DNA of 64,000 bases from contig NZ_PVZV01000001.1 of assembly GCF_002995495.1 (NCBI RefSeq), forward strand, positions 806,001-870,000, written 5' to 3'. Positions within the stretch are counted from its first letter, which is position 1; the number at the start of each line of letters is the position of its first letter. Both the position numbers and the translations under genes were made by a program. Shown one piece after another: positions 1-64,000 of the stretch. Source of the stretch: Actinocorallia populi. Its GTDB lineage: Bacteria; Actinomycetota; Actinomycetes; Streptosporangiales; Streptosporangiaceae. The notes under the pieces were generated by a model, which was not told the DNA's origin, did no database searches, and was given only the letters and a program-made list of their open reading frames with translations.

Positions 1-564
1 GGTGCCGTTGACGGTCCGCGCCAGCGCCCGGATCTCGTCGCGGGCACGGGGCTCGGGGACCCGCTCGTGCAGGTCGTTCGCGGTGATGTCGGCGACCTTC
101 GCACGGATCGCGGAGACCGGTTTCAGCGCCCGGCCGACGGCCGCCCAGGTGAGCAGGGCGACCAGGCCGAGCAGCAGCGGGACGCCCGGGGCGAGCAGGC
201 GGCGCAGGGTCTCCAGGGCCTCCCGTGCGAAGACGAGTGAGGCCCTCCCCTGGACGGTGACGGGCCCGTCGGCGGTCGGCACGGTCTGCTCGACGACCAG
301 ATGGCCGCCGGCGCGGTCCGTCCAGGCCGTGGTGAAGGACGGGCCGCCGTCCAGGACCTGGGTTCCGGTGTTCTCGGGGACCGACGCGGTCCCGTGCTCG
401 GTGACGGCCGTCGCCGCCGCCGCGGCGTTGGCCTCGGCCTCCTGGCGGGTGCTCCTCTCCAGGCTCGCGTGCAGGGCCGAGAACAGCGCGAAGGAGGCCA
501 GGGCGAGGGCGACGGCCACGGTGAGCGTCGCCGCGAGGGTGGCTCTCAGCCGGACGCCCATCAT
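1..564 (-). CDS. Two-component sensor histidine kinase, N-terminal part (cut by window edge)
   Basis: The reverse strand from 564 stays open to the window edge. The product starts MMGVRLRATLAAT, has a first membrane helix at about residues 6-25 (ALALASFALFSAL), an extracytoplasmic stretch of about 90 residues, a second helix near residue 135 (LLLGLVALLTWAAVG), and a HAMP-like segment (KPVSAIRAKVADITANDL) before the edge. The H-box and ATPase domain lie outside. The ATG at 564 overlaps the stop of the upstream response regulator in ATGA, so the two are translationally coupled and should form a cognate pair. The stimulus cannot be told from the sequence. Confidence 0.85.
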   Translation of the reverse strand, partial: MMGVRLRATLAATLTVAVALALASFALFSALHASLERSTRQEAEANAAAAATAVTEHGTASVPENTGTQVLDGGPSFTTAWTDRAGGHLVVEQTVPTADGPVTVQGRASLVFAREALETLRRLLAPGVPLLLGLVALLTWAAVGRALKPVSAIRAKVADITANDLHERVPEPRARDEIRALARTVNGT

Positions 565-1229
565 GCCTCCAGCCGGTAGCCGACGCCGCGGACGGTGACC
601 AGCGAGGACCTGCCGAACGGTTTGTCGATCTTGCGGCGGAGGGCGCTGATGTAGACGTCCACCACGTTGGAGTCGCCGTCGAAGGCGAAGTCCCAGGCCT
701 TCTCCAGGAGGTCGCCGCGGCTGACGACCTGGCCCGGATGCCGGGCGAGATGGTGCAGGATCGCGAACTCCTTCGGCGTCAGGGAGATCCTGACGTCGCC
801 GCGGCTGCAGCGCATCCCGGCCGGATCGACACGGAGGTCGCCGAGGGTGAGGACGGCCGGCCGCTCGGCCGCCCCCCGGCGCAGCAGGGCGCGCAGCCTG
901 GCCAGGAGGACGACGAACGAGAACGGCTTGGACAGGAAGTCGTCGGCCCCGGTGTCGAGCGCCTCGGCCTCGTCGTGTTCGCCGTTCTTGGCGGTCAGCA
1001 TCAGGATCGGCGTCCAGACCTCCAGCTCGCGCAGCCGCTCGCAGACCGCGTAGCCGTTCAGCTCGGGGAGCATCACGTCCAGGATGACCACGTCATAGGG
1101 GTTCTCGGACGCCATCCACAACCCCTCCCGGCCGTCGAAGGCGAGGTCGACCGCGAAGCCCTCGCGGCCCAGGCCGTCCTTCAGCAGGTCGGCGAGCCGG
1201 AGTTCGTCTTCCACCACGAGTACGCGCAC
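561..1229 (-). CDS. OmpR/PhoB-family response regulator (222 aa)
   Basis: N-terminal receiver domain (about 1-115) with the acidic pair E7/D8, phospho-acceptor D51 in VVILDVMLP, T79 and K101 in LSKPF. The C-terminal half (about 125-222) is a winged-helix DNA-binding domain (LTPKEFAILHHLARHPGQVV, then DVYISALRRKID and VRGVGYRLEA). The length is normal for the family. It is first in an operon with the kinase it overlaps by 4 bases, and is divergent from the secreted-protein gene at 1355, which may be a target. That link is inference from position only. Confidence 0.93.
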   Translation of the reverse strand: MRVLVVEDELRLADLLKDGLGREGFAVDLAFDGREGLWMASENPYDVVILDVMLPELNGYAVCERLRELEVWTPILMLTAKNGEHDEAEALDTGADDFLSKPFSFVVLLARLRALLRRGAAERPAVLTLGDLRVDPAGMRCSRGDVRISLTPKEFAILHHLARHPGQVVSRGDLLEKAWDFAFDGDSNVVDVYISALRRKIDKPFGRSSLVTVRGVGYRLEA

Positions 1230-1354
1230 GTCGAGAAGCGTGCTCGAACCCGCCTAAAGCCACCATGAAGATCATCTCCGTGGCCTTCACCGTGGCTTCA
1301 GGGTCCGCCCGCCAGTCTCGGGGGCGTCCATCACCGCAACTCGGGAGGATTCCC

Positions 1355-1750
1355 ATGAAGAAGATCGTTCTCGGCGGCGCCCTGCTCGGCGCGGGGCTGG
1401 GTCTGGCGGCTCTGGTCGGGCTGTCCGGCACGGCCTCCGCCGGGACCCCCTCGCCCGCGCCGAAGGTCACGGTCGACTGCTCGGCCGAGGTCGTGCCCCC
1501 CGCAGGCGCCCACGTCGAGGGGTTCAAGGCGAAGCCCGGCGAGAGCGGCCGTGCCGAGCACGGCTCCGCCACCGCGAAGCCCGAGGGCGGCCTGCACCCG
1601 CAGGGCGCCACCCACTCCACCGCCGAGGTCAAGGACGGCAGGCTCTACATCGACGGCGAGGAGCGGCCGCTGCCCGACGACTGCGTCGAGGGCGGCCCGA
1701 TGACCGTCGCCATCACCGAAGGAGCGGACACGGCCACCAAGGCTCCCTGA
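1355..1750 (+). CDS. Small secreted protein of unknown function (131 aa)
   Basis: ATG 1355 follows a GGGAGG Shine-Dalgarno at 1343-1348. The product begins MKKIVLGGALLGAGLGL, a Sec signal peptide ending near TASAG (residue 28), followed by a polar mature part with only two cysteines (VDCSAEV near residue 39 and DDCVEGG near residue 113), which could form a disulfide outside the cell. No family is recognised. It is divergent from the two-component system and followed by a strong terminator, so it is monocistronic. Confidence 0.7.
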   Translation: MKKIVLGGALLGAGLGLAALVGLSGTASAGTPSPAPKVTVDCSAEVVPPAGAHVEGFKAKPGESGRAEHGSATAKPEGGLHPQGATHSTAEVKDGRLYIDGEERPLPDDCVEGGPMTVAITEGADTATKAP

Positions 1751-1763
1751 GCGTTCCGCAGGA

Positions 1764-1796
1764 CGGGCCCGGTCCCACGGCGGCGGACCGGGCCCG
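1764..1796 (+). terminator. Hairpin terminator after the secreted-protein gene
   Basis: Perfect 12-bp GC-rich stem (1764-1775 with 1785-1796) and a 9-base loop, 13 bases after the stop at 1750. There is no U-tract, as is common in actinobacteria. Confidence 0.65.
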
Positions 1797-2103
1797 CCCA
1801 GAAGCGGCGAGCGCCCCGTCCGGAAACAGGGGGTGCGTTCCATGGCCGTGTGCGTGGTGGAGCGCCGCCGTGAGGAAGCAAGAGGACGGCGTCGCGATGG
1901 CGACCGCGAGTTCCGCGCTCAGCCGGAGACGGAGGCCGGGAAGCGCGAGGGGACCCGGCTCGACGTGTGGTGGCGGCCTCCGACCGCCTGCGCTCCCCGC
2001 CTCGCCAGGCGGCTTTTGTCTGGCTGAATGCCGGCGAAGGCCTGCGGTTGGCTGAGAGAGTGTCGGGTATGAATTCTCCTTCGGATATGGAGCGGAGGGC
2101 TGA
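1797..2103. other. Gene-poor stretch before the lower-GC gene
   Basis: About 300 bases with no convincing gene: the reading frames here have poor codon use. The last 60 bases turn AT-richer (GTCGGGTATGAATTC region) and hold a GGAGCGGAGG ribosome site before GTG 2104, so the promoter of that gene probably lies here. Confidence 0.4.
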
Positions 2104-2463
2104 GTGAGCAGGGGCGTTCGTTCGGTTTATCTGGTCGACCTCATCCTGGATGCCGATGTAGACGACGAGGTGGAAGAAGTAAAGAAGAAGGTCCTCGGGC
2201 TTCTCTGCCCGGATCCGGATCACCGGCCGCCATGTGAAGTGCCGTGGGAGGTGCGTTCGAGCGGATCTCTCGAGGAGGACGGAAGCAGGGTGATCTCCGT
2301 TGTGCTCTTCGCCACGGAGGCCCAGGTGTCAGAATTCGTTCGATCCGTCGAACTTCTTGATAAGGGCGGTGTTCGGTTCTTCCGTGAACATGATGCCAAT
2401 GGTGAAGAGATCGATGGATCCACGGTGATAGAACAGTATGAGATCGAAAATGCGTTGCGCTGA
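2104..2463 (+). CDS. Hypothetical acidic protein, lower GC (119 aa)
   Basis: GTG 2104 has a GGAGCGGAGG ribosome site about 7 bases upstream. The acidic product (SVYLVDLILDADVDDEVEEV at the start) looks like an alpha/beta fold with two beta-strand/helix repeats. I do not recognise the family. Third codon positions carry many A and T (GTT, GAT, GAA, ATA) compared with flanking genes, which suggests later acquisition. It converges on a SMI1/KNR4 gene, a family common in toxin-immunity islets, so an immunity-type role is possible but unproven. Confidence 0.6.
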   Translation: MSRGVRSVYLVDLILDADVDDEVEEVKKKVLGLLCPDPDHRPPCEVPWEVRSSGSLEEDGSRVISVVLFATEAQVSEFVRSVELLDKGGVRFFREHDANGEEIDGSTVIEQYEIENALR

Positions 2464-2508
2464 AATCTGAGGTCGCTGGAGCGCATCAGTCGTTCGGCTT
2501 CCCTGCGT

Positions 2509-3732
2509 TCAGGGCATGGGCCTGTGTCGAGGCCGGTCGCGTGGAGTTTCGGGCGGGTCCGTCAACCGCGGGACGGACAGGAGCTCGCGGCCGCGTTCAG
2601 GTGTGATCAGTGCGGCGAGGGCGGGGTGTGCGAGTAGGACGACCGGGGCGAGGTGGTCGTGGCTGCGTGGCCGCCAGTGGGGCATCGCGTGCAGGACGGC
2701 CTGCCACAGGGCTTCGGACGGCTCGGGATGCGCTGTCAGGGCGGTTTTGATCAGGGTGTCGAACTCGGGGTTACCGAAGTCGGCAGGGATCGCGGCGTTC
2801 TGCGCGCGGTGGCGGTCGACGAGCCGTTGGAGGCCGGGGTGGTCGGCTCGAAGAGCTGCTTGCAGGCTCGGCATGCGGTCGTTCGGGGTGGCTTCGTGCT
2901 CCTCGCGCAGGAGGAGCGGCAGGAACTCCCGGATGATCAGAGGGTCGGTGGCATGCTCTTCGCGCCAGTGGGCGAGGAAGAACGGTCGGCTCACCCGCCG
3001 TTTTCCTTCCTCATACTCGCTCAGGAACAGCTGGAGCTGTCCGAGTAGAATGCCGGGTCGCAGCTCGGGGGAGCGCACGGCGACGTTCAGTTCCGCCAGC
3101 GCGGTTTCTAGATCGCCGGCGAGTGCGGCATCGCGGCCCCGGTCGGTTGCGGCCTCCTGGGCGTCCATAAGCGCACGTCTCTCGCGTGTGTGTTCGAGCC
3201 ACCAGTCGTGACCGGAGGCGAGGTAGTCCAGCAGGTTGGCGTGGCGCTTGGGCTCGTCATGTGACCAGGAGGAGTAGCGGTAGACCGCCCAGTCCCCGTT
3301 CTCGTCAACGTCATCGGGATCGAGGAGCACGATGGTCAGGTCGGCCTCTCCGGACACCAGCAGGCTCCGGTCGAAGAGCGTCGCCGTTTCCTTTGCGTAC
3401 TCGTCGAGATCCTCGTCGTCCTCGTCAGTCCAGGGTTCGGTCCAGAGCGGTTCCAGTTCGCGCAGCCAGCCGATCTCCTCCACCGAGCGGAGACGAAATA
3501 CCGGGAACTCCTCGCTCGCCCATCCATTCGTGGTCTGCAAGAAGGCTCGGTAAGAGGGCGGCAGCGCGCGGCCGATTCGTGCTTCGGCCTGCTCGATCTC
3601 GATGTCGGTCGCCGCCGGGAAACCCAGCCACCGGCCGCGCACCGCCTCGGGATCCAACGGTTTGTGCTGCCGTACGTCGTGCTCGTCGATCCGCTCTTGG
3701 CTCCACCGGCTCAGAAATGATCTCCAGTCCAT
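2509..3732 (-). CDS. SMI1/KNR4 (SUKH) family protein (407 aa)
   Basis: ATG 3732 (MDWRSFLSRWSQERI) is preferred to the GTG four codons earlier. Residues about 30-150 carry the SUKH signature: an N-terminal helix, then ALPPSYRAFLQTTNGW, the VFRLRSVEEIGWLRE segment and a late ANLLDYLASG motif. The C-terminal 250 residues are a mostly helical domain I do not recognise, with TPR-like spacing near ALAGDLETALAELNVAV. SUKH proteins are often immunity proteins for contact-dependent or secreted polymorphic toxins; no toxin gene is visible next to it. Confidence 0.75.
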   Translation of the reverse strand: MDWRSFLSRWSQERIDEHDVRQHKPLDPEAVRGRWLGFPAATDIEIEQAEARIGRALPPSYRAFLQTTNGWASEEFPVFRLRSVEEIGWLRELEPLWTEPWTDEDDEDLDEYAKETATLFDRSLLVSGEADLTIVLLDPDDVDENGDWAVYRYSSWSHDEPKRHANLLDYLASGHDWWLEHTRERRALMDAQEAATDRGRDAALAGDLETALAELNVAVRSPELRPGILLGQLQLFLSEYEEGKRRVSRPFFLAHWREEHATDPLIIREFLPLLLREEHEATPNDRMPSLQAALRADHPGLQRLVDRHRAQNAAIPADFGNPEFDTLIKTALTAHPEPSEALWQAVLHAMPHWRPRSHDHLAPVVLLAHPALAALITPERGRELLSVPRLTDPPETPRDRPRHRPMP

Positions 3733-4260
3733 GCGGCACACCATGCCGTATACGTCCGACAGTCGGTCTGCGAGAGCGACCTCGTCACTGCGATGAGAGA
3801 GGCCGCCCTCCTCCTCCCTCGCTAGTTTTCATACACACGAATACGTCACTGGGTGCATGAGTATTTGGGGGTTGAACAGCGAAAACTCCCCTGCAGAAGG
3901 GGGGCCGCACAAGGTCATGGGAGACATGTGTGAAGTGAGGTGGTCCCCTGACGGGTCACCTTCGGGTTCCGGACGGCGGGAGCGAGGCGTCACGGGCCGT
4001 CAGGCCCGGAGAGCCTCGCTGGTACGACCGAGATGCCCGAACGGGGAAGACCGGAGGTCCTTGGACGGGATGAGGACACCGGTACCGGAAGGCGGGGTGC
4101 GGGAGGGGCGGAGCCCCTCGCCCGGGGTCCGGGGCGGAGCCCCGGTGGGCAGAGCCCCGAGCGCAGCGAGGGACCGAAGGGCGGGAGGCGGTGGAACGAG
4201 GCCGACGGCCGGGCCGTCGGGCCGGGCTTTGCGATCTGCCGGAAAGGCTCAGAAAGCACT
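3733..4260. repeat. Intergenic stretch with palindromic GC-rich repeat elements
   Basis: No gene is seen between the SMI1/KNR4 gene and tRNA-Pro. 3780-3930 is AT-richer and may hold the SMI1 promoter. At 4103-4145 two adjacent imperfect palindromes share the core GGGGCGGAGCCCC, followed by a half copy near 4150 (GGGCAGAGCCCC); the type is frequent in intergenic DNA of high-GC actinomycetes. One frame reads through but has poor codon use and is rejected. Confidence 0.5.
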
Positions 4261-4294
4261 CAGGGCCATGATCGATTTCTCGATCATGGCCCTG
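4261..4294 (-). terminator. Terminator of the tRNA-Pro transcript
   Basis: A perfect 15-bp stem (4261-4275 with 4280-4294) and a 4-base loop lie 3 bases beyond the CCA end of the tRNA on the reverse strand; the transcript continues AGTGCTTTCT, a short U-containing tail. Confidence 0.85.
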
Positions 4295-4297
4295 GAC

Positions 4298-4374
4298 TGG
4301 TCGGGGTGGCGGGATTTGAACCCACGGCCTCTTCGTCCCGAACGAAGCGCGCTGCCAAGCTGCGCTACACCCCG
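4298..4374 (-). tRNA. tRNA-Pro (CGG anticodon)
   Basis: On the reverse strand the 77 bases fold as a complete cloverleaf: acceptor 5' CGGGGTG pairing with CACCCCG, a D arm containing AGCGCAGCTTGGCAGCGC, an anticodon arm CTTCG-TTCGGGA-CGAAG with anticodon CGG, and a T arm with GGTTCAAATCC. The 3' CCA is encoded (4298-4300). The anticodon arm matches tRNA-Pro(CGG) of other bacteria. A strong terminator follows directly. Confidence 0.97.
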
Positions 4375-4467
4375 GTGTGTGAAGACCTTGCGGTCTCTGG
4401 CACCTCGGAGAGTCTACAGGACGTTGGGGGGTGACCGGGAATCGGTTTCGGGAAAGGCCGGGGGCCG

Positions 4468-5379
4468 TCAGGTGAGGCGGGGAGTGAGCGTGAGGAGGGT
4501 GGCCTCGGGGGGGCAGCAGAAGCGGAACGGGGCGGTGGGGGAGGTGCCGAGGCCCGCGCTGATGTGGAGCCAGGAGTCCTGGTGGCGGTGGAGGCCCTTG
4601 ACGCGTTCGCGTTCGATGCCGCAGTTGGTGGCGAGGGCGCCGTAGAAGGGGGCGCAGACCTGGCCGCCGTGGGTGTGGCCGGCGAGGAGGAGCTGGTAGC
4701 CGTCGGCGGTGAAGCGGTCGAGGTTGCGGGGCTCGGGGCTGTGCATGACGCCGATCGTGAGGTCGGCACGGGGGTCGACCGGTCCGGCGATCTTGTCGTA
4801 GTCGTCCAGGTTCACATGGGAGTCGCCGACGCCGGCGAACTCGACGTCCAGGCCGGCGATCTTGAGGCGCCCCATGCGGTTGTTGAGGTCGAGCCAGCCG
4901 GCGGACTTCAGGGCGGCGCCGAGCTCCTTGTAGGGCAGGTCGGGGGTGCGGCTGCTGCGGGAGTAGTCGGACTGGGAGGTGCGCCAGATGTAGCGGGCCG
5001 GGTTCTTGAACGTGGGCGAGAAGTAGTCGTTGGAGCCGTACACGAAGACGCCGGGGCGGTCCAGGAGGGGGCCGAGCAGCTCCAGGAACGGGCCGACGGC
5101 GTCGCGGTGGGAGATCGAGTCGCCGGTGTTGACGACCAGGTCGGGCTCGAGGGTGTCCAGGGCGCGGACCCAGTGGATCATGCGGGTGCGGGACGGCGTC
5201 AGGTGCGTGTCCGAGATGTGGAGGATCTTCACGGGCCGGCTGCCGGGCTTCAGCACGGGCACCTCGTGGCGGCGCAGATGGAACCAGTTGCGCTCGATGA
5301 CCGAGGCGTAGGCGAAGGTGGCCGTGCCGGCGCCGATGAGGCCCAGAGGGACCGCGAGAAGCTTCCGCATTCTCCCCAT
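4468..5379 (-). CDS. Membrane-anchored metallophosphoesterase, YkuE-like (303 aa)
   Basis: N-terminal membrane anchor (residues 5-27) followed by a calcineurin-like phosphoesterase domain with all metal-binding blocks: ILHISDTHL, VVNTGDSI, FVYGSNDYF (the GNHE motif with SND), GVMHSPEP and LLAGHTHGGQVCAPF. Such enzymes hydrolyse phosphodiesters or phosphomonoesters at the outer membrane face; the substrate is not predictable. The equivalent M. tuberculosis gene (Rv3683) also sits beside a class A PBP, so a cell-envelope role is likely. It is divergent from yqeY with 72 bases between, which must contain both promoters. Confidence 0.9.
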   Translation of the reverse strand: MGRMRKLLAVPLGLIGAGTATFAYASVIERNWFHLRRHEVPVLKPGSRPVKILHISDTHLTPSRTRMIHWVRALDTLEPDLVVNTGDSISHRDAVGPFLELLGPLLDRPGVFVYGSNDYFSPTFKNPARYIWRTSQSDYSRSSRTPDLPYKELGAALKSAGWLDLNNRMGRLKIAGLDVEFAGVGDSHVNLDDYDKIAGPVDPRADLTIGVMHSPEPRNLDRFTADGYQLLLAGHTHGGQVCAPFYGALATNCGIERERVKGLHRHQDSWLHISAGLGTSPTAPFRFCCPPEATLLTLTPRLT

Positions 5380-5451
5380 GCTGCCAGACCTCCGGACGTG
5401 CCCGGGCTAAACAAGGTGATCTGTCCGGCCGCGCCGGGCATGATGGGGGAC

Positions 5452-5898
5452 ATGTTGAAGGAGAAGCTGGAAGCCGACCTCACCGCGGCCCTGAAGGCCC
5501 ATGACGAGGTGCGCAAGCGGACGCTGCGGATGGCGCTGGCTGCCGTGACGAACGAGGAGAAGTCCGGGAAGTCCGTGCGGGAGCTCACCGACGACGAGAT
5601 CGTCAAGGTGCTGATGCGGGAGGCCAAGAAGCGCCGCGAGGCGGCCGAGGCGTTCGACCAGGGCGGCCGTGCCGAGCAGGCGGCGGCCGAACGCGAGGAG
5701 GGCCTCGTCCTGGACGCCTACCTGCCCAAGCCGCTGAGCGACGACGAGCTGGCCGACCTCGTCCGCGCCGCGATCGCCGAGTCCGGCGCGGAGGGTCCGC
5801 GGGCCATGGGCGCCGTCATGAAGGTCGTCAACCCGAAGGTCGCCGGGCGGGCCGAGGGCGGCCGGGTCGCCGCCGAGGTCAAGAGGCAGCTGGCCTGA
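5452..5898 (+). CDS. GatB/YqeY domain protein (148 aa)
   Basis: The whole protein is one YqeY domain: MLKEKLEADLTAALKAHDEVRKRTLRMALAAV at the start, EIVKVLMREAKKRREAAEAF in the middle, and the small C-terminal helical part (GPRAMGAVMKVVNPKVAGRAEGG), 148 residues as expected. The domain resembles the tail of the GatB amidotransferase subunit and is thought to bind tRNA or assist amidation; its role is not settled. In-frame ATGs at 5440 and 5443 are alternatives; 5452 fits the family best. Confidence 0.88.
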   Translation: MLKEKLEADLTAALKAHDEVRKRTLRMALAAVTNEEKSGKSVRELTDDEIVKVLMREAKKRREAAEAFDQGGRAEQAAAEREEGLVLDAYLPKPLSDDELADLVRAAIAESGAEGPRAMGAVMKVVNPKVAGRAEGGRVAAEVKRQLA

Positions 5899-5906
5899 CT
5901 TCGTGC

Positions 5907-5941
5907 AGAAGGCCTCTCCCGGCGTCCGGGAGAGGCCTTCT
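5907..5941. terminator. Bidirectional terminator between yqeY and the PBP operon
   Basis: A 14-16 bp perfect stem (5907-5922 with 5926-5941) with a 3- to 5-base loop, rich in AGAAGGCCTCTCCC, lies between two convergent genes (stops at 5898 and 5981). Confidence 0.85.
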
Positions 5942-5980
5942 CGCGTTCGGGGCGGCCGGAGCCGCGGACCGCCCGGTGCG

Positions 5981-8317
5981 TCAGCGGCGGGGACGCCCGC
6001 CGTGGCCGTTGCTCATGAAGAGCGTGACGGTGGACCCTTCGGGCGCGGAGCCGGTCGGGGACATCCGGACGATGGTGGCGGCGGGCGCGTCCGAGCGGAC
6101 GTGCTTGACCCTCACCTTGAACCCGGACTGGCCGAGGAGGCTCGCCCCCTCGTCCACATGCCTGCCGACCACGTTCGGGATCTTCTTGTTCTTGACGTCG
6201 CCGAAGTCCCGCGTGGGCTGCTGGAACTGCAGGACGGGCTTGCCCGCCAGCGCCGCGGTCATCGTCCGCTGCCACACCGGGCCGGGGATCGTCGCACCGT
6301 AGACGCCCGTGACCGGGTACTGCACGCCGCTGCGGTAGTCCCAGTAGGCGGTGGCGACGGCGAGGTCCGGGGTGTAGCCGGCGAACACCGCGCAGGCGTA
6401 GTTCTCGCAGGTGCCGGTCTTGGCGGCGGCGGGGCGGCCGATGCCCAGGCCCGCGCCGGTGCCGTGGCCCGACAGGACCCCCTGGAGGATCATGGTGGCG
6501 GCGTCGGCGACCTGGGGGTCGACGACCTGCTCGCACTTGGCGGCGGGGATCTCGACCTTGGCGCCCTTGGCGTCGACGACGCTGGTGACGACGTTCGGCT
6601 CGCAGTACTTGCCGCGCGCCGCGATGCCCGCGTACGCGGCCGAAAGGTGGACCACGTCGATCGGGTTGACGCCGAGCACCTGGGACGGGGTGGGCATCAG
6701 CGGCTCGCCGTTGGTGCGCTTCATCCCGAACTTCTCGGCCATCTTGACGGACTTGCAGACGCCGACCGTCTTCTCAAGCTGGGCGTAGTAGGTGTTGACC
6801 GACAACCAGGTGGCGTTCTTCATGTTGAACGTGCCGGCTTCGGAGTCGCTGGCGTTGCTCAGCGTCCAGCTGCCGCCGCCCGCCATTCCGTTCTCGGCCG
6901 GCGGGTAGGGGCAGGCCTCGTACCCGTGGATGGTCGTGGTCGCCGGCGAGGTGTAGGAGGTCGAGATGGGCAGGCCCTGGTTGAGCGCCTCGAGCAGGGT
7001 GAACGTCTTGAAGGTCGAGCCCGCGTCCACGCCGTAGATGCTGCCGCCGTGCGCGGCGTCCGCGGGGAGGTTGATGGTCGTCTCGCCGCGGCCGTTGCCG
7101 TACTTCTTGCTGGTGGAGATGGCCAGGATCTTGCCCGTGCCGGGCTGCACGGCGGCGTTGACGTTCACCTTCGTGCTCTTGGGCGTCGTGGCGTACTTGA
7201 CGGCGGCGTCGGTGGCCCGCTGCACCTTCGGGTCGAGCGTCGTGTAGATCTGGTAGCCGCCGCGGAGGAGCTTCTTGCGCGCGGCCTCGAAGCGGGTCTG
7301 GCGCTCCTCCTGGCTCTTGGGCTCCTCCTCGCCCATGAAGAAGCCGATCATCTCGTAGTAGACGTACGCGCAGAAGTACGGGAACCTGCTGCTCTCGCAG
7401 CCGCCCTTCGGCTTGTACTCGTTCAGCTGCAGCTTGGTGGCCTTGGCGCCCTCGGCCTCGTCGGCGGTGATGACGTTGAGGTCCCGCATCCGGTTCAGGA
7501 CGGTGTTGCGCCGGGTGAGCGCCGCGTCCGGGTACAGGGTGGGGTCGAAGGAGTACGGGTTCTTGGTGATGCCCGCGAGCATCGCCGCCTCCGGCAGGGT
7601 GAGGTCGGCGGCGCTCTTGCTGAAGTACCGCTTGGCCGCGGCCTCGACGCCGTACGCGCCTGCACCGAAGTAGGCGATGTTCAGGTAGTCCTGCAGGATC
7701 TCGTCCTTGGACATCGTCTGCTCCAGCTGGACGGCCAGCCGGAGTTCGCGGAGCTTGCGGGAGACGGTTGGGGCCGTGGCCTCCTTGAAGCCCTCTTCGG
7801 TGGTGGCGTTGTTGGCCAGCATGTTCTTGGCGAGCTGCTGGGTCAGCGTCGAACCGCCCTCGACGGCGCCGCCGGAGGAGGCGTTCCGCGTCAGCGCGCG
7901 GATCGTGCCCTTGAGGTCGAGCGGGCCGTGCTGGCGGAACCGCGCGTCCTCGATCGCGATGATCGCCTTCTGCATGAGGGGCGTCACCTTGTCGAGCGTG
8001 GTGTTCTCGCGGTACTCGTCGAAGAACGTCGCGATCGTCTTGCCGTCGGAGCCGTACACGACGGTCTGCTGGGCGGGGTCGCGCGTGATCTCGACCACGT
8101 CCATGTTCATGAACCCGTCGGCGGTGTCACGCGCGGTGAGGCTCACACTCCCGATGCCCGGAAGGGCCACCAACGCGACGAGGACTCCGGCGATGACACT
8201 GGCCGCGAGCAGCCTCAGCAACGTCGAGACGGGCGCTTTCCGAGAGGGTGAGGAAGACAGCACGGAGCCTAAGGTACCCGTATCGGCCGGCAGGGCCGTC
8301 CGATAAGGGTCTGTCAC
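5981..8317 (-). CDS. Class A penicillin-binding protein with C-terminal PASTA (778 aa), downstream copy
   Basis: Bifunctional peptidoglycan synthase. Membrane helix at about 33-55; GT51 glycosyltransferase domain with catalytic E123 in EDARF, the GGSTLTQQLAKNML motif and the AYFGAGAYGVEAAA motif; transpeptidase domain with S-T-F-K (GSTFKTFTLLEAL), SVNTYYAQ (SxN) and AKTGTCEN (KTG); a final PASTA-like domain from about 705 (KKIPNVVGRHVDEGASLL). The GTG start at 8317 overlaps the stop of the upstream PBP in GTGA. It is a clear paralogue of that gene; the pair corresponds to the single ponA2 of mycobacteria. Confidence 0.95.
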   Translation of the reverse strand: MTDPYRTALPADTGTLGSVLSSSPSRKAPVSTLLRLLAASVIAGVLVALVALPGIGSVSLTARDTADGFMNMDVVEITRDPAQQTVVYGSDGKTIATFFDEYRENTTLDKVTPLMQKAIIAIEDARFRQHGPLDLKGTIRALTRNASSGGAVEGGSTLTQQLAKNMLANNATTEEGFKEATAPTVSRKLRELRLAVQLEQTMSKDEILQDYLNIAYFGAGAYGVEAAAKRYFSKSAADLTLPEAAMLAGITKNPYSFDPTLYPDAALTRRNTVLNRMRDLNVITADEAEGAKATKLQLNEYKPKGGCESSRFPYFCAYVYYEMIGFFMGEEEPKSQEERQTRFEAARKKLLRGGYQIYTTLDPKVQRATDAAVKYATTPKSTKVNVNAAVQPGTGKILAISTSKKYGNGRGETTINLPADAAHGGSIYGVDAGSTFKTFTLLEALNQGLPISTSYTSPATTTIHGYEACPYPPAENGMAGGGSWTLSNASDSEAGTFNMKNATWLSVNTYYAQLEKTVGVCKSVKMAEKFGMKRTNGEPLMPTPSQVLGVNPIDVVHLSAAYAGIAARGKYCEPNVVTSVVDAKGAKVEIPAAKCEQVVDPQVADAATMILQGVLSGHGTGAGLGIGRPAAAKTGTCENYACAVFAGYTPDLAVATAYWDYRSGVQYPVTGVYGATIPGPVWQRTMTAALAGKPVLQFQQPTRDFGDVKNKKIPNVVGRHVDEGASLLGQSGFKVRVKHVRSDAPAATIVRMSPTGSAPEGSTVTLFMSNGHGGRPRR

Positions 8318-10503
8318 CCGGAAGGGCCGTTGCTCAGGAATATCGTCACGGTCCCGCCCTGCTCACTCTGCGTGCTGGGTGCGACGTACGCGACGCTTCC
8401 CTTCGGCAGCTTGGACGCGACGGGCTTCGCGGACACCGCGCCGTTGAGGCCGGTCTGCTGGAGCACCGTCATCGCCGTGCCCAGCGACGTTCCGTTCAGC
8501 TGGGGCACGGGCACGAGCGGCCGGTACGTCCGGTGCGCCGCGCTGAGGGCGGCGGACCAGATGCTCGCGGGCGTTCCAGCGCCGTAGACGCCGTAGACGG
8601 GGTACTTGAAACCGCCTCGGTAGTCCCAGTAGGCGACGGCGGAGGACAGGTTGCGGGAGATGCCGGCGAACACCGCGCACGAGAAGTTCTCACACGTACC
8701 CGTCTTTCCGGCGACGCTTCCGGACGGCTTGCCGACTTGGGCGGCGGTTCCCTTCTCGCCGAAAACGGAACGCATGATGTCGTACGTGGTGTCCGCGGTC
8801 TGGCGTGTGACGACCTGCTTGCACTCGTTCTTGGGCAGCGCGAGCTTCTTGCCGCTCGGGTCCGTCACCTCCAGGAGCGCGACAGGCGAGCAGTAGACGC
8901 CGTGGTTGGCGATGCCCGCGTAGGCCGCGGCCAGGTGCACCATGTCGATTTCGTTGCTGCCCAGGACCTGCGACGGCACTTCCTGCAGCGGCTTGCCGTC
9001 GGCGCGCTTCATGCCGAAGCGGTGCGCCATCTTCACCGCGCTGCAGATGCCTATCTGGTGCTGCAGTTTGGCGTAGAAGGTGTTCACCGACTGGGCCGTG
9101 CCCGTGCGCAGGTCGAACTTGCCGGATTCGCTCTCGTGGGAGTTCTTCACCTGCCAGGGCGGAAGGAGCCTGCCCTGGCAGTCGCGGTAGCCGCCGATCT
9201 GTGTCGAGCCGGGCGCGTGGAAGCTCGTCTTGACCGGCAAGCCCTTCTCCAGCGCGGCCAGGAGGGTGAATATCTTGAAGGTGGAGCCCGCGGACACGCC
9301 GACTCCGCCGCCGTGCGCCATGTCCGCCGCGAGGTTCAGCGTGGTGTCGGGACTCTTGAAACCGAACCGTTTGGAGATGGCCAGCGTCTTCAGATGGCCC
9401 GTGCCGACCTCGACGATGGCCTGAGCGGCCACTTTGTCCGACTCATGCGATGTGTGGGCGTTGACGGCCTGCTGGACGCCCCGTTGGCTGTCCCAGTCGA
9501 GGGTCGTGCGGACCTGGTATCCGCCTCGCTGGAGTAGCTCGCCGGCTTCCTTGGCTCTCTTGGGGTCGCCTTTGGACAGCAGCTTGATGAGCTCGCTGTG
9601 GACGTACATGCAATAGAAGGGTGCCCTGCTGGTGCTGCAGCCGCCGCGTATTGGCTGAGGCTTGAGCTTCAGAGGCGCTGCGGAGAGCTCCTTCTTCTGT
9701 GCTTCCGTGATGAGCTTCAGCTCGGTCATCCGCATCAGCACGGTGTCGCGCCGCTCCTTCGCGGCCTGCGGGTGCAGGAGGGGGTCGTACGCGTACGGGT
9801 TCTTGGTGATGCCCGCCAGCAGCGCGGCCTCGGCCAGCGACAACTGCGATGCGGGTTTGCCGAAGTACCTCTGAGCCGCTGCTTGGACGCCGTACGCGCC
9901 GGCGCCGAAGTAGGCGATGTTCAGGTAGCCCTCGAAGATCTGGTCCTTGGACATCGTCTGCTCGAGATGGAGCGCGTGCCGCAGTTCGCGGATCTTGCGG
10001 AAGACGGTGGGCGCCGTCACGCGCTGGCGCTCCTGGTCCGTGCGCGCGTTGGCCAGCAGCAGGTTCTTGGCGTACTGCTGGGTCAGGGACGAGCCGCCTT
10101 CACGCACCTCGCCCACGGAGGTGTTGCGCATCAGCGCGCGGAGCGTGCCCTTCACGTCCAGGGCCCCGTGCTCGTAGAAGCGCGCGTCCTCCACCGCGAG
10201 GATCGTCTTCTTCATGATGGGCGACACCTGGTCGAGCCGCACGGGCTCGCGGTACTCGCTGAAGAACGTGGCTATCTCGTGCCCGTCCGCGGAGTAGACG
10301 GTGGACCGCACCGACGGGCTCCGGGTGATCTGCTGGACGTCCATGTTCTCGAAGTCCGACGCCATCTTCTTGGCGCCCATCCCGATCGCCGCCAGACCGG
10401 GAAGCATCAGCATCGCCACCAGACATCCGGCGAAGGCCCCCATGGCCGCCAGCCGGCCGGCCCTGCGCAGCCTGGTTTCCCGCCGATCCCCCGATTCGAG
10501 CAT
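8314..10503 (-). CDS. Class A penicillin-binding protein with PASTA (729 aa), upstream copy
   Basis: Same architecture as its downstream neighbour: membrane helix about 19-40, glycosyltransferase domain with E105 in VEDARF, GGSSLTQQYAKN (S for the usual T), IAYFGAGAYGVQAAA; transpeptidase motifs GSTFKIFTLL (SxxK), SVNTFYAK (SxN), GKTGTCEN (KTG); C-terminal PASTA-like segment (VPVPQLNGTSLGTAMTVLQQ). It is first in a two-gene operon, divergent from whiB4/wblA, an arrangement kept in mycobacteria (ponA2-whiB4). Both active sites look intact. Confidence 0.95.
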   Translation of the reverse strand: MLESGDRRETRLRRAGRLAAMGAFAGCLVAMLMLPGLAAIGMGAKKMASDFENMDVQQITRSPSVRSTVYSADGHEIATFFSEYREPVRLDQVSPIMKKTILAVEDARFYEHGALDVKGTLRALMRNTSVGEVREGGSSLTQQYAKNLLLANARTDQERQRVTAPTVFRKIRELRHALHLEQTMSKDQIFEGYLNIAYFGAGAYGVQAAAQRYFGKPASQLSLAEAALLAGITKNPYAYDPLLHPQAAKERRDTVLMRMTELKLITEAQKKELSAAPLKLKPQPIRGGCSTSRAPFYCMYVHSELIKLLSKGDPKRAKEAGELLQRGGYQVRTTLDWDSQRGVQQAVNAHTSHESDKVAAQAIVEVGTGHLKTLAISKRFGFKSPDTTLNLAADMAHGGGVGVSAGSTFKIFTLLAALEKGLPVKTSFHAPGSTQIGGYRDCQGRLLPPWQVKNSHESESGKFDLRTGTAQSVNTFYAKLQHQIGICSAVKMAHRFGMKRADGKPLQEVPSQVLGSNEIDMVHLAAAYAGIANHGVYCSPVALLEVTDPSGKKLALPKNECKQVVTRQTADTTYDIMRSVFGEKGTAAQVGKPSGSVAGKTGTCENFSCAVFAGISRNLSSAVAYWDYRGGFKYPVYGVYGAGTPASIWSAALSAAHRTYRPLVPVPQLNGTSLGTAMTVLQQTGLNGAVSAKPVASKLPKGSVAYVAPSTQSEQGGTVTIFLSNGPSG

Positions 10504-10748
10504 GTTGATCTAGGTACCCAGCGTAGGCTCGTGCTACGCGGCAAACTGAGCACTGTAGCAGTGACTAGTCACCATGTCCGCCATGGCCTCTGTGGGCTAT
10601 ATCGAGAATGGGCCCTCTGGGGACTGTTTAAACTCCCCCGGCTTCCGTAAGTTTCTCCCCACGGCTTTTGTTTGGCGGCCTGACGTCCGCGCCCGTCTGG
10701 CCAAGGAGCGCACACAACTACACAAGACCCTAGGGGAGTGGGGCCAAG
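10504..10748. promoter_or_regulatory. Divergent PBP / whiB4 promoter region
   Basis: 245 bases between two divergent genes. It contains two adjoining palindromes near the PBP side: CACTG-TAG-CAGTG (10551-10563) and GTGACTAGTCAC (10561-10572). Nearer whiB4 the sequence is AT-richer (GTTTAAACTCC, 10625-10635) and ends in AGGGGAGTGGGG before ATG 10749. The region may serve both operons. Confidence 0.6.
10560..10573. promoter_or_regulatory. Candidate BldD operator (AGTGA-n4-TCACC)
   Basis: AGTGACTAGTCACC fits the published BldD consensus AGTGA-(n)-TCACC and contains a perfect 12-base palindrome. It lies 176 bases upstream of whiB4/wblA. BldD controls many developmental genes in Streptomyces; binding here is inferred from the motif only. 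Confidence 0.45.
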
Positions 10749-11054
10749 ATGTGGATCACTGATTGGACCGCCCGTGCCGCCTGCCGTAACGCGGACCCGG
10801 ACGCGCTGTTCGTTCAGGGCGCGGCCCAGAATCGCGCCAAGCTCATCTGCAGGGGTTGCCCGGTGCGGACGGAGTGCCTGGCCGACGCACTGGACAACAA
10901 GATCGAGTTCGGTGTCTGGGGCGGCATGACCGAGCGCGAGCGGCGGGCACTACTGCGCCGCAAACCAGGCGTCACCTCGTGGCGCGAGCTGCTGGAGACC
11001 GCCAAGGAAGAGTACGAGCGCTCGTCCGACGAGGACGAGCTGGTCGCCAGCTGA
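10749..11054 (+). CDS. whiB4: WhiB-family iron-sulfur regulator, WhiB4/WblA type (101 aa)
   Basis: The four cluster-ligating cysteines are C12, C34, C37 and C43 (ICRGCPVRTEC), followed by GVWGGMTERERRALLRRK, the WhiB turn and basic DNA-contact region. The stretch DPDALFVQGAAQNRAKLICRGCPV is typical of the WhiB4/WblA subgroup, and the neighbours (class A PBP on one side, two ArsA-like ATPases on the other) match whiB4 of mycobacteria. WhiB4 is a redox sensor that responds to oxygen and NO; WblA is a pleiotropic regulator of development and antibiotic production in Streptomyces, where this gene would be called wblA. Confidence 0.88.
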   Translation: MWITDWTARAACRNADPDALFVQGAAQNRAKLICRGCPVRTECLADALDNKIEFGVWGGMTERERRALLRRKPGVTSWRELLETAKEEYERSSDEDELVAS

Positions 11055-11067
11055 GCGAAGACATGAC

Positions 11068-11102
11068 CACCCCCGGGGTACGCAACCTGTACCCCGGGGG
11101 TG
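11068..11102. terminator. Bidirectional terminator between whiB4 and the ArsA-like operon
   Basis: Perfect 14-bp stem (11068-11081 with 11089-11102), 7-base loop, between convergent stops at 11054 and 11117. Confidence 0.85.
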
Positions 11103-11116
11103 TCGTGTCTAAAATG

Positions 11117-12250
11117 TCACGCCTTCGCCTGGCCGGATGTGGCCAGCGAATCGCCCACCAGACGCAGTCCGTCGAGATCGTGCACATCCTCCGCCTGCGC
11201 CCGGACGGTGGTCACCGGAACCGTCGGGTTGGCCGAGGCGAAGTGGTCGCGCAACCGCTCCTGCCGGGCGGCGAGCTGCATCCGCTCGGCGTGCAGGCGC
11301 AGCAGCGAGGCGGTGAGCGGGTGGTCGCCGCGCTCGTCCAGCGTCTCGGCGGCGGCCAGGCTGCGGGCGGACGAGAGGCCGCTCGCGCTCGACTGGGCCA
11401 TCCGGTTGACGACCAGACCCGCCAGCGGCATGCGCTCGGACTTCAGGCGGTCGACGAAGTACGACGCCTCGCGCAGCGCGTCCGGCTCCGGCGCGGCGAC
11501 CACCAGGAACGCCGTACCGGGTGACTTCAACAGCTCGTACGTCTTCTCCGCACGTTCGCGGAAGCCGCCGAAGACGGTGTCGAAGGCGGTCACGAACGTC
11601 GAGACGTCCTTCAGGAGCTGGCCGCCCAGCACCTTGGTGACGGCGTTGGTGACCATGCTGAAACCGGCGGAGAACACCTTCATGCCCAGCCGGCCGCCCG
11701 CCTTGGCGGGGGCGAGCAGCAGCTTGATGAAGCGCCCGTCGAGGAAGCGGCCCATCCGCTCGGGGGCGTCCAGGAAGTCCAGGGCGTTCCGCGACGGAGG
11801 GGTGTCGACGATGATGAGGTCCCAGGCGTTCGAGCGGTGCAGCTGGCCGAGCTTCTCCATCGCCATGTACTCCTGCGTCCCGGAGAAGGACGACGACAGG
11901 GACTGGTAGAAGGGGTTGGCCAGGATCAGCTTGGCCCGGTCCGGGTCGGAGTGCGCCTCGATGATCTCGTCGAAGGTGCGCTTCATGTCGAGCATCATCG
12001 CGTGCAGCTCGCCGTCGCCCCGGACGCCCTCGATCCTGCGCGGGCTGTTGTCCAGCTCGCTCAGCCCCATCGACTGGGCCAGCCGCCGGGCCGGGTCGAC
12101 GGTCAGGACGACCACGTCGCGCCCACGGTCGGCGGCGCGCAGGCCCAGGGAGGCCGCGGTGGTCGTCTTGCCGACGCCGCCGGCCCCGCAGCACACGATG
12201 ATCCGGGTGCGCCGGTCGTCGATCAGCGCGTCGATGTCGAAGTTCTTCAC
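11117..12250 (-). CDS. ArsA/GET3-like ATPase, second gene (377 aa)
   Basis: Deviant Walker A GAGGVGKTTTAASLG (about 22-36) with the intradimer signature lysine of the SIMIBI class, switch region LTVDPARRLAQSMG, and Walker B-type IIVDTPPSRNALDFL. The family includes ArsA and GET3 ATPases that work as dimers. It overlaps its upstream partner by 4 bases (12247-12250), so the two probably form a heterodimer; their counterparts Rv3679/Rv3680 in M. tuberculosis have been studied as such a pair. No arsB or other ars gene is nearby, so arsenite export is unlikely. Confidence 0.9.
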   Translation of the reverse strand: MKNFDIDALIDDRRTRIIVCCGAGGVGKTTTAASLGLRAADRGRDVVVLTVDPARRLAQSMGLSELDNSPRRIEGVRGDGELHAMMLDMKRTFDEIIEAHSDPDRAKLILANPFYQSLSSSFSGTQEYMAMEKLGQLHRSNAWDLIIVDTPPSRNALDFLDAPERMGRFLDGRFIKLLLAPAKAGGRLGMKVFSAGFSMVTNAVTKVLGGQLLKDVSTFVTAFDTVFGGFRERAEKTYELLKSPGTAFLVVAAPEPDALREASYFVDRLKSERMPLAGLVVNRMAQSSASGLSSARSLAAAETLDERGDHPLTASLLRLHAERMQLAARQERLRDHFASANPTVPVTTVRAQAEDVHDLDGLRLVGDSLATSGQAKA

Positions 12251-13236
12251 GCCGCTCCTTGGTCGCGCAGGGCATGGGCGAGGTCGTACAGTCCGGCGAG
12301 GTCCATGCCGTGGGGCAGGAACGGCAGGTCGTAGCGGGGCTCGTGGGTGATGCGCGCCTTCTCCCGCTGCTCCAGCGCGTTGCGCAGGGCGTGCTCGGCC
12401 GCCTCCGCGGCGAGCGCGGCGGCGTAGTCGCCGGCGTGCTGCTCCAGCCCGGACGCCTTGAGCCCGCGGACGATCTCGTCCTGGTCGAGCTCACCGCGCC
12501 CGGCCGCGGCCAGGCCCTCGGCGGACAGGACGGCCGGACGCTCCATGTTGACGATGACGGCGCCGACGCCGATCCCGGTCTCCCCCAGGTCGTGGATGCC
12601 GTCCAGGGTCTCCTGGACGGGCATCTCCTCCAGCAGCGTCACGAAGTGCACGGCCGTCTGGGGGGAGCGGATGACGCTCATGACGAGGTCGCCGTGGTTG
12701 CGCACGGGGCCGACCTTGGCCAGGTTCGACACCTCGTCGCTGACGTTGAGGAACTGGCTGATGCGCCCGGTGGGCGGGGCGTCCATGACGACGGCGTCGT
12801 ACTTGAACTTGCCGTTCTTCTCGCGGCGGCGCACGGACTCGCTCACCTTGCCGGTGAGGATCACGTCGCGCAGGCCGGGGGCGATGGTGGTGACGAAGTC
12901 GATGACGCCGAGCTTCGTCAGCGCCTTTCCGGCGCGCCGGAGGTTGTAGAACATCTCGAGGTACTCGATGAGCGCCTCTTCGGTGTCGATGGCCAGGGCG
13001 AAGACCTCGCCGCCGTCGGGCGCGACGGCGACCTTGCGTTCCTCGTAGGGCAGCGGGGGCACGTCGAAGAGCTGGGCGATGCCCTGCCTCCCCTCGACCT
13101 CCACGAGCAGCACCTTCTTGCCGCCCGCGGCGAGTGCGAGTGCCAGGGCGGCGGCCACCGTGGTCTTTCCGGTGCCGCCCTTGCCCGTGACAACGTGGAG
13201 CCGTACGCCGTCCCAATCGGTATCTTTCGCGCTCAC
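12247..13236 (-). CDS. ArsA/GET3-like ATPase, first gene (329 aa)
   Basis: Walker A TGKGGTGKTTVAAALA (residues about 17-32), switch-I-like LLVEVEGRQGIAQLF and VVMDAPPTGRISQFL. It is shorter than its partner and diverges from it in the C-terminal half, which fits a heterodimer rather than a recent duplication. It is first of the two-gene operon and divergent from the SPFH gene with about 145 bases between. Confidence 0.9.
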   Translation of the reverse strand: MSAKDTDWDGVRLHVVTGKGGTGKTTVAAALALALAAGGKKVLLVEVEGRQGIAQLFDVPPLPYEERKVAVAPDGGEVFALAIDTEEALIEYLEMFYNLRRAGKALTKLGVIDFVTTIAPGLRDVILTGKVSESVRRREKNGKFKYDAVVMDAPPTGRISQFLNVSDEVSNLAKVGPVRNHGDLVMSVIRSPQTAVHFVTLLEEMPVQETLDGIHDLGETGIGVGAVIVNMERPAVLSAEGLAAAGRGELDQDEIVRGLKASGLEQHAGDYAAALAAEAAEHALRNALEQREKARITHEPRYDLPFLPHGMDLAGLYDLAHALRDQGAA

Positions 13237-13381
13237 ACTTCGAGACTATCGTTCGCCCTGCAAAGAGCTCCCGGGTGTTGGTAAGTGATTCCTGACTCGC
13301 TTTTCGCGGCCTAGTGTGGAACCGGGAACCGACATACCGCTGTCTGATATGAGGCACAGTCGCCAACGAGAGGCCCTCGTC

Positions 13382-14326
13382 ATGGAAGCACTCGTCATCC
13401 TGCTGGCAGTCCTCGTCTTCCTGTTGCTGATCGCCCTCGCCACGGGGGTCCGGGTGGTCCAGGAATGGGAGCGCGGCCTGGTCTTCCGGTTCGGCCAGAT
13501 CCAGAGGCAGGCGCCCCAGGGGCCGGCGCTCGTGCGCACCCCGGGCCTCACGCTCATCGTCCCGATCGTCGACCGGCTGCAGAAGGTCAACATGCAGACC
13601 GTGGCCATGGGCGTCCCGGGCCAGGACGGCATCACCTCCGACAACGTGTCCGTGCGGGTCGACGCGGTCGTCTACTTCCGGGTCATCGACCCCGGCAAGG
13701 CGATCGTGAACGTGCAGAACTACGTGTACGCCGTTTCCCAGGTCGCGCAGACGTCGTTGCGGTCGGTGATAGGCAAGGCGGAGATGCAGGACCTGCTCGC
13801 CGAGCGCGACAAGATCAACACCGAGCTGCGGGCGATCATCGACGAGATGACCGAGGGGCCGTGGGGCGTGCGGATCGAGCGCGTCGAGATCAAGGACGTG
13901 TCGCTGCCGGAGGGCATGAAGCGCTCGATGGCCCGCCAGGCCGAGGCCGAGCGGGAGCGCCGCGCCCGCATCATCACCGCTGACGGCGAGTACCAGTCGT
14001 CCAAGCGGCTGGCCGCCGCCGCGCACGAGCTGTCCAAGGACCCCGCCTCGCTCCAGTTGCGGCTGCTGCAGACCGTCACCGACGTGGCGGCGGAGAAGAA
14101 CAGCACGCTGATCATGCCGCTGCCGGTGGAGCTGCTGCGCTTCTTCGACAAGGCCTCGGGCGCCGCGGAGGAGGCCGAGGCGCGGCCCGAGAAGCCCGTG
14201 ATCGAGGAGCCCCCGGCGCTGGAGGAGGCGATCGAGAACCTGCCGTCCGTGCCCGAAGTGGAGGGAAAGTCGGGGGTTTCCGGCACCGAGGCCGACCCGG
14301 CCGTCCACAACCCCCGGGAACTGTAG
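13382..14326 (+). CDS. SPFH/stomatin-like membrane protein (314 aa)
   Basis: ATG 13382 (MEALVILLAVLVFLLL) is chosen because it opens directly with the membrane helix; upstream codons are not family-like. The SPFH core runs from about residue 25 (VQEWERGLVFRFGQ) through TSDNVSVRVDAVVYFRV to LPEGMKRSMARQAEAERERRARII, then a helical region and an acidic proline-rich tail. Members scaffold membrane microdomains and often regulate proteases. This slipin-type gene is divergent from the ArsA-like pair. Confidence 0.9.
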   Translation: MEALVILLAVLVFLLLIALATGVRVVQEWERGLVFRFGQIQRQAPQGPALVRTPGLTLIVPIVDRLQKVNMQTVAMGVPGQDGITSDNVSVRVDAVVYFRVIDPGKAIVNVQNYVYAVSQVAQTSLRSVIGKAEMQDLLAERDKINTELRAIIDEMTEGPWGVRIERVEIKDVSLPEGMKRSMARQAEAERERRARIITADGEYQSSKRLAAAAHELSKDPASLQLRLLQTVTDVAAEKNSTLIMPLPVELLRFFDKASGAAEEAEARPEKPVIEEPPALEEAIENLPSVPEVEGKSGVSGTEADPAVHNPREL

Positions 14327-14351
14327 GCCGCGGATCTTCTACGCTGGGTCC

Positions 14352-14510
14352 ATGACCAAGTGGGAGTACGCGACAGCACCTCTGCTGATCCACGCGACGA
14401 AGCAGATTCTCGACAACTGGGGCCAGGACGGCTGGGAGCTGGTCCAGGTGGTCCCCGGACCGCAGGGCGGCGACTCGCTCGTCGCCTACTTCAAGCGGCC
14501 GCTGGCATGA
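14352..14510 (+). CDS. DUF4177-type small protein (52 aa)
   Basis: ATG 14352 to TGA 14510 encodes a 52-residue protein starting MTKWEYATAPLLIHATK and containing NWGQDGWELVQVV, the DUF4177 signature. Its stop overlaps the ATG of the RidA gene (ATGA, 14507-14510), so it is coupled to it. A similar short gene (Rv3678A) lies before the RidA homologue in M. tuberculosis. Function unknown. Confidence 0.85.
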   Translation: MTKWEYATAPLLIHATKQILDNWGQDGWELVQVVPGPQGGDSLVAYFKRPLA

Positions 14511-14965
14511 GCGCGGTCGCGGCGCGGCTGCGGGAGCTCGGTCTGGAGCTCCCGGAGGTGGCCAAGCCGGTGGCGGCCTACGTGCCGGCCGTCCGCAGCG
14601 GGCGGTACGTCCACACCTCCGGCCAGCTGCCCTTCGTGGACGGCAGGCTGCCCGCGACCGGCAAGGTCGGCGCGGAGGTGAGCCTGGAGCGGGCGGTCGA
14701 ACTGGCCGAGCTCTGCGCGCTGAACGCGATCGCGGCGCTGGGCACCCAGGTGGACCTCGACGACGTCGTGCGGATCGTCAAGGTCGTCGGGTTCGTGGCG
14801 AGCGCGCCGGACTTCACCGCCCAGCCCGCCGTCGTCAACGGGGCCAGCGAGCTGCTGGGCAGGGCGTTCGGCGAGGCCGGGACGCACGCGCGCAGCGCCG
14901 TCGGCGTCGCGGTCCTGCCGCTGGACTCGCCGGTCGAGGTGGAGCTGCTCGCCGAGATCAGGTGA
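14507..14965 (+). CDS. RidA/YjgF-family protein (152 aa)
   Basis: The product has the Rid fold signatures: YVPAVRSGRYVHTSGQLPFVDGRL near residue 25, LCALNAIAALGTQVDLDDVVRIVKVVGFV, and a C-terminal HARSAVGVAVLPLDSPVEVE. The arginine in ARSAVG corresponds to the catalytic arginine of RidA enamine/imine deaminases, though this subgroup is longer at the N terminus and its substrate is not known. It is coupled to the DUF4177 gene. Confidence 0.88.
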   Translation: MSAVAARLRELGLELPEVAKPVAAYVPAVRSGRYVHTSGQLPFVDGRLPATGKVGAEVSLERAVELAELCALNAIAALGTQVDLDDVVRIVKVVGFVASAPDFTAQPAVVNGASELLGRAFGEAGTHARSAVGVAVLPLDSPVEVELLAEIR

Positions 14966-15012
14966 GCCAGTGATTCTTGACTTATCAGGTGCATTGCACA
15001 CACATTGACCGG

Positions 15013-15840
15013 ATGAACGGACTCAGACTTCCCGACGAGTTCCTGGAACGCATCCAGGATTTCGAAGCCGGCCGCAGGCAGCCCCCGGCCCTCAGGCACG
15101 CCTCCACCGTGATGCTGCTGCGGGACCGGGGTGGCCGGCTCGAGGTCTTCATGCTCCGCCGGACCTCCTCCATGGCGTTCGCGCCCGGGGCGTACGTCTT
15201 CCCCGGCGGCGGGGTGGACCCGAGGGACTCCGAGTACGACCAGCCCGGCGCCGACTGGGAGTCCTGGGGGGAGTCCTTCGGCGCCGACGCGAAGCTGGCG
15301 CGGGAGCTGGTCTGCGCGGCCGTCCGGGAGACGTTCGAGGAGGCGCACGTCCTGCTGGCGGGCCCCTCCCGGGACGAGATCGTCAAGGACACCGCCCCGT
15401 TCGAGGCCGACCGGCTGGCGCTGCTGGACCGCAGCCAGTCGCTGGCGGGCTTCCTGGACGCCCGCGGGCTGGTCCTGCGGGCCGACCTGCTGCGCCCGTG
15501 GGGGCACTGGATCACCCCGACCGTCGAGCTCAAGCGCTACGACACCCGGTTCTTCGTCGCCGCGCTGCCCGAGGGGCAGCGGGCGCTGGACGTCAGCACC
15601 GAGGCCGACACCGTGGTGTGGATCCGGCCGCAGGACGCGCTGGACCAGGTGAAGGCGGGGGAGATGGCGATGCTCCCGCCGACGATGGCGATGCTGAACG
15701 ATCTCGCGACGTTCGGCTCGGTCGCCGAAGTGCTCGCCCACCAGCGGAAGTTCGCCGCGCACCAGCCCACCGCCAAGATCGTCGACGGGGTTCCGTATCT
15801 TGTGCTCCCAGAGGAAGCCGAGCACCGGTATGGGGCCTGA
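15013..15840 (+). CDS. NUDIX hydrolase (275 aa)
   Basis: The Nudix box is present as an expanded form: GGGVDPRDSEYD followed about 30 residues later by AVRETFEEAHVLLAG, holding the metal-binding R-E-x-x-E-E. Enzymes with this insert hydrolyse nucleoside diphosphate derivatives such as CoA or NADH; the substrate is uncertain. ATG 15013 is preferred to an upstream TTG (14977), whose codons look like promoter sequence (TTGACT). The stop overlaps the start of the next gene by one base (TGATG). Confidence 0.85.
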   Translation: MNGLRLPDEFLERIQDFEAGRRQPPALRHASTVMLLRDRGGRLEVFMLRRTSSMAFAPGAYVFPGGGVDPRDSEYDQPGADWESWGESFGADAKLARELVCAAVRETFEEAHVLLAGPSRDEIVKDTAPFEADRLALLDRSQSLAGFLDARGLVLRADLLRPWGHWITPTVELKRYDTRFFVAALPEGQRALDVSTEADTVVWIRPQDALDQVKAGEMAMLPPTMAMLNDLATFGSVAEVLAHQRKFAAHQPTAKIVDGVPYLVLPEEAEHRYGA

Positions 15841-16733
15841 TGGGTATTTCACTGCGTGAACTCAAGATGGCGAGGCAGTTCCTGGCCGACCCCGCCGCCG
15901 CCCTGGTGATGCTGGGGTCGCACGGCGGGCTGCCCGGACGGCTGGCGGCCCGCAAGCTCCCCCCGGTGCGGATCGGGGGGACGGAGCGGGCCTCGGCCGT
16001 GCTCGCCCCCAACCCCTCACCGATGACCCTGGAGGGGACGAACACCTGGATCCTCGCCGAGCCGGGCGCGCGCCGTGCCGTCGTGGTCGACCCCGGTCCC
16101 AAGGACGGTCTGCACCTGCGCAAGGTGCTGCGGACCGTCCGGGAGCGCGGCATGGAGGTCGGCCAGGTCCTGCTCACGCACGGCCACCACGACCACGCCG
16201 CGGGAGCGCGGAGGTTCGGGTGGCTGGCCAAGGCGCCCGTCCGCGCCCTGGACCCGCTGCACCGCTACGGCGGCGAGGGGCTCAGGGAGGGCGACGTCGT
16301 GGAGGTCGGCGGCCTGGAGATCCGGGTCTGGGGCACCCCCGGCCACACCGACGACTCGTTGTCCTTCTGGCTGCCCGGCGACCAGGCCGTCCTCACCGGG
16401 GACACCGTCCTGGGCTACGGCACCACGATCGTCAGCGATCTCGGCGACTACCTGGACTCCCTGGACAAGCTCCGCGCCCACGCGGAGGAGAACGGCGTGA
16501 GCCGCATCCTCCCCGGCCACGGCCCTGTCCTGGAGGACCCGGTCAAGGCCCTGAACACCTACATCACCCACCGCCGCGCCCGCCTCCAGCAGGTCCGGGC
16601 CGCCATGGACGCCGGAGCCGAGACCCCCCGCGAGGTCGTCGAGATCGTCTACGCCGACGTCGACAAGGCCCTGTGGCCCGCCGCCGAGTGGTCCGTCCAG
16701 GCCCAGATCGAGTATCTCCGCAGCCGCTCCTGA
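15840..16733 (+). CDS. MBL-fold metallo-hydrolase, LACTB2-like (297 aa)
   Basis: Metallo-beta-lactamase fold with the zinc-binding motif THGHHDHAAG, the histidine in GTPGHTDDSL, the aspartate in LTGDTVLG and the late histidine in ILPGHGPVLEDP. The C-terminal helical region (THRRARLQQVRAAM, then WSVQAQIEYL) is typical of the LACTB2/Rv3677c subgroup, which in other organisms acts as a nuclease or thioesterase. Coupled to the NUDIX gene by a one-base overlap. Confidence 0.9.
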   Translation: MGISLRELKMARQFLADPAAALVMLGSHGGLPGRLAARKLPPVRIGGTERASAVLAPNPSPMTLEGTNTWILAEPGARRAVVVDPGPKDGLHLRKVLRTVRERGMEVGQVLLTHGHHDHAAGARRFGWLAKAPVRALDPLHRYGGEGLREGDVVEVGGLEIRVWGTPGHTDDSLSFWLPGDQAVLTGDTVLGYGTTIVSDLGDYLDSLDKLRAHAEENGVSRILPGHGPVLEDPVKALNTYITHRRARLQQVRAAMDAGAETPREVVEIVYADVDKALWPAAEWSVQAQIEYLRSRS

Positions 16734-17030
16734 GCGGCCGGATCCCGGTTTCCGCGTTCTTCCTCGGGGGTCGAGGCCCGCTTCGTAGCGCGTTCGTCTC
16801 AGGTGGATCCGCTGCGATGCCTTCGGTCATGGCCGCGTGGACCCGTTGACGTCCACGTCTCTCGGGACGGCGCCGGCCTCCGTGTTCGTCCTTCCGGCGG
16901 TGATCGCCGGGCGTGGGCGGGCAGGGGGAAGCGGCCTCGGGTGCGGGGGCTCGAGGCGAGGGGCGGCAGGGCCGGGCCAGCGGCGGGGAGTCGCTGGCCG
17001 GGCGGCCGTCGGGGAGTCTCCCTGAGGGGG
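16734..17030. other. Intergenic DNA between convergent MBL and crp genes
   Basis: About 300 bases. Two imperfect inverted repeats are visible around 16970-17025 (CGGGCCAGCGGCG and CTGGCCGGGCGGCC), which may terminate both transcripts. Nothing else is supported. Confidence 0.35.
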
Positions 17031-17717
17031 CTACTTGGAGCGCTTGCGGAGGCGCTCGATGTCGAGGATGACCACGGCGCGCGCCTCGATGCGCAACCAG
17101 CCGCGGGCCGCGAAGTCGGCCAGCGCCTTGTTGACGGTCTCCCGGGAGGCGCCGACGAGCTGGGCGAGCTCCTCCTGGGTGAGGTCGTGGTGAACGTGGA
17201 GGCCGTTGTCGCCCGGCTGGCCGAAACGCTCGGCCAGGTCCAGCAGCGCCTTGGCCACGCGGCCCGGGACGTCGGTGAAGACCAGGTCGGCCATCACCTC
17301 GTTGGTCTTGCGCAGCCGCTCCGACAGCGCCTGGAGGAGGGCGACGCCGACCTCCGGGTGCGCGGTGAGGAACGGGCGCAGCTCGTCGTGTCCCAGTCCG
17401 GCCAGGCGGCACTCGGTCACGGCGATCGCGCCGGCCGTCCGCGGCCGGGGGTCGAAGAGGGACAACTCGCCGAACATCTCACCGGGGCCTAGCACGCTGA
17501 GCAGGTTCTCCCGGCCGTCCGGAGCCATCCGGGTCAGCTTGATCTTGCCCTCGAGCACGACGTACAGCCGGTCGCCGGTGTCGCCCTCGTGGAACAGGCT
17601 CTGACCGCGGGCCAGCCGCACCTCGCTCACATGAGCGCGCAGCGCCTTGGTGGCCTGGTCGTCGAGTGCTTCGAAAAGCGGGGCCTTGTTGAGTACTTCG
17701 ATGTCGCGATCCGACAC
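17031..17717 (-). CDS. crp: Crp/Fnr-family regulator, Crp orthologue (228 aa)
   Basis: N-terminal cyclic-nucleotide domain (LARGQSLFHEGDTGDRLYVVLEGKIKLTR, PGEMFGELSLFDPRPRTAGAIA) and C-terminal winged helix (TDVPGRVAKALLDLAERFG, LTQEELAQLVGASRETVNKALADF). The sequence is very close to mycobacterial Crp, in the same position beside the MBL, Nudix and RidA genes. The GTG at 17717 is preferred: GGGAGGAG lies 8 bases before it, inside the codons that an upstream ATG (17738) would need. The stem R-P-R-T-A-G of the cAMP pocket is conserved, so cAMP binding is likely. Confidence 0.92.
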   Translation of the reverse strand: MSDRDIEVLNKAPLFEALDDQATKALRAHVSEVRLARGQSLFHEGDTGDRLYVVLEGKIKLTRMAPDGRENLLSVLGPGEMFGELSLFDPRPRTAGAIAVTECRLAGLGHDELRPFLTAHPEVGVALLQALSERLRKTNEVMADLVFTDVPGRVAKALLDLAERFGQPGDNGLHVHHDLTQEELAQLVGASRETVNKALADFAARGWLRIEARAVVILDIERLRKRSK

Positions 17718-17871
17718 GCCTTTTCTCCTCCCGAACACTTATATGCCCAGTGTGACGCACCTCGCACCGAGCTGGTGAACGTGGGGCCCTGGCGCGCCGA
17801 GCCTGACTTTACCGATGGACTGACGCGCTTCGACGCCAGCATCCCGGTAAGTAGTTTACTAAAGCGTAACT

Positions 17872-20800
17872 TCAGTACACATCGCGCACGTATCGCTTGT
17901 TTGACGCCATTTTCTTGACAAACTGGACGGCAGCTTCCGGGGTGAGGCCCCCGTGGAGCGTCGCGATCTCGGTCAGGGCGCGCTCGACGTCCCCGGCCAT
18001 CCGGGCCGCGTCGCCGCAGACGTAGAAGTGGGCGCCCTCCCGCAGCCAGTCCCACAGGCGGGCGCCGTGCTCGCGCATGCGGTCCTGGACGTAGACCTTG
18101 GCGCGCCGGTCCCGGGAGAAGGCCAGGTCGAGGCGGGTGAGGAAGCCGTCATCGCGGAGTGACTCCAGTCTCTCCCGGTGGTAGAAGTCCGTGGCCTCGC
18201 GCTGCTCGCCGAAGAAGAGCCAGTTCTTCCCGCGCGCGCCCTGGGCGAGGCGTTCGTCCAGGAAGCCCAGGAAGGGGGCGACGCCGGTGCCGGGGCCGAC
18301 CATGATCATCGCTGTGGACGGGTCCGCGGGCGGCCGGAAGTGCGGGGAGCGCTGGACGGACACCGGGACCGGGGTGCCGGGGGCGGAGTCGGCGAGAAAG
18401 GTGGAGGCCACGCCCTTGCGCGTCCTGCCGTGCGGGTTCTCGAACCGCACGACCGAGACAGTCAGGCGGAGCTCGTCCGGGTTCGTCAGGGGGCTGGAGG
18501 AGATCGAGTAACTGCGCGGGGCGAGCCGCTTCAGCACCGAAAGCCACTCCTCGGAGGTCGCCTCGACGGGGAACTCCGCCACCACGTCCACCGCTTGGCG
18601 GCCCCAGCTCCACTGGGCGAGCTCGTTCTTGTTGTCGGGGCGCAGCAGTTTGCGCAGCAGGCGGTCGTCCGTACGGTCGGCCAGGAAGCGCAGCAGGGCG
18701 GGCGTGATCCGGGTGAGGTCGTGCTCCGCCAGGTCGATGGCGGGGTCCATGCGGGTGAGCTTCAGCCACTCTTCCACCACGTCCGGGCAGTTCCGGGGCC
18801 GGATGCTCAGGGCGTCGCCGACCTCGTAGATGAGGCCCGTACCGGTGAGGTCGAAGGTGAATTCGCGGACTTCCTTGGTCGCGCCGGGCCGGCTGAGCAG
18901 CTGGTTACCCTTCAGGAGCGCGGTCACGGGGGCGTTCTTGGGCCTGGGGGGATGTGCGGGGGCGGCCTTCTTCGCGCTTCCGTCCATCGCCTGGATGACC
19001 TGCTCCAGCCACTGGTGGGCGGGAGGCTCGTAGTCGGGTTCGCAGTCGACGCGGGGAGCGAGCCGGATGGCGCCAAGCTCGTCCAGGCGGGCGTCCAAGC
19101 GTCGTCCATGGCCGCAGAAATCGTCGTAATTGGAGTCGCCGAGGGCCAGAACGGAGTACCGGACGCCGTTCAGGCGGGGTGCATCGAGGGCCGTCAGGGA
19201 CTCCCAGAAGCCTGTTCCGTTGTCGGGGGCGTCCCCGTCTCCGAACGTGCTGGTGATGACCAGGACCTCAGAGGCCGCTACAAGGGCCTGAGGGGACGTC
19301 TCGTCCATGTTGATCAGGGTGGCCCGTTTGCTCGCCTCTGAGAGTCTCTGAGCGGCTGTGACGGCGAATTCCTCGGCGTTGCCTGTCTGAGATGCCCACA
19401 AGATGAGAGTTTCAGGGGTATTGGAAGCGGCCGGGGCGGCGGTCGCGGGCTGCGTCCGCGAGTGGATTCCGGCGAGCATCCCGTTGATCCACAGGATGTG
19501 ATCGGGGGCGAAAGGCGCGTCCGGCGGGAGGACGGGCAGCTCGCCGGGCGCGGGAGGCGACACCTTCAGGCCGGCGAGGAAGCCGCCCAGATACCGCTTC
19601 TCCCGCTCGCTCAGCACGGGAGGAGCCGGATCCGCCAGGTCGAGGACGTTCGTTTCGGCGGGGACGGCGACCCTGGTGAGGGAGACGGCGCAGACCTTCA
19701 GCTCGGGCTGGAAGGAGAGCGGGTCCACGGCGTCGCTGGTGACGGCGTTGATGCTCAGGTACTCGCCGAACAGATCGTTCCAATGGAAGGGCGCGAAACA
19801 CCCGCCCGGGAGCACGCGGTCGGAGACCACGGCGGGCAGCACGGCGCGGCCCCTGCGGGAGGCGATCTCCACCTGATCGCCCTCGGAGACGCCGAGGGCG
19901 GCGGCGTCCGCCGGATGGATCTCGACGAACGGGCCGGGATCGAGCCTGTTGAGCTTGCCGACCTTGCCGGTCTTGGTGAGGGTGTGCCACTGGTGCTGGA
20001 GGCGGCCGGTGTTGAGGACGAACGGGTAGTCGTCGTCCGGCAGCTCCGCGGGGGCCATGTGCGGGCGGGGGAAGAAGACCGCCCTGCCGCTGGGCGTGGC
20101 GAAGCGCAGGCCGTCGCCGTCGCGGTAGCGGACGGGGTTGCGGTCGTCCCCGTCCGGCGCGGGCGCGGGCCACTGGACGGGCGTCTCCTTCAGCCGGTCG
20201 TAGGTGACGCCGCGCAGGTCCCAGCCGGTGGCGGGGTTGGCGAAACGCTTGATCTCCTCGAAGATCTCCTCCGCGGAGGCGTAGGAGAAGGCGTCGGCGT
20301 AACCCATCTCACAGGCGACGCGGGCGATGAGCAGCCAGTCGGGCAGCGCCTGGCCGGGCGGCTCGACGGCCTTGCGGGCCAGCGTCAGGTTCCGCTCGGA
20401 GTTGACCATCACGCCGTCCCCCTCCGTCCACAGGGCGGCGGGCAGGACGAGATCGGCGTACGCGTTGGTCTCGGTGTCGGCGAAGGAGTCCTGGACGACC
20501 ACGAACTCGGCGGCCTCCAGACCCTCGATGACCGTCCTCCGGTTGGCGACCGAGGCGACCGGATTGGTGCAGATGATCCAGCAGGCCTTGACCGTGCCGT
20601 CGGCGAGCCGCTCGAACATCTCGATCGTGCCCTTGCCGGTCTCCGTGCGCAGGGTGCCTTCGGGCAGCCCCCACACGTCCTCGGTGAAGCTCCGGTCGGC
20701 GTCGGACAGGACGCTGCGCTGGCCGGGCAGGCCGGGTCCCATGTAACCCATCTCACGACCGCCCATGGCGTTCGGCTGGCCGGTGAGGGAGAACGGGCCG

Positions 20801-21777
20801 CTGCCGGGACGGCAGATCGCGCCGGTGGCCAGGTGCAGGTTGATCAGGGCGTTGGTGTTCCAGGTGCCGTGCGTGGACTGGTTGAGGCCCATCGTCCAGC
20901 AGGACATCCAGGAGCCGGCCTCGCCGATGAGGCGGGCGGCCTCGCGGAGGTCCTCCTCGGGGATCCCGGTGATCTTCTCGACGGTCTCGGGCGTGTAGTC
21001 CGCCAGGAAGTCGGGCATCGCCTCCCAGCCTTCGGTGTGCGCGGCGATGAACTCCTCGTCGATCCACCGGTTGTCCACAAGCAGGTGGAGGAGGCCGTTC
21101 AGAAGGGCGAGATCCGTGCCAGGCTCGACCTGGAGGAACAGGTCGGCCTTGGCCGCGGTGGCGGTGCGGCGAGGGTCGACGACGATCAGTTTCGCGCCCG
21201 CCTTGACCCGTTCCATCATGCGGAGGAAGAGGACCGGATGGCAGTCGGCCATGTTCGAACCGATGACGAGGAAGACGTCGGCGTGCTCGAAGTCCTGGTA
21301 GGAGCCGGGCGGCCCGTCCGCGCCCAGCGAGAGCTTGTAGCCGGTGCCCGCGCCGGCCATGCACAACCGCGAGTTGGACTCGATCCGGTTGGTGCGGACG
21401 AAGCCCTTGGCCAGCTTGTTGACCAGGTACTGGGCCTCCAGTGACATCTGCCCCGAGACGTAGAAGGCCAGCGCGTCCGGGCCGTGCTCGTCCAGGACCG
21501 CGCGGAACCGCCGGGCGGTCTCGGTGATCGCGGCGTCGACGTCCAGCCGCTCGGGGCCGCCGTCGGCGCGCCGCAGGGCGGTGGACAGCCGCCCCGGCGC
21601 GGCGAGCATCTCGGCGGTGGTCGCGCCCTTGGTGCACAGCCTGCCGAAGTTCGCCGGATGCGTCCTGTCCCCCGAGGCCCTGACGACCTTGCCGTCCTGG
21701 ACTTCGAGCACCATCCCGCAGCCGACCCCGCAGTACGCGCAGACGGTCTTCACGCTGGTAGAAGTCACGTCTAGCAA
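17872..21777 (-). CDS. Assimilatory nitrate reductase fused to a CysJ-like flavoprotein reductase (1301 aa)
   Basis: One frame joins two enzymes. Residues 1-720 are a molybdopterin oxidoreductase of the NasA/NarB type: 4Fe-4S site C13, C16, C20, C48, a likely Mo-ligand C139 (NSRLCMAG) and a C-terminal dinucleotide-binding domain ([17 protein letters not shown]). Residues about 790-930 are a flavodoxin ([27 protein letters not shown]). Residues about 950-1301 are a ferredoxin-reductase module with RSYSISSSP (FAD), [14 protein letters not shown] (NADPH) and the ending YVCGDAARM to YVRDVY. The protein should pass electrons from NADPH to nitrate by itself. The start is uncertain: TTG 21777, or GTG at 21768 or 21753. 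Confidence 0.92.
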
Positions 21778-21791
21778 GGTAGGAACTTCTC

Positions 21792-21839
21792 GTTACCGCC
21801 ATGTGACATCGGTCGGTAACGGCACGTTACGGCTGTCAC
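21792..21839 (-). promoter_or_regulatory. Candidate GlnR operator upstream of the nitrate reductase
   Basis: Read towards the gene, the half-sites are GTAAC (21830-21826), TTACC (21819-21815), GTCAC (21807-21803) and GTAAC (21796-21792), with start-to-start spacings of 11, 12 and 11 bases. This is the a-site/b-site layout of actinobacterial GlnR boxes (GTnAC-n6-GAAAC-like pairs). A further GTGAC is at 21839-21835. GlnR controls nitrate assimilation genes in Streptomyces and mycobacteria. Confidence 0.6.
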
Positions 21840-21865
21840 ACAACGGTCTGCGCGGTCTGGTGAGG

Positions 21866-23131
21866 TCAGACGGGATAGGTGCGGATCTCCGTGCTCTGCA
21901 CCGAGACCCAGACCTCGGCACCGGGGTCCGGAGCCAGCTCCGCCACCTCCGCCGGAGGGACGTCCGCCAGGACGCGCAACGGCCCGTCCAGCTGGATCCG
22001 GACGCGGTCGCCCTGCTGCTCCACGCCCTCGACCACGGAACGCCACAGGTTGCCCGGGACACCGCCGGGACGCTCGCGGCGGAGCGCGACGGCCGCCGGA
22101 GGAAAAGCGACGAACACCGGCCCCTCGGTCTCCTCGGCCACGTCCAGCTCCAGCCCGTCCCCCGCGCCGCCGGACGGCACGCCGTCGCAGTCCGCCGTGC
22201 CGTCGCCGGGTGCCGTGCCGCCACTGGACGTCGTGTCGCCGTCGGGGGGCACGCCGTCGCGGTCCGCCGTGCCGTTGCCGGGTGCCGTGCCGCCGCAGCC
22301 TGTAGTGCCGTCGCTGGACGTCATGTCGCCGCCGGGTGCCGTGCCGTCGGGCGTCGTGCCGTCGGGCATGACGCCGGGCGGCGCCGTGCCGGTCAGGGTG
22401 ACGCGGCGGCCGTGGCCGGTGCCGCGGTAGAGGTTGAGGCCGACGAGGCGGGCGACGTAGTCGGTGCGGGGGCGCCGGGCGACCTCGGCGGGCGTGCCCT
22501 CCTGGACGATCCGGCCCGCCTCGATCACGATCAGCCGGTCGCAGAGCACCATCGCGTCGAGCGGGTCATGGGTGACCAGCAGCGCCGCCCCCGCGAAGTC
22601 CGCCAGGTGCCGCCGCAGGCCCGACCGGACCTCGAGCCGCGTCCGCGCGTCCAGCGCGGCCAGGGGTTCGTCCAGCAGGAGCAGCTTCGGCTCCACGGCC
22701 AGCGCCCGCGCCAGGGCGACCCGCTGCGCCTGCCCGCCCGACAACTCGCGCGGCCTCGCCTTCCCGTGCCCGCCCATCCCCACCCGTTCGAGCCACCCCG
22801 CCGCCGCCCGCCGCGCCTCCCGCGCCGGAGTCCCCCCGCACCGGGGCCCGAACGCCACGTTCTCCACCACCGAAAGATGCGGGAACAGCAGGTAGTCCTG
22901 GAACACCATCCCCACCGGCCGCTCCTCCGCGGGCAGCCGCTCCAGGCGCTCCCCGTCCAGCTCGATCCGCCCCTCCTCCAGCCGGACCAGCCCCGCCAGC
23001 GCCCGCAGCACCGTCGTCTTCCCCGCCCCGTTCGGCCCGAGCAGCCCCACGATCTCCCCGGCGCCCACCTCGAACTCCACGTCCACCCGGAACCCGTCCC
23101 GCCGCACACCCAGCCGAGCCGTCAGCCCCAT
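21866..23131 (-). CDS. modC: Molybdate ABC transporter ATP-binding protein with repeat insertion (421 aa)
   Basis: ATG 23131 has GGAGGAGGG directly upstream. ATPase domain: Walker A GLLGPNGAGKTTVLR, Q-loop VFQDYLLFPHLSV, signature LSGGQAQRVALARAL, Walker B LLLLDEPLAALD, H-loop VTHDPLDAM. The C-terminal TOBE/Mop domain starts at NLYRGTGHGRRVTL and resumes at GLELDVAEETEGP, but about 65 residues of Gly/Thr/Asp/Ser-rich low-complexity sequence are inserted between, encoded by 72-base repeats. The ModA and ModB genes lie upstream, with a repeat tract of about 330 bases between modB and modC. The nearby nitrate reductase needs Mo. Confidence 0.92.
   Translation of the reverse strand: MGLTARLGVRRDGFRVDVEFEVGAGEIVGLLGPNGAGKTTVLRALAGLVRLEEGRIELDGERLERLPAEERPVGMVFQDYLLFPHLSVVENVAFGPRCGGTPAREARRAAAGWLERVGMGGHGKARPRELSGGQAQRVALARALAVEPKLLLLDEPLAALDARTRLEVRSGLRRHLADFAGAALLVTHDPLDAMVLCDRLIVIEAGRIVQEGTPAEVARRPRTDYVARLVGLNLYRGTGHGRRVTLTGTAPPGVMPDGTTPDGTAPGGDMTSSDGTTGCGGTAPGNGTADRDGVPPDGDTTSSGGTAPGDGTADCDGVPSGGAGDGLELDVAEETEGPVFVAFPPAAVALRRERPGGVPGNLWRSVVEGVEQQGDRVRIQLDGPLRVLADVPPAEVAELAPDPGAEVWVSVQSTEIRTYPV
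22176..22330. repeat. 72-base in-frame repeats inside modC
   Basis: Copy 1 begins at 22176 and copy 2 at 22248 (both start GGCACGCCGTCGC), with further degenerate pieces to about 22400. The unit is a multiple of three (24 codons), so the modC frame is kept. The encoded text is a Thr/Gly/Asp-rich linker in the middle of the TOBE domain. Confidence 0.75.
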
Positions 23132-23157
23132 GTCCCTCCTCCTTCCGTCGCCCGAAG

Positions 23158-23460
23158 TCCTCGTTCTTCCGCCTTCAGCCGCCGTCCGACCGGATGCACG
23201 ACCAGGGGTCCGCTCTCCGGCGTGTTCGTTTTTTCTCGACGTGGCCCGTGGTTCGGTCTTCGCCGTGTTCGTGCTTCCTCGGTCCGGCCAGGCGCCTGTT
23301 CCCCGACGTGTTCGTTCTGCCTGGCTCGGTCCGTCGTTCGCTCTCCGGTGCGTTCCTTCTCCTCGGGTTCGGCCCACGGCGCCGGTTCTCCGGCGTGTCG
23401 TTCCTCCTCGGGACGGGGAGACGTCCGTTCCGTCATGTTTCCTCCTCCTCGGGACGGGTC
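23158..23460. repeat. Degenerate tandem repeat of about 43 bases between modB and modC
   Basis: About seven imperfect copies sharing GCGTGTTCGTTCTTCCTCGG (starts near 23219, 23263, 23308, 23349, 23391 and 23437, with a weaker one near 23160). Spacing is 40-46 bases. No gene is supported, although a reverse frame stays open. The tract separates modC from modB inside what should be one operon. Confidence 0.65.
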
Positions 23461-24241
23461 AGGGGAGCCAGCGGTCCCGGAGGGTGACCAGGACGGTGAG
23501 GGAGACGGCCAGCAGGACGAGGCTGAGGACCAGGGCGGCTTCGGGGTCGGTCTCCAGGGCCAGGTAGACGGCGAGGGGCATGGTCTGGGTGCGGCCGGGG
23601 AAGTTGCCGGCGAAGGTGATGGTGGCGCCGAACTCGCCCAGGGCGCGGGACCAGCAGAGGACGGCGCCGGCGAGGACGCCGGGGGCCACCAGGGGGAGGG
23701 TGACGCGGCGGAAGACGGTCCAGCGGGAGGCGCCGAGGGTGGCGGCGGCCTCCTCGTAGCGGGGGTCGGAGGCGCGCAGGGCGCCCTCGACGCTGATCAC
23801 GAGGAAGGGGAGGGCGACGAAGATCTGGGCGAGGACGACGCCGGTGGTGGTGAAGGGGAAGGTGAGGCCGAACCAGGCGTCCAGGTGGCGGCCGATCAGA
23901 CCGTTGCGGCCCAGGACCAGCAGGAGCGCGACACCGCCCACGACCGGGGGCAGGACGAGCGGGACGGTGATCAGGGCGCGGGCGAGGCGGCGGCCGGGGA
24001 ACTCGGCGCGGGCCAGGACCCAGGCGAGGGGCACGCCCAGCAGCAGGCAGACGGCGGTGGCCAGGGTGGCCGTCCCCAGGGAGAGGCGCAGCGCCTCCAG
24101 GACCCGGGGTTCGGCGAGCCGGGCGGGCAGGGTCGACCAGGGGGTGCGGACGAGCAGCCCGGCCAGCGGCAGGACGAGGAAGGCCAGTCCCGCCGCGGCG
24201 GGAAGGGCCAGCATCCAGGGGACGCGGCTCCGCACGCTCAC
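23459..24241 (-). CDS. modB: Molybdate ABC transporter permease (260 aa)
   Basis: GTG 24241 overlaps the stop of modA in GTGA. The product has about six membrane helices and the permease EAA loop (EEAAATLGASRWTVFRRVTLPLVAPGVLAGAVLCWSRALGEFGATITFAG, shown here only as the family pattern E-A-A-x3-G-x9-P). FPGRTQTMPLAVYLALE near the end is typical of ModB. It forms the membrane channel for molybdate with ModC as ATPase and ModA as binding protein. Confidence 0.93.
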   Translation of the reverse strand: MSVRSRVPWMLALPAAAGLAFLVLPLAGLLVRTPWSTLPARLAEPRVLEALRLSLGTATLATAVCLLLGVPLAWVLARAEFPGRRLARALITVPLVLPPVVGGVALLLVLGRNGLIGRHLDAWFGLTFPFTTTGVVLAQIFVALPFLVISVEGALRASDPRYEEAAATLGASRWTVFRRVTLPLVAPGVLAGAVLCWSRALGEFGATITFAGNFPGRTQTMPLAVYLALETDPEAALVLSLVLLAVSLTVLVTLRDRWLP

Positions 24242-25002
24242 GGGGCTTCGAATCCGGCTTCGGTGAACACGTCCCGCGCCCGCTGCGACAGCACGAACGC
24301 GACGAATTCGGAGGCCGCGCCGGGGGAAGGTGCCTTCTCGAGCGCGACGATCGGGTAGTCGTTGACGGCCTGACCGGCTTCGGGGAAGGCGATGCCCCTG
24401 ACCCTGCCGCCCGCCGCGCGGATGTCCGTCCGGTAGACGAGCGCGGCGTCGACCTCGCCGAGGGTCAGCTTGGTGAGGGTGGCCTTGACGTCCTGTTCCA
24501 GCGTGACGGGGGTGACGTCGAGACCGGCGGCGGCCAGCGCCTCGGCCGCGGCGGCGCCGCACGGGACCTGTTCGGCGCAGAGCGCGACCTTGACGTCCGG
24601 GTCCGCGAGGTCCGCGAGCCCGGAGACCTTGCTGGAGCCGTTCGCGGGGACGGCGATCTCCAGCCGGTTGCGGGCGAAGACGGCGGGTTTCCCGGCCGCG
24701 AGCGAGGCGTCGGTGGCGGTCCGCATCGTGGCCTGGCTGGCCGAGGCGAAGACGTCCGCGGGCGCACCTTGGACGAGCTGCTGGGCGAGGGTGGCGCTGG
24801 AGCCGAAGTTGAACCGCACCTCGACGCCGGGATTGCCGTCCTCGAACTCCCCGCCGAGCCGGGTGAACGTCTCGGTGAGCGAGGCGGCCGCGAACACCGT
24901 GACCGTCTCGGACGCCTCGTCGCCCGGCGAGCAGCCCGTCAGGACCGCCGAAAGGAGCAGGAAGAGCGCGCACAACCGCCGTGGCCCCGGGGACCGCCTC
25001 AT
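24238..25002 (-). CDS. modA: Molybdate-binding lipoprotein (254 aa)
   Basis: Signal peptide with lipobox LTGC (Cys at about residue 23), then TVTVFAAASLTETFTRLGGEF, the ModA opening whose serine contacts molybdate, and VRFNFGSSATLAQQLVQGAPADVFASAS, the second oxyanion-binding loop. A late LVYRTDIRAAG and FVAFVLSQRARDVFTEAGF complete the two-lobed fold. Its ATG overlaps the upstream HTH-TOBE gene in ATGA, and its stop overlaps modB. Confidence 0.94.
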   Translation of the reverse strand: MRRSPGPRRLCALFLLLSAVLTGCSPGDEASETVTVFAAASLTETFTRLGGEFEDGNPGVEVRFNFGSSATLAQQLVQGAPADVFASASQATMRTATDASLAAGKPAVFARNRLEIAVPANGSSKVSGLADLADPDVKVALCAEQVPCGAAAAEALAAAGLDVTPVTLEQDVKATLTKLTLGEVDAALVYRTDIRAAGGRVRGIAFPEAGQAVNDYPIVALEKAPSPGAASEFVAFVLSQRARDVFTEAGFEAP

Positions 25003-25385
25003 TCGGGGACCTCCACGACGACGTTCGTGGACTTGATCACCGCCACGGCCAGCACGCCCGGTTCGAGCCCCAGCTCGTCGGCGGCCTGCCTGCTCATCAG
25101 CGACACGACACGGAACGGCCCGGCGGCCAGTTCGACCTGCGCCATGACCGTGTCCCTGCGGACCTCGGTCACGATGCCCCGGAACCGGTTGCGCGCCGAC
25201 GAGCGCCCCTCGCCGCCGGAGTCCACCTGCGCCCGCGCGAACGCCGCGAGCTCCCCGCCGTCGATCAGGCGGTGCCCGTGGGAGTCCCGCCCGGCGGCCA
25301 GCCGCCCGCCGTCCACCCAGCGCCGCACGGTGTCCGGGCTGACCCCGAGCAACTCGGCCGCCTCACTGATCCGGAACTCTGTCAC
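24999..25385 (-). CDS. HTH-TOBE molybdate-responsive regulator/binding protein (128 aa)
   Basis: Residues 1-55 form a MerR/excisionase-like helix-turn-helix (FRISEAAELLGVSPDTVRRWVDGGRL, HRLIDGGELAAFAR). Residues about 60-128 form one TOBE/Mop domain (SARNRFRGIVTEVRRDTVMAQVELAAGPFRVVSLMSR..) that binds molybdate. This two-domain protein is standard in actinobacterial mod operons and probably controls modABC in response to Mo. It is first gene of the operon; the promoter must lie in the 90 bases between 25386 and the erm stop at 25476. Confidence 0.88.
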   Translation of the reverse strand: MTEFRISEAAELLGVSPDTVRRWVDGGRLAAGRDSHGHRLIDGGELAAFARAQVDSGGEGRSSARNRFRGIVTEVRRDTVMAQVELAAGPFRVVSLMSRQAADELGLEPGVLAVAVIKSTNVVVEVPE

Positions 25386-25475
25386 CCGACGAATCTACCT
25401 GCCGCAGATGCAAGGATCAATGCCGATGATGCCCCGTATTTGCCAGGCAACCAAGTGATATCCCTGGAAAATGCG

Positions 25476-26288
25476 TCATGTAAGACCCCGCCTTCTCCCC
25501 GGCAGGGCAGCGTCCCGCGCCGGAGGGAAGTGGCGCAGGAACAGGTCGGCCCACTGCTCGGCCACGAGGACCTTGGGCAGGGCGGACGGCGCCACCCCGT
25601 GCCGCCGCGTCCACTGCAGAGCCTGGTGGCGGGACATCTCCGGCATCGCGGTGAGGATCTCCGCGATGCCCCGTCCACGGCCCGTGAACACGCGCCGGAC
25701 GACGTCCTGGTACCGCCCGCGTGCCCGCGGCTGCACGAGAGGAAGCCGTCTCCGGGTGGCGGTCAGCAGCCCGCCGTCGACGCCGGGCCGCGGCCGGAAC
25801 GCCGAGGACGGCACCCGCTGGTGGAGCCGGAACTCGAACCACGGCCACCACTGCGCCGTCATCATGCTCGCGCCGCCCACTCCCGCGCGGCGCCGCGCCA
25901 CCTCCCACTGGGTGATCAGGACGGCGTCGGTCCAGCCGGGAGCGTCGAGGATGCGGCGGAGCATCACGGTGGTCTGGTGGAAGGGCAGGTTCCCGGCCAG
26001 CACGTGGGGTGTGGCGGGAAGGGGATGGCGCAGGAAGTCCGCGTGGACGACCTCCGCAGGCGGGCCGAGTCGGCGCGCGAGCCGCCGGGCCTGCCGCCCG
26101 TCGATCTCGACGCCGGTCAGCGGCCTGCCCAGGCGACGCATCGGCAGGGTCAGCGCGCCGTCTCCGGGGCCGATCTCGATGATCGGCCCTTCGGTCGCGG
26201 CGACGAGCCCGACGAAGGCGTCGATGACGTTCCGGTCGATGAGGAAGTTCTGGCCGAGCTCATGCCGGCCAGGGCGCTGGGTGTGCAC
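25476..26288 (-). CDS. erm: 23S rRNA adenine N6-methyltransferase, Erm family (270 aa)
   Basis: Opens with R-H-E-L-G-Q-N-F-L (SAM-site motif X), then EIGPGDGALTLPM (motif I), GVEIDGRQARRLARRL (motif II) and the catalytic N-L-P-F in LAGNLPFHQTT (motif IV), followed by the conserved AFRPRPGVDGGLL region and a basic C-terminal domain. RHELGQNFL and the actinobacterial-type C terminus mark Erm rather than KsgA. The enzyme methylates A2058 and gives macrolide, lincosamide and streptogramin B resistance. GTG 26288 has GGAG about 5 bases upstream. Expression is probably controlled by the leader and hairpins just upstream. Confidence 0.9.
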   Translation of the reverse strand: MHTQRPGRHELGQNFLIDRNVIDAFVGLVAATEGPIIEIGPGDGALTLPMRRLGRPLTGVEIDGRQARRLARRLGPPAEVVHADFLRHPLPATPHVLAGNLPFHQTTVMLRRILDAPGWTDAVLITQWEVARRRAGVGGASMMTAQWWPWFEFRLHQRVPSSAFRPRPGVDGGLLTATRRRLPLVQPRARGRYQDVVRRVFTGRGRGIAEILTAMPEMSRHQALQWTRRHGVAPSALPKVLVAEQWADLFLRHFPPARDAALPGRRRGLT

Positions 26289-26352
26289 AGGATCTCCACG
26301 GCTTCGAAGCGAGCCGGGCAGCCCTGGAGGCCGCTCGGCGAGGATTCGCGGA

Positions 26353-26400
26353 AGCGGCGGAGCATCAGAGGAAGGGACGTTCCGCCGCTACGGGCGGCGG
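26353..26400 (-). promoter_or_regulatory. Mutually exclusive hairpins of the erm leader (candidate attenuator)
   Basis: In the transcript, segment 1 (CCGCCG, 26400-26395, within the last leader codons) can pair with segment 2 (CGGCGG, 26387-26382) as a 6-bp hairpin with a 7-base loop. Segment 2 extended (26389-26381) can instead pair with segment 3 (26361-26353) as a perfect 9-bp hairpin with a 19-base loop. A ribosome stalled on the leader would cover segment 1 and force the 2:3 form. This is the layout of erm translational or transcriptional attenuators. Confidence 0.6.
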
Positions 26401-26432
26401 GTCCTCGTCATGGCGGCCGTGGATGCGCACAT
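26388..26432 (-). CDS. Candidate erm leader peptide (14 aa)
   Basis: ATG 26432 to TAG 26388 encodes MCASTAAMTRTRRP, 99 bases before erm. Its end has the Arg-x-Arg pattern (RTR, then RRP) known from macrolide-stalled leader peptides of the (R/K)-x-(R/K) class. The ATG is at the expected transcription start of the promoter just upstream, so it would be read leaderless. The last codons form one arm of the hairpins described for this region. No homologue can be checked here. Confidence 0.55.
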   Translation of the reverse strand: MCASTAAMTRTRRP

Positions 26433-26439
26433 GCCGCCG

Positions 26440-26476
26440 ACCCTAGCCGTCAGCCCGGAACCGGTCCACGGATTTA
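26440..26476 (-). promoter_or_regulatory. Candidate erm promoter with AT-rich box, WhiB7-like layout
   Basis: Reading towards erm: TAAAT (26476-26472), -35-like GTGGAC (26469-26464), an 18-base spacer, and -10-like TAGGGT (26445-26440), with the leader ATG 8 bases on. An AT-rich patch just before the -35 is the mark of WhiB7-dependent promoters, and erm genes are WhiB7 targets in mycobacteria. The patch is short, so this is tentative. Confidence 0.4.
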
Positions 26477-26502
26477 CACCTGCCGCGGTGTTCCGGTGAA
26501 CG

Positions 26503-27198
26503 TCAGGAGCGGAGCGCGCAGTCGCCGCACTTGCCGCTGCCGGGGACGCGGTAGTAGAGGCAGCAGGCGGCGCGGGTGAAGGAGGGGCGGCCGGGGACGG
26601 GTTCGGTGAGCCGGTGGGCGGCCTCGAACGGGGGCAGGGCGAGGATGCGGCGGGCCAGGGCGATGGCGTCGGCGGCGTGCTCGGGCCGCTGGAGGGCGAG
26701 GACCAGGGTGGTCCCGGCGAGGGCCGAGGCGGCGTTGTCCCACAGGAGCCGGGTGGGGATCTTGACCAGCCGCTGGAGCGGGACGGCCAGGGACTCCAGG
26801 AGGGCGGTGACGTCCCTGTGGATGACGGCGGCGGGATCGTCGCCGGCCGGGCGTACCTTCGGAGAAGGGAGCCGGAGCGGGAGGGGGCCGGTGGGGACGG
26901 CCTGTCCTCGGAGGCTGTCGGGAGTCCATTCCAGGACCCGGCCGTGCAGGACGGCCGCGCCGACGACGGGCGACCACAGGCGGGAGGCGAAGCCCATCTG
27001 GATGAGAGACGCCGCGACGCGGGGCTCGTCGATCTCGAGGAGGCCGAGGGTGCGGGCCAGCCGCTCCTCCAGTGCGGCCCTGTCGGTGAAAAGCTCCGCC
27101 AGCGGACGCCAGGAGGCGTCGCCGGGACCCGAGGAGAGATGGAAGAAGCCGCCGACCGCGGAGACGTCGTCGATGACTTCACGAAGGCCGAGTGGCAT
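26503..27198 (-). CDS. FhuF-like (2Fe-2S) protein under a cobalamin riboswitch (231 aa)
   Basis: The C terminus carries the FhuF-type cluster motif C-C-x10-C-x2-C (ACCLYYRVPGSGKCGDCAL). The rest is an alpha/beta domain like the siderophore-iron reductase family (VGAAVLHGRVLEW, LLWDNAASALAGTTLVLA with the conserved W-D-N-A). FhuF members reduce ferric siderophores in the cytoplasm. ATG 27198 follows GAGAGAGGAG by about 11 bases. No siderophore or B12 transport gene is adjacent. Control by cobalamin suggests the substrate may be a corrinoid, or a B12-linked iron function; that is inference. Confidence 0.8.
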   Translation of the reverse strand: MPLGLREVIDDVSAVGGFFHLSSGPGDASWRPLAELFTDRAALEERLARTLGLLEIDEPRVAASLIQMGFASRLWSPVVGAAVLHGRVLEWTPDSLRGQAVPTGPLPLRLPSPKVRPAGDDPAAVIHRDVTALLESLAVPLQRLVKIPTRLLWDNAASALAGTTLVLALQRPEHAADAIALARRILALPPFEAAHRLTEPVPGRPSFTRAACCLYYRVPGSGKCGDCALRS

Positions 27199-27209
27199 CG
27201 GCGTCGCCG

Positions 27210-27228
27210 CTCCTCTCTCGGGAGACCC
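27210..27228 (-). promoter_or_regulatory. Expression platform of the cobalamin riboswitch
   Basis: In the RNA, GGAGACCC of the B12 box (27265-27258) is perfectly complementary to GGGTCTCC (27228-27221), and the CTCC inside the latter (27224-27221) can also pair with the Shine-Dalgarno GGAG (27213-27210) across a 7-base loop. With ligand bound the B12 box is held in the core and CTCC can mask the ribosome site; without ligand the 8-bp pairing frees it. This predicts repression of translation by cobalamin. Confidence 0.6.
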
Positions 27229-27330
27229 GCTCCGACGCGTGGGAGGGCGCGAACAAGGGGTCTCCTGGCTCTCGGCTCCCCGCTCACAGCGGTGCCGCAC
27301 CGGGCTCGCACCGGCTCCCGCATCATGGCA
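27229..27330 (-). ncRNA. Cobalamin riboswitch (AdoCbl/B12 aptamer)
   Basis: The reverse strand reads, in order, the conserved aptamer blocks: CGGGAGCCGGTGCGAG, CCCGGTGCGGC, ACCGCTGTGAGCGGGGAGCC and the B12 box AGCCAGGAGACCCC (27270-27257). The GCTGTGA block and the GCCAGGAGACC box are diagnostic. The version is compact, with a minimal insert between GGGAGCC and AGCCAGG. It sits 30-130 bases before the FhuF-like gene and points to it. Confidence 0.88.
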
Positions 27331-27427
27331 CGGCGGGGGACGGACGGGTTCTTTGCATGCCCGTGGCGGGTGGGGCGGTGGGAGGCGGGTAGGCGGAACG
27401 CGAGGGTTGTCGGAAGGCGGGGGACTC

Positions 27428-29215
27428 ATGAAAGTCGCCGATTTCCTGTTGGCGCGGCTTCGGGAGTGGGGGGTGGAGCATGTCTTCGCCTATCCGGGAG
27501 ACGGGATCAACGGGCTGCTCGCGGCGTGGGGAAGGGCGGGGGACCGCCCGATGTTCGTGCAGGCCAGGCACGAGGAGATGTGCGCGTTCGAAGCCGTCGG
27601 GTACGCGAAGTTCACCGGACGGCTGGGAGTGTGCGCGGCGACGTCCGGGCCGGGCGGGATCCATCTGCTGAACGGGTTGTACGACGCCAGGCTCGACCGC
27701 GTTCCGGTCGTGGCGATCGTCGGGCAGACCGACCGGACCGCGATAGGCGGTTCCTACCAGCAGGAGGTCGATCTGCTGTCGCTGTTCAAGGACGTGGCGG
27801 GCGCCTACGTCCAGATGGTGACGGTGCCCGAGCAGCTGCCGAACGTGTTGGACCGGGCGATCCGGACCGCGATGGCCGAACGTGTGCCCACCGCCGTCAT
27901 CATTCCGGGCGACGTCCAGGACCTGGAGTACGTGAAGCCGGGGCACGAGTTCAAGATGGTGCCGTCCAGCCTCGGCGTCGCCGGTCCGTCCGTCGGGCCG
28001 GACGAGAAGGCGCTGCGGCAGGCCGCGGAGATCCTGAACGCGGGGCACAAGGTGGCGATCCTCGCCGGAGCGGGGGCGCGCGGCGCGGCCGAGGAGCTGC
28101 GGCAGGTCGCGGACCTGCTCGGCGCGGGAGTGGCCAAGGCGCTGCTCGGCAAGGACGTCCTCTCCGACGAGCTGCCGTACGTGACGGGCTCGATCGGGCT
28201 GCTGGGAACGCGTCCGAGCCACGAGCTGATGACCGGGTGCGACACCCTCCTCACCGTGGGGTCGAGCTTCCCGTACTCGCAGTTCCTGCCGGAGTACGGC
28301 CAGGCACGGGCGGTGCAGATCGACATCGACCCCAAGCAGATCGGGATGCGCTACCCGTACGAGCTGAACGTGGTCGGGGACGCCGCCGTCACGCTGCGGG
28401 CGCTGATCCCGCTGCTGACCCGCAAGACCGACCGGTCCTGGCGGGAGGAGATCGAAGCCGGAGTCACCCGCTGGTGGGCGGCCATGCAGCGCGAGGCGAT
28501 GGTCGACGCCGACCCCGTCAACCCGATGAGGCTGTTCCACGAACTGTCGCCGCGGCTGCCCGACAACGCCATCGTCACGGCGGACTCGGGATCGGCGGCC
28601 AACTGGTACGCCCGCAACCTGCGTTTCCGGGGACGGGTGCGCGGTTCGCTGTCGGGGACGCTGGCCACGATGGGCGCGGGGGTGCCGTACGGGATCGGCG
28701 CGAAGTTCGGCCTGCCGGAACGCCCGGTCATCGCGTTCGCCGGGGACGGGGCGATGCAGATGAACGGGCTGGCCGAGCTGCTGACCGTCAAGCACTACTG
28801 GCACACGTGGGCGGATCCGCGTCTCGTCGTCGCGGTGCTGCACAACAACGACCTCAACCAGGTCACGTGGGAGATGCGCGCGATGCAGGGCGCGCCGAAG
28901 TTCCCGCAGTCGCAGACGCTGCCGGACATGGACTACGCGGCCTTCGCCGAGGGACTCGGGCTGCTGGCCGTCACCGTCGACCGGCCCGACCAGATCGGCC
29001 CCGCCTGGGACAGGGTGCTGGCCGCGGACCGCCCCGCGCTGCTGGACGTGCGCACCGACCCCGACGTCCCGCCGATCCCGCCGCACGCCACGTCCGACCA
29101 GTTGAAGGACACCCTCAGGGCGCTTCTGGGCGGCGACGAGGACCGCTGGGGCGTGCTGAAGGAGGGGCTCAGGACCAAGGCGCAGGAGTTCCTGTCGCGC
29201 CTCGACGAGAGATGA
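27428..29215 (+). CDS. ThDP-dependent enzyme, pyruvate oxidase/acetolactate synthase-like (595 aa)
   Basis: Three-domain ThDP fold: pyrimidine-binding domain with FAYPGDGINGLLAAWGRAG and catalytic glutamate in ARHEEMCAFEAVGYAKFTG; central domain (LNAGHKVAILAGAGARGA); ThDP-Mg domain with GDGAMQMNGLAELLTV (GDG) and LHNNDLNQVTWEM. The long form with LPDMDYAAFAEGLGL resembles PoxB-like and related 'thiamine pyrophosphate-requiring' proteins rather than biosynthetic IlvB; no IlvN subunit is near. The substrate is probably pyruvate or another 2-oxo acid. Nearly 100 bases separate it from the ferritin-like gene. Confidence 0.85.
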   Translation: MKVADFLLARLREWGVEHVFAYPGDGINGLLAAWGRAGDRPMFVQARHEEMCAFEAVGYAKFTGRLGVCAATSGPGGIHLLNGLYDARLDRVPVVAIVGQTDRTAIGGSYQQEVDLLSLFKDVAGAYVQMVTVPEQLPNVLDRAIRTAMAERVPTAVIIPGDVQDLEYVKPGHEFKMVPSSLGVAGPSVGPDEKALRQAAEILNAGHKVAILAGAGARGAAEELRQVADLLGAGVAKALLGKDVLSDELPYVTGSIGLLGTRPSHELMTGCDTLLTVGSSFPYSQFLPEYGQARAVQIDIDPKQIGMRYPYELNVVGDAAVTLRALIPLLTRKTDRSWREEIEAGVTRWWAAMQREAMVDADPVNPMRLFHELSPRLPDNAIVTADSGSAANWYARNLRFRGRVRGSLSGTLATMGAGVPYGIGAKFGLPERPVIAFAGDGAMQMNGLAELLTVKHYWHTWADPRLVVAVLHNNDLNQVTWEMRAMQGAPKFPQSQTLPDMDYAAFAEGLGLLAVTVDRPDQIGPAWDRVLAADRPALLDVRTDPDVPPIPPHATSDQLKDTLRALLGGDEDRWGVLKEGLRTKAQEFLSRLDER

Positions 29216-29315
29216 GCCGCGTCACCTCTCGTTGTTATGGGGTAGTGCGATGGGTAGGGGGAAAACGTAACGATTCGCGCGGGGGGAATCGGCAGTTTCA
29301 TCGGGGGGATTTCAC

Positions 29316-29855
29316 ATGGCGGAGAACAGCTTCAGCCTTGACGTGACCGCGATCCGCGAGCGTGCCAGGGAGAAGATGAGCAGCGGTCCGGTGACCGAGT
29401 CCTACGGCAGGAGCACCGACCAGGTCATCGGCGTGCTCAACGACGTGCTGGCCACCGAGATCGTCTGCTGGATGCGCTACAGCCAGCATGCGATCGCGGC
29501 GGTGGGGATCGACCGCGCCCAGGTGGTGTCGGAGTTCAACGAGCACGCCGAGGAGGAGCGCAAGCACGCGATGCAGGTCGCGGAGCGGATCAGCCAGCTC
29601 GGCGGCAGCCCCGACTTCGACCCGGCGACGCTGGCGGAGCGCTCCCACACGACATACGAGACGTTCTCCGAGAGCGACCTGCGCGGGATGCTGCAGGACA
29701 ACCTCGTGGCCGAGCGGATCGTCATCGAGTCCTACCAGGAGATCATCCGCTGGCTCAGTGACGGCGACGTCACCACCCGGCGGATCATGGAACACATCCT
29801 GGCCGAGGAGGAGGAGCACGCCGACGACCTCCTCGACCTGTTGGGAGGTAAGTAA
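29316..29855 (+). CDS. Ferritin-like domain protein, bacterioferritin type (179 aa)
   Basis: A four-helix bundle with ferritin-type di-iron ligands: E in LATEIVCWMRYSQH, E and H in EFNEHAEEERKHAMQVAERI, E in LVAERIVIESYQEII, and E-x-x-H in ILAEEEEHADDLL. The N-terminal 35 residues (with REKMSSGPVTESYG) are extra and are seen in actinobacterial stress ferritins. A role in iron storage or peroxide protection is likely. It is followed after 3 bases by the PfpI-like gene, so the two are co-transcribed. Confidence 0.88.
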   Translation: MAENSFSLDVTAIRERAREKMSSGPVTESYGRSTDQVIGVLNDVLATEIVCWMRYSQHAIAAVGIDRAQVVSEFNEHAEEERKHAMQVAERISQLGGSPDFDPATLAERSHTTYETFSESDLRGMLQDNLVAERIVIESYQEIIRWLSDGDVTTRRIMEHILAEEEEHADDLLDLLGGK

Positions 29856-29858
29856 CTC

Positions 29859-30425
29859 ATGGCCAACGAACTGCGCGGAAAGGTGATCGCCTTCCTGGTC
29901 GCCGCCGAGGGCGCCGAACAGGTGGAGCTGCAGGAGCCGTGGCGGGCGGTGGAGGCCGCGGGCGGCAGGCCGGTGCTCATCGCCCCGGTCGACAAGGCGG
30001 GCGCCGAGGCCCAGCTCTTCCAGCACCTGGACAAGGGCGACCGGCAGCGGGTCGACATGCCGCTGGCCACCGCCGACGTCGCCGAGTACGACGCCCTGGT
30101 GCTCCCCGGCGGCGTCGCCAACCCGGACATGCTCCGCATGAATCCCGAGGCCGTCCGCTTCGTCCGGCGTTTCTTCAGGGACGGCAAGCCCGTCGCGGCC
30201 ATCTGCCACGCGCCCTGGATGCTCATCGAGGCGCACGAGGCCAGCGGCCGCACCCTCACCTCGTGGCCGAGCCTCCACACCGACCTGTCCAACGCCGGCG
30301 CCGCCTGGGTCGACGAGCCCGTCGTCGTCTGCGAGAAGGGCGACAACACCCTCGTCACCAGCCGCAAACCCGACGACCTTCCGTCCTTCAACGACACCCT
30401 CGTCAAGGTCTTCTCCGCCGCCTGA
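29859..30425 (+). CDS. DJ-1/PfpI-family protein (188 aa)
   Basis: Type 1 glutamine-amidotransferase-like fold: KVIAFLVAAEGAEQVELQEPWRAVEAAGG at the start (E19-like glutamate), YDALVLPGGVANPDMLRM and the nucleophile elbow VAAICHAPWMLIEA with the reactive cysteine followed by histidine. Members (PfpI/YhbO) act as stress-induced deglycases or chaperones. The close spacing to the ferritin-like gene suggests a joint role under oxidative stress. Confidence 0.92.
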   Translation: MANELRGKVIAFLVAAEGAEQVELQEPWRAVEAAGGRPVLIAPVDKAGAEAQLFQHLDKGDRQRVDMPLATADVAEYDALVLPGGVANPDMLRMNPEAVRFVRRFFRDGKPVAAICHAPWMLIEAHEASGRTLTSWPSLHTDLSNAGAAWVDEPVVVCEKGDNTLVTSRKPDDLPSFNDTLVKVFSAA

Positions 30426-30620
30426 CGGCCGACGGGCCGACGCCCGCCGGCCGACGCCCGCCGGTTGGGACGTCCGCCGATAACCGATGGTTGACGACCG
30501 ACGGCTGACGGTCGACGACGGCTGAGATGCCCGCCGATGACCGATGGCTGACGACCGCTGACGTCCTATGACCGACGGCTGATGACCGACGACCGCTGAT
30601 GATCGACGGTTGACGACCGC
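30426..30620. repeat. Micro-repeat tract after the PfpI-like gene
   Basis: About 195 bases made of degenerate copies of a 12-15 base unit like GACCGACGGCTGATG (clear copies near 30500, 30548, 30577, 30590). No coding sense. It is followed by a strong hairpin. Confidence 0.6.
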
Positions 30621-30626
30621 CGATGG

Positions 30627-30664
30627 CCGCACCCGCAGGCGCCGATCCGTGCCTGCGGGTGCGG
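30627..30664. terminator. Bidirectional terminator between the PfpI-like and beta-lactamase genes
   Basis: Perfect 14-bp GC-rich stem (30627-30640 with 30651-30664), 10-base loop, between convergent genes. Confidence 0.8.
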
Positions 30665-30798
30665 CGTGTTCGAACGGCGGAGGCCGGATGCCGGGTCCAC
30701 GGCAGCGGGCCGCGGGGGCCCGTCCTTCGGCAGGGGCGCAGGTCTCGGGTGGGCTTCGGGTGGTGGCGGCGTGTCCGGCGCCGGGGATGGGGACGGGG

Positions 30799-31737
30799 TC
30801 AGGACAGGGCTCTGACGGCGATCTTCGTGGCTTCGGCGATGACCCGGTCCTCGTGGGTGCCGTCCTTCGCGGGTTTGTCGGAGAAGACGGCGAGGACGAG
30901 GGGGCGGCCGTCGGGGGACCAGGCGACTCCGACGTCGTTGGCGGCGGCGTACTCGCCGGTGCCGGTCTTGTCGGCGGCCGTCCAGCCGCGGGGGAGGCCC
31001 GCGCGGATACGGTCCTGGCCGGTGCGGTTGGCCCGCATCCAGCGGGTGAGCCGGTCGCGTTCGGCCTGCGCCAGGGCCTCGCCGAGGAGGAGGGCGCGGT
31101 AGCCGGCGGCCATGCCGGCCGGGGTGGTGGTGTCCAGGAGGGAGCCGGGGGTGACGTCGTTGAGTTCGGGTTCGCGGCGGTCCAGGCGGGTGACCGGGTC
31201 GCCGATGGAGCGGGCGAAGGAGGTCACCGCGGAGGGGCCGCCCAGGAGGTCGAGCAGTTCGTTGGAAGCGGTGTTGTCGCTCTGGAGCAGGGCGGCATGG
31301 CACAGTTCGGCGACCGTCATCCCGGAGTCCACGCGATTCTCGGTGACGGGCGAGTGCGGGACCAGGTCGGCCCGGGTGAAGCGGATCCTGCGGCCGAGGA
31401 GGCCGGAGTCCGACGAGTGGGCCTTCAGGACCGCGGCGACGGCGTAGGTCTTGAAGGTCGAGCACATCGCGAACCGCTCGTCCTGTCGGTGGCCGAGCGA
31501 CCGGCCTGTGCCTGTGTCGGCCGCCCACAGTCCGAGACGGACCCCGAAGCGCTTCTCCAGACGCCGCAGAGCCGTGACGCTCGCACTCATGTCCGGGACG
31601 GCCGCGGTGCTCGGCACCGGGCCCACGGGCGCGGAGGAACGGGCCGTCGCCGGTGCCGGGGAACCGTCCGGGCCACTGCAGGCTCCGGCGAACGGCACCG
31701 ACAGCAAGGCTCCCAGCACCGTGCGGCGTCTCAACAC
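30799..31737 (-). CDS. bla: Class A beta-lactamase, Tat-lipoprotein type (312 aa)
   Basis: All serine beta-lactamase motifs are intact: S-T-F-K (MCSTFKTYAV), S-D-N (LLQSDNTASNEL), E in RREPELNDV (Omega-loop Glu166) and K-T-G (ADKTGTGEYAAANDVG). The N terminus has a twin-arginine motif (RRRTVLGALLS) and lipobox FAGAC, so the enzyme is exported folded and lipid-anchored. GTG 31737 is chosen because GAGGAAG lies just before it; a GTG 14 codons earlier lacks a ribosome site. Such chromosomal enzymes are common in actinomycetes and hydrolyse penicillins. Confidence 0.93.
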   Translation of the reverse strand: MLRRRTVLGALLSVPFAGACSGPDGSPAPATARSSAPVGPVPSTAAVPDMSASVTALRRLEKRFGVRLGLWAADTGTGRSLGHRQDERFAMCSTFKTYAVAAVLKAHSSDSGLLGRRIRFTRADLVPHSPVTENRVDSGMTVAELCHAALLQSDNTASNELLDLLGGPSAVTSFARSIGDPVTRLDRREPELNDVTPGSLLDTTTPAGMAAGYRALLLGEALAQAERDRLTRWMRANRTGQDRIRAGLPRGWTAADKTGTGEYAAANDVGVAWSPDGRPLVLAVFSDKPAKDGTHEDRVIAEATKIAVRALS

Positions 31738-31915
31738 GTTCTTCCTCTTCCCCGGGTACGGCAAGCGCTCTCCGGACACGACGAGCGGGTTCCGGCGTGG
31801 ACGACCAATCTAGAAGATCGGGCACGCCCCCGTCCGGCGGTGTCCTGGCGTCCTTCGGGCGGCGGCCGTGCCGGAAAGGCGGAGAGCATGAAGGCCGAGC
31901 CTCTAATCTGAAGGG

Positions 31916-32656
31916 ATGGCGGTGAAGGCGGGAGTTGCGGGGAGGGCTCGGCGGCGGAAGCCGGAGACCAGGCTGGGGCTGGTGCGGCGGGCCCGGCGGA
32001 TGGACCGGGTGCTGGCGGAGACCTACCCGGACGCGCACTGCGAGCTGAACTTCGCGAACTCCTTCCAGTTGCTGGTGGCCACCGTGCTGTCGGCGCAGAC
32101 GACGGACTCGCGGGTGAACCTGACCACTCCGGCGCTGTTCGCCAGGTACCCGACGCCCGAGGACCTGGCCGCGGCGGATCCGGAGGAGGTCGAGGAGCTG
32201 ATCCGTCCCACCGGTTTCTTCCGGGCGAAGACCAAGTCGATCATCGGGTTGTCGGTGGGGCTGCGCGACCGCTTCGGAGGCCAGGTGCCGGGGCGGCTCG
32301 AGGACCTCGTGACGCTGCCGGGGGTCGGCCGCAAGACGGCGAACGTGGTGCTCGGGAACGCCTTCGGGGTGCCGGGCCTGACGGTGGACACCCACTTCGG
32401 CCGGGTGGTGCGCCGTTTCGGCTGGACGGCCGAGGAGGATCCGGAGAAGGTCGAGCAGGAGATCGCGAAGCTGTTCGAGAAGCGGGACTGGACGATGCTC
32501 TCGCACCGGCTGATCTGGCACGGGCGGCGGCGCTGCCACGCCCGCCGGCCCGCCTGCGGGGTCTGCCCGGTGGCGCCGGACTGCCCGGCGTATGGTGAAG
32601 GGCCCACCGATCCCAAGGTCGCCGCCAAGCTGCTCAGAGACAGGTCCTTCGCGTGA
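31916..32656 (+). CDS. nth: Endonuclease III (246 aa)
   Basis: DNA glycosylase/AP lyase for oxidised pyrimidines. Helix-hairpin-helix with catalytic lysine [14 protein letters not shown], catalytic aspartate in [14 protein letters not shown] and a C-terminal 4Fe-4S site C-x6-C-x2-C-x5-C ([20 protein letters not shown]). The stop overlaps the start of the next gene in GTGA. In M. tuberculosis nth is likewise followed, after one gene, by a CoA-type NUDIX and MarP genes. Confidence 0.95.
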
Positions 32657-33327
32657 ATAATTCCGGGTCGGGGGATGTTGCCCCGAACGTGATCCCCTCA
32701 TGGCTCGACCGGTTCCGTGAACGGGCGCCGAAGCTGGACGTCCCGGCTTTCCTGCGGCCCGCGCCGAACGCCCGCCCCGCGGCGGTGCTGGTGCTCTTCG
32801 GAGAGGGCCCCGACGGCCCGGACGTCCTGCTGATCGAGCGCGCCGCGACCCTGAAGAAGCACGCGGGCCAGCCGGCCTTCCCGGGCGGCGCGATCGACCC
32901 CGAGGACGACGGACCGATCGCGGCGGCCCTGCGGGAGGCGGAGGAGGAGACCGGCGTCGATCCCGACGGGGTGACCGTCCTGGACGCCCTGCCGGAGCTG
33001 TACCTGTCGCGGAGCAACTTCAGGGTGACGCCCGTCGCGGCCTGGTGGCACGACCCGTCGGACGTCTCCCCCGGCCATCCCGGTGAGGTTGCCGCGGTGG
33101 CGCGCGTGCCGATCGGGGAGCTGGTCGATCCGGCGAACCGGGTGGCGCTGCGCGTCGCGGGCGGTTTCGTCGGGCCCGCCTTCCGGGTGCGCGACATGCT
33201 CGTCTGGGGGTTCACCGCGGGCCTGCTGGACAACCTCCTGGAGGCGGGCGGCTGGGCGGTGCCCTGGGACTCCGGGCGCATCGAGGACCTGCCGCCGGAC
33301 GTCCTGAACCTGGCCGCGAGGGGATGA
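32653..33327 (+). CDS. NUDIX hydrolase, CoA pyrophosphatase-like (224 aa)
   Basis: Contains [29 protein letters not shown], i.e. the UPF0035/NudL element before the Nudix box, and the box itself G-x5-E-x7-REAxEETG ([14 protein letters not shown]). NudL members split CoA and its derivatives. GTG 32653 overlaps nth. An acidic patch in the box is intact, so it should be active. Confidence 0.9.
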
Positions 33328-33412
33328 ATCACCCTGTACGGTGACGCGCCGGGATGTCATCTCCTCCCGCCAGGGGACTGGAAAACCCGCGATCTCCCTG
33401 TACTTTGAAGCG

Positions 33413-34609
33413 GTGTTGGGCGACCACGTACTCGATCTGATCTTGCTCCTGCTGATCGTGCTCTTCGCGGTCTCGGGGTACCGGCAGGGCTTCATCGTGG
33501 GCCTGCTGAGCTTCGTGGGCTTCGTCGGAGGCGGGATCCTCGGCGTGGTCATCGCCCCGCCGCTCGTGGAGTGGGTGGTGGAGGGGGCCGCCCAGCAGGC
33601 GCTGCTGGCGATCGTCATCGCCTTCCTCGCCGCCACTTTCGGGCAGCTGCTCGCCTCGTCCGCCGGGGCCATGCTGCGCAACCGCGTCACCGGCAACAAC
33701 GCCAGGGTCGTGGACGCCGCGGGCGGCGCGGTGGTCAGCGTGCTGTCGCTGCTGCTGGTCGCCTGGTTCATCGGGATCGTCCTCCTCGATCAGTCGCCCA
33801 TCCGAGTCGTAGCCAAGCAGGTTCACAACTCGGCCGTGCTCGACGCTGTGGACAACCTGATGCCGTACGCGGCCGACCAGTGGGCGGAGTCGTTCGACAA
33901 GTTCGTGGACGGCACCGAGTTCCCCAAGGTCTTCAACGGCCTGGGCGGCGAGCCGCTGGTCGACGTCGGCCCGCCCGACAAGTCCGTGGAGACCTCGCCC
34001 GCGCTGCGCGGCGCCCGCCACAGCATCGCCAAGATCATCGGTACGGCCCCGGAGTGCGGCAAGCGCATCGAGGGCACGGGCTTCGTCTTCGCACCCGAGC
34101 GGATCATGACCAACGCCCATGTGGTGGCCGGCACGCGCGGTTCGCTGTCGATCCAGGTGGCGTCCCGCGAGCTGCGCGGCCGGGTCGTGCTCTACAACGC
34201 CAAACGCGACATCGCGGTCATCTACGTGCCGGGGCTGCGGGCGCAGGCGCTGCAGTTCGACCGCGACGCCAAGCGCGGCGACGCCGCGGTCGTGGCGGGC
34301 TTCCCCAAGAACCGCCCCTACACCGTGCGGGCCGCCAAGGTCAGCGCCCGCCAGCGGGCCAACGGACCCGACATCTACGGCAGCTCCCAGGTCACCCGCG
34401 AGATCTACGCGCTGCGCGGCAAGGTGGAGCAGGGCAACTCCGGCGGCCCGCTGCTCGCCGAGGACGGGCGGGTGTTCGGAGTGATCTTCGCGGCGCGCGA
34501 GCACGACTCCGACACCGGTTACGCGCTGACCGCGGACGAGGTCGCACCGGACGTCCAGGCGGGTCAGAACGCCACCGAGCCCGCCCACACGCAGAGGTGC
34601 GCCGGCTGA
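33413..34609 (+). CDS. marP: MarP-like periplasmic serine protease with CvpA-type membrane domain (398 aa)
   Basis: GTG 33413 starts the family-like sequence (VLGDHVLDLILLLLIVLFAVSGYRQG); the product length equals mycobacterial MarP. Four membrane helices (CvpA/colicin V-production domain, to about residue 140) are followed by a trypsin-like domain with H (MTNAHVVAG), D (AKRDIAVIYV) and S (VEQGNSGGPLL). MarP protects mycobacteria against acid and works on cell-wall hydrolases. Cysteines near ECGKR and RCAG may form a redox disulfide. Here it follows the NUDIX gene by 85 bases. Confidence 0.9.
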   Translation: MLGDHVLDLILLLLIVLFAVSGYRQGFIVGLLSFVGFVGGGILGVVIAPPLVEWVVEGAAQQALLAIVIAFLAATFGQLLASSAGAMLRNRVTGNNARVVDAAGGAVVSVLSLLLVAWFIGIVLLDQSPIRVVAKQVHNSAVLDAVDNLMPYAADQWAESFDKFVDGTEFPKVFNGLGGEPLVDVGPPDKSVETSPALRGARHSIAKIIGTAPECGKRIEGTGFVFAPERIMTNAHVVAGTRGSLSIQVASRELRGRVVLYNAKRDIAVIYVPGLRAQALQFDRDAKRGDAAVVAGFPKNRPYTVRAAKVSARQRANGPDIYGSSQVTREIYALRGKVEQGNSGGPLLAEDGRVFGVIFAAREHDSDTGYALTADEVAPDVQAGQNATEPAHTQRCAG

Positions 34610-34612
34610 CGG

Positions 34613-35038
34613 TCAGCGCAGGCGGAGCTCCTGACGCTCCCGCACGCCTCTGACGATCCCCGGGACGTCCAGGCCGTGGCGAGGGCCCTGGTAGGCCTCC
34701 AGCACCGCGCATGCACGGCTGAAAAGCGCCTGAGAGCCCTTCTCGTTGCCCCGGCGCACATGGGTGATGCCCACCGCGAGTTGCGCGAGCCCCCGCCACA
34801 GCGGTCGTTCTTCCTCGGGGCACGCCTTCCAGTACGCCTCCAGCACCTCGTGCGCGTGGAAGGGGCGGTCGGCGTCCAAGAGGTTCTGCGCCTCGGAGAT
34901 GGTCTCTTCTGGGCCGAGCTCCAGCTCGTCCGGCATCGTCGGTACGCCTTCGGAGCCGTACGGGAGGGGACGGCCGTACGCGTCCCTCGGACGGGCGTTA
35001 CGCGGTCGCCCGGACGGATCTCGGTCGCGTTCGGCCAT
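34613..35038 (-). CDS. DUF309 family protein (141 aa)
   Basis: The core has the DUF309 helix-loop signature AQNLLDADRPFHAHEVLEAYWKACPEEERPLWRGLAQLAVGITHVRRGN, in short F-H-x-H-E-V-x-E-x-x-W and L-x-Q-x-x-x-G. The N-terminal 40 residues are basic and probably disordered. The family is a small helical bundle of unknown function, fused in some bacteria to other enzymes. It lies 2 bases after the hydrolase gene, so it is co-transcribed. Confidence 0.85.
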   Translation of the reverse strand: MAERDRDPSGRPRNARPRDAYGRPLPYGSEGVPTMPDELELGPEETISEAQNLLDADRPFHAHEVLEAYWKACPEEERPLWRGLAQLAVGITHVRRGNEKGSQALFSRACAVLEAYQGPRHGLDVPGIVRGVRERQELRLR

Positions 35039-35040
35039 CG

Positions 35041-35910
35041 TCAGTCACTCAGCCACGACAGAAGAGTGTCGTTGAACTCCGCCGGCCGCTCCTCGTGCGG
35101 AAAGTGCCCGGCATCGATCAGCTTCCAGGTGTACGGCGCCTCGACGTACCGGCCCGACCCCTGAGCCGCGTAGGGCGGGATCGCAGGGTCGATCATCCCG
35201 TGGACGTGCAGGGTGGGGGCGAGTACGGGAGCCGCCATGCGGTGGGCGTAGCGGATGCCGTCAGGGCGAGGCGTGGAGCGCATCAGCCAGCGGTGGTATT
35301 CGAGCGCGCAGTGGGCCGCTCCGGGGATCTGGACGGCGTCCCGGACGTGGCGTTCGGTCTCCGCGTCCGGCCAGCCCGGTCCCGACCAGTGCCGGAGCAG
35401 CCGTGCGGCCCGTTCCGCGTCGTCCTTGACGAGGTCGCGTTCGGGCCACATCGGAAGCTGGTAGAGGGCCGTGTGCGCCATCCAGTTCGTCCACGGGGAC
35501 TGCCGCAGCCGCAGCGGGTGCGGAGCGGAGACCGTGACGAGCTTCTGCACGACCTTCGGGTGGTACACGGCGGTCGTCCAGGCGACCAGGCCGCCCCAGT
35601 CATGGCCGACGACGACCGCGTTGGCCTCGCCGAGCGCGCGGATCAGCCCGGCCGCGTCACCCGCCAGGGTGACGAGGTCATAACCGCGCGGAGGCTTGTC
35701 GCTTCCCCCGTAGCCGCGCAGGTCGACGGCCACCGCGCGGTAGCCGGCCTCGGCGAGGACGACCAGCTGGCGGTGCCAGCTCCACCACGACTCGGGGAAG
35801 CCGTGGAGCAGCAGGACCAGCGGCCCCTCGCCCAGCTCGGCGGCGTGGAAGCGGGTGCCTCTGGCGCTGATGTCGCGGTGCGTCCAGGGACCGGCGAGCT
35901 CAGTGGTCAC
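35041..35910 (-). CDS. Alpha/beta hydrolase, epoxide hydrolase-like, EphE type (289 aa)
   Basis: Oxyanion motif LLLHGFPESWWSW, nucleophile elbow VVGHDWGGLVAW with Asp as nucleophile, acid in HGMIDPAIPP and histidine in DAGHFPHEE: the epoxide hydrolase/haloalkane dehalogenase subgroup. The order next to MarP agrees with ephE (Rv3670) of M. tuberculosis. It overlaps the upstream holin-like gene by 11 bases. Substrate unknown. Confidence 0.9.
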   Translation of the reverse strand: MTTELAGPWTHRDISARGTRFHAAELGEGPLVLLLHGFPESWWSWHRQLVVLAEAGYRAVAVDLRGYGGSDKPPRGYDLVTLAGDAAGLIRALGEANAVVVGHDWGGLVAWTTAVYHPKVVQKLVTVSAPHPLRLRQSPWTNWMAHTALYQLPMWPERDLVKDDAERAARLLRHWSGPGWPDAETERHVRDAVQIPGAAHCALEYHRWLMRSTPRPDGIRYAHRMAAPVLAPTLHVHGMIDPAIPPYAAQGSGRYVEAPYTWKLIDAGHFPHEERPAEFNDTLLSWLSD

Positions 35911-36298
35911 GGGTTCGTTTGAGCATCTTCACACCGTCCTGGAGGGTCTGCCGGGTGCGCTTGGCACCGTCGATCTTGCGGATCCGCAACCAGCCGACGA
36001 GGATCAGCACGGCGGCCAGCAGCAGGTAGAGGCCGGAGACCGTGGCGAACGCGGCCCAGTGCCACATGCCCAGGCCGACCAGCATGTAGGCGAACGAGAT
36101 CGACATCAGGATGACGATCACACCCGCGATCAGACCGGCGATCGCGAACAGCGCGCCGCCGATCGCCGCCTTCTTGGCGTCGGCCTTCAGCTCGATCTTG
36201 GCGAGCTCCAGCTCGGCCCGGACCAGCTTCTGGACGTTGCCGGTCGCGGCGGCGACGAGCTCGCCGAGGCTCTGGTCCTCGACGTTCGGTCGAGTCAT
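35900..36298 (-). CDS. Actinobacterial holin-X family (phage holin-like) membrane protein (132 aa)
   Basis: The start (EDQSLGELVAAATGNVQKLVRAELELAKIELKADAKKAAIG) and the two central membrane helices (about 45-70 and 80-105) are typical of the 'phage holin family' chromosomal proteins (DUF1469 type) of actinobacteria. The tail is basic. These are not linked to a phage here; the gene is first of a three-gene operon with the hydrolase and DUF309 gene, as in mycobacteria. Confidence 0.85.
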   Translation of the reverse strand: MTRPNVEDQSLGELVAAATGNVQKLVRAELELAKIELKADAKKAAIGGALFAIAGLIAGVIVILMSISFAYMLVGLGMWHWAAFATVSGLYLLLAAVLILVGWLRIRKIDGAKRTRQTLQDGVKMLKRTRDH

Positions 36299-36537
36299 GA
36301 GAACTCCCTCTCGGTACCGGTGCCCAGGGCGCGTATGCCGTACCCGGAAAACGGAACGCCATGACGGCCGTCATGGCCACTCTTTCGGAATGTTCGGTTT
36401 TCTGGTAGCCCAAATCGCCGACGAGCAGCGAAACGGTGACACACGCGGGCGGGCCATCCCAAGAACCTACCGAGACGCCCTCCGGGCGGCGCATCCAGGG
36501 AGAGCCGGTCGGGCGGATCCTACCCTCACGGGGCGGC

Positions 36538-36567
36538 GGGGCCGCCGTGACGCGTCACGGCGGCCCC
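36538..36567 (-). terminator. Palindromic terminator after acsA
   Basis: A 30-base palindrome (centre GACGCGTC) lies 25 bases after the acsA stop at 36592 on the reverse strand, before 240 bases without a gene (36299-36537) that must carry the promoter of the holin-like operon. Confidence 0.7.
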
Positions 36568-36591
36568 GGAAAAGATGCGGAAAGGCCGCGC

Positions 36592-38517
36592 TCAGAGGCC
36601 GAGGGCCTGCTTGATGTGCTCCATCACCGCCGGGTCGGCGAGGGTGGTGGCGTCGCCGGTCGGCCGCCCCTCCGCGATGTCCTGCAGGATCCGCCGGACG
36701 ATCTTGCCGGATCGGGTCTTGGGGAGCTCGGGGACGACGAGGATCTGGCGCGGCTTGGCGATCGGCCCGAGGTGCCGGGCGACGTGGCCGCGCAGCTCCT
36801 CGACGTCGATGTCGCCGGCGTCCCCGCGCGGGATGACGAACGCGGCGATCGCCTGCCCGGTGACCGGGTCGGTCGCGCCGACGACGGCCGCCTCCGCGAC
36901 CTTCGGGTGGCTGACGAGCGCCGACTCGACCTCCGTGGTGGAGATGTTGTGGCCGGAGACGAGCATGACGTCGTCGACCCGGCCCAGGAGCCACAGGTCG
37001 CCGTCGTCGTCCTTCTTGGCGCCGTCTCCGGCGAAGTACAGGCCCGGCCAGCGCGACCAGTACGTCTGCACGAAGCGCTCGTCGTCGCCCCAGATGGTGC
37101 GGAGCATGGACGGCCACGGCTCCTTGAGGACCAGGAAGCCGCCGGAGCCGTTCGAGACGCTTGCGGCCTCGTCGTCCACGACGTCCGCGGAGATGCCGGG
37201 CAGGGGCCGCATGGCCGCGCCGGGCTTGCCATGGGTGACGCCGGGCAGCGGGCTGATCATGATCGCGCCGGTCTCCGTCTGCCACCAGGTGTCGACGACG
37301 GGCGTACGGCCGCCGCCGATGCGCTCGCGGTACCAGACGTAGGCCTCGGGGTTGATCGGCTCTCCGACGGACCCCAGGACGCGCAGGCTGGAGAGGTCGA
37401 ACTTCGCGGGGATGTCGTCGCCCCACTTCATGAACGTGCGGATCGCCGTGGGCGCGGTGTAGAGGATCGTGACGCCGTACTTCTGGGCGATCTCCCACCA
37501 GCGGCCGCGGTGCGGGGTGTCGGGGGTGCCCTCGTACATGACGGAAGTCGCGCCGTTGGCGAGCGGCCCGTACACGATGTAGGAGTGGCCCGTCACCCAG
37601 CCGACGTCCGCGGTGCACCAGTAGACGTCCGTCTCGGGCTTGAGGTCGAAGACCGCGTGGTGGGTGAAGGCCGTCTGCGTGAGGAAGCCTCCGGTGGTGT
37701 GCAGGATGCCCTTCGGCTTCCCTGTGGTGCCGGACGTGTAGAGGATGAACAGCGGGTGCTCCGCGTCGTGCGCCTCGGCCTCGTGCTCCTCGGCCTGGCG
37801 GTCCACGAGGTCGTGCCACCACACGTCGCGGTCCGTCCAGGCGACGTCCTGGCCGGTGCGGCGGACGACGAGGACGTTCTCCACGCTCTCGGTGACGGCC
37901 TGGTCGACGGTGGGCTTCAGCGCGCTGGGCGCGCCGCGGCGGTACCCGCCGTCCGCGGTGATGACGAGCTTGGCGTCGGCGTCCTCGATGCGGGCGCGCA
38001 GGGCGTCCACGGAGAAGCCGCCGAAGACGACCGAGTGGGTGGCGCCGATGCGGGCGCACGCCAGCATCGCGACGACCGTCTCGGGGATCATCGGCATGTA
38101 GATGGCGACCCGGTCGCCCTTGACGACGCCGAGCTCGCCGAGCGCGTTGGCGGCCTTGCAGACCTCCTTCTTGAGGTCGGCGTACGTGATGGTGCGGGTG
38201 TCCCCGGGCTCGCCCTCCCAGTGGAAGGCGACCTTGTCGCCGCGGCCGGCCTCGACATGGCGGTCGACGCAGTTGTAGGCGACGTTGAGCTCACCGCCCA
38301 CGAACCACTTGGCGAAGGGCGGGTTGGACCAGTCGAGGACCTCCGTCCACGGCTTGGCCCAGGCCAGCCGCTCGGCCTGCTCGGCCCAGAAGCCGAGGCG
38401 GTCCTCCGCGGCCCGGGTGTAGGCGTCCTCGGTGATGTTGGCGGCGGCGGCGAGTCCGGCAGGGGGAGCGAATCTGCGGTTCTCCTGCAGCAGGTTCGAC
38501 AACGCGTCCTGGCTCAC
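36592..38517 (-). CDS. acsA: Acetyl-CoA synthetase (641 aa)
   Basis: AMP-forming synthetase of the ANL superfamily with P-loop motif [12 protein letters not shown], the A4 and A5 region [10 protein letters not shown], hinge [16 protein letters not shown] and the acetylation-target lysine in [16 protein letters not shown] 38517 has AAGGAG 8 bases upstream. The length is standard (about 650). It converts acetate, ATP and CoA to acetyl-CoA, and the conserved lysine implies control by reversible acetylation. Confidence 0.96.
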
Positions 38518-38672
38518 GAAATCAGCTCCTTGTCACTGGCTATCGACTCGCGCCCTGTTGGGGATATCTCACTTAACCCGCGCTCGGGCGTATGTATCAA
38601 GGGGGGGACTACTCTTAAGTTTCCTTACAAATGGTAGGTGACGCGGGCCACGTCCGGGCCCTGTGTACTCTC

Positions 38673-39434
38673 ATGCCCGTGGATGACGCTCTTCTTCAAG
38701 TCTCGTTGCTGCCCGGTGTGGAGGAGGCCTGTGACGCGGCGCGCAAGGCCGTGGACAGGCTCCGCGGGCACCGCATGCTGCGCCGGAAGAGCACCGAGGT
38801 CTCCACCGAGTCCCTCCTGCGTGGAGCACGTGCCTCCGCCGCCCTCGAAGGGGCCGAGGCGCATCTCGAGGAGGTGCGCGCGGGACACGCGGACCACCCG
38901 CTCGTCCAGGGCGCGCTGCGGATCTCCGGCGAGATGGGACCGCTGGCGATGACCTGGCATGCCGCGCCTCGCCAAGTGCTCGCCCGGCTGCACGTCCTCG
39001 GGGCGCGTGACGTCGTCTCCTCCGAACTTCTGGGACGTCCGCGGGATTCCGGTACGCCCTCTCCCGAGGAGGTCGCGGCGCGGCTGGACGGATTGAGTTC
39101 GCTGCTGACGACGCCGTCGAAGGCGCCCGCGCTCGTGGTGGCGGCCATCGTGCACGGTGAGCTGCTGGCGTTGAAGCCGTTCGGCTCCGCGGACGGGCTG
39201 GTGGCGCGGGCCGCCGAGAGGCTGACGCTGATCGACCGCGGGCTGGACCCGAAAACGCTGGTCTCTCCCGAGGTGGGCCACTTCGAGCAGGCCGAGGAGT
39301 ACCGGGAAGCGTTCGAGGCGTACCTGACGGGAACGGCCGAAGGCGTCGCCAGGTGGATCCGGCACTGCGCGGAAGCCGTCATCACCGGCGCGCGGGACTC
39401 ACAGGCACTGTGCGAGGCGATGCAGCGGGGCTGA
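38673..39434 (+). CDS. Degenerate Fic-fold protein, Rv3662c-like (253 aa)
   Basis: ATG 38673 (MPVDDALLQVSLLPGVEEA). Residues about 45-60 hold SLLRGARASAALEGAE, which fits the Fic inhibitory helix motif S-x-x-x-E-G. The segment HGELLALKPFGSADGLVARA (about 165-185) aligns with the catalytic H-x-F-x-(D/E)-G-N-G-x-x-R but keeps only a few positions; the catalytic histidine position is lysine (L-K-P-F) and the N-G-R is gone. AMP transfer is therefore unlikely. The gene lies between acsA and ssd as in mycobacteria. Possible role: a binding or regulatory protein. Confidence 0.7.
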   Translation: MPVDDALLQVSLLPGVEEACDAARKAVDRLRGHRMLRRKSTEVSTESLLRGARASAALEGAEAHLEEVRAGHADHPLVQGALRISGEMGPLAMTWHAAPRQVLARLHVLGARDVVSSELLGRPRDSGTPSPEEVAARLDGLSSLLTTPSKAPALVVAAIVHGELLALKPFGSADGLVARAAERLTLIDRGLDPKTLVSPEVGHFEQAEEYREAFEAYLTGTAEGVARWIRHCAEAVITGARDSQALCEAMQRG

Positions 39435-39450
39435 TCCCCGTGCAATGACG

Positions 39451-39482
39451 GGCGGCGTTCCCCTTCGCTGGGAAACGCCGCC
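39451..39482. terminator. Terminator after the Fic-like gene
   Basis: GGCGGCGTT-CCC pairs with GGG-AAACGCCGCC over a 7-base loop, 17 bases after the stop at 39434. Confidence 0.75.
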
Positions 39483-40081
39483 GCTCACCGCGTCATCTTC
39501 GGTTATCAAGCGTGCAGATGAGTCGTCGGAGCGGGTCCAGCCCGTCTCGACGCGCCTCCCGAGGCTGGTCGCGCGTGGGTGCCGAAGTGACGTGTCCGGA
39601 CCTTCGTCCGTACTTCCTGTGTACGCCTTCTTCGCTTTGCTGACAAGTCCCGTCGTGACGGATTCGTAGAGGTCAACAGGCTTTTCCTGCCACCGACGAC
39701 GAACGTTGGGTCCGATTTGTCGGTTTCTAGTCCGTTGTTGGGATGGGGGAGTCACAAAAGATCTACAAGATCGTCACCCTGGCTTCGGTGATCCTCGCGG
39801 GGCGGAAGGCGGCGTCGGTCCTGACGGACGGCAGGCGGGTGCCTCGACCCCGACCGAACCGTCGGCGGCCTCGGTCCCTTCGCTTTTCCAGGCGCCGATC
39901 GGGCGTTGACCGCCCTGGAGCCGGGTGGCTCTGACGCTCTCGGCCGATCTTCGGAGCCGGTCGGCCCGTGATGGTGTCCGCTCCGGAGTCGCGTTTTCCC
40001 GGGGTGGGGGACATCCTGCCGCGCGCGGAGTTATCCACAGGCAGCTAAGCGATCTTGAGCGGGTTGGGCGACCTTGGAGCC
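39483..40081. other. 600-base stretch before ssd, with a possible small gene or remnant
   Basis: The DNA is less GC-rich around 39490-39770. A frame from ATG 39743 starts MGESQKIYKIVTLASVILAG, which resembles the N terminus of DUF4235 proteins, but then loses the family pattern; another frame is more protein-like after about 39830, so a decayed gene is possible. An isolated DnaA-box match TTATCCACA is at 40031-40039. GGAG lies just before GTG 40082. Confidence 0.35.
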
Positions 40082-41074
40082 GTGAACGCTCTGGTGCTCT
40101 CCGGGGATCCGGAACTCGTCGACGACGTGCGGCGGCTCGCCGCCGCGGCCTCGGTGGAGGTGGAGGTCGCGGCCCACGCGGCCGAGGCCCGCGCCTGGTG
40201 GCACCGGGCGGCCGTGGTGCTGCTCGGCGCGGACGCGCTGGCGGGTTCCCCTCCGCGCAGGGACGGGCTGGTCGTCCTGTCCCGGAAGGCCTCGGTCGCG
40301 GTGTACCGGCGGGCGCTCGACCTGGGCGCCGAGCACGTGGCCGTCCTGCCCGAGGACGAACCGTGGCTCACCGACAGGCTGCTCCGCGCCTGCAGCCCGC
40401 CCGCCTCCGGCCGCGTCGTCGCCGTCACCGGTGCGCGCGGCGGAGCCGGCGCCTCCGTCCTGGCCGCCACCCTCGCCCTGGTCGCGGCCCGCCGGAACCT
40501 GCGCGTCCTGCTCCTGGACCTCGATCCCCTGTCCGCCGGGCTGGACGTCGTGCTCGGCCTCGAACGGGCCCCGGGCACCCGCTGGCCCGACCTCACCCGG
40601 CTGCGCGGCCGCCTCGCCCCGGACGCGCTGCGCGGATCGTTGCCCTCGTCCCGCGGGGTGGCCGTGCTGTCCCACACGCACGACCGCCCCGCCCGGGTGC
40701 CCGCGGAAGCCCTCGCCTCGGTGCTGTCAGCGGCACGCCACGCCTACACGCTCACGGTCGCGGACTGCCCCCGCGACGCCCTCCCGCCCGCCGACGAGAC
40801 CCTGCTGCTCGTCCCGGCCGAGGTCCGCAGCGTCCTGTCCGCCCGCTCCCTCGCCGCCACCCCCGCCCCGCCGCTCCTCATCACCCGCGGCCCCGCCCCC
40901 GCCCGCCTGCCCTCCGCGGCCATAGCGGAGACCCTCTCCCTCCCCCTGTACGGCCACTACGACTTCGACCACCGCATCCCCCCGGCACTGGAACAGGCGG
41001 CCCTCCCCACCCGGGGCCCCCTGGCCCGCCTCTGCACCCGCCTCCTCGCCACCCTCCTCCCCGGCCCTCCCTGA
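40082..41074 (+). CDS. ssd: Septum-site-determining protein Ssd-like (330 aa)
   Basis: N-terminal receiver-like domain without phospho-acceptor (VLSGDPELVDDVRRLAAAA), then a MinD/CpaE-like ATPase fold: deviant Walker A TGARGGAGASVLAATLA (lacking the usual lysine), LLLDLDPLSAGLDVVLGLE and the DCPRDALPP switch. This matches Ssd of actinobacteria, the TadZ/CpaE-type locator at the head of tad loci (Rv3660c). GTG 40082 is preferred over a TTG 9 codons before it because TTGGAGCC precedes it. Confidence 0.88.
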   Translation: MNALVLSGDPELVDDVRRLAAAASVEVEVAAHAAEARAWWHRAAVVLLGADALAGSPPRRDGLVVLSRKASVAVYRRALDLGAEHVAVLPEDEPWLTDRLLRACSPPASGRVVAVTGARGGAGASVLAATLALVAARRNLRVLLLDLDPLSAGLDVVLGLERAPGTRWPDLTRLRGRLAPDALRGSLPSSRGVAVLSHTHDRPARVPAEALASVLSAARHAYTLTVADCPRDALPPADETLLLVPAEVRSVLSARSLAATPAPPLLITRGPAPARLPSAAIAETLSLPLYGHYDFDHRIPPALEQAALPTRGPLARLCTRLLATLLPGPP

Positions 41075-41126
41075 CCCGCGATTTTGTCCTTTCCACCCAG
41101 CCCACCTCACTTTCAAGGAGCCGACC

Positions 41127-41867
41127 ATGTACTTCCGCTTCCTCTCTGCCAAGTCCGCCGCCCCCTCTCCCGCCCCGGTCTTCCTCGCCCGCCTGTTCAC
41201 CGGTTTCACCGGCAGACCCCGCGCATCCCGAAAACCGGACCGCCTTCCCCCGCTCCTTCCCGCGACAAGCCACACCATCTGGTTCTTCGACCTGTTCCCC
41301 GGCTTCACCCCCACCCGGCAAAGCCCCGCTCGGCCCCGCCACCGCTCCCGCACGCGCATCAGGACCCCTTTCCTCACTCCGCTGCTCGCGGTGATCAACC
41401 TCCTCTGGCGGGCAGGCGTCAACGGCTCCCTGAGGAACGACTCGCAGCAGCCACAACAGCACTCCTCGAACAGGAACCACCGACGGAAAGCAGAAGACAC
41501 TCCGCGAGCAGACCACCAGAAAAGGTCACGAAGACCGCGAGGGGAGCATCGGTCCCGAGCCGCCTCTCTTTCGGGCGAGGCCCACCGTCAAGACGCGGTG
41601 ATCTCCTCTGGAGGAGATGATCCCGAGCTCGTATCCGCGCAGGACGGGTCGGTTCGGGAACAGAGCTCAGAAGCAGAAGCTCAGCGGAAGCCGGTGCAGA
41701 GTGCTTCTCGGAAGAGCCGAATGATCCGGCTGCGAAGCGTTTCCGAAGGCATTCGATGGCGGTTCGCCGCGCGAGGCACCGGCGGAACGCAGGCGGAGTG
41801 CGCTGCAGGGGAAGTCGGCGGACGACAGGACGGCGGAGGGCACGGAACCCTCGGAGGCGGGCGATGA
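41127..41867 (+). CDS. Unrecognised gene between ssd and tadA (up to 246 aa)
   Basis: ATG 41127 has a good AAGGAG 7 bases before it. The first 115 codons are strongly C-rich in third position, as in true genes here, and encode two hydrophobic segments (TIWFFDLFPGF and FLTPLLAVINLLW). After about codon 120 the composition becomes Arg/Ser/Gln-rich and less gene-like. The stop overlaps the tadA start in ATGA (41864-41867). No family is recognised. It may be a small membrane protein of the pilus locus, or a decaying gene. Confidence 0.4.
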   Translation: MYFRFLSAKSAAPSPAPVFLARLFTGFTGRPRASRKPDRLPPLLPATSHTIWFFDLFPGFTPTRQSPARPRHRSRTRIRTPFLTPLLAVINLLWRAGVNGSLRNDSQQPQQHSSNRNHRRKAEDTPRADHQKRSRRPRGEHRSRAASLSGEAHRQDAVISSGGDDPELVSAQDGSVREQSSEAEAQRKPVQSASRKSRMIRLRSVSEGIRWRFAARGTGGTQAECAAGEVGGRQDGGGHGTLGGGR

Positions 41868-43003
41868 GCCTGGCGGACGCGGTGCGGGGACGGCTGGCCG
41901 ACACGGGGAGCGCGGCGACGCCGGGGGCCGTGGCGGCGGCGTTGCGGGCCGAGGAGAAGGTGCTCGGCGACACCGAGGTGCTCAGCCTCGCCCGGCAGGT
42001 GAGAGCCGACCTGGTGGGGGTGGGGCCGCTGGAACCCCTGCTGAACGATCCGGCGGTGACGGACGTACTGGTCAACGGGCCCGGCGAGGTGTGGGTCGAG
42101 GCGAGAGGGCGGCTGATGCGGACGTCCGTCCGGTTCCCCGATGAACGCGCGGTGCGCAGGCTCGCCCAGCGGCTGGCCGCGGCGGCGGGACGCCGTCTGG
42201 ACGACGCCGCGCCTTACGTGGACGCCCGCCTGCCCGGCGGGATCCGCCTCCATGCCGTTCTCGCCCCTGTGGCACCCGACGGCACGTGCCTCTCGTTGCG
42301 CGCATCGCGCGGCCGTGCCTTCACCCTCGGCGAACTGGTGGGAGAAGGGAGTCTCTGCGCGCGGGGCGCCGACCTGCTGGCCGCTCTGGTCGACTCCCGG
42401 ATGGCCTTTCTCGTCACCGGCGGAACGGGCACGGGAAAAACAACCCTCCTGAGCTGCCTCCTGGGACTGGTGTCCCCCACCGAACGCCTGCTGCTGGTGG
42501 AGGACTCGGCCGAACTCCGTCCCGACCACCCGCACGTCGTGCGGCTGGAAGCCCGCCCGGCGAACATCGAAGGCGCCGGCGGAGTGACCCTGCACGACCT
42601 CGTCCGCCAGGCCCTCCGCATGCGCCCGGACCGCCTGGTGGTGGGAGAGGTGAGGGGCGCCGAGGTGGTGGATCTCCTGAGCGCCTTGAACACCGGTCAC
42701 GAGGGCGGCTGCGGCACCCTCCACGCCAACACACCCGCCGACGTCCCCGCCCGCCTGGAAGCCCTGGGCTGCTCCGCCGGGCTGACCCGCGAGGCCCTGC
42801 ACAGCCAACTGGCCGCCGCTCTGGACGTCATCGTCCATTTGGAACGCCAGGGCCCGCATCGCCGCGTCAGCGAGATCTCCGTCCTCACCCGCGCCCCGTC
42901 CGGCCTGGTCGAAGCCCACCCGGCCGTCCACCTCACTCCCACCGGCCTCACGCCCACCCCCGCGGCGTCCGCCCTCTTCGAACGCCTGGGCCGGACCCCA
43001 TGA
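41864..43003 (+). CDS. tadA: Tad/Flp pilus ATPase, CpaF-like (379 aa)
   Basis: Type II/IV secretion ATPase: MSLADAVRGRLAD start with GGAGG before it, N-terminal domain (VGPLEPLLNDPAVTDVLVNGPGEVWVEARG), Walker A FLVTGGTGTGKTTLLSCLLG, the Asp box LLLVEDSAELRPDHPHVVRLEAR, and Walker B/His box region RPDRLVVGEVRGAEVVDLLSALNTGHEGGCGTLHAN. It powers assembly of Flp-type pili. It is the first clear tad gene of the forward block. Confidence 0.94.
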   Translation: MSLADAVRGRLADTGSAATPGAVAAALRAEEKVLGDTEVLSLARQVRADLVGVGPLEPLLNDPAVTDVLVNGPGEVWVEARGRLMRTSVRFPDERAVRRLAQRLAAAAGRRLDDAAPYVDARLPGGIRLHAVLAPVAPDGTCLSLRASRGRAFTLGELVGEGSLCARGADLLAALVDSRMAFLVTGGTGTGKTTLLSCLLGLVSPTERLLLVEDSAELRPDHPHVVRLEARPANIEGAGGVTLHDLVRQALRMRPDRLVVGEVRGAEVVDLLSALNTGHEGGCGTLHANTPADVPARLEALGCSAGLTREALHSQLAAALDVIVHLERQGPHRRVSEISVLTRAPSGLVEAHPAVHLTPTGLTPTPAASALFERLGRTP

Positions 43004-43212
43004 CCCCCGACCCTCCTCGACACCACGATGACAAGCGGACAAAGGAGTCGATGGGACCGTCGTCCACAAACCCGAACACAGCGCCGGAACCACACGTCGG
43101 CCGGCATCACCGAGGAAGGCGGCCTGTCTTCTGGTGGTCTCAGTGCGGGTGAGCCGGTTGCCGCTGTCCGGCGAGGGCCGTACGAGCCTGCGGGTTGCTG
43201 AGGAGGTTGTGC
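43004..43212. other. Gap between tadA and tadB
   Basis: 209 bases. An ATG at 43051 with GGAG three bases before it opens a 33-codon frame without family resemblance. GAGGAGG at 43198-43204 is the ribosome site of tadB. Confidence 0.3.
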
Positions 43213-43923
43213 ATGACGCTGTTGCTGGGAACGCTGCTGGCGGCCACGGCGGTCTGGCTCTGGACCAGTCCTCCATATCCCGTGCGCAGGCTCGCGACCG
43301 TAGGGCGCAAAGCGCGACTTCCCGGGCGTCGGCTGGGAGCGGGTCTCCAGACGAATCACTTGGTGAGCCGCCTGGACACTCGCCGAGAGGAGAAGGCCTG
43401 GCGACTCGGCGTGATCGAGCTCTGTGACGCGCTGTCGGCCGAACTCACCGCCGGCCGTACCCCGGAAGAGGCACTGGCCGATGCCGTTGCCTCCCTTCCC
43501 CCGGCGCTGGCCGCGCCGCTGAGGGAGGTCCTGTCCGCTCAGGACCTCCCGTCGTCCCTGCACAAGCTCTCCCACCGGCCTGGCGCTCAGGGTCTACGCC
43601 TCTTGGCCGCCTGCTGGAGCATCGGCGTCGAACGCGGTGCCACTTTCGCCCCCGTCATAGACGGCTTGGCCCAGGGTCTCCGTGACGCCCACGACCACCA
43701 CCAGCAGATCAAAGCCCAACTGGCGGGCACCCACGCCACCGCTCGCCTGCTGGCCGTCCTCCCCTGTCTGGGCCTGGCCATGTCCTGGTCCCTCGGCGCA
43801 GACCCCCTGCGTTTCCTTTTCACCACCCTTCCCGGCCTGGCCTGCCTCCTCCTGGCTCTCCTCCTGGACGCAGCAGGCCTCTTCTGGACCGTCCGCATAG
43901 CCGCCAAAGCCGAACGCCCATGA
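43213..43923 (+). CDS. tadB: Type II secretion F-like membrane protein, TadB (236 aa)
   Basis: ATG 43213 follows GAGGAGG. One membrane helix at the start, a cytoplasmic helical domain (CDALSAELTAGRTPEEALADAVASLP, LLAACWSIGVERGATFAPVIDGLAQGLRD), and two helices at the end (LLAVLPCLGLAMSWSL, LLLALLLDAAGLFW). This is the T2SF/GspF fold of the pilus platform. The protein is shorter than proteobacterial TadB, as usual in actinobacteria. Confidence 0.88.
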   Translation: MTLLLGTLLAATAVWLWTSPPYPVRRLATVGRKARLPGRRLGAGLQTNHLVSRLDTRREEKAWRLGVIELCDALSAELTAGRTPEEALADAVASLPPALAAPLREVLSAQDLPSSLHKLSHRPGAQGLRLLAACWSIGVERGATFAPVIDGLAQGLRDAHDHHQQIKAQLAGTHATARLLAVLPCLGLAMSWSLGADPLRFLFTTLPGLACLLLALLLDAAGLFWTVRIAAKAERP

Positions 43924-44031
43924 TCCAGACCCGCGAACACGCGAAAGAAGAGGTCGTCAGAACAGGCAAAGGACGGAGCGAGCGGCGGAGCGAAGCCTGC
44001 CGAAGGAGCGAACGGATGGGAGTGGACGACC

Positions 44032-44161
44032 CGATGGCGAGGAGCGATGGGAGGCGAGTAGCCCGGTGGCGGGACAGGCCCGATGGCGAGGGAGCGAGGG
44101 GTGGTGAGGAGTGATGGGAGGCGAGCAGTCCGGTGGCGGGACAGGGCCCGATGGCGAGGGG
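44032..44161. repeat. 67-base imperfect tandem repeat between tadB and tadC
   Basis: Two copies (about 44045-44093 and 44112-44161) share GATGGGAGGCGAG and GGTGGCGGGACAG, followed by shorter half copies to 44200. It lies in a 404-base gap (43924-44327) with no supported gene; both strands are purine/pyrimidine-skewed (G and A on the + strand). Confidence 0.65.
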
Positions 44162-44327
44162 CGGTGAGGGGAGCGAGCGGTGGTGAGGGAGGGAGGGGCT
44201 CGACGGCGAGGAGCGGGTGGAGCGGACAGCTCAGGGATGTAGAGCAAGTGAGCAGCAGCAGGGCGACCGAGGGCAGCAGTGGAGGTTCGGAGGCCGGGAG
44301 TCGGTCGGTCGCGGGAGGTGACGAGTA

Positions 44328-45077
44328 GTGATGGTGGTACTGGGGGTTCTTTTTGCCGCGCTTGCGGGTTTTCTGGCGTTGGCGCCTTCGCCTCTGAAGC
44401 GGCTGGCCGGTGTCGGGGCGGGCGGGGGTTCGGCTGGGGCGGGAAGAGGCGGGGAGCGGGGCGCGGATGCAGAAGCAGCGAAAAGGAAGAGGGCGGTACT
44501 AGCGGCCGTTTCGGGAGCTCTTGTCGGCTTGCTGGTAGGAGGCCTGACGGGCGTGGCCGCGGCAGGACTCGCCGGTTGGGGGTGCTGGTGGTGGTCGGGG
44601 AGAGGTGGGTCGGCCGAGGCCGGGAGGCGCCGGGCTGCGGTGGTGGCGGATCTGCCGATGGCGGTCGAACTCCTCGCCGCCTGCCTGTCGGCCGGTATCT
44701 CCTGGGCCGAATCGGTCGAGGCGGTGGCGGATGCGTTGGGCGGCCCCCTGGGAGAGGACCTGGAGAAGGTCTCCGCCCAGATCCGTCTGGGAGCCGACCC
44801 TGCGGACGCCTGGGGGAAGCTCGCCGAGTCCCCGCAAACGGCTCCGTTGGCCCGCGCCGCGGTCAGAGCGACCCGGAGCGGTGCCTCCCTTGCTCCCGTC
44901 CTCAACCGCCTGGCCCGCGATCAGCGCCGCACCGCCCGAGCCGCCGCTGAGGCCCGAGCCCGCGCGGCCGCCATCCAGGCGGTGGCGCCCCTGGGCCTCT
45001 GCTTCCTACCTGCCTTCTTCTTCCTGGGCATAGTCCCCTCCATCGCCGGCATAGCCCAGAGCATCACCCTTCCTTGA
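44328..45077 (+). CDS. tadC: Type II secretion F-like membrane protein, TadC (249 aa)
   Basis: Starts at GTG 44328 or ATG 44331 after GGGAGG. Membrane helices at about 3-20, 58-80 and 222-243; the cytoplasmic part has the T2SF pattern DLPMAVELLAACLSAGISWAESVEAVADALGGP and LARAAVRATRSGASLAPVLNRLARDQR. It pairs with TadB as the inner-membrane platform. The region at residues 30-50 is a glycine-rich low-complexity linker. Confidence 0.87.
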   Translation: MMVVLGVLFAALAGFLALAPSPLKRLAGVGAGGGSAGAGRGGERGADAEAAKRKRAVLAAVSGALVGLLVGGLTGVAAAGLAGWGCWWWSGRGGSAEAGRRRAAVVADLPMAVELLAACLSAGISWAESVEAVADALGGPLGEDLEKVSAQIRLGADPADAWGKLAESPQTAPLARAAVRATRSGASLAPVLNRLARDQRRTARAAAEARARAAAIQAVAPLGLCFLPAFFFLGIVPSIAGIAQSITLP

Positions 45078-45467
45078 CCACGAGGAAGTGAGATGCGATC
45101 AACGGTCCAGACGTACGGCCGGCGGAATCGGACGGGTTCTCCAGCCCGGTGATTTCGCTTTGCGGGAGCAAGGCCCGAGTGAGGAGTTCGAGGACGACGC
45201 GGGTCTCGGGTTCGGTCAGGACGCGGTCGTGATTACCGTGCCGGGCCAGGGAGGCTGCCGTCTCCCTGCCGACGGCTCGCTGCTCGAACCGGGTCTTGCG
45301 CAGCTCCGCGCGGACGTTCCGGTCGACCTTCACCGGTCGCGGGAGCGGGGCTGCGGAGCGTGAAGCGGAGCTGCGGGTTTTGGGGCGTGCAAGAAGGGCT
45401 GCGGATTACAGGGCGAAGTTGTGGGTCTCGGGATGGTTCGTGGGAGCGAGAGCGCAGGTCGTGCGGG
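45078..45467. other. Gap after tadC, no gene supported
   Basis: Several short frames are open but have poor codon use. A GGTGATTTCGC-type AT patch near 45150 and repeated CTGCGGAG/CTGCGGG motifs near 45345-45405 lead into the tandem repeat that follows. Confidence 0.35.
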
Positions 45468-45775
45468 CGAGGCAGGCCTTGGCGGCGAGACGGCAGTCCT
45501 AGCGGTGAGGCTGCAGTCCTTGGATCGGGACCGCAGTCCGGGGAGCAAGTCCGCAGGACCAGGTGGCGGGACGGCAGTCCTTGGGGCAAGGCCGTAGGCC
45601 TTGGTGGTGAGGCCGCAAGCCTTGGGGTGAAGCCGCAGGCCTGGGGGTGAGACCGCAGGCCTGGGGGGTGAGACCGCAGGCCTGGGGGGTGAGGCCGCGG
45701 GTCTCGGTGATGAGGCCGCAGTCCTTGGGCGAGACCGCAGTCCGTAGGACAGGACCGCAGGTCTTGGGAGGGAGG
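45468..45775. repeat. Array of about 15 degenerate 20-22 base repeats
   Basis: The consensus is near GTGAGACCGCAGGCCTTGGGG; the clearest copies start at about 45607, 45627, 45647, 45668 and 45689. No unique spacers separate the copies, so this is a minisatellite, not CRISPR. It fills the space between tadC and the 3' end of the LysE gene. Confidence 0.85.
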
Positions 45776-45782
45776 TCGGGGG

Positions 45783-46418
45783 TCAGGCGGGGGAGCGGTC
45801 GGTGGCCATGCGGAAGGCGAAGAAGGAGAGGAGGGCGCCGGTCAGGTGGCGTTGGATGCGGAGCCAGGTGGGGCGGGCGGTGAGGAAGGCGCTGACGGAG
45901 CTCGCGGTGAGGACGAAGAGGCCGTTGAAGGTGAGGGCCACACAGATCTGGACGGTGCCGAGCAGGAAGCTCTGGGCGGCCACGTGGCCCTGGGAGGGAT
46001 CCACGAACTGAGGTAGGAGGGAGACGTAGATGATGGCGATCTTCGGGTTGAGGACCGAGGTGAGGAAGCCCATGGCGAAGAGGCGGCGGGTGGGGACGGG
46101 AGCGAGGGACTGCGGGCTGAAGGGAGAGGCACCTCCCGGCCTGAACGCCTGCCAGGCCATCCAGGCCAGGTAGGCGGCACCGGCGAATTTGATCGCCAGG
46201 TAGAGGAAGGGGACCAGGGTGAAGACGGCGGTGATCCCGGCGGTGACCGCGGCCACATAGACCAGGAGGCCGGCGCCCACTCCGGCCAGCGAGACCAGGC
46301 CCGCACGCCTTCCCTGCGCGATGGAGCGGGACACCAGATAGATCATGTTCGGCCCGGGGGTCAGCACCATCCCCAAGGCGACCGCCGCGATACCGGCGAC
46401 TGCTGCAAATTCCACCAT
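45783..46418 (-). CDS. LysE/RhtB-family exporter (211 aa)
   Basis: ATG 46418 (MVEFAAVAGIAAVALGMVLTPGPNMIYL). Six membrane helices with the family motif G-x2-L-T-P-G-P-N at residues about 16-24 and GFLTSVLNPKIAIIYVSLLPQF in the middle. Members export amino acids or small metabolites; the substrate is unknown. It sits inside the tad locus, between repeats, and looks like an insertion that splits the two tad blocks. Confidence 0.92.
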   Translation of the reverse strand: MVEFAAVAGIAAVALGMVLTPGPNMIYLVSRSIAQGRRAGLVSLAGVGAGLLVYVAAVTAGITAVFTLVPFLYLAIKFAGAAYLAWMAWQAFRPGGASPFSPQSLAPVPTRRLFAMGFLTSVLNPKIAIIYVSLLPQFVDPSQGHVAAQSFLLGTVQICVALTFNGLFVLTASSVSAFLTARPTWLRIQRHLTGALLSFFAFRMATDRSPA

Positions 46419-46699
46419 GCAGTGATCATGCGGCCATCCATCGTCGGAAGTCATCTGCCGCAGCCGACACGGATTGCGCATCCTGGCGCTGAACAGCCGA
46501 TTTACCGTCGAACTTTTCCGGGAGGGTCTCCCGGGAGCTCCACCCGGTGGAGAAGACGGTTTGATTCGTGCGCCCTGTCTTTGGAGAAAGGCAGAACATC
46601 TTGCGGAGAATCGTGAGCTGGGCCGCCGGACTCATGCCGGGCGGGCTCCGGTCGAAGAAGGACCTCAGCCGGGGACGGGTCCGGCTCTGGTGAAGACGG
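46419..46699. other. Upstream region of the LysE-like gene
   Basis: About 280 bases. A 7-bp inverted repeat region (CTCCCGGGAG near 46528-46537) is visible. The frames that cross it show no family resemblance. Confidence 0.3.
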
Positions 46700-46990
46700 T
46701 CCAGCTGTGGTGGGGGTGGGATCGGCTTGGGCTATGGCGGGGGCGGGGCCGGTTCGGGCTGTGGCGGGGGCGGGGCCGGTTCGGGCTGTGGCGGGGGCGG
46801 GGCCGGTTCGGGCCGTGGCGGGGGCGGGGCCGGTTCGGGTTGTGGTGGAGGCGGATACGGCTTGGGCAGGGGTCGGATCGGCTTGGGCTATGGCAGGGGC
46901 GGGGCCGGTTCGGGCTGTGGCGGGGACGGGTTCGGTTCGGGCTGCGGCAGGGCGGGGCCGGCTGTGGTGGGGGTGGGACCGGCTCGGGCC
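46700..46990. repeat. 27-base repeats encoding a proline-rich tail on the reverse strand
   Basis: Copies of a 27-base unit (core GGTTCGGGCTGTGGCGGGGG) run about 46740-46850 almost perfectly and more loosely to 46990. On the reverse strand, in the frame of the TadG-like gene, they encode P-E-P-A-P-P-P-P-Q. A TAG (46890-46888) interrupts the frame after the first part, and an identical TAG context lies at the far end near 46735. Confidence 0.8.
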
Positions 46991-47427
46991 GTGGCGGGGA
47001 TGGCCAGTGAGGGGAGCCAGCGGGGAACGCGGAGGGGCAGGGTGACGGTGACCTCGGCGATGGTGCCGGGGACGGCGGGGGCCGGAGTGAGGGTGCAGGC
47101 GGTGAGGCGGGCGCCTGCTCTCAGAGCGGCCTGGCGGGCGTGGGGGCAGGGGGCGGAGCTGCCCCGGGTGTGGCGGGTGGCAGCGGTCAGGGCGGCCATG
47201 TCGGCGGCCAGCTGGGCCTGGTGACGGGCGGCGCGGATACCGGACGCCGTCATCGTGGTGATGGCGAGCAGGCAGATGAGGGAGATCAGGGCGGCTGTCC
47301 AGATCGTGGCCGAACCCTGGTCCGAGGAAAGTCCTGGACGGTGCCGGTCGCGGCGGTGCCTTGCGCCCGCTCGGGGTGAAAGCGGCGGGCTCTCGGCTGG
47401 GAGCGTCGGGTCTTTGTCGGTCCGCAT
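46888..47427 (-). CDS. TadG/TadE-like secreted pilus protein, Rv3654c type (179 aa)
   Basis: ATG 47427 (MRTDKDPTLPAE) leads into a basic stretch and the pilin-like segment DQGSATIWTAALISLICLLAITTMTASGIRAARHQAQLAADMAALTAA, the signature of the actinobacterial TadE/G-like 'Rv3654c' family (E/G-S-A-T plus helix, then A-x-x-A-D-x-A-A-L). Two cysteines (APCPHA, TACTLT) may form a disulfide. The C terminus is proline-rich (PQPEPNPSPPQPEPAPPLP) and is built by the 27-base repeats. Last of three reverse-strand pilus genes. Confidence 0.82.
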   Translation of the reverse strand: MRTDKDPTLPAESPPLSPRAGARHRRDRHRPGLSSDQGSATIWTAALISLICLLAITTMTASGIRAARHQAQLAADMAALTAATRHTRGSSAPCPHARQAALRAGARLTACTLTPAPAVPGTIAEVTVTLPLRVPRWLPSLAIPATARAGPTPTTAGPALPQPEPNPSPPQPEPAPPLP

Positions 47428-47593
47428 GGGATGCCTGCTCGGGGATGAGGTTCGTGTTCGGGTGAACGGCCGTCCGGGCCGGGGGCGAGCCTTGGCCCGG
47501 AGGCCGGTCGTGGTGCCGTATGGATGCTTCGTGCGGACCGGGTGGCCGAAGATCGGTCTTCGGGTCTTCGAAGGCAGGGCGGGGGAAGCGGTC

Positions 47594-47971
47594 TCAGGGG
47601 AGGACGGGTGCGGGAAGGCGGTCGGAGGCGGATTCGGCGGGGGTCTCGGCCGTGAGATGGAAGGTGAGAGGAGGGAGGGGAAAACGGGGGAGAGGGCGGA
47701 AGGGCGCGGTGAGGGTGAGGAGGGCGGAGTCGGGGTTTCGGGTGATGGTGAGGGTCGTGCCGGGCGGAGTGGCGGACAGGGCCCGGGAGCGGACCTGGTG
47801 GAGGGGCTCTCCTCGGGCGGTGGCCCGGGCGGCGGCGTGCAGGGCGTCGAGGCAGGTGAGGCGGGTCGCCGCCGCGGCGATGCCCCAGAGGGCGATCGCC
47901 GCGGCGGCCAGCAGGGCGGGAAGGGCCACGGCCACTTCGGCGGTGGCCGTGCCGCGGTCGGTGCGGCGCAT
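47594..47971 (-). CDS. TadE-family minor pilin (125 aa)
   Basis: The N terminus MRRTDRGTATAEVAVALPALLAAAAIALWG has the TadE prepilin pattern (G followed by T-A-T-A-E and a hydrophobic helix), so it is probably processed at the Gly. The rest is a short extracellular domain with one cysteine (LTCLDAL). It starts 7 bases after the DUF4244 gene. M. tuberculosis Rv3655c is the equivalent. Confidence 0.85.
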   Translation of the reverse strand: MRRTDRGTATAEVAVALPALLAAAAIALWGIAAAATRLTCLDALHAAARATARGEPLHQVRSRALSATPPGTTLTITRNPDSALLTLTAPFRPLPRFPLPPLTFHLTAETPAESASDRLPAPVLP

Positions 47972-47978
47972 GGACGGC

Positions 47979-48587
47979 TCATCCGGCGAGCTGGAGGGCC
48001 CGGTTGATGATCCCTGTCACCAGGGTGCGGACGTCGTCACTGGTGACGATCTTGAAGAGCAGGCCGGCGAAAGCGGCGGCGGCGACGGTCGCGACGGCGT
48101 ACTCGGCCGTCGCCATGCCGGCGTCGCGGCCGGTGCGAGACAGCGGGGCGGGAGCGTCGTCGGAGAGTCGCGAGTCCTCGACGGTGTCCCGTCGAACGCG
48201 AGGTCGTGGGGCTGCGGCGGTACTGGGACGGGCGCCGGGACGTGCAGCAGTGGCGAGGTCGAGGGGCGGCGAAGCACCGGCGACGCTGCCGAGCCGTAGG
48301 GCACCGACGATGTTGGGGAGCCGCGGGACGCCGGCCACGTTGTGGAGCCGTGGGGTGATGGCGCTGCGGGGCAGCGGGGCGCTGGTGGCGGCGCGGTTGC
48401 GGGGTGGCGGGGCGGCGACGACGTTGGGGAGTCGCGGGGTGCTGGCCACGTCGCGGGGTTGCGGAGCGGCGGCGGCGGCGTTGTGGGGCTGTGGGGTGGT
48501 GGTGCTGCGGGGTTGCGGAGCGGGGGCGCGGTCGTGGAGTCGGGGGGTGATGGTGGTGGGGCGGTGGGCGTGAGGGTGCGGGGTCAT
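47979..48587 (-). CDS. DUF4244 (Flp-like pilin) protein with repeat-built N-terminal extension (202 aa)
   Basis: The last 48 residues (GMATAEYAVATVAAAAFAGLLFKIVTSDDVRTLV..) are a complete DUF4244 pilin, with the G/M-A-T-A-E-Y cleavage context. DUF4244 genes normally encode about 60-110 residues; here the frame continues upstream for 150 residues of Pro/Arg/Ala-rich repeats (PRLPNVVAAPPP, PRLHNVAGVPRL, PNIVGALRL). ATG 48587 follows AAGAGG. The native start may instead be inside, close to the pilin, in which case the repeat region is leader DNA. Confidence 0.75.
   Translation of the reverse strand: MTPHPHAHRPTTITPRLHDRAPAPQPRSTTTPQPHNAAAAAPQPRDVASTPRLPNVVAAPPPRNRAATSAPLPRSAITPRLHNVAGVPRLPNIVGALRLGSVAGASPPLDLATAARPGARPSTAAAPRPRVRRDTVEDSRLSDDAPAPLSRTGRDAGMATAEYAVATVAAAAFAGLLFKIVTSDDVRTLVTGIINRALQLAG
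48230..48540. repeat. Degenerate repeats of about 25-30 bases in the DUF4244 gene
   Basis: Motifs like GGGGAGCCGCGGG, GTTGTGGAGCCGTGGGG, TTGGGGAGTCGCGGGG and TGCGGGGTTGCGGAGCGG recur across 48290-48530. On the reverse strand they code for R-L-(P/H)-N-V-x-(A/G)-x-P-type units. Confidence 0.6.
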
Positions 48588-48948
48588 GGGGGCCTCTTGG
48601 TCTCGGCCGGGCCGGGTGCCTGGCGACAACGCCCAGCATGTGCTCCGTCCTTCAAGATCGCTCGGGGCCCTGTGGATAAGTCGAGGTCGGATGGGGGGGG
48701 TGGGGAATGGCTGTTCGTCTTGTTCGGGGGCGGGTGGGGGCTCGGTCGACGGGCGGAGGGGCGGGATGTGTCCGGGTCGGGGAATGCAGAAGGCGGGTGT
48801 CAAGAGGAAACGGGCGTTGTATTTAGCGTCAGTAGGACTAGAGTTCTGGGACGGGGGATTCGTCGTTCTTTTGTGACTTTTGCTACCGGTGGGTCATATA
48901 CGCTGCCTCAAGCACTGGGGTACCGGGTGTGCGGAGGGAATCTTGCGC
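48588..48948. promoter_or_regulatory. Divergent promoter region of the pilin genes and the Ig-like membrane protein
   Basis: 361 bases. The part 48815-48905 is the AT-richest DNA nearby (TTGTATTTAGCGTCAGTAGG; TTGTGACTTTTGC; GTCATATACG). TTGTGA (48873-48878) and the TCATAT that starts 17 bases later could be a promoter towards 48949. GGAGGG (48933-48938) is the ribosome site. No gene is seen. Confidence 0.45.
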
Positions 48949-50490
48949 GTGTGGTTCAGGGCGCTGGTGGCCGTGGCTCCGCTGGTGGTGGTGTTGGGAG
49001 CCGGTGGAGCGGCGCAGGCGGGGAGCGCTGCGGCGCCCCAGATCTCGCCGGCGGACGGATCGGTCATCACCGCCTCGTCGGTCACCATCAGGGTGAAGTC
49101 CGCTCCGGGCGGCGGGACCCTGTACGTGGACGGGGTGCCGGTGGCCACCGGGAAGAACCGGGTGCTCCAGTACACGATCAACGGCAGGACCGAGCCCAAC
49201 GGGACCCATCGGGTCAGGCTCTCGGCGACGTCGGGACTGCCGTGGGACGCGGCGTCCAGCACGTTCCGGATGGCGGTGCCCGCCTCCGCGCCCAGCGGGG
49301 TGACCGCGTCGGCCAAGGGCAACAAGGTGACCGTCCGGTGGCAGAAGGGCGATGAGCCCGACCTGACGGGGTACACGCTCTCGGGGGACCTGGGATCGAG
49401 GAGCGTCTCGGCCGGTTCCTGCGGAGCGCAGTGCAGCGTGACGTTGACGGCGCCCGCGTCGGCCAACGGGCAGGCGACGATCCAGGTCGCGGCGAAACGT
49501 TCGGGAGCCGCGCCCTCGGGGGCGACGACGCGGACCGTGCGTCTCAAGGGGACGGCGGCGCAGCCTCAGGCGCCCGGGAACGGCAACGCGCCCCAGGGGC
49601 CCGGCTCGTCGAACTACACGCCGCCGCCGAACCCGCAGAACCCGCTCTTCCCCACCGTGGCGCCCAACCCGCCGGGATTCTCCACCGAGGACCCCGAAGT
49701 CAGCATGGTCTACCCGACGCCCACCGACCCCGCGGTGCTCGACCCGTCCGTGGTCAGCATGGACAACACCGGGCTGACGAACACGCTGGCCGATGAGAGC
49801 CTGCAGTGGGGCAAGAGCGTGGCGATAGCGCTCGTCCTGCTGCTGTGCGCCGCGCACCTGGGAGCCTGGACGCGACGCCTGCGCACCGTGAAGGCCACGG
49901 GGCCGGGCGGCCTGCGGGTCGTTCCGGGATCCGCCCACGCCCGGGTCGAGGCCAACCGGCTGCACATCGAGGCCGCCCTCGTCGCGGCCAAGGGCGTACC
50001 GGCGGAGGACCCTTCGCCCGAGGAGGGCAGGAAGTCCCGGCGGCTCAAGAAGCGCAAGCGCGGGCCGGCGAACCCCGAGCCGGTGGAGCCGGACCTCGGT
50101 TCGGTCGTCCAGACCGCAGACCCGGAACAGGACTTCCCGGACGAACTCAACCTCGAGTACACGCCGAAGCGCCTGGATCCCGCAGACGTGCCCGCGGCCG
50201 CGCCCGACCCCGTGGCCGGCCTCGACGAGACGAACGTGGACCTCGGGACGAACGAGACCGCGGACGAGGACGAACCAGACCCCGACAGGACGATCCTGGA
50301 CGGAACGCCCGAGAGTCCCGAAGGCGTCAGGAAGCCGGACGAGGACGGGACCGACGCGGCCCTCGCGGCCCTGGTCGAACTCGCCAAGGCCGACGCCCCG
50401 GCCCAGTCGCCCGAACCCGCCGAGGAGGCGAGCGACCGCACCGAGGTCCTCGAACACCCCCGCCGCCGTCGCGGTCTTTTCCGTCGCTGA
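48949..50490 (+). CDS. Ig/FN3-like membrane protein with long charged cytoplasmic tail (513 aa)
   Basis: GTG 48949 (or TTG 48943) follows GGAGGG. A signal peptide (to AQAGS, about residue 27) precedes a beta-rich region with an Ig-like domain (ISPADGSVITASSVTIRVKS, THRVRLSATSG) and a fibronectin-III-like domain (PSGVTASAKGNKVTVRWQKGDEPDLTGYTL), then a Pro/Asn-rich stretch, one membrane helix (WGKSVAIALVLLLCAAHLGAW, about 285-305) and a charged 200-residue cytoplasmic tail ending EVLEHPRRRRGLFRR. Function unknown; an envelope adhesin or scaffold is possible. Two downstream copies of its 3' end follow. Confidence 0.7.
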   Translation: MWFRALVAVAPLVVVLGAGGAAQAGSAAAPQISPADGSVITASSVTIRVKSAPGGGTLYVDGVPVATGKNRVLQYTINGRTEPNGTHRVRLSATSGLPWDAASSTFRMAVPASAPSGVTASAKGNKVTVRWQKGDEPDLTGYTLSGDLGSRSVSAGSCGAQCSVTLTAPASANGQATIQVAAKRSGAAPSGATTRTVRLKGTAAQPQAPGNGNAPQGPGSSNYTPPPNPQNPLFPTVAPNPPGFSTEDPEVSMVYPTPTDPAVLDPSVVSMDNTGLTNTLADESLQWGKSVAIALVLLLCAAHLGAWTRRLRTVKATGPGGLRVVPGSAHARVEANRLHIEAALVAAKGVPAEDPSPEEGRKSRRLKKRKRGPANPEPVEPDLGSVVQTADPEQDFPDELNLEYTPKRLDPADVPAAAPDPVAGLDETNVDLGTNETADEDEPDPDRTILDGTPESPEGVRKPDEDGTDAALAALVELAKADAPAQSPEPAEEASDRTEVLEHPRRRRGLFRR

Positions 50491-50800
50491 GGCGGTCGCC
50501 CTGGCCCGTCGAAGCGGTGCATTCGGCTCGTGACCGGCCGAAGCCGGACACGCCCCGGGGAGCCGTCGGGGCTGTCGGGTCGAGGTTCTCGAACACGTCA
50601 GCCGCCGTGGTGGCCTTTTCCGTCGCTGAGGTGACCGGTCGAAGCCGGACAAGTCCCGCAGAGGCATCGGACTGTCGGGTCGAGGTCCTCGAACATGTCC
50701 GCCGCCGCGGTTCCTTCCGTCGCTGAGGTGACCGGTCCGGCCCGTCGAAGGCTCGCAGCCGGTCAGAGTCGGACACGCCCCGGGGTGTCATCGGGGCTGC
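50438..50800. repeat. Three copies of the 3' end of the preceding gene
   Basis: The final codons and stop (EVLEHPRRRRGLFRR-stop, 50443-50490) recur downstream as EVLEHVSRRGGLFRR-stop (about 50581-50630) and EVLEHVRRRGSFRR-stop (about 50680-50727), each followed by a related 60-80 base tail (CCGGTCGAAGCCGGACA..). The repeated units are about 100-135 bases. No other gene is seen in 50491-50878. Confidence 0.8.
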
Positions 50801-50878
50801 CGGACCGCGGAAAGTGCCGACCGGAGGAGGCGGCCGTGTTCGGGGAAGCCGCCGGGGCGGCTGATCGCGGTAGGCGGG

Positions 50879-53131
50879 TCAGGGGGTGAGGAGGACGGAC
50901 AGGAGGGACAGGGCGTCCTGCTTGTCCAAGGGGTCGTTGCCGTTGCCGCATTTGGGGGACTGGATGCAGGACGGGCACCCGTGGTCGCACTCGCAGGAGG
51001 CGATGGCCTGGCGGGTGGCCTGGAGCCAGGGGCGGGCCGCGGTGTAGGCGCGTTCGGCGAAGCCGGCGCCGCCGGGGTGGCCGTCGTAGACGAAGACGGT
51101 GAGGCGGCCGGTGTCGGGGTGCAGGGGGGTGGAGACGCCGCCGATGTCCCAGCGGTCGCAGGTGGCGAAGAGCGGGAGAAGGCCGATGGAGGCGTGTTCG
51201 GCGGCGTGCGCGGCGCCGGGCGCGTCGAACTCGGGGGTGGCGGCCGCCAGGGACGCCATGGCCTCGGGGGAGAGGGTCCACCAGACGCTCTTGGTGCGCA
51301 GGACGCGTTCGGGCAGGTCGAGCGGCTTCTCGCCGATGATCTCGCCGGTGGTGAGGCGGCGCATCTGGTAGGAGACGACCCGGCGGCGGACCTCGACGGT
51401 GCCGAAGTGCAGCGTGGCGTGCGCGCCCCAGGCCGCCGACTTCTCCTCGTCGAGGATGTGGATGTCGGTGGTGGAGCGGGCGGACGTGGAGTAGTCGGCG
51501 ACGGTGGGGGCGACGAGGGCGACTCCGTCGTCGAGGTCCAGGAGGTCCACCAGGAAGGCCTCGCCCTGGTGGACGTAGAGGGCGCCTTCGTGGACGGTGC
51601 CGTGCGCCGAGGCCTCGTCGACGGTGCCGAGCAGGCGGCCGGTGGCGGACTCCACGACCTGCACGACGGACGGGCCGGAGCCGCGCAGGTCGGTGGACGG
51701 CCGCCGCCGGTCCGTCCAGTACCACCCGGTGGGGCGGCGGCGGAGCAGTCCGCGGGCGGTGAGGTTTTCCACAGCCTGGGGAGACGTCGGCCCGAACAAG
51801 GTGAAATCCTCGTCGGTGAGGGGCAGCTCGGCGGCGGCCGAGCACAGGTGGGGTTCCAGCACGTAGGGGTTGGCGGGGTCGAGGACGGTGGCCTCGACGG
51901 GCGTGCCGAAGACCGCCGACGGGTGGTGGACGAGGTAGGTGTCCAGCGGGTCGTCCCTGGCGACGAGGACGGCCAGCGCGTCCTGCCCGCCGCGTCCGGC
52001 ACGTCCGGCCTGCTGCCACAGGGACGCGCGGGTGCCGGGCCAGCCGCAGATCAGTACGGCGTCCAGGCCGGAGACGTCGATGCCGAGTTCCAGCGCGTTG
52101 GTGGTGGCGAGCCCGAGCAGGGAGCGGTCGCGCAGGCCGGCCTCCAGGGCGCGGCGCTCCTCCGGGAGGTAGCCGCCGCGGTAGGCGGCGACCTGTTCGG
52201 CCAGGTCGGGCGCGGCCTCCGCCAGCGCGCGCCGTGCCGCCAGCGAGACGGACTCGACGCCGCGCCGGGAGCGGACGAAGGCGAGGGTCTGCGCCCCGGC
52301 CGCCACCAGGTCGGCCAGCAGGTCGGCCGTCTCGGCGGGGGCGGGCCTGCGGACCTCGTCCTCCAGCAGCGGCGGCTCCCAGAAGGCGAAGGTCATCGCG
52401 CCGCGGGGCGAACCGTCCGCGTCGACGGCCTCGACCGGCAGCCCGGTGAGCACCGACGCCGAGGCCGCCGGGTCCGACACCGTCGCCGAGGCGAGGACGA
52501 AGACGGGCGAGGAGCCGTACCGGGCGCAGACCCGCCGCAGCCGCCGCAGGATCTGCGCGACGTGCGAACCGAAGACGCCTCGGTAGCCGTGCGCCTCGTC
52601 GATCACCACATACCGCAGCCGCCGGAGAAAAGAGGCCCAACGGGAGTGTCCGGGGAGCACTCCGTAGTGCAACATGTCGGGGTTTGTAAGAATTATGTTC
52701 GCGTAACGCCGAATCCAGTCCCGGGAATCCGGAGAAGTGTCCCCGTCATAGGAGGCGGCCCGTACGGAGGGAATTTCCAGAGACGACACGAAGCGTTCTT
52801 GATCACGGGCGAGCGCCTTGGTCGGCGCCAGGTACAACGTCGTCTCGTCCTCCAGCGCCGCGCTCAGCGCCGGCAGCAGGTAGGCCAGCGACTTGCCCGA
52901 CGCGGTGCCTGTGGCAATGATCACAGATCGTCCCTCGTGGGCCAGTGAAGCCGCTCTGACCTGGTGTTCCCACAACTCGGGGAAGCCCAGGGCCGCGCGC
53001 ACCGGATCCGGCACCCAGGCGGGCCATCCCGCGTGCGCGGCGGGCCTGGCGGGCACCACCTCGACGTGCGTCACCCGGCCGCGGCGCCGGGGATCGCGCT
53101 GCAGCAGTCGGAGAAGTTCGTGTGTCACCAC
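50879..53131 (-). CDS. DEAD/DEAH-box helicase with DUF1998 zinc-binding C terminus (750 aa)
   Basis: SF2 helicase motifs: I ATGTASGKSLAYLLP, Ia LAPTKALARDQ, II VIDEAHGYRG (DEAH), III LASATVSDP, IV-V LGLATTNALELGIDVSG, VI QQAGRAGRGGQ. The C-terminal DUF1998/MrfA-like domain has C-E-C-x3-C-x2-C and a following C (SCECDHGCPSCIQSPKC). It is the Rv3649-type helicase; the close relative MrfA of Bacillus repairs mitomycin damage. The start is unsure (GTG 53131 or 53128). It is divergent from bldG. Confidence 0.9.
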   Translation of the reverse strand: MVTHELLRLLQRDPRRRGRVTHVEVVPARPAAHAGWPAWVPDPVRAALGFPELWEHQVRAASLAHEGRSVIIATGTASGKSLAYLLPALSAALEDETTLYLAPTKALARDQERFVSSLEIPSVRAASYDGDTSPDSRDWIRRYANIILTNPDMLHYGVLPGHSRWASFLRRLRYVVIDEAHGYRGVFGSHVAQILRRLRRVCARYGSSPVFVLASATVSDPAASASVLTGLPVEAVDADGSPRGAMTFAFWEPPLLEDEVRRPAPAETADLLADLVAAGAQTLAFVRSRRGVESVSLAARRALAEAAPDLAEQVAAYRGGYLPEERRALEAGLRDRSLLGLATTNALELGIDVSGLDAVLICGWPGTRASLWQQAGRAGRGGQDALAVLVARDDPLDTYLVHHPSAVFGTPVEATVLDPANPYVLEPHLCSAAAELPLTDEDFTLFGPTSPQAVENLTARGLLRRRPTGWYWTDRRRPSTDLRGSGPSVVQVVESATGRLLGTVDEASAHGTVHEGALYVHQGEAFLVDLLDLDDGVALVAPTVADYSTSARSTTDIHILDEEKSAAWGAHATLHFGTVEVRRRVVSYQMRRLTTGEIIGEKPLDLPERVLRTKSVWWTLSPEAMASLAAATPEFDAPGAAHAAEHASIGLLPLFATCDRWDIGGVSTPLHPDTGRLTVFVYDGHPGGAGFAERAYTAARPWLQATRQAIASCECDHGCPSCIQSPKCGNGNDPLDKQDALSLLSVLLTP

Positions 53132-53323
53132 AGGTTTCCAGTCTGGCACCACGGGAAGGGAAGAGGGAACGCCCCGGCCCCCTGACCGCGGCCCCGGCCC
53201 CGGCCGCGCCGCGTGAACAGAGGATTTCGTGTGAACACGTCTCCGGAGCATGGTTGAATTTCGACGGGCGAGCGCTGCGACGTCCGATTACATTGCGGCA
53301 GGAATGCGCAGGAGGTTGGTTCT

Positions 53324-53677
53324 GTGGACCTGAAGGTGAACGACTACACCACCGACGACGGCCTCACGGTCATCAACGTGGAAGGGGAGATCGACGTCTA
53401 CACGGCGCCGAAGCTCCGGGAGAAGCTCATCGACCTGGTCAACAAGGGCAAGTTCCACCTTCTCGTGGACATGGAGAAGGTGGAGTTCCTGGACTCGACC
53501 GGCCTCGGTGTCCTGGTGGGCGGTCTCAAGCGGGTTCGGGCGCACGACGGCTCGCTGGAGCTGGTGTGCACCCAGGAGCGCATCCTCAAGATCTTCCGGA
53601 TCACGGGCCTGACCAAGGTGTTCGGGATCCACACCTCGCTCGAGGAGGCGCGGGAGAACCGCAAGAGCGCGAAGTAG
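53324..53677 (+). CDS. bldG: Anti-sigma factor antagonist BldG (117 aa)
   Basis: STAS domain with phosphorylation site in [19 protein letters not shown] (D-S-T-G-L). The stretch [30 protein letters not shown] and [21 protein letters not shown] are nearly those of Streptomyces BldG, and the neighbours (helicase on one side; ATP-binding anti-sigma gene and proton pyrophosphatase on the other) agree. GTG 53324. BldG governs sporulation and antibiotic production through sigma factors; its Ser/Thr is phosphorylated by a partner kinase. Confidence 0.94.
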
Positions 53678-53683
53678 CCTCCC

Positions 53684-54049
53684 GTGTCTTCTACAGTCGA
53701 GGTCGCGTTCAGCGCCCTGCCGATCCATGTGCGCACCGCGCGCATGATCACCAAGGCGGTCGCGCTGCGCAGCGGTGTGGACGACCCGTTGCTGGACGAG
53801 GTGCGTCTGGCGGTGGGCGAGGCGTGCTCGCGCGCCGTCGAGGCGCATCAGAAGCACTGCCCGGAAGAGCCGGTGTCGCTGAGCCTGACCGACGGTGGGG
53901 GCCGTTTCTCGGTCTCGGTCAGCGACCGGGCGCCGGACGATCCGGAGGACGGCCTGAGCATGGCCGTGATCAAGGGACTCGCCGACGAGCTCGAGATCGT
54001 CTCCTCGGACGGAGGGACGACGATCAGCATGAGCTGGCCGACCCGCTGA
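53684..54049 (+). CDS. ATP-binding anti-sigma factor of the bldG operon (121 aa)
   Basis: GHKL-type HATPase fold of the RsbW class: AVGEACSRAVEAHQKHC at the N-box (without the usual asparagine, S at that place), SVSVSDRAPDDPEDGLSMAVIKGLADELEIVSSDGGTTISMSW with the D-x-G-equivalent and G2 box. The missing N-box Asn may weaken kinase activity, as in the orf3/SCO3548 type. It starts 6 bases after bldG (GTG 53684), so they are co-transcribed; it should bind BldG or a sigma factor. Confidence 0.85.
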   Translation: MSSTVEVAFSALPIHVRTARMITKAVALRSGVDDPLLDEVRLAVGEACSRAVEAHQKHCPEEPVSLSLTDGGGRFSVSVSDRAPDDPEDGLSMAVIKGLADELEIVSSDGGTTISMSWPTR

Positions 54050-54071
54050 CCCCCGGGCCCCGAAGATCCAC

Positions 54072-54107
54072 GAAAAGACCCCGCGTCGCCGGACGCGGGG
54101 TCTTTTC
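54072..54107 (+). terminator. Strong intrinsic terminator after the bldG operon
   Basis: A perfect 16-bp stem (54072-54087 with 54092-54107), tetraloop GCCG, with A-tract and TCTTTTC tail: a classical rho-independent terminator usable on both strands. Confidence 0.95.
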
Positions 54108-54486
54108 ATGCCCGCGGAACGGGCGCCGCGGAAGAAATTACCTTTCATGTGATGACGTACTGCTTTTTCCAGAAGAAAAGTCGTGCATACCTTCCTTGGG
54201 CCCACGGCACGGGAGCCACACGTGCCCCGGACCGCCACAGAAGGCCCACTGACGTTCTGGCGACCACGGCACGAGGTCCCTACACGGCCTGAAGCCACGA
54301 CGTGCCTTCATACGCGACCTGATCCCGCGGCGCGGATGCGTGTGCGGTTCAAGTTCGGCCCCGGCCCGGAGCCGGGCCGCGGCGGGAGGGGCGAGGCGCT
54401 TCACGGACGCGGGCGGGGGCGCGTCCGTCCGGGCGTACGTGCTCCGGGGCGCCGGTACGGGGTCGCAGACGCTCGGGAGGGCACGG
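54108..54486. other. Leader region of the proton pyrophosphatase
   Basis: About 380 bases without a supported gene. AT-rich 54135-54190 (GAAGAAATTACCTTTCATG; GCTTTTTCCAGAAGAAAAG) is a likely promoter. Loose repeats of CCACGGCACG or CCACGACGTGCC occur at about 54200, 54262 and 54295. GGGAGGG precedes ATG 54487. Confidence 0.4.
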
Positions 54487-56757
54487 ATGGGCGAGGTCGC
54501 GCTGGGGGGAGGGGACCTCTTCCTCGTCGTCATCGTCGCGGTGGTCGCCCTGCTGGCGCTGGCCGTGGCGGCCGGGCTGGTCCGCGAGGTGCTGGCGGCG
54601 GGCCAGGGGACCGTCCGGATGCGGCAGATCGCGGCGGCCGTCCAGGAGGGGGCGAACGCCTACCTCAAGCGCCAGTTCCGTACGGTCGGCGTCTTCGTGG
54701 TGCTGATCCCGCTGCTGCTCCTGCTGCTGCCCGCCGAGGGCGCCGGGGTGCGGATCGGCAGGTCGGTCTTCTTCGTCGTCGGCGCGTCGTTCTCCGCGCT
54801 CACCGGTTTCGTCGGGATGTGGCTGGCGGTGCGGGGCAACGTCAGGGTGGCGGCGGCGGCCCGGGACGCCGGGGAGCGCAGCGCGATGCGCATCGCCTTC
54901 CGGACGGGCGGGGTGGCGGGGATGTTCACCGTCGGGCTGGGCCTGTTCGGCGCCGCCCTCGTCGTGCTGCTCTACCGGGGCGACGCGCCCGTCGTGCTGG
55001 AGGGATTTGGGTTCGGCGCGGCCCTGCTGGCGATGTTCATGCGGGTGGGCGGCGGCATCTTCACCAAGGCCGCGGACGTCGGCGCGGACCTGGTGGGCAA
55101 GGTCGAGCAGGGCATTCCGGAGGACGACCCGCGCAACGCGGCGACGATCGCCGACAACGTGGGGGACAACGTCGGCGACTGCGCCGGGATGGCTGCCGAC
55201 CTGTTCGAGTCCTACGCGGTGATGCTGGTGGCCGCGCTGATCCTCGGTGGTGCCGCGTTCGGCACGCAGGGCCTGGTCTTCCCGCTGATCGTGCCGATGA
55301 TCGGGGTGGTCACCGCGGTGATCGGGATCCTCGCCGTCACGCCGCGGCCCGGGGACCGCTCGGGCATGACGGCGATCAACCGCGGTTTCTTCCTGGCCGC
55401 GGCGGTCTCCGCGCTGGCGGTCGCCGCGGCCGCCTTCCTGTACCTGCCGGCCACCTTCGCGGAGCTGGACGGCGGTGCGGGAGTGGACGCCGATCCGCGG
55501 GTCGTGGCGATCGGCGCGGTGCTGATCGGCATCGTCCTGGCGGGCGCGATCCAGTTGCTCACCGGCTACTTCACCGAGACCGGCCGCAGACCGGTCCGTG
55601 AGGTCACCCAGAGCGCCCGTACGGGCCCGGCGACCGTCATCCTTTCCGGGATGGCCCTGGGCCTGGAATCGGCCGTCTACTCCACTCTCCTCATCGCGGG
55701 GGCCATATACGGGGCCTTCCTCCTCGGTTTCGGGAACACCACGGTCGCGCTGTTCGCCGTCGCGCTGGCCGGGACGGGTCTGCTCACCACCGTCGGGGTG
55801 ATCGTCTCGATGGACACCTTCGGCCCCGTCTCGGACAACGCGCAGGGCATCGCGGAGATGTCCGGCGACGTCAACGGGGAGGCCGCGGCCGTTCTGGAAC
55901 GCCTGGACGCCGTCGGCAACACCACCAAGGCGATCACCAAGGGCATCGCCATAGCCACGGCGGTCCTGGCGGCGACTGCCCTGTTCGGCTCCTTCCGCAC
56001 GACCGTGGAGGCGGCGCTGGCGGAGACGGGCGGGGAGGCGCGGCGGGCCATCGGCGCCGCGTTCCTGGACTTCAACCTCTCGGTGGACCAGCCGAACGTG
56101 CTGATCGGCCTGCTCGTGGGGGCGTCGGTGGTCTTCCTGTTCTCCGGGCTGGCGATCATGGCGGTGGGGCGCGCGGCGGGGCGCGTGGTGGTCGAGGTCA
56201 GGGAGCAGTTCCGCACCAAGCCCGGAATCATGGACTTCTCCCAGAAGCCGGACTACGACCGGGTGGTCGACATCTGCACGCGGGACGCCCAGCGCGAGCT
56301 GATCACCCCCGGCCTGCTGGCGATCCTGACGCCGATCGCGGTGGGTTTCGCGCTCGGTTACGCCCCGCTGGGCGCCTTCCTGGCGGGGGCGATCGCCGCG
56401 GGCGCGCTGATGGCCGTCTTCCTGGCCAACGCCGGAGGCGCCTGGGACAACGCCAAGAAGGTCGTCGAGGACGGCAGGCTGGGCGGAAAGGGCTCGGAGG
56501 CGCACGCGGCGACCGTCATCGGCGACACCGTCGGCGACCCGTTCAAGGACACCGCGGGCCCGGCGATCAATCCGCTGATCAAGGTGATGAACCTGGTCTC
56601 CCTCCTGATCGCCCCCGCCGTCGTCACCGCGGCGGGGAACACCGTCCTGCGCGCGGGCGTCACCGTCGTGGTCGTGGCCGTCATCGTGGCGGCGGTCGTC
56701 GCCTCCCACCGCCGGGGCGTCCAGAGCCGTGCGCCGGCGCCACAATCCACTCGCTGA
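54487..56757 (+). CDS. hppA: Proton-translocating membrane pyrophosphatase (756 aa)
   Basis: About 16 membrane helices. Catalytic loop DVGADLVGKVEQGIPEDDPRNAATIADNVGDNVGDCAGMAADLFESYAV with the DVGADLVGK pyrophosphate-binding core; the second (GGAWDNAKKVVEDG) and third (DTVGDPFKDTAGPAINPLIK) acidic motifs are intact. The sequence GNTTKAITKG has Lys at the position that marks K+-independent enzymes. ATG 54487 follows GGAGGG. The enzyme pumps protons with energy from pyrophosphate. Confidence 0.96.
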   Translation: MGEVALGGGDLFLVVIVAVVALLALAVAAGLVREVLAAGQGTVRMRQIAAAVQEGANAYLKRQFRTVGVFVVLIPLLLLLLPAEGAGVRIGRSVFFVVGASFSALTGFVGMWLAVRGNVRVAAAARDAGERSAMRIAFRTGGVAGMFTVGLGLFGAALVVLLYRGDAPVVLEGFGFGAALLAMFMRVGGGIFTKAADVGADLVGKVEQGIPEDDPRNAATIADNVGDNVGDCAGMAADLFESYAVMLVAALILGGAAFGTQGLVFPLIVPMIGVVTAVIGILAVTPRPGDRSGMTAINRGFFLAAAVSALAVAAAAFLYLPATFAELDGGAGVDADPRVVAIGAVLIGIVLAGAIQLLTGYFTETGRRPVREVTQSARTGPATVILSGMALGLESAVYSTLLIAGAIYGAFLLGFGNTTVALFAVALAGTGLLTTVGVIVSMDTFGPVSDNAQGIAEMSGDVNGEAAAVLERLDAVGNTTKAITKGIAIATAVLAATALFGSFRTTVEAALAETGGEARRAIGAAFLDFNLSVDQPNVLIGLLVGASVVFLFSGLAIMAVGRAAGRVVVEVREQFRTKPGIMDFSQKPDYDRVVDICTRDAQRELITPGLLAILTPIAVGFALGYAPLGAFLAGAIAAGALMAVFLANAGGAWDNAKKVVEDGRLGGKGSEAHAATVIGDTVGDPFKDTAGPAINPLIKVMNLVSLLIAPAVVTAAGNTVLRAGVTVVVVAVIVAAVVASHRRGVQSRAPAPQSTR

Positions 56758-56824
56758 GAAGCGGGGGGACGTTCATCCACAGGGCGGTGCGGGAGAGGTC
56801 CCCGGGACGCTTACGCTTGGGCGC

Positions 56825-56917
56825 ATGAGTGGTGGTAAGGGGTTCGCCGTCATCTTTGGCGGCATGATCTTGATCATGGTGGTTCTGTGGGCGCTGTCGG
56901 CGACGGTAGCCCCGTGA
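56825..56917 (+). CDS. Small single-helix membrane peptide, coupled to the SixA-like gene (30 aa)
   Basis: ATG 56825 to TGA 56917: MSGGKGFAVIFGGMILIMVVLWALSATVAP is a basic N terminus followed by one membrane helix. The stop overlaps the GTG start of the phosphatase (GTGA, 56914-56917). There is no Shine-Dalgarno; TACGCT (56811-56816) lies 8 bases before the ATG, so it may be a leaderless message. Codon use is biased to G/C third bases. No family known. Confidence 0.6.
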   Translation: MSGGKGFAVIFGGMILIMVVLWALSATVAP

Positions 56918-57384
56918 GCAGGAGACTGCTGGTGCTGCGCCACGCCAAGGCGGAGGTCGGGCTGGGCCTGGCCGACCACGAGCGGCCGCTGGCGGAGCGC
57001 GGCCTGCGGGACGCCGCCGCGATGGGGGACTTCCTGCGCGCCCAGGGCCTGGAGCCCGGCCTGGTCCTGTGCTCCACGGCGCTGCGCACCCGGCAGACGC
57101 TGGAGGGCCTGCGCCTGAGCGCCCCGGCCCGCTTCGAGCGCTCCATCTACACCGGTGACGGCCACGACCTCCTGCACCTGGTGCACGAGGCCGGAGCCGG
57201 GGCCGATGGGGTCGGCACGTTCCTGCTGGTCGGCCACAACCCCGCGGTGCACGAGCTGGCGATCATCGCGGGCAACGAGCAGGTCGAGGACTTCCCCACC
57301 TGCGCGCTGGCCGTGATCGAGCTGGAGACCTGGCGGTCCCACGGCGGGACCCTCCTGGCCTACCGGACCCCCAAGACCATCTGA
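56914..57384 (+). CDS. SixA-like histidine phosphatase (156 aa)
   Basis: Histidine-phosphatase superfamily: catalytic RHG-type motif LVLRHAKAEVG at residues 4-13, second Arg in LCSTALRTRQT, the glutamate in SIYTGDGHDLL region, and second His in LLVGHNPAVHEL. SixA members dephosphorylate phosphohistidine proteins. GTG 56914 is inside the stop of the small peptide gene. The final 24 codons are repeated downstream. Confidence 0.88.
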   Translation: MSRRLLVLRHAKAEVGLGLADHERPLAERGLRDAAAMGDFLRAQGLEPGLVLCSTALRTRQTLEGLRLSAPARFERSIYTGDGHDLLHLVHEAGAGADGVGTFLLVGHNPAVHELAIIAGNEQVEDFPTCALAVIELETWRSHGGTLLAYRTPKTI

Positions 57385-57513
57385 GCTCCGGGCCTGGGTC
57401 TTTCCGGCCGAGGCCGTGATCGAGCCGGAGGCCTGGCGGTCCTGCGGAGTGCTCTTCTGGCCTACCGAGCCCCCGAGATCACCTGAGCCCCGGGCGCGGG
57501 CCTTTCCGGCCGG
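57310..57513. repeat. 103-base duplication of the 3' end of the SixA-like gene
   Basis: Copy 1 (57310-57412) is the end of the gene plus its stop; copy 2 (57413-57513) repeats it with differences: GCCGTGATCGAGC..GGAG, then TGGCGGTCC, CTGGCCTACC and CACCTGAGC..CCGGGC..TTTCCGGCC. Copy 2 is out of frame after a few substitutions/indels and is non-functional. Confidence 0.85.
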
Positions 57514-57528
57514 GAGCGTGCCGGACGG

Positions 57529-58764
57529 TCAGGAGGGGTCTTCGGCGTCCGCGGCCTCGATCTCGTCGCGGGAGATGCCGAGGAGGAAGAGGATCGTGTC
57601 CAGGTAGGGGACGTTGACGGCGGTGTGGGCGGCGCGGCGGACGACGGGCTTGGCGTTGTAGGCCACGCCGAGGCCGGCGGCCTGGAGCATGTCGAGGTCG
57701 TTGGCGCCGTCGCCGATGGCCACGGTCTGGGTGATGGGGACGCCCGCCTCCGCGGCGAAACGGCGCAGGGCGTCGGCCTTGCCGGCGCGGTCGATGATCG
57801 GGCCCACCACGCGGCCGGTGAGCCTGCCGTCGACGATCTCCAGGGTGTTGGCGGCGGTGTAGTCGATGCCGAGGTCGGCGGCGAGGGCGTCGGTGACCTG
57901 GGTGAAGCCGCCGCTGACGATGGCGAACTTGTAGTCCAGGCGCTTGAGGGTGCGCACCAGGGTGCGGGCGCCCGAGGCGAGCTCGATCCTGTCGCGGACC
58001 GCGTCGATGGCCGAGGCGTCGAGCCCGGCCAGCAGGGCGACGCGCTCGCGCAGGGAGCCGGCGAAGTCCAGCTCGCCGCGCATCGCGGCCTCGGTGATCT
58101 CGGCGACCTTGTCGAGCTGCCCGGCGTGCTCGGCCAGCAGCTCGATGACCTCGCCCTGGATGAGGGTGGAGTCGACGTCCATGACGATCAGGCGCTTGGC
58201 CTTGCGGTGCAGCCCGACCCGCTGGACGGCCACGTCCACCTGGGCCTCGGCGGCCTCGGCGGCCAGCGCGGCGCGCAGCGCGGCGGGGTCGGCGCCGGAG
58301 ACCAGCAGCTCGATCGCGGTCACCGGGTAGCTGGCGAGCCGCTCGATGCGGTCGATGTTGGCGCCGTGGGTGGCGATCCGCCCGGCGACCCCGGCCATCG
58401 CGGCGGGGGTGAGCGGGCTGCCCAGCACCGTCACGTGCAGCTGGGAGCGTTTGCGCTTGGGGGTCTTGGAGCCGCCGGTGGACAGCTCCACCTCCATCTC
58501 GAGGTCGTCGGCGACCTTCTTGACCGCGTCCCACAGCGACTCGACGCCGGAGGTGTGGGTGACGAGCACGCCGAGCACCAGCCGGCCGCGGATCACGACC
58601 TGTTCGACGTCGGAGACCTCGACGGGGAAGTCGGCCAGGGTGCCGAAGAGCCGGGAGGTCACCCCGGGGCGATCCCTGCCGGTCAACGTGATGAGCAGCG
58701 TCCGTTCCATACCGGTGCCCACGCTACCGGCCTGCAGTGCCGCCTCGGGCATCGAGTCCAGCAT
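57529..58764 (-). CDS. serB: Phosphoserine phosphatase with N-terminal ACT domains (411 aa)
   Basis: ATG 58764 has GGAGG 8 bases before it. The N-terminal part holds an ACT-like domain (TLLITLTGRDRPGVTSRLFGTL, and QLHVTVLGSPLTPAAMAGVAGRIA), the C-terminal 200 residues are a HAD phosphatase with VMDVDSTLIQGE (catalytic DxDST), SGGFTQVTD and GDGANDLDML. It performs the last step of serine synthesis; the ACT part suggests serine feedback. It is convergent with the SixA-like gene. Confidence 0.94.
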   Translation of the reverse strand: MLDSMPEAALQAGSVGTGMERTLLITLTGRDRPGVTSRLFGTLADFPVEVSDVEQVVIRGRLVLGVLVTHTSGVESLWDAVKKVADDLEMEVELSTGGSKTPKRKRSQLHVTVLGSPLTPAAMAGVAGRIATHGANIDRIERLASYPVTAIELLVSGADPAALRAALAAEAAEAQVDVAVQRVGLHRKAKRLIVMDVDSTLIQGEVIELLAEHAGQLDKVAEITEAAMRGELDFAGSLRERVALLAGLDASAIDAVRDRIELASGARTLVRTLKRLDYKFAIVSGGFTQVTDALAADLGIDYTAANTLEIVDGRLTGRVVGPIIDRAGKADALRRFAAEAGVPITQTVAIGDGANDLDMLQAAGLGVAYNAKPVVRRAAHTAVNVPYLDTILFLLGISRDEIEAADAEDPS

Positions 58765-59197
58765 TCGGACGCCTCCGCCCCGGCGGCCGTCCCGCCCCAC
58801 CCGAGAAACCCCACCTCACCGCCCCCTCCCGCCCGGACGGCACGTCCATGCGAACGGAAGGCGCCCTCCGTTTGGATACCGGATCCCCTTTGGACGTTTC
58901 CGTTCCGTGGACGGGGAGAGCGCGGCTCGTACAACGTGTCTGCAGAAGTTCCCTCGCCCGAGACGCCGGTACACGAACCAGGAAAGTACGGCTTGTACAG
59001 CGTGTCTGCGGTTCCTCCGGGCGCAGTGCGCCCTGCCGGGATTCGCTCGGCAATGTCCTTGCACCGACCTTCCAAGACGGCTGAAGGCCCGGTATGCGCC
59101 CTTGGAGGGATGTGAGGCCGCTCGATGATCTTTTGTTCGGCGAGGTTGGCGCGTAAGGTCCTCGAATCCGGTTCGGGTGGTTCGAAAGAGGCAGGGG
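58765..59197. other. Divergent region of serB and the secreted-protein gene
   Basis: 430 bases. A motif GGCT(C/T)GTACA(A/G)CGTGTCTGC occurs at 58924 and again at 58990 (66 bases apart). No gene is supported; frames on both strands have poor codon use. GAGGCAGGGG (59188-59197) is the ribosome site of the next gene. Confidence 0.45.
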
Positions 59198-60412
59198 ATG
59201 AGGGCGAGGCGCGGGTCGGGGAGGGCGGTTCTCTCGATGATCGCCGTCTTCCTGGCCACCTGTGCTTTTCCCGCCGTGGTCGCCGAGGTGGCCGGGTGGC
59301 GGGTCGTGCTGCGCACACGGGACACGGGTGGTGACTGGTTCTACGGGGTCGCGGCGGCCTCGGCGCGCGCCGTCTGGGTGGTCGGGGAGAGCACCGGTCG
59401 TGACGGGCGCGAGAGGCCGGTCACCTACCACTGGGACGGTGGGCGCTGGAGCGTCGGTGAACTGCCGGTCAGGCCGGCGATGCGCGAACACCGGGGGTCG
59501 GAGAACGGTACGAGGCTCAGCGCGTCGAGTGATCGCAACGCCTGGCTTCTTCTGCCAGGCGCATTCAGGTTCGAGTCCAAGGACGATCCCGCATGCGGAG
59601 GCACCGTCCAGACCGCCGAGAAGAAGGGCCTCTCCCGGGTCTCCAGGCTGCTGCGCTGGGACGGTTCCGGTTGGCGGACCGCGCTGACGGTCGAGGATGC
59701 CGTTATCACGTCCGTCGTGGCGGCGGGTGAGAGAGAAGCGTGGGCTTTCGGGGAGGATCTCCAGGGCCAGATCGTCCTCAGATACGACGGAACGAAGTGG
59801 AGCAGACAGGCCAGTCCGCTCCATGTGGACGATGCCAAGAGGGACGGAGCCGGAGCCTGGGCGGTGGGGGAGTCGGTCGCAACCGGGCAGCCGGGCGTCT
59901 GGTATTTCGGCGGTGCCCGTCCGCGCCACATCCCCTTCGGCGGGATCCACCCGGAGAGCAGGCGCGCCACGAAGAAGAGGAGCGGCCTCCGGACGCTCTT
60001 CTCCTCGCTCGCCGTTCTCGGACGTGGCGAGGTCGCCGTGAGCGGTCTCGTCTACGTCCACCGGGGATGTGTCATACCCGAATGGGCGTTGGTGCGGGAG
60101 AAGCCCTACCAATTGCGCTGGAACGGCGGTTTCTGGAGCCGCGAACGAGGTCTGGAGGCGACCCAGGTGTTCTCCCAGGCCTCCGACGGGCAAGGAGGCC
60201 GCTATGCAATCAAATTGTCGTACGTCGGCTTGCCCGGCTCCTCGAAGGTCATGCACCGCACGGCCTCGGGCCGCTGGCGCGACCAGAAGTTCCCCGGGCG
60301 GCACCCGCTCGCCGTGTTCCTTCTCCCCGGTACCCGGACGGTCTACGTCGTCGGAGCGGACTCCGAGGGCGGGGAGGGCTACAGGGGTGTCATCGCAAGG
60401 TTCACTCCTTGA
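59198..60412 (+). CDS. Secreted beta-propeller-like protein of unknown function (404 aa)
   Basis: ATG 59198 (MRARRGSGRAVLSMIAVFLATCAFPAVVAE) is a basic start with a signal peptide. The rest has repeated W-x-V/W-G blocks about every 60-70 residues (GVAAASARAVWVVGE, SSDRNAWLLLPG, AGEREAWAFGED, LLPGTRTVYVVGA) and LRWDGSGW, LRYDGTKWSR, LRWNGGFWSR, typical of exported multi-bladed propellers. Two cysteines may pair. Codon use is a bit less biased than the neighbours. No enzymatic motif. Confidence 0.6.
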   Translation: MRARRGSGRAVLSMIAVFLATCAFPAVVAEVAGWRVVLRTRDTGGDWFYGVAAASARAVWVVGESTGRDGRERPVTYHWDGGRWSVGELPVRPAMREHRGSENGTRLSASSDRNAWLLLPGAFRFESKDDPACGGTVQTAEKKGLSRVSRLLRWDGSGWRTALTVEDAVITSVVAAGEREAWAFGEDLQGQIVLRYDGTKWSRQASPLHVDDAKRDGAGAWAVGESVATGQPGVWYFGGARPRHIPFGGIHPESRRATKKRSGLRTLFSSLAVLGRGEVAVSGLVYVHRGCVIPEWALVREKPYQLRWNGGFWSRERGLEATQVFSQASDGQGGRYAIKLSYVGLPGSSKVMHRTASGRWRDQKFPGRHPLAVFLLPGTRTVYVVGADSEGGEGYRGVIARFTP

Positions 60413-60646
60413 CCCGGAGGCGGCCGAGGGGCCTCATTCCGGGGTGGTAGGTAAGGCGAATGGTCTGGCTCCGGAGACTGATCCCGGAATGCTCAAGGGC
60501 GCAGTAGCTTGAGAGGGAAGCAGAAAGCAGCCCTGTGGACCGGACGGAGGGACAGTGACCCACTACGCTGACCGGAGACCGTTCGCAGGGTCGCTAGGCG
60601 CGGTGGTGTAATGGACTGCCGCAAGGAGATCGTCATCGAAACTGGT

Positions 60647-61414
60647 ATGAACGTCGCAATCAGGTATGCAGCGGGTTCCGACATCGGTTGTAACCGGGAG
60701 AACAACGAGGACTCCGGGTACGCCGGTCCCTGCCTCCTGGCCGTAGCGGACGGGATGGGCGGTTACGCCGGCGGCGAGGTCGCCAGCTCCACCGTCATCA
60801 ACGCGCTGCGCCGGTTCGACGCTCCGGTGGCCGACACGGAGCTGCAGGGCACCCTCGCCCGGGCCGTCGCCGAGGTCAACAAGGCACTGGGGCAGGCCAT
60901 TTCGGCACATCCCGAGCTCAACCGGATGGGCACCACCCTGACGGCGATGCTCTGGAACGGCACCAGCAAGTTCGCGATCGCCCACATCGGGGATTCCCGC
61001 GCCTACCTCCTGCGCGACGGCGTGCTCTTCCAGATCACCAGCGACCACACCCTCGCGCAGCTCCTGGCGGACGGCGGCGACGCCGGGGAGAACTCGCACC
61101 TGTCCCACATGCTCTTCAAGGTGCTGGACGGCGGCCCTGACCGCGATCCCGACCTCGCGCCCCGCGACGCCCGCCTCGGCGACCGCTACCTGCTGTGCTC
61201 CGACGGCCTGTCCGGCCCGGTCGGACCGCAGGAGATCTTCGACATCCTCTCCGCCGAGAAGGAGCGGGAACAGGCCGTGGCCAGGCTCATCGAGGCCGCG
61301 CGCGCCCACGGCGGGCCCGACAACATCACCTGCGTCGTGGCAGATGTGCTCGAAGCAGAACCAGGAGCCCCGCTCCAGCGTCCCACCCTGGTGGGAGCGG
61401 TCGCGGGAGCCTGA
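60647..61414 (+). CDS. PP2C-family Ser/Thr protein phosphatase (255 aa)
   Basis: PP2C (SpoIIE/PstP) fold: IRYAAGSDIGCNRENNEDSGYAG, VADGMGGYAGGEVAS (metal-binding D-G), GTTLTAML, IAHIGDSRAYLLRDG, CSDGLSGPV and late GGPDNITCVV. ATG 60647 fits the usual start (M-x-x-A-x-R-Y-A-A-G-S-D); an upstream ATG 12 codons earlier (60611) is the alternative. It probably reverses phosphorylation by the kinase gene about 1.3 kb downstream. Confidence 0.93.
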   Translation: MNVAIRYAAGSDIGCNRENNEDSGYAGPCLLAVADGMGGYAGGEVASSTVINALRRFDAPVADTELQGTLARAVAEVNKALGQAISAHPELNRMGTTLTAMLWNGTSKFAIAHIGDSRAYLLRDGVLFQITSDHTLAQLLADGGDAGENSHLSHMLFKVLDGGPDRDPDLAPRDARLGDRYLLCSDGLSGPVGPQEIFDILSAEKEREQAVARLIEAARAHGGPDNITCVVADVLEAEPGAPLQRPTLVGAVAGA

Positions 61415-61518
61415 CCATCACGGTCTGGTCCCACGACGATCCCCCGGCTTGACAGTGGCAGTGGTCAGGCCGGTATAAGGGGTCGACAAAGGGACGAGCA
61501 GGTCGGGTGGAGGCTTTC

Positions 61519-61899
61519 ATGACGGGGGTAGCGGCGCTGCGCCGTCCCGTCGGGACGGCCGCGGTCAGGTCCGTGGCGATGGCGGCGCTCGCGCTGTCCG
61601 TCGCGTTCGCGCACGGGGTCCACGATCCCGGGATCCTGTGCCCCATCCGAGCGTTGACTGATCTTCCCTGCCCCTTCTGTGGCGGCACTACCGTCTTCAT
61701 CGAACTGGGGTCCGGGCATCCGGTCCGGGCACTGACGGCCAACCCCCTGGTGTTCGTCGGGGCGATCGTCTTCGCCCTGGCGCCGTTGGGGCTGGGGGCG
61801 CGATGGCAGGCGTGGGGACCGCGGGTGCGTGCCTGGATTCTCGGCACGGCCATAGTGGGCTCCGGTATCTGGCAATTTGCCCGATTTGGAGTCTTCTGA
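61519..61899 (+). CDS. DUF2752 membrane protein (126 aa)
   Basis: ATG 61519 follows GGAGG. Contains the DUF2752 signature C-P-x4-L-x3-P-C-P-F-C-G-G-T-T (ILCPIRALTDLPCPFCGGTTVFIEL) and three membrane helices (about 15-35, 72-92, 103-122). The cysteine pair could be redox active; function unknown. It is followed closely by the RDD gene. Confidence 0.85.
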   Translation: MTGVAALRRPVGTAAVRSVAMAALALSVAFAHGVHDPGILCPIRALTDLPCPFCGGTTVFIELGSGHPVRALTANPLVFVGAIVFALAPLGLGARWQAWGPRVRAWILGTAIVGSGIWQFARFGVF

Positions 61900-61954
61900 C
61901 AGCGCACGCCGAACCCGGCTGACGCAACGGCATCATTCACGAGGAGAAGTCAAC

Positions 61955-62650
61955 GTGGGAAACCCCCCCTACGACCCTTACGGTCAGCACCAGCCCGGTT
62001 ATGGGCAGCAGCCTCCCGCGAACCCGTACGGCGGCCCGCAGACCCCGCCGCCGCAGCCTCCGGCCTACCAGGCCTCGCCGCCTCCGGCCTACCCCGCGCA
62101 GCCTCCGGCCTTCCCCGCGGCCGCGCAGCCGCAGTACGGCGTACCGCAGCAGCAGCCCTACGGCTACGCGGGCGGCGCGTACGGCGCGTACGCCAGCTGG
62201 GGCCCGCGCTTCGCCGCGACCCTGGTCGACGGCATCATCGCCGGCATCCCGGCGGGCATCCTGTACTTCATCGCGACCGCCCTGTTCGTCAGCGACGCGG
62301 CCGACATGACGTACGACCCCGCCACCGGCTCCTTCAGCGGCGGCGGCTCGGGCGCCGGCGGCATGCTGGTGATGCTGCTGGGCTACGCGGTCAGCTTCGC
62401 GATCATGCTCTTCTTCCTGTACCAGCAGGGCACGACGGGCCAGACGCCGGGCAAGAAGCTCACCAACATCCGGGTGATCAGCGAGCAGACCGGCCAGCCG
62501 ATCGGCTTCGGCATGACGTTCGTGCGCTACCTGGCGCACATCCTGGACGCGCTGCCCTGCTACGTCGGCTACCTGTGGCCGCTGTTCGACGCCAAGAAGC
62601 AGACCTTCGCCGACAAGGTCATGAACACCGTCGTCGTCCGCTCCGTCTGA
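61955..62650 (+). CDS. RDD family membrane protein with Pro/Gln/Tyr-rich N terminus (231 aa)
   Basis: GTG 61955 has GAGGAG 8 bases upstream. The first 90 residues are low-complexity (PPYDPYGQHQPGYGQQPP, PQPPAYQASPPPAYPAQ). The rest is an RDD domain: RFAATLVDGIIAGIPAGILYF, the polar LFFLYQQGTTGQTPGKKLTNIRVIS and a third helix. The R-D-D pattern is R-F-A-A-T-L-V-D. Function is not known; similar proteins occur beside and fused to Ser/Thr kinases, as the next gene is. Confidence 0.88.
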   Translation: MGNPPYDPYGQHQPGYGQQPPANPYGGPQTPPPQPPAYQASPPPAYPAQPPAFPAAAQPQYGVPQQQPYGYAGGAYGAYASWGPRFAATLVDGIIAGIPAGILYFIATALFVSDAADMTYDPATGSFSGGGSGAGGMLVMLLGYAVSFAIMLFFLYQQGTTGQTPGKKLTNIRVISEQTGQPIGFGMTFVRYLAHILDALPCYVGYLWPLFDAKKQTFADKVMNTVVVRSV

Positions 62651-62662
62651 CGCCGGCGTCTC

Positions 62663-62690
62663 GCGGGGCGCCCCTCCAGGGGCGCCCCGC
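62663..62690 (+). terminator. Hairpin between the RDD and kinase genes
   Basis: Perfect 12-bp stem (62663-62674 with 62679-62690) and loop TCCA, followed by ATCTTCGTTT. Confidence 0.75.
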
Positions 62691-62713
62691 ATCTTCGTTT
62701 CCGGGAGGTTGCC

Positions 62714-64000
62714 TTGCACGAGGGCCTGGTACTCGCCGACCGCTTCGAGCTGGTGAGGAAGATCGGCCAGGGCGGCATGGGCGCCGTCTGGGAGGGCCGC
62801 GACACCGCGCTCGGCCGCAGGGTGGCGATCAAGACCCTGGTGGTCAGCCCCACCGCGGAGGCGGTGCGCCGCTTCCGCGGCGAGGCGCAGATCGGCGCGG
62901 GCCTCTCCCACCCGGGGATCATGGTCGTGCACGACATCGGCCAGTACGAGCAGGCGCTCTACCTGGTCATGGAGTACCTCGAGGGCAGCGACCTGAAGAC
63001 CCTCATGGAGCAGGGCCGCCTCCCGCTGGAGCGGACGCTGGAGATCGCCGCCGAGCTGCTCGGCGCGCTGGGCGCCGCGCACGCCCAGGGCGTGGTGCAC
63101 CGGGACGTCAAACCCGGCAACGTGATGATCCTGGACAAGGGCGGGCTGAAGATCCTGGACTTCGGGATCGCGCGGTTCACCGACGCCACCCTCACCGGCT
63201 CGGTGGTGGGGACGCCCGCCTACATGGCGCCCGAGCAGTTCACCGGTGACACCGAGGTGGACGGCCGGTGCGACCTGTACTCCTTCGGCGTCATGCTCTA
63301 CGAGATGGTCGTCGGGCGGCCCCCGTTCGAGGGCGGCACGCTGCCGGAGTTCGTCTACGCCCACCTGCAGAAGGTCCCGGACCCGCCGCGCGCGGCCCGT
63401 CCGGAGCTGCCGGAGTCGCTGAACAGGCTGATCGTCGACCTGCTGGCCAAGGACCCCGCGAGCCGCCCCCGGACGGCCGAGGCGGCCCTCCAGCGGCTCG
63501 ACTTCGTGCGCGACGAGCTCAGGCAGGGGCCCGCCCGTACGTTCGGGCCGCCCTCTCCGCGCACGCCGTACGCCCGGACACCGCCGCCGTTCGCGAACGA
63601 CCTCTCCCAGGGGCCCGTCACGCCCCCGCCCGTGGAGCTCCCGTTCTCCCAGCCCACGTCGCCCGCGCAGAATCCCGCCTACGGGGCGGCGGCCTACGGC
63701 CCGGCGGCGGGCTGGGCCCCGACGCAGCCCCCGTCCTACCAGCGGCAGCCCGTTCCGGCGCAGTTCGGCCACGGCTACGCCCAGCAGCAGTACCAGCAGC
63801 CCTTCCAGCAGATCCCCGGGGCACGGCGTCCCGCCTCGTACGGGCGCAGGGCCGGCGCGTTCGTGGTCGACTGGTTCCTCGGATTCGTCATCGTGATCAT
63901 GTTCGTGGTCGCGATGACCTGGAACGACGATCCGGACGCGCCGCTCAGCGATCCCCAGGGCGTGGCGATGCTCCTCGTCTGGGCGATCGTGTACTTCGTC
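62714..64000 (+). CDS. Ser/Thr protein kinase with C-terminal RDD membrane domain (partial)
   Basis: TTG 62714 follows GGGAGG by 5 bases; the frame stays open to the end. Kinase domain residues 1-260: glycine loop IGQGGMGAVWEG, VAIKTL lysine, catalytic VVHRDVKPGNVM, DFGIARF, MAPEQF. Then a Pro/Gln/Tyr-rich linker (VPAQFGHGYAQQQYQQPFQ), and from about 375 an RDD-like start (RRAGAFVVDWFLGFVIVIMFVVAM). The kinase is truncated by the window, not by mutation. Linker composition matches the RDD gene just upstream, so the two may work together. Confidence 0.92.
   Translation, partial: MHEGLVLADRFELVRKIGQGGMGAVWEGRDTALGRRVAIKTLVVSPTAEAVRRFRGEAQIGAGLSHPGIMVVHDIGQYEQALYLVMEYLEGSDLKTLMEQGRLPLERTLEIAAELLGALGAAHAQGVVHRDVKPGNVMILDKGGLKILDFGIARFTDATLTGSVVGTPAYMAPEQFTGDTEVDGRCDLYSFGVMLYEMVVGRPPFEGGTLPEFVYAHLQKVPDPPRAARPELPESLNRLIVDLLAKDPASRPRTAEAALQRLDFVRDELRQGPARTFGPPSPRTPYARTPPPFANDLSQGPVTPPPVELPFSQPTSPAQNPAYGAAAYGPAAGWAPTQPPSYQRQPVPAQFGHGYAQQQYQQPFQQIPGARRPASYGRRAGAFVVDWFLGFVIVIMFVVAMTWNDDPDAPLSDPQGVAMLLVWAIVYFV

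Follow-up and report, generated by a model that had tools for sequence, protein, structure and literature searches.

The window analysed here is a 64,000-nucleotide stretch of the genome of Actinocorallia populi, a soil actinobacterium. Its minus strand carries a gene for a FhuF-type [2Fe-2S] protein, preceded by a short leader that resembles a cobalamin riboswitch. The leader and the gene have the following features.

27257-27321, minus strand: shortened cobalamin aptamer (30.5 bits with covariance model R1; 17.9 bits with Rfam RF00174, below the gathering score; pattern unique in the window)
27288-27292, minus strand: putative L5 half, CCGCT, of an L5-L13 kissing loop (by eye)
27242-27247, minus strand: putative anti-Shine-Dalgarno (anti-SD) strand, CCCTCC (by eye; matches the CGCCTCCTC block of relatives)
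27221-27233, minus strand: putative P13/L13 hairpin GGAG-CGGGT-CTCC with the L13 half AGCGG (by-eye alignment with GGGGCGGATCTCCCC of class-mates)
27210-27218, minus strand: strong Shine-Dalgarno (SD) sequence, AGAGAGGAG (from the sequence)
26503-27198, minus strand: predicted FhuF-type [2Fe-2S] reductase gene, 231 amino acids (FhuF_C match, alignment, profile and AlphaFold model)

The probable start codon is the ATG at 27198-27196 and the gene ends at 26503 (minus strand); the open reading frame as listed, 308 amino acids long, starts at 27429, i.e. 5' of the aptamer. No corrin or siderophore transport gene adjoins the FhuF gene. About 215 bp downstream on the same strand (25479-26288) is a gene of the rRNA adenine dimethylase family (Pfam RrnaAD, 1e-32), possibly Erm-like, followed at 21866-25385 (minus strand) by open reading frames that by eye resemble a molybdate ABC transporter (ATPase, permease and binding protein) and a regulator that begins like MerR. 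Divergent from the riboswitch, and sharing with it an intergenic region of ∼230 bp, is a gene for a TPP-dependent enzyme, pyruvate-oxidase-like by eye (27428-29212, plus strand). A ferritin-like protein and then a DJ-1/PfpI protein are encoded at 29316-30422 (plus strand), and a beta-lactamase family protein at 30802-31779 (minus strand; Pfam Beta-lactamase2, 5e-46).

The aptamer (27321-27257, minus strand) comprises P3, P4/L4, a shortened L5, a short P6 and the B12 box in J6/3. The blocks GGGAGCCGGTGCGAG, GCTGTGA and GAGCCAGGAGACC, on which the initial annotation had based its proposal of a cobalamin riboswitch, are indeed found between 27319 and 27259 (minus strand), with the B12 box GCCAGGAGACC and the P4/L4 block in the correct order. 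The B12 box is not significant by itself, with one match in the window and at least one in 14 of 100 shuffles. The ordered core GCCGGTGCGAG...GAGCCAGGAGACC, with 20-45 bases between, has a single match in the window and is absent from all of 100 dinucleotide shuffles, and a looser aptamer pattern is likewise found once and never in 6.4 Mb of third-order Markov sequence (100 x 64 kb). In the Rfam check that had been proposed, RF00174 scores the leader at 17.9 bits, compared with a gathering score of 31.5 that nothing in the window reaches (E 0.018 for the 431 bases searched, 2.6 for the whole window). Rfam alone was therefore discarded as proof. Ten cobalamin riboswitches other than the window site, five of which lie at the C5 and C3 loci of the same genome, were used to make covariance model R1; it scores the leader at 30.5 bits (64 kb searched, E 1.7e-5), and the runner-up place in the window at 14.2 bits. 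Because of this score, the unique core pattern and the presence of similar leaders before genes of the same family elsewhere, we take the leader to be a probable cobalamin riboswitch. At 65 nt, the window aptamer is without the peripheral extension of full-length class-mates, and one J3/4 base and part of L5 are deleted. A short aptamer of 90 nt, possibly an intermediate form, precedes FhuF at the same position in Streptosporangium saharense (L198).

Leaders of relatives have a P13/L13 hairpin, GGGG(CGGATCT)CCCC, adjoining the SD, for which GAGAGGA is frequent, and a CCTCC anti-SD strand. The layout common to many class-mates is GAGCCAGGAGAC-TCACGCGGTCGCCTCCTC-N-GGGGCGGATCTCCCC-(A)AGAGAGGA-start, and in 38 of 39 parsed leaders, i.e. 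those captured by a pattern tuned to this layout and excluding the window, an L5 CCGCC is complementary to an L13 GGCGG. The arrangement would be that of the usual translational off-switch, and the window leader can be read likewise, its P13/L13 hairpin being assigned from the class-mate alignment rather than from an independent prediction. L5 (CCGCT) and L13 (AGCGG) of the window would form a 5-bp complement, but a run of this length is found in 14% of shuffles, so the complementarity is weak as proof of a switch. When the 3' part is folded on its own, the anti-SD strand pairs with GGAG at an energy no better than that of shuffles, and folding energies of the leader as a whole are not below those of shuffles and give no support. 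An anti-sequestor/SD-mask pair had also been annotated; GGAGACC can by eye pair with GGTCTCC, but relatives show a partly different layout. A scan for sigma-70-type promoters and terminators found none. By analogy with the riboswitch class, the B12-box strand would pair with the anti-SD strand in the absence of B12, leaving translation on; with B12 bound, the aptamer would close, L5 would kiss L13 and the anti-SD strand would cover the SD, turning FhuF off.

The predicted protein matches FhuF_C (PF11575) at 1.8e-8 (34.5 bits, cut-off 20.5) and has the cluster motif C-C-x10-C-x2-C at residues 212, 213, 224 and 227. It falls under the curated cut-offs of PF06276 (15.7 against 25.2) and TIGR03951 (38.3 against 63.85). 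A profile of its relatives matches the E. coli FhuF crystal structure (7QP5) at 1.2e-11, and an AlphaFold model (pLDDT 90), for which 26 sequences were aligned, has 7QP5 as its best match in a Foldseek structure search (ranks 1-2, E 9e-5, TM 0.66), followed by siderophore synthetases such as IucC with weak E-values. The predicted fold is thus that of FhuF, in agreement with the initial assignment.

At least 126 of the 150 genomes from the order encode proteins that match the family profile, weaker classical paralogues included; the genome of the window has one such gene among the matches listed. From these matches, 98 loci were taken by sequence score regardless of riboswitch presence and pooled with others, giving 107 evaluated copies. 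These had E-values of about 1e-51 or better among the matches listed, plus one copy from another search; left out were partial copies adjoining riboswitches at G050, G058:C40 and G069, a locus with a weak model match (L149, 20.8 bits) and matches with fewer than 150 aligned residues. L155 and L264 were excluded from alignments A4 and A5, respectively, because a stop interrupts their translation. Of the 107 copies, 29 (28 by script plus the window) have a riboswitch no more than 5 kb away, compared with ∼0.8 expected from random placement at the estimated riboswitch density, and 25 copies (24 by script plus the window) have it upstream on the same strand; the other 78 have none within 5 kb. The riboswitch label requires 25 changes when mapped on a tree of 172 rows, as opposed to 47 for shuffled labels; linkage is therefore clustered, yet its gains or losses have been numerous. 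The window belongs to a supported clade of four rows, three of them riboswitch-linked in different contexts (A, B and D below) and the fourth without a riboswitch. Among 80 named loci, a sample biased by having been drawn with riboswitch-linked queries, 34 have a riboswitch, including species of Streptomyces, Microtetraspora, Nocardiopsis, Actinomadura, Planobispora, Herbidospora and Mycobacterium. This recurrence in several genera suggests that the window gene probably belongs to the actinomycete cobalamin regulon. Chance placement in a single genome, raised earlier as grounds for refutation, was discarded as unlikely, because riboswitch and FhuF are found together again in other actinobacteria, accompanied by genes for corrin or cobalt transport; the pattern controls are also empty.

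Linked FhuF genes are found in four contexts. In the simplest (A), the riboswitch directly precedes FhuF, as in the window and in L030, L071, L074, L075, L083, L086, L096 and L198; a gene for a Cys-rich ferredoxin-like protein follows FhuF in L030, L071, L083, L086, L096 and L198, and precedes it in L250 and L264. In context B, the order is riboswitch, ferredoxin-like gene (in some), substrate-binding protein (SBP), permease, ATPase and FhuF (L032, L076, L105, L113-L116, L129, L130, L135, L140, L143, L146, L155 and many named loci). The SBP is the sole gene found between riboswitch and FhuF in L121, and Sinosporangium album (L031) encodes an ATPase-FhuF fusion protein. In context C, FhuF adjoins a riboswitch-led cbtBA pair in nine genomes (L035, L036, L037, L093 = L246, L103, L124, L262, L272 and L274). 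In L272 riboswitch, cbtB, cbtA and FhuF lie on one strand; an apparent cbtA/FhuF overlap from tblastn read-through was ruled out, as the sequence has a 17-nt gap. Context D, riboswitch-metE-FhuF, is seen in Actinocorallia sp. API 0066 (L033/L203). Three cobalamin riboswitches within 7 kb were observed in Herbidospora cretacea (L130 4020-11181, = L224), where they precede a ferredoxin-like gene, an SBP-permease-ATPase-FhuF operon and metE.

The importers encoded with FhuF are BtuFCD/FecBCD-like and have permeases of two distinct clades; B12 control is therefore the constant partner. That no corrin transport gene stands beside the window FhuF, as had been remarked, is true locally, but two riboswitch-led importer operons lie on other contigs of the same genome and many relatives have FhuF within such operons. 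One of the two (L028) has the order riboswitch, ferredoxin-like gene, SBP, permease and ATPase without FhuF, and the other (L029) is a BtuFCD-CbiZ operon; the lone window FhuF thus looks like a detached member of the set. In L028, the genes at 13330-14316, 12257-13333 and 11448-12260 (minus strand) are nearest to, but below the cut-offs of, NCBIfam TIGR03868/03869/03873 ('putative F420-0 ABC transporter'), and because of the riboswitch control, relatives of this set may be corrinoid or cobalt importers. Divergent from the L028 operon is a gene for a PepSY_TM membrane protein (15829-17118, plus strand). A PepSY protein is also encoded near an operon on S. meliloti plasmid pEm1132b (L280 3592-6944), in which cobalamin-riboswitch-like motifs, recognised by pattern only, precede DUF1636, ATPase, SBP and permease genes, the permease being 47% identical to that of L028. 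The ferredoxin-like open reading frame belongs to no Pfam or NCBIfam family and has no convincing match in a PDB search; its match to the S. meliloti DUF1636 protein (E 0.0013, probability 18%) is a mere hint.

Iron control was sought as DmdR/IdeR-type iron boxes in 350 bp upstream of 191 copies of the subfamily (65 riboswitch-linked and 126 not; 171 distinct proteins, some genomes being present in two sets). No box (at least 14/19) was found in any of the 191 regions, the window included, although the scan is weak for genes that are not first in an operon, where the 350 bp falls inside the preceding gene. In classical FhuF paralogues of the same order, hand-picked from weaker matches listed and thus non-random, an iron box (at least 15) is present in 9 of 17, each within 170 bp of the match start, which doubles as positive control of the scan.

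The relation to B12 synthesis was followed with CobJ as proxy. Of 123 genomes with CobJ, 23 have a riboswitch-linked FhuF among the matches listed; none of the 27 genomes that lack CobJ has one (Fisher p 0.015, which ignores kinship). The 23 genomes were listed by hand; they include four in which the riboswitch is adjacent, not upstream on the same strand (G025, G140, G146 and G171), and one whose copy has a stop in the translated stretch (G105, L155). All 27 genomes without CobJ have B12 riboswitches. Strong FhuF copies (E <1e-50) without a riboswitch near are present in 12 of them and weak matches or none in the other 15, again among the matches listed; FhuF places were matched to riboswitches by eye, and the weakest FhuF matches lie outside the listing. 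FhuF is therefore neither confined to B12 makers nor required by all B12 users. Four of the genomes without CobJ (G070, G082, G083 and G135) have riboswitch-led importers of the same broad type without FhuF, and a fifth (G107) has one of type I. These importers probably carry corrinoids, and for this reason the B12-controlled FhuF seems to be tied to de novo synthesis more than to uptake as such. In a comparison paired by eye, riboswitch-led permeases 77-82% identical to that of the window's own genome were seen in 3 of the 26 other makers that were sampled and in none of 27 non-makers, and a 55-61% type without FhuF occurs in both makers and non-makers. Known cobalt transporters, of which CbtA and CbiM were compared, were discarded as being complementary to FhuF: no difference was seen between 20 genomes that have riboswitch-linked FhuF and 20 makers that lack it. 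CbtA is absent from 6 and 8 of these, respectively, so FhuF is no stand-in for CbtA, and because the comparison is even, it leaves the choice between a corrinoid and a cobalt-chelate substrate undecided.

Starting from the family and fold, the recurrent riboswitch linkage, the operon partners, the absence of iron boxes and the occurrence of linked copies only in CobJ genomes of the sample, all of which were observed, our tentative first choice, short of an even chance, is that the window encodes a B12-repressed FhuF-fold [2Fe-2S] reductase of the actinomycete cobalamin regulon that acts on corrinoid cobalt. This branch of FhuF probably handles cobalt, not iron, because it is often under B12 riboswitches and adjoins genes for B12 or cobalt uptake. 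The initial suggestion that the protein reduces or takes up corrinoids or cobalt is plausible. In the scheme that we infer, for ligand response, electron donor and substrate alike, FhuF would transfer electrons one at a time to corrinoid cobalt, with the small ferredoxin-like partner as a possible donor; it would serve corrinoids both made de novo and imported, reducing Co(III) to Co(II) and possibly on to Co(I) for adenosylation. The gene contexts are best accounted for by a corrinoid reductase, as import of cobalt, import of corrinoids and de novo synthesis all yield corrinoids that need reduction before adenosylation. Against this first choice stand the 78 of 107 copies with no riboswitch nearby, the uneven presence of FhuF in genomes without CobJ, the reduced window aptamer and a potential of about -0.36 V, which is high for the Co(II)/Co(I) couple.

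We give a somewhat lower probability, in the range of the unlikely, to a cobalt-chelate reductase: the importers would bring in a Co(III)-siderophore-like chelate, and FhuF would release Co(II) at the inner mouth of the importer, as classical FhuF does with iron. FhuF genes joined to importers suit this as well as they suit a corrinoid reductase, and the importer operons, including the ATPase-FhuF fusion of L031, are best explained by it. The restriction of linked copies to CobJ genomes and of own-genome-like permeases to makers is also in its favour, as is the precedent of CbtJKL of Sinorhizobium meliloti, initially taken to be a B12 importer, which transports cobalt (PMC7689651). The cbtBA neighbourhood in nine genomes, in some a shared operon, brings FhuF close to cobalt import, but these contexts fit less well, as CbtAB imports cobalt ion and requires no reductase, and the CbtA counts show no replacement by FhuF. 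In the literature searched, no paper mentions cobalt, siderophore and cobaltophore together.

Compatible with any role of the gene is that the window leader is a decaying remnant that has lost B12 binding, which we consider doubtful. Its score under the Rfam cut-off, the J3/4 and L5 deletions, the loss of the peripheral domain and fold energies that do not beat shuffles point this way; against this, the B12 box, P4/L4, the SD and the possible 5-bp L5-L13 match are all retained, and the best named homologue (51%), that of S. saharense, likewise has a short aptamer before FhuF. An ordinary ferric-siderophore reductase under B12 control by happenstance, in line with the cobalamin-iron link considered initially, shares the fold and cluster motif of E. 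coli FhuF and the FecBCD/BtuFCD superfamily of the importers, but is very improbable: no iron box was found before any of 191 copies, compared with 9 of 17 classical paralogues that have one, and B12 riboswitches and cobalt-gene neighbours recur.

For the FhuF-type actinomycete branch as a whole, some members of which are annotated '(2Fe-2S)-binding protein', the balance tips slightly towards a dedicated B12-repressed cobalt reductase, for corrinoids or cobalt chelates, that would feed B12 synthesis together with the ferredoxin-like protein and B12-repressed importers. FhuF-type proteins and cobalamin riboswitches are each known; their combination was not found in the literature searched, in which one paper mentions both, but separately. 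Nor was a B12-riboswitch-linked FhuF branch without iron boxes found in the open literature, although subscription papers, e.g. the 2003 B12-regulon survey, may mention one. If the reading is correct, the FhuF family splits by metal into an iron branch with iron boxes and a cobalt branch with B12 riboswitches, and FhuF genes of the cobalt type may carry wrong annotations as iron genes. In aerobic B12 metabolism, the enzyme of a reductase step is uncertain in many bacteria, and the cobalt branch would be a candidate for this step or for cobalt release from imported chelates. The FecBCD/BtuFCD-like importers, the ferredoxin-like family and the FhuF clade are marked as a set worth direct testing.

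Several known systems can be set beside the window locus. CobR is a flavin-dependent reductase (PMC8123684); it and other corrinoid reductases resemble the window FhuF in the proposed reaction only. CbtJKL and BtuFCD are of the same superfamily as the FhuF-linked SBP, permease and ATPase and are also riboswitch-led. Identity to the presumed pSymB CbtJKL is 27/43/46%; the latter was identified by place and riboswitch motifs, as the record carries no annotation, within a region (62-80 kb) holding a riboswitch-like motif and an SBP-permease-ATPase stretch, and this 18-kb stretch has no FhuF match. Compared with full-length class-mates of RF00174, which score up to 101.5 bits, the window leader shares the B12 box, P4/L4, the element order and the downstream layout, and differs in its length of 65 nt, the missing peripheral domain, its sub-gathering score and its control of a FhuF-type gene. 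E. coli FhuF (7QP5; TIGR03951), a ferric-siderophore reductase with a C-C-x10-C-x2-C motif and a potential of about -0.36 V at pH 7.4 (PMC8068687), shares with the window protein the predicted fold and the same C-terminal motif at 16% identity in the structural alignment. Unlike E. coli FhuF, the window protein is under the TIGR03951 and Pfam FhuF cut-offs, and its subfamily has no detected iron box, a C-terminal signature CCLYYRVPxxGKCGDC, B12-riboswitch linkage and cobalt or corrinoid gene partners.
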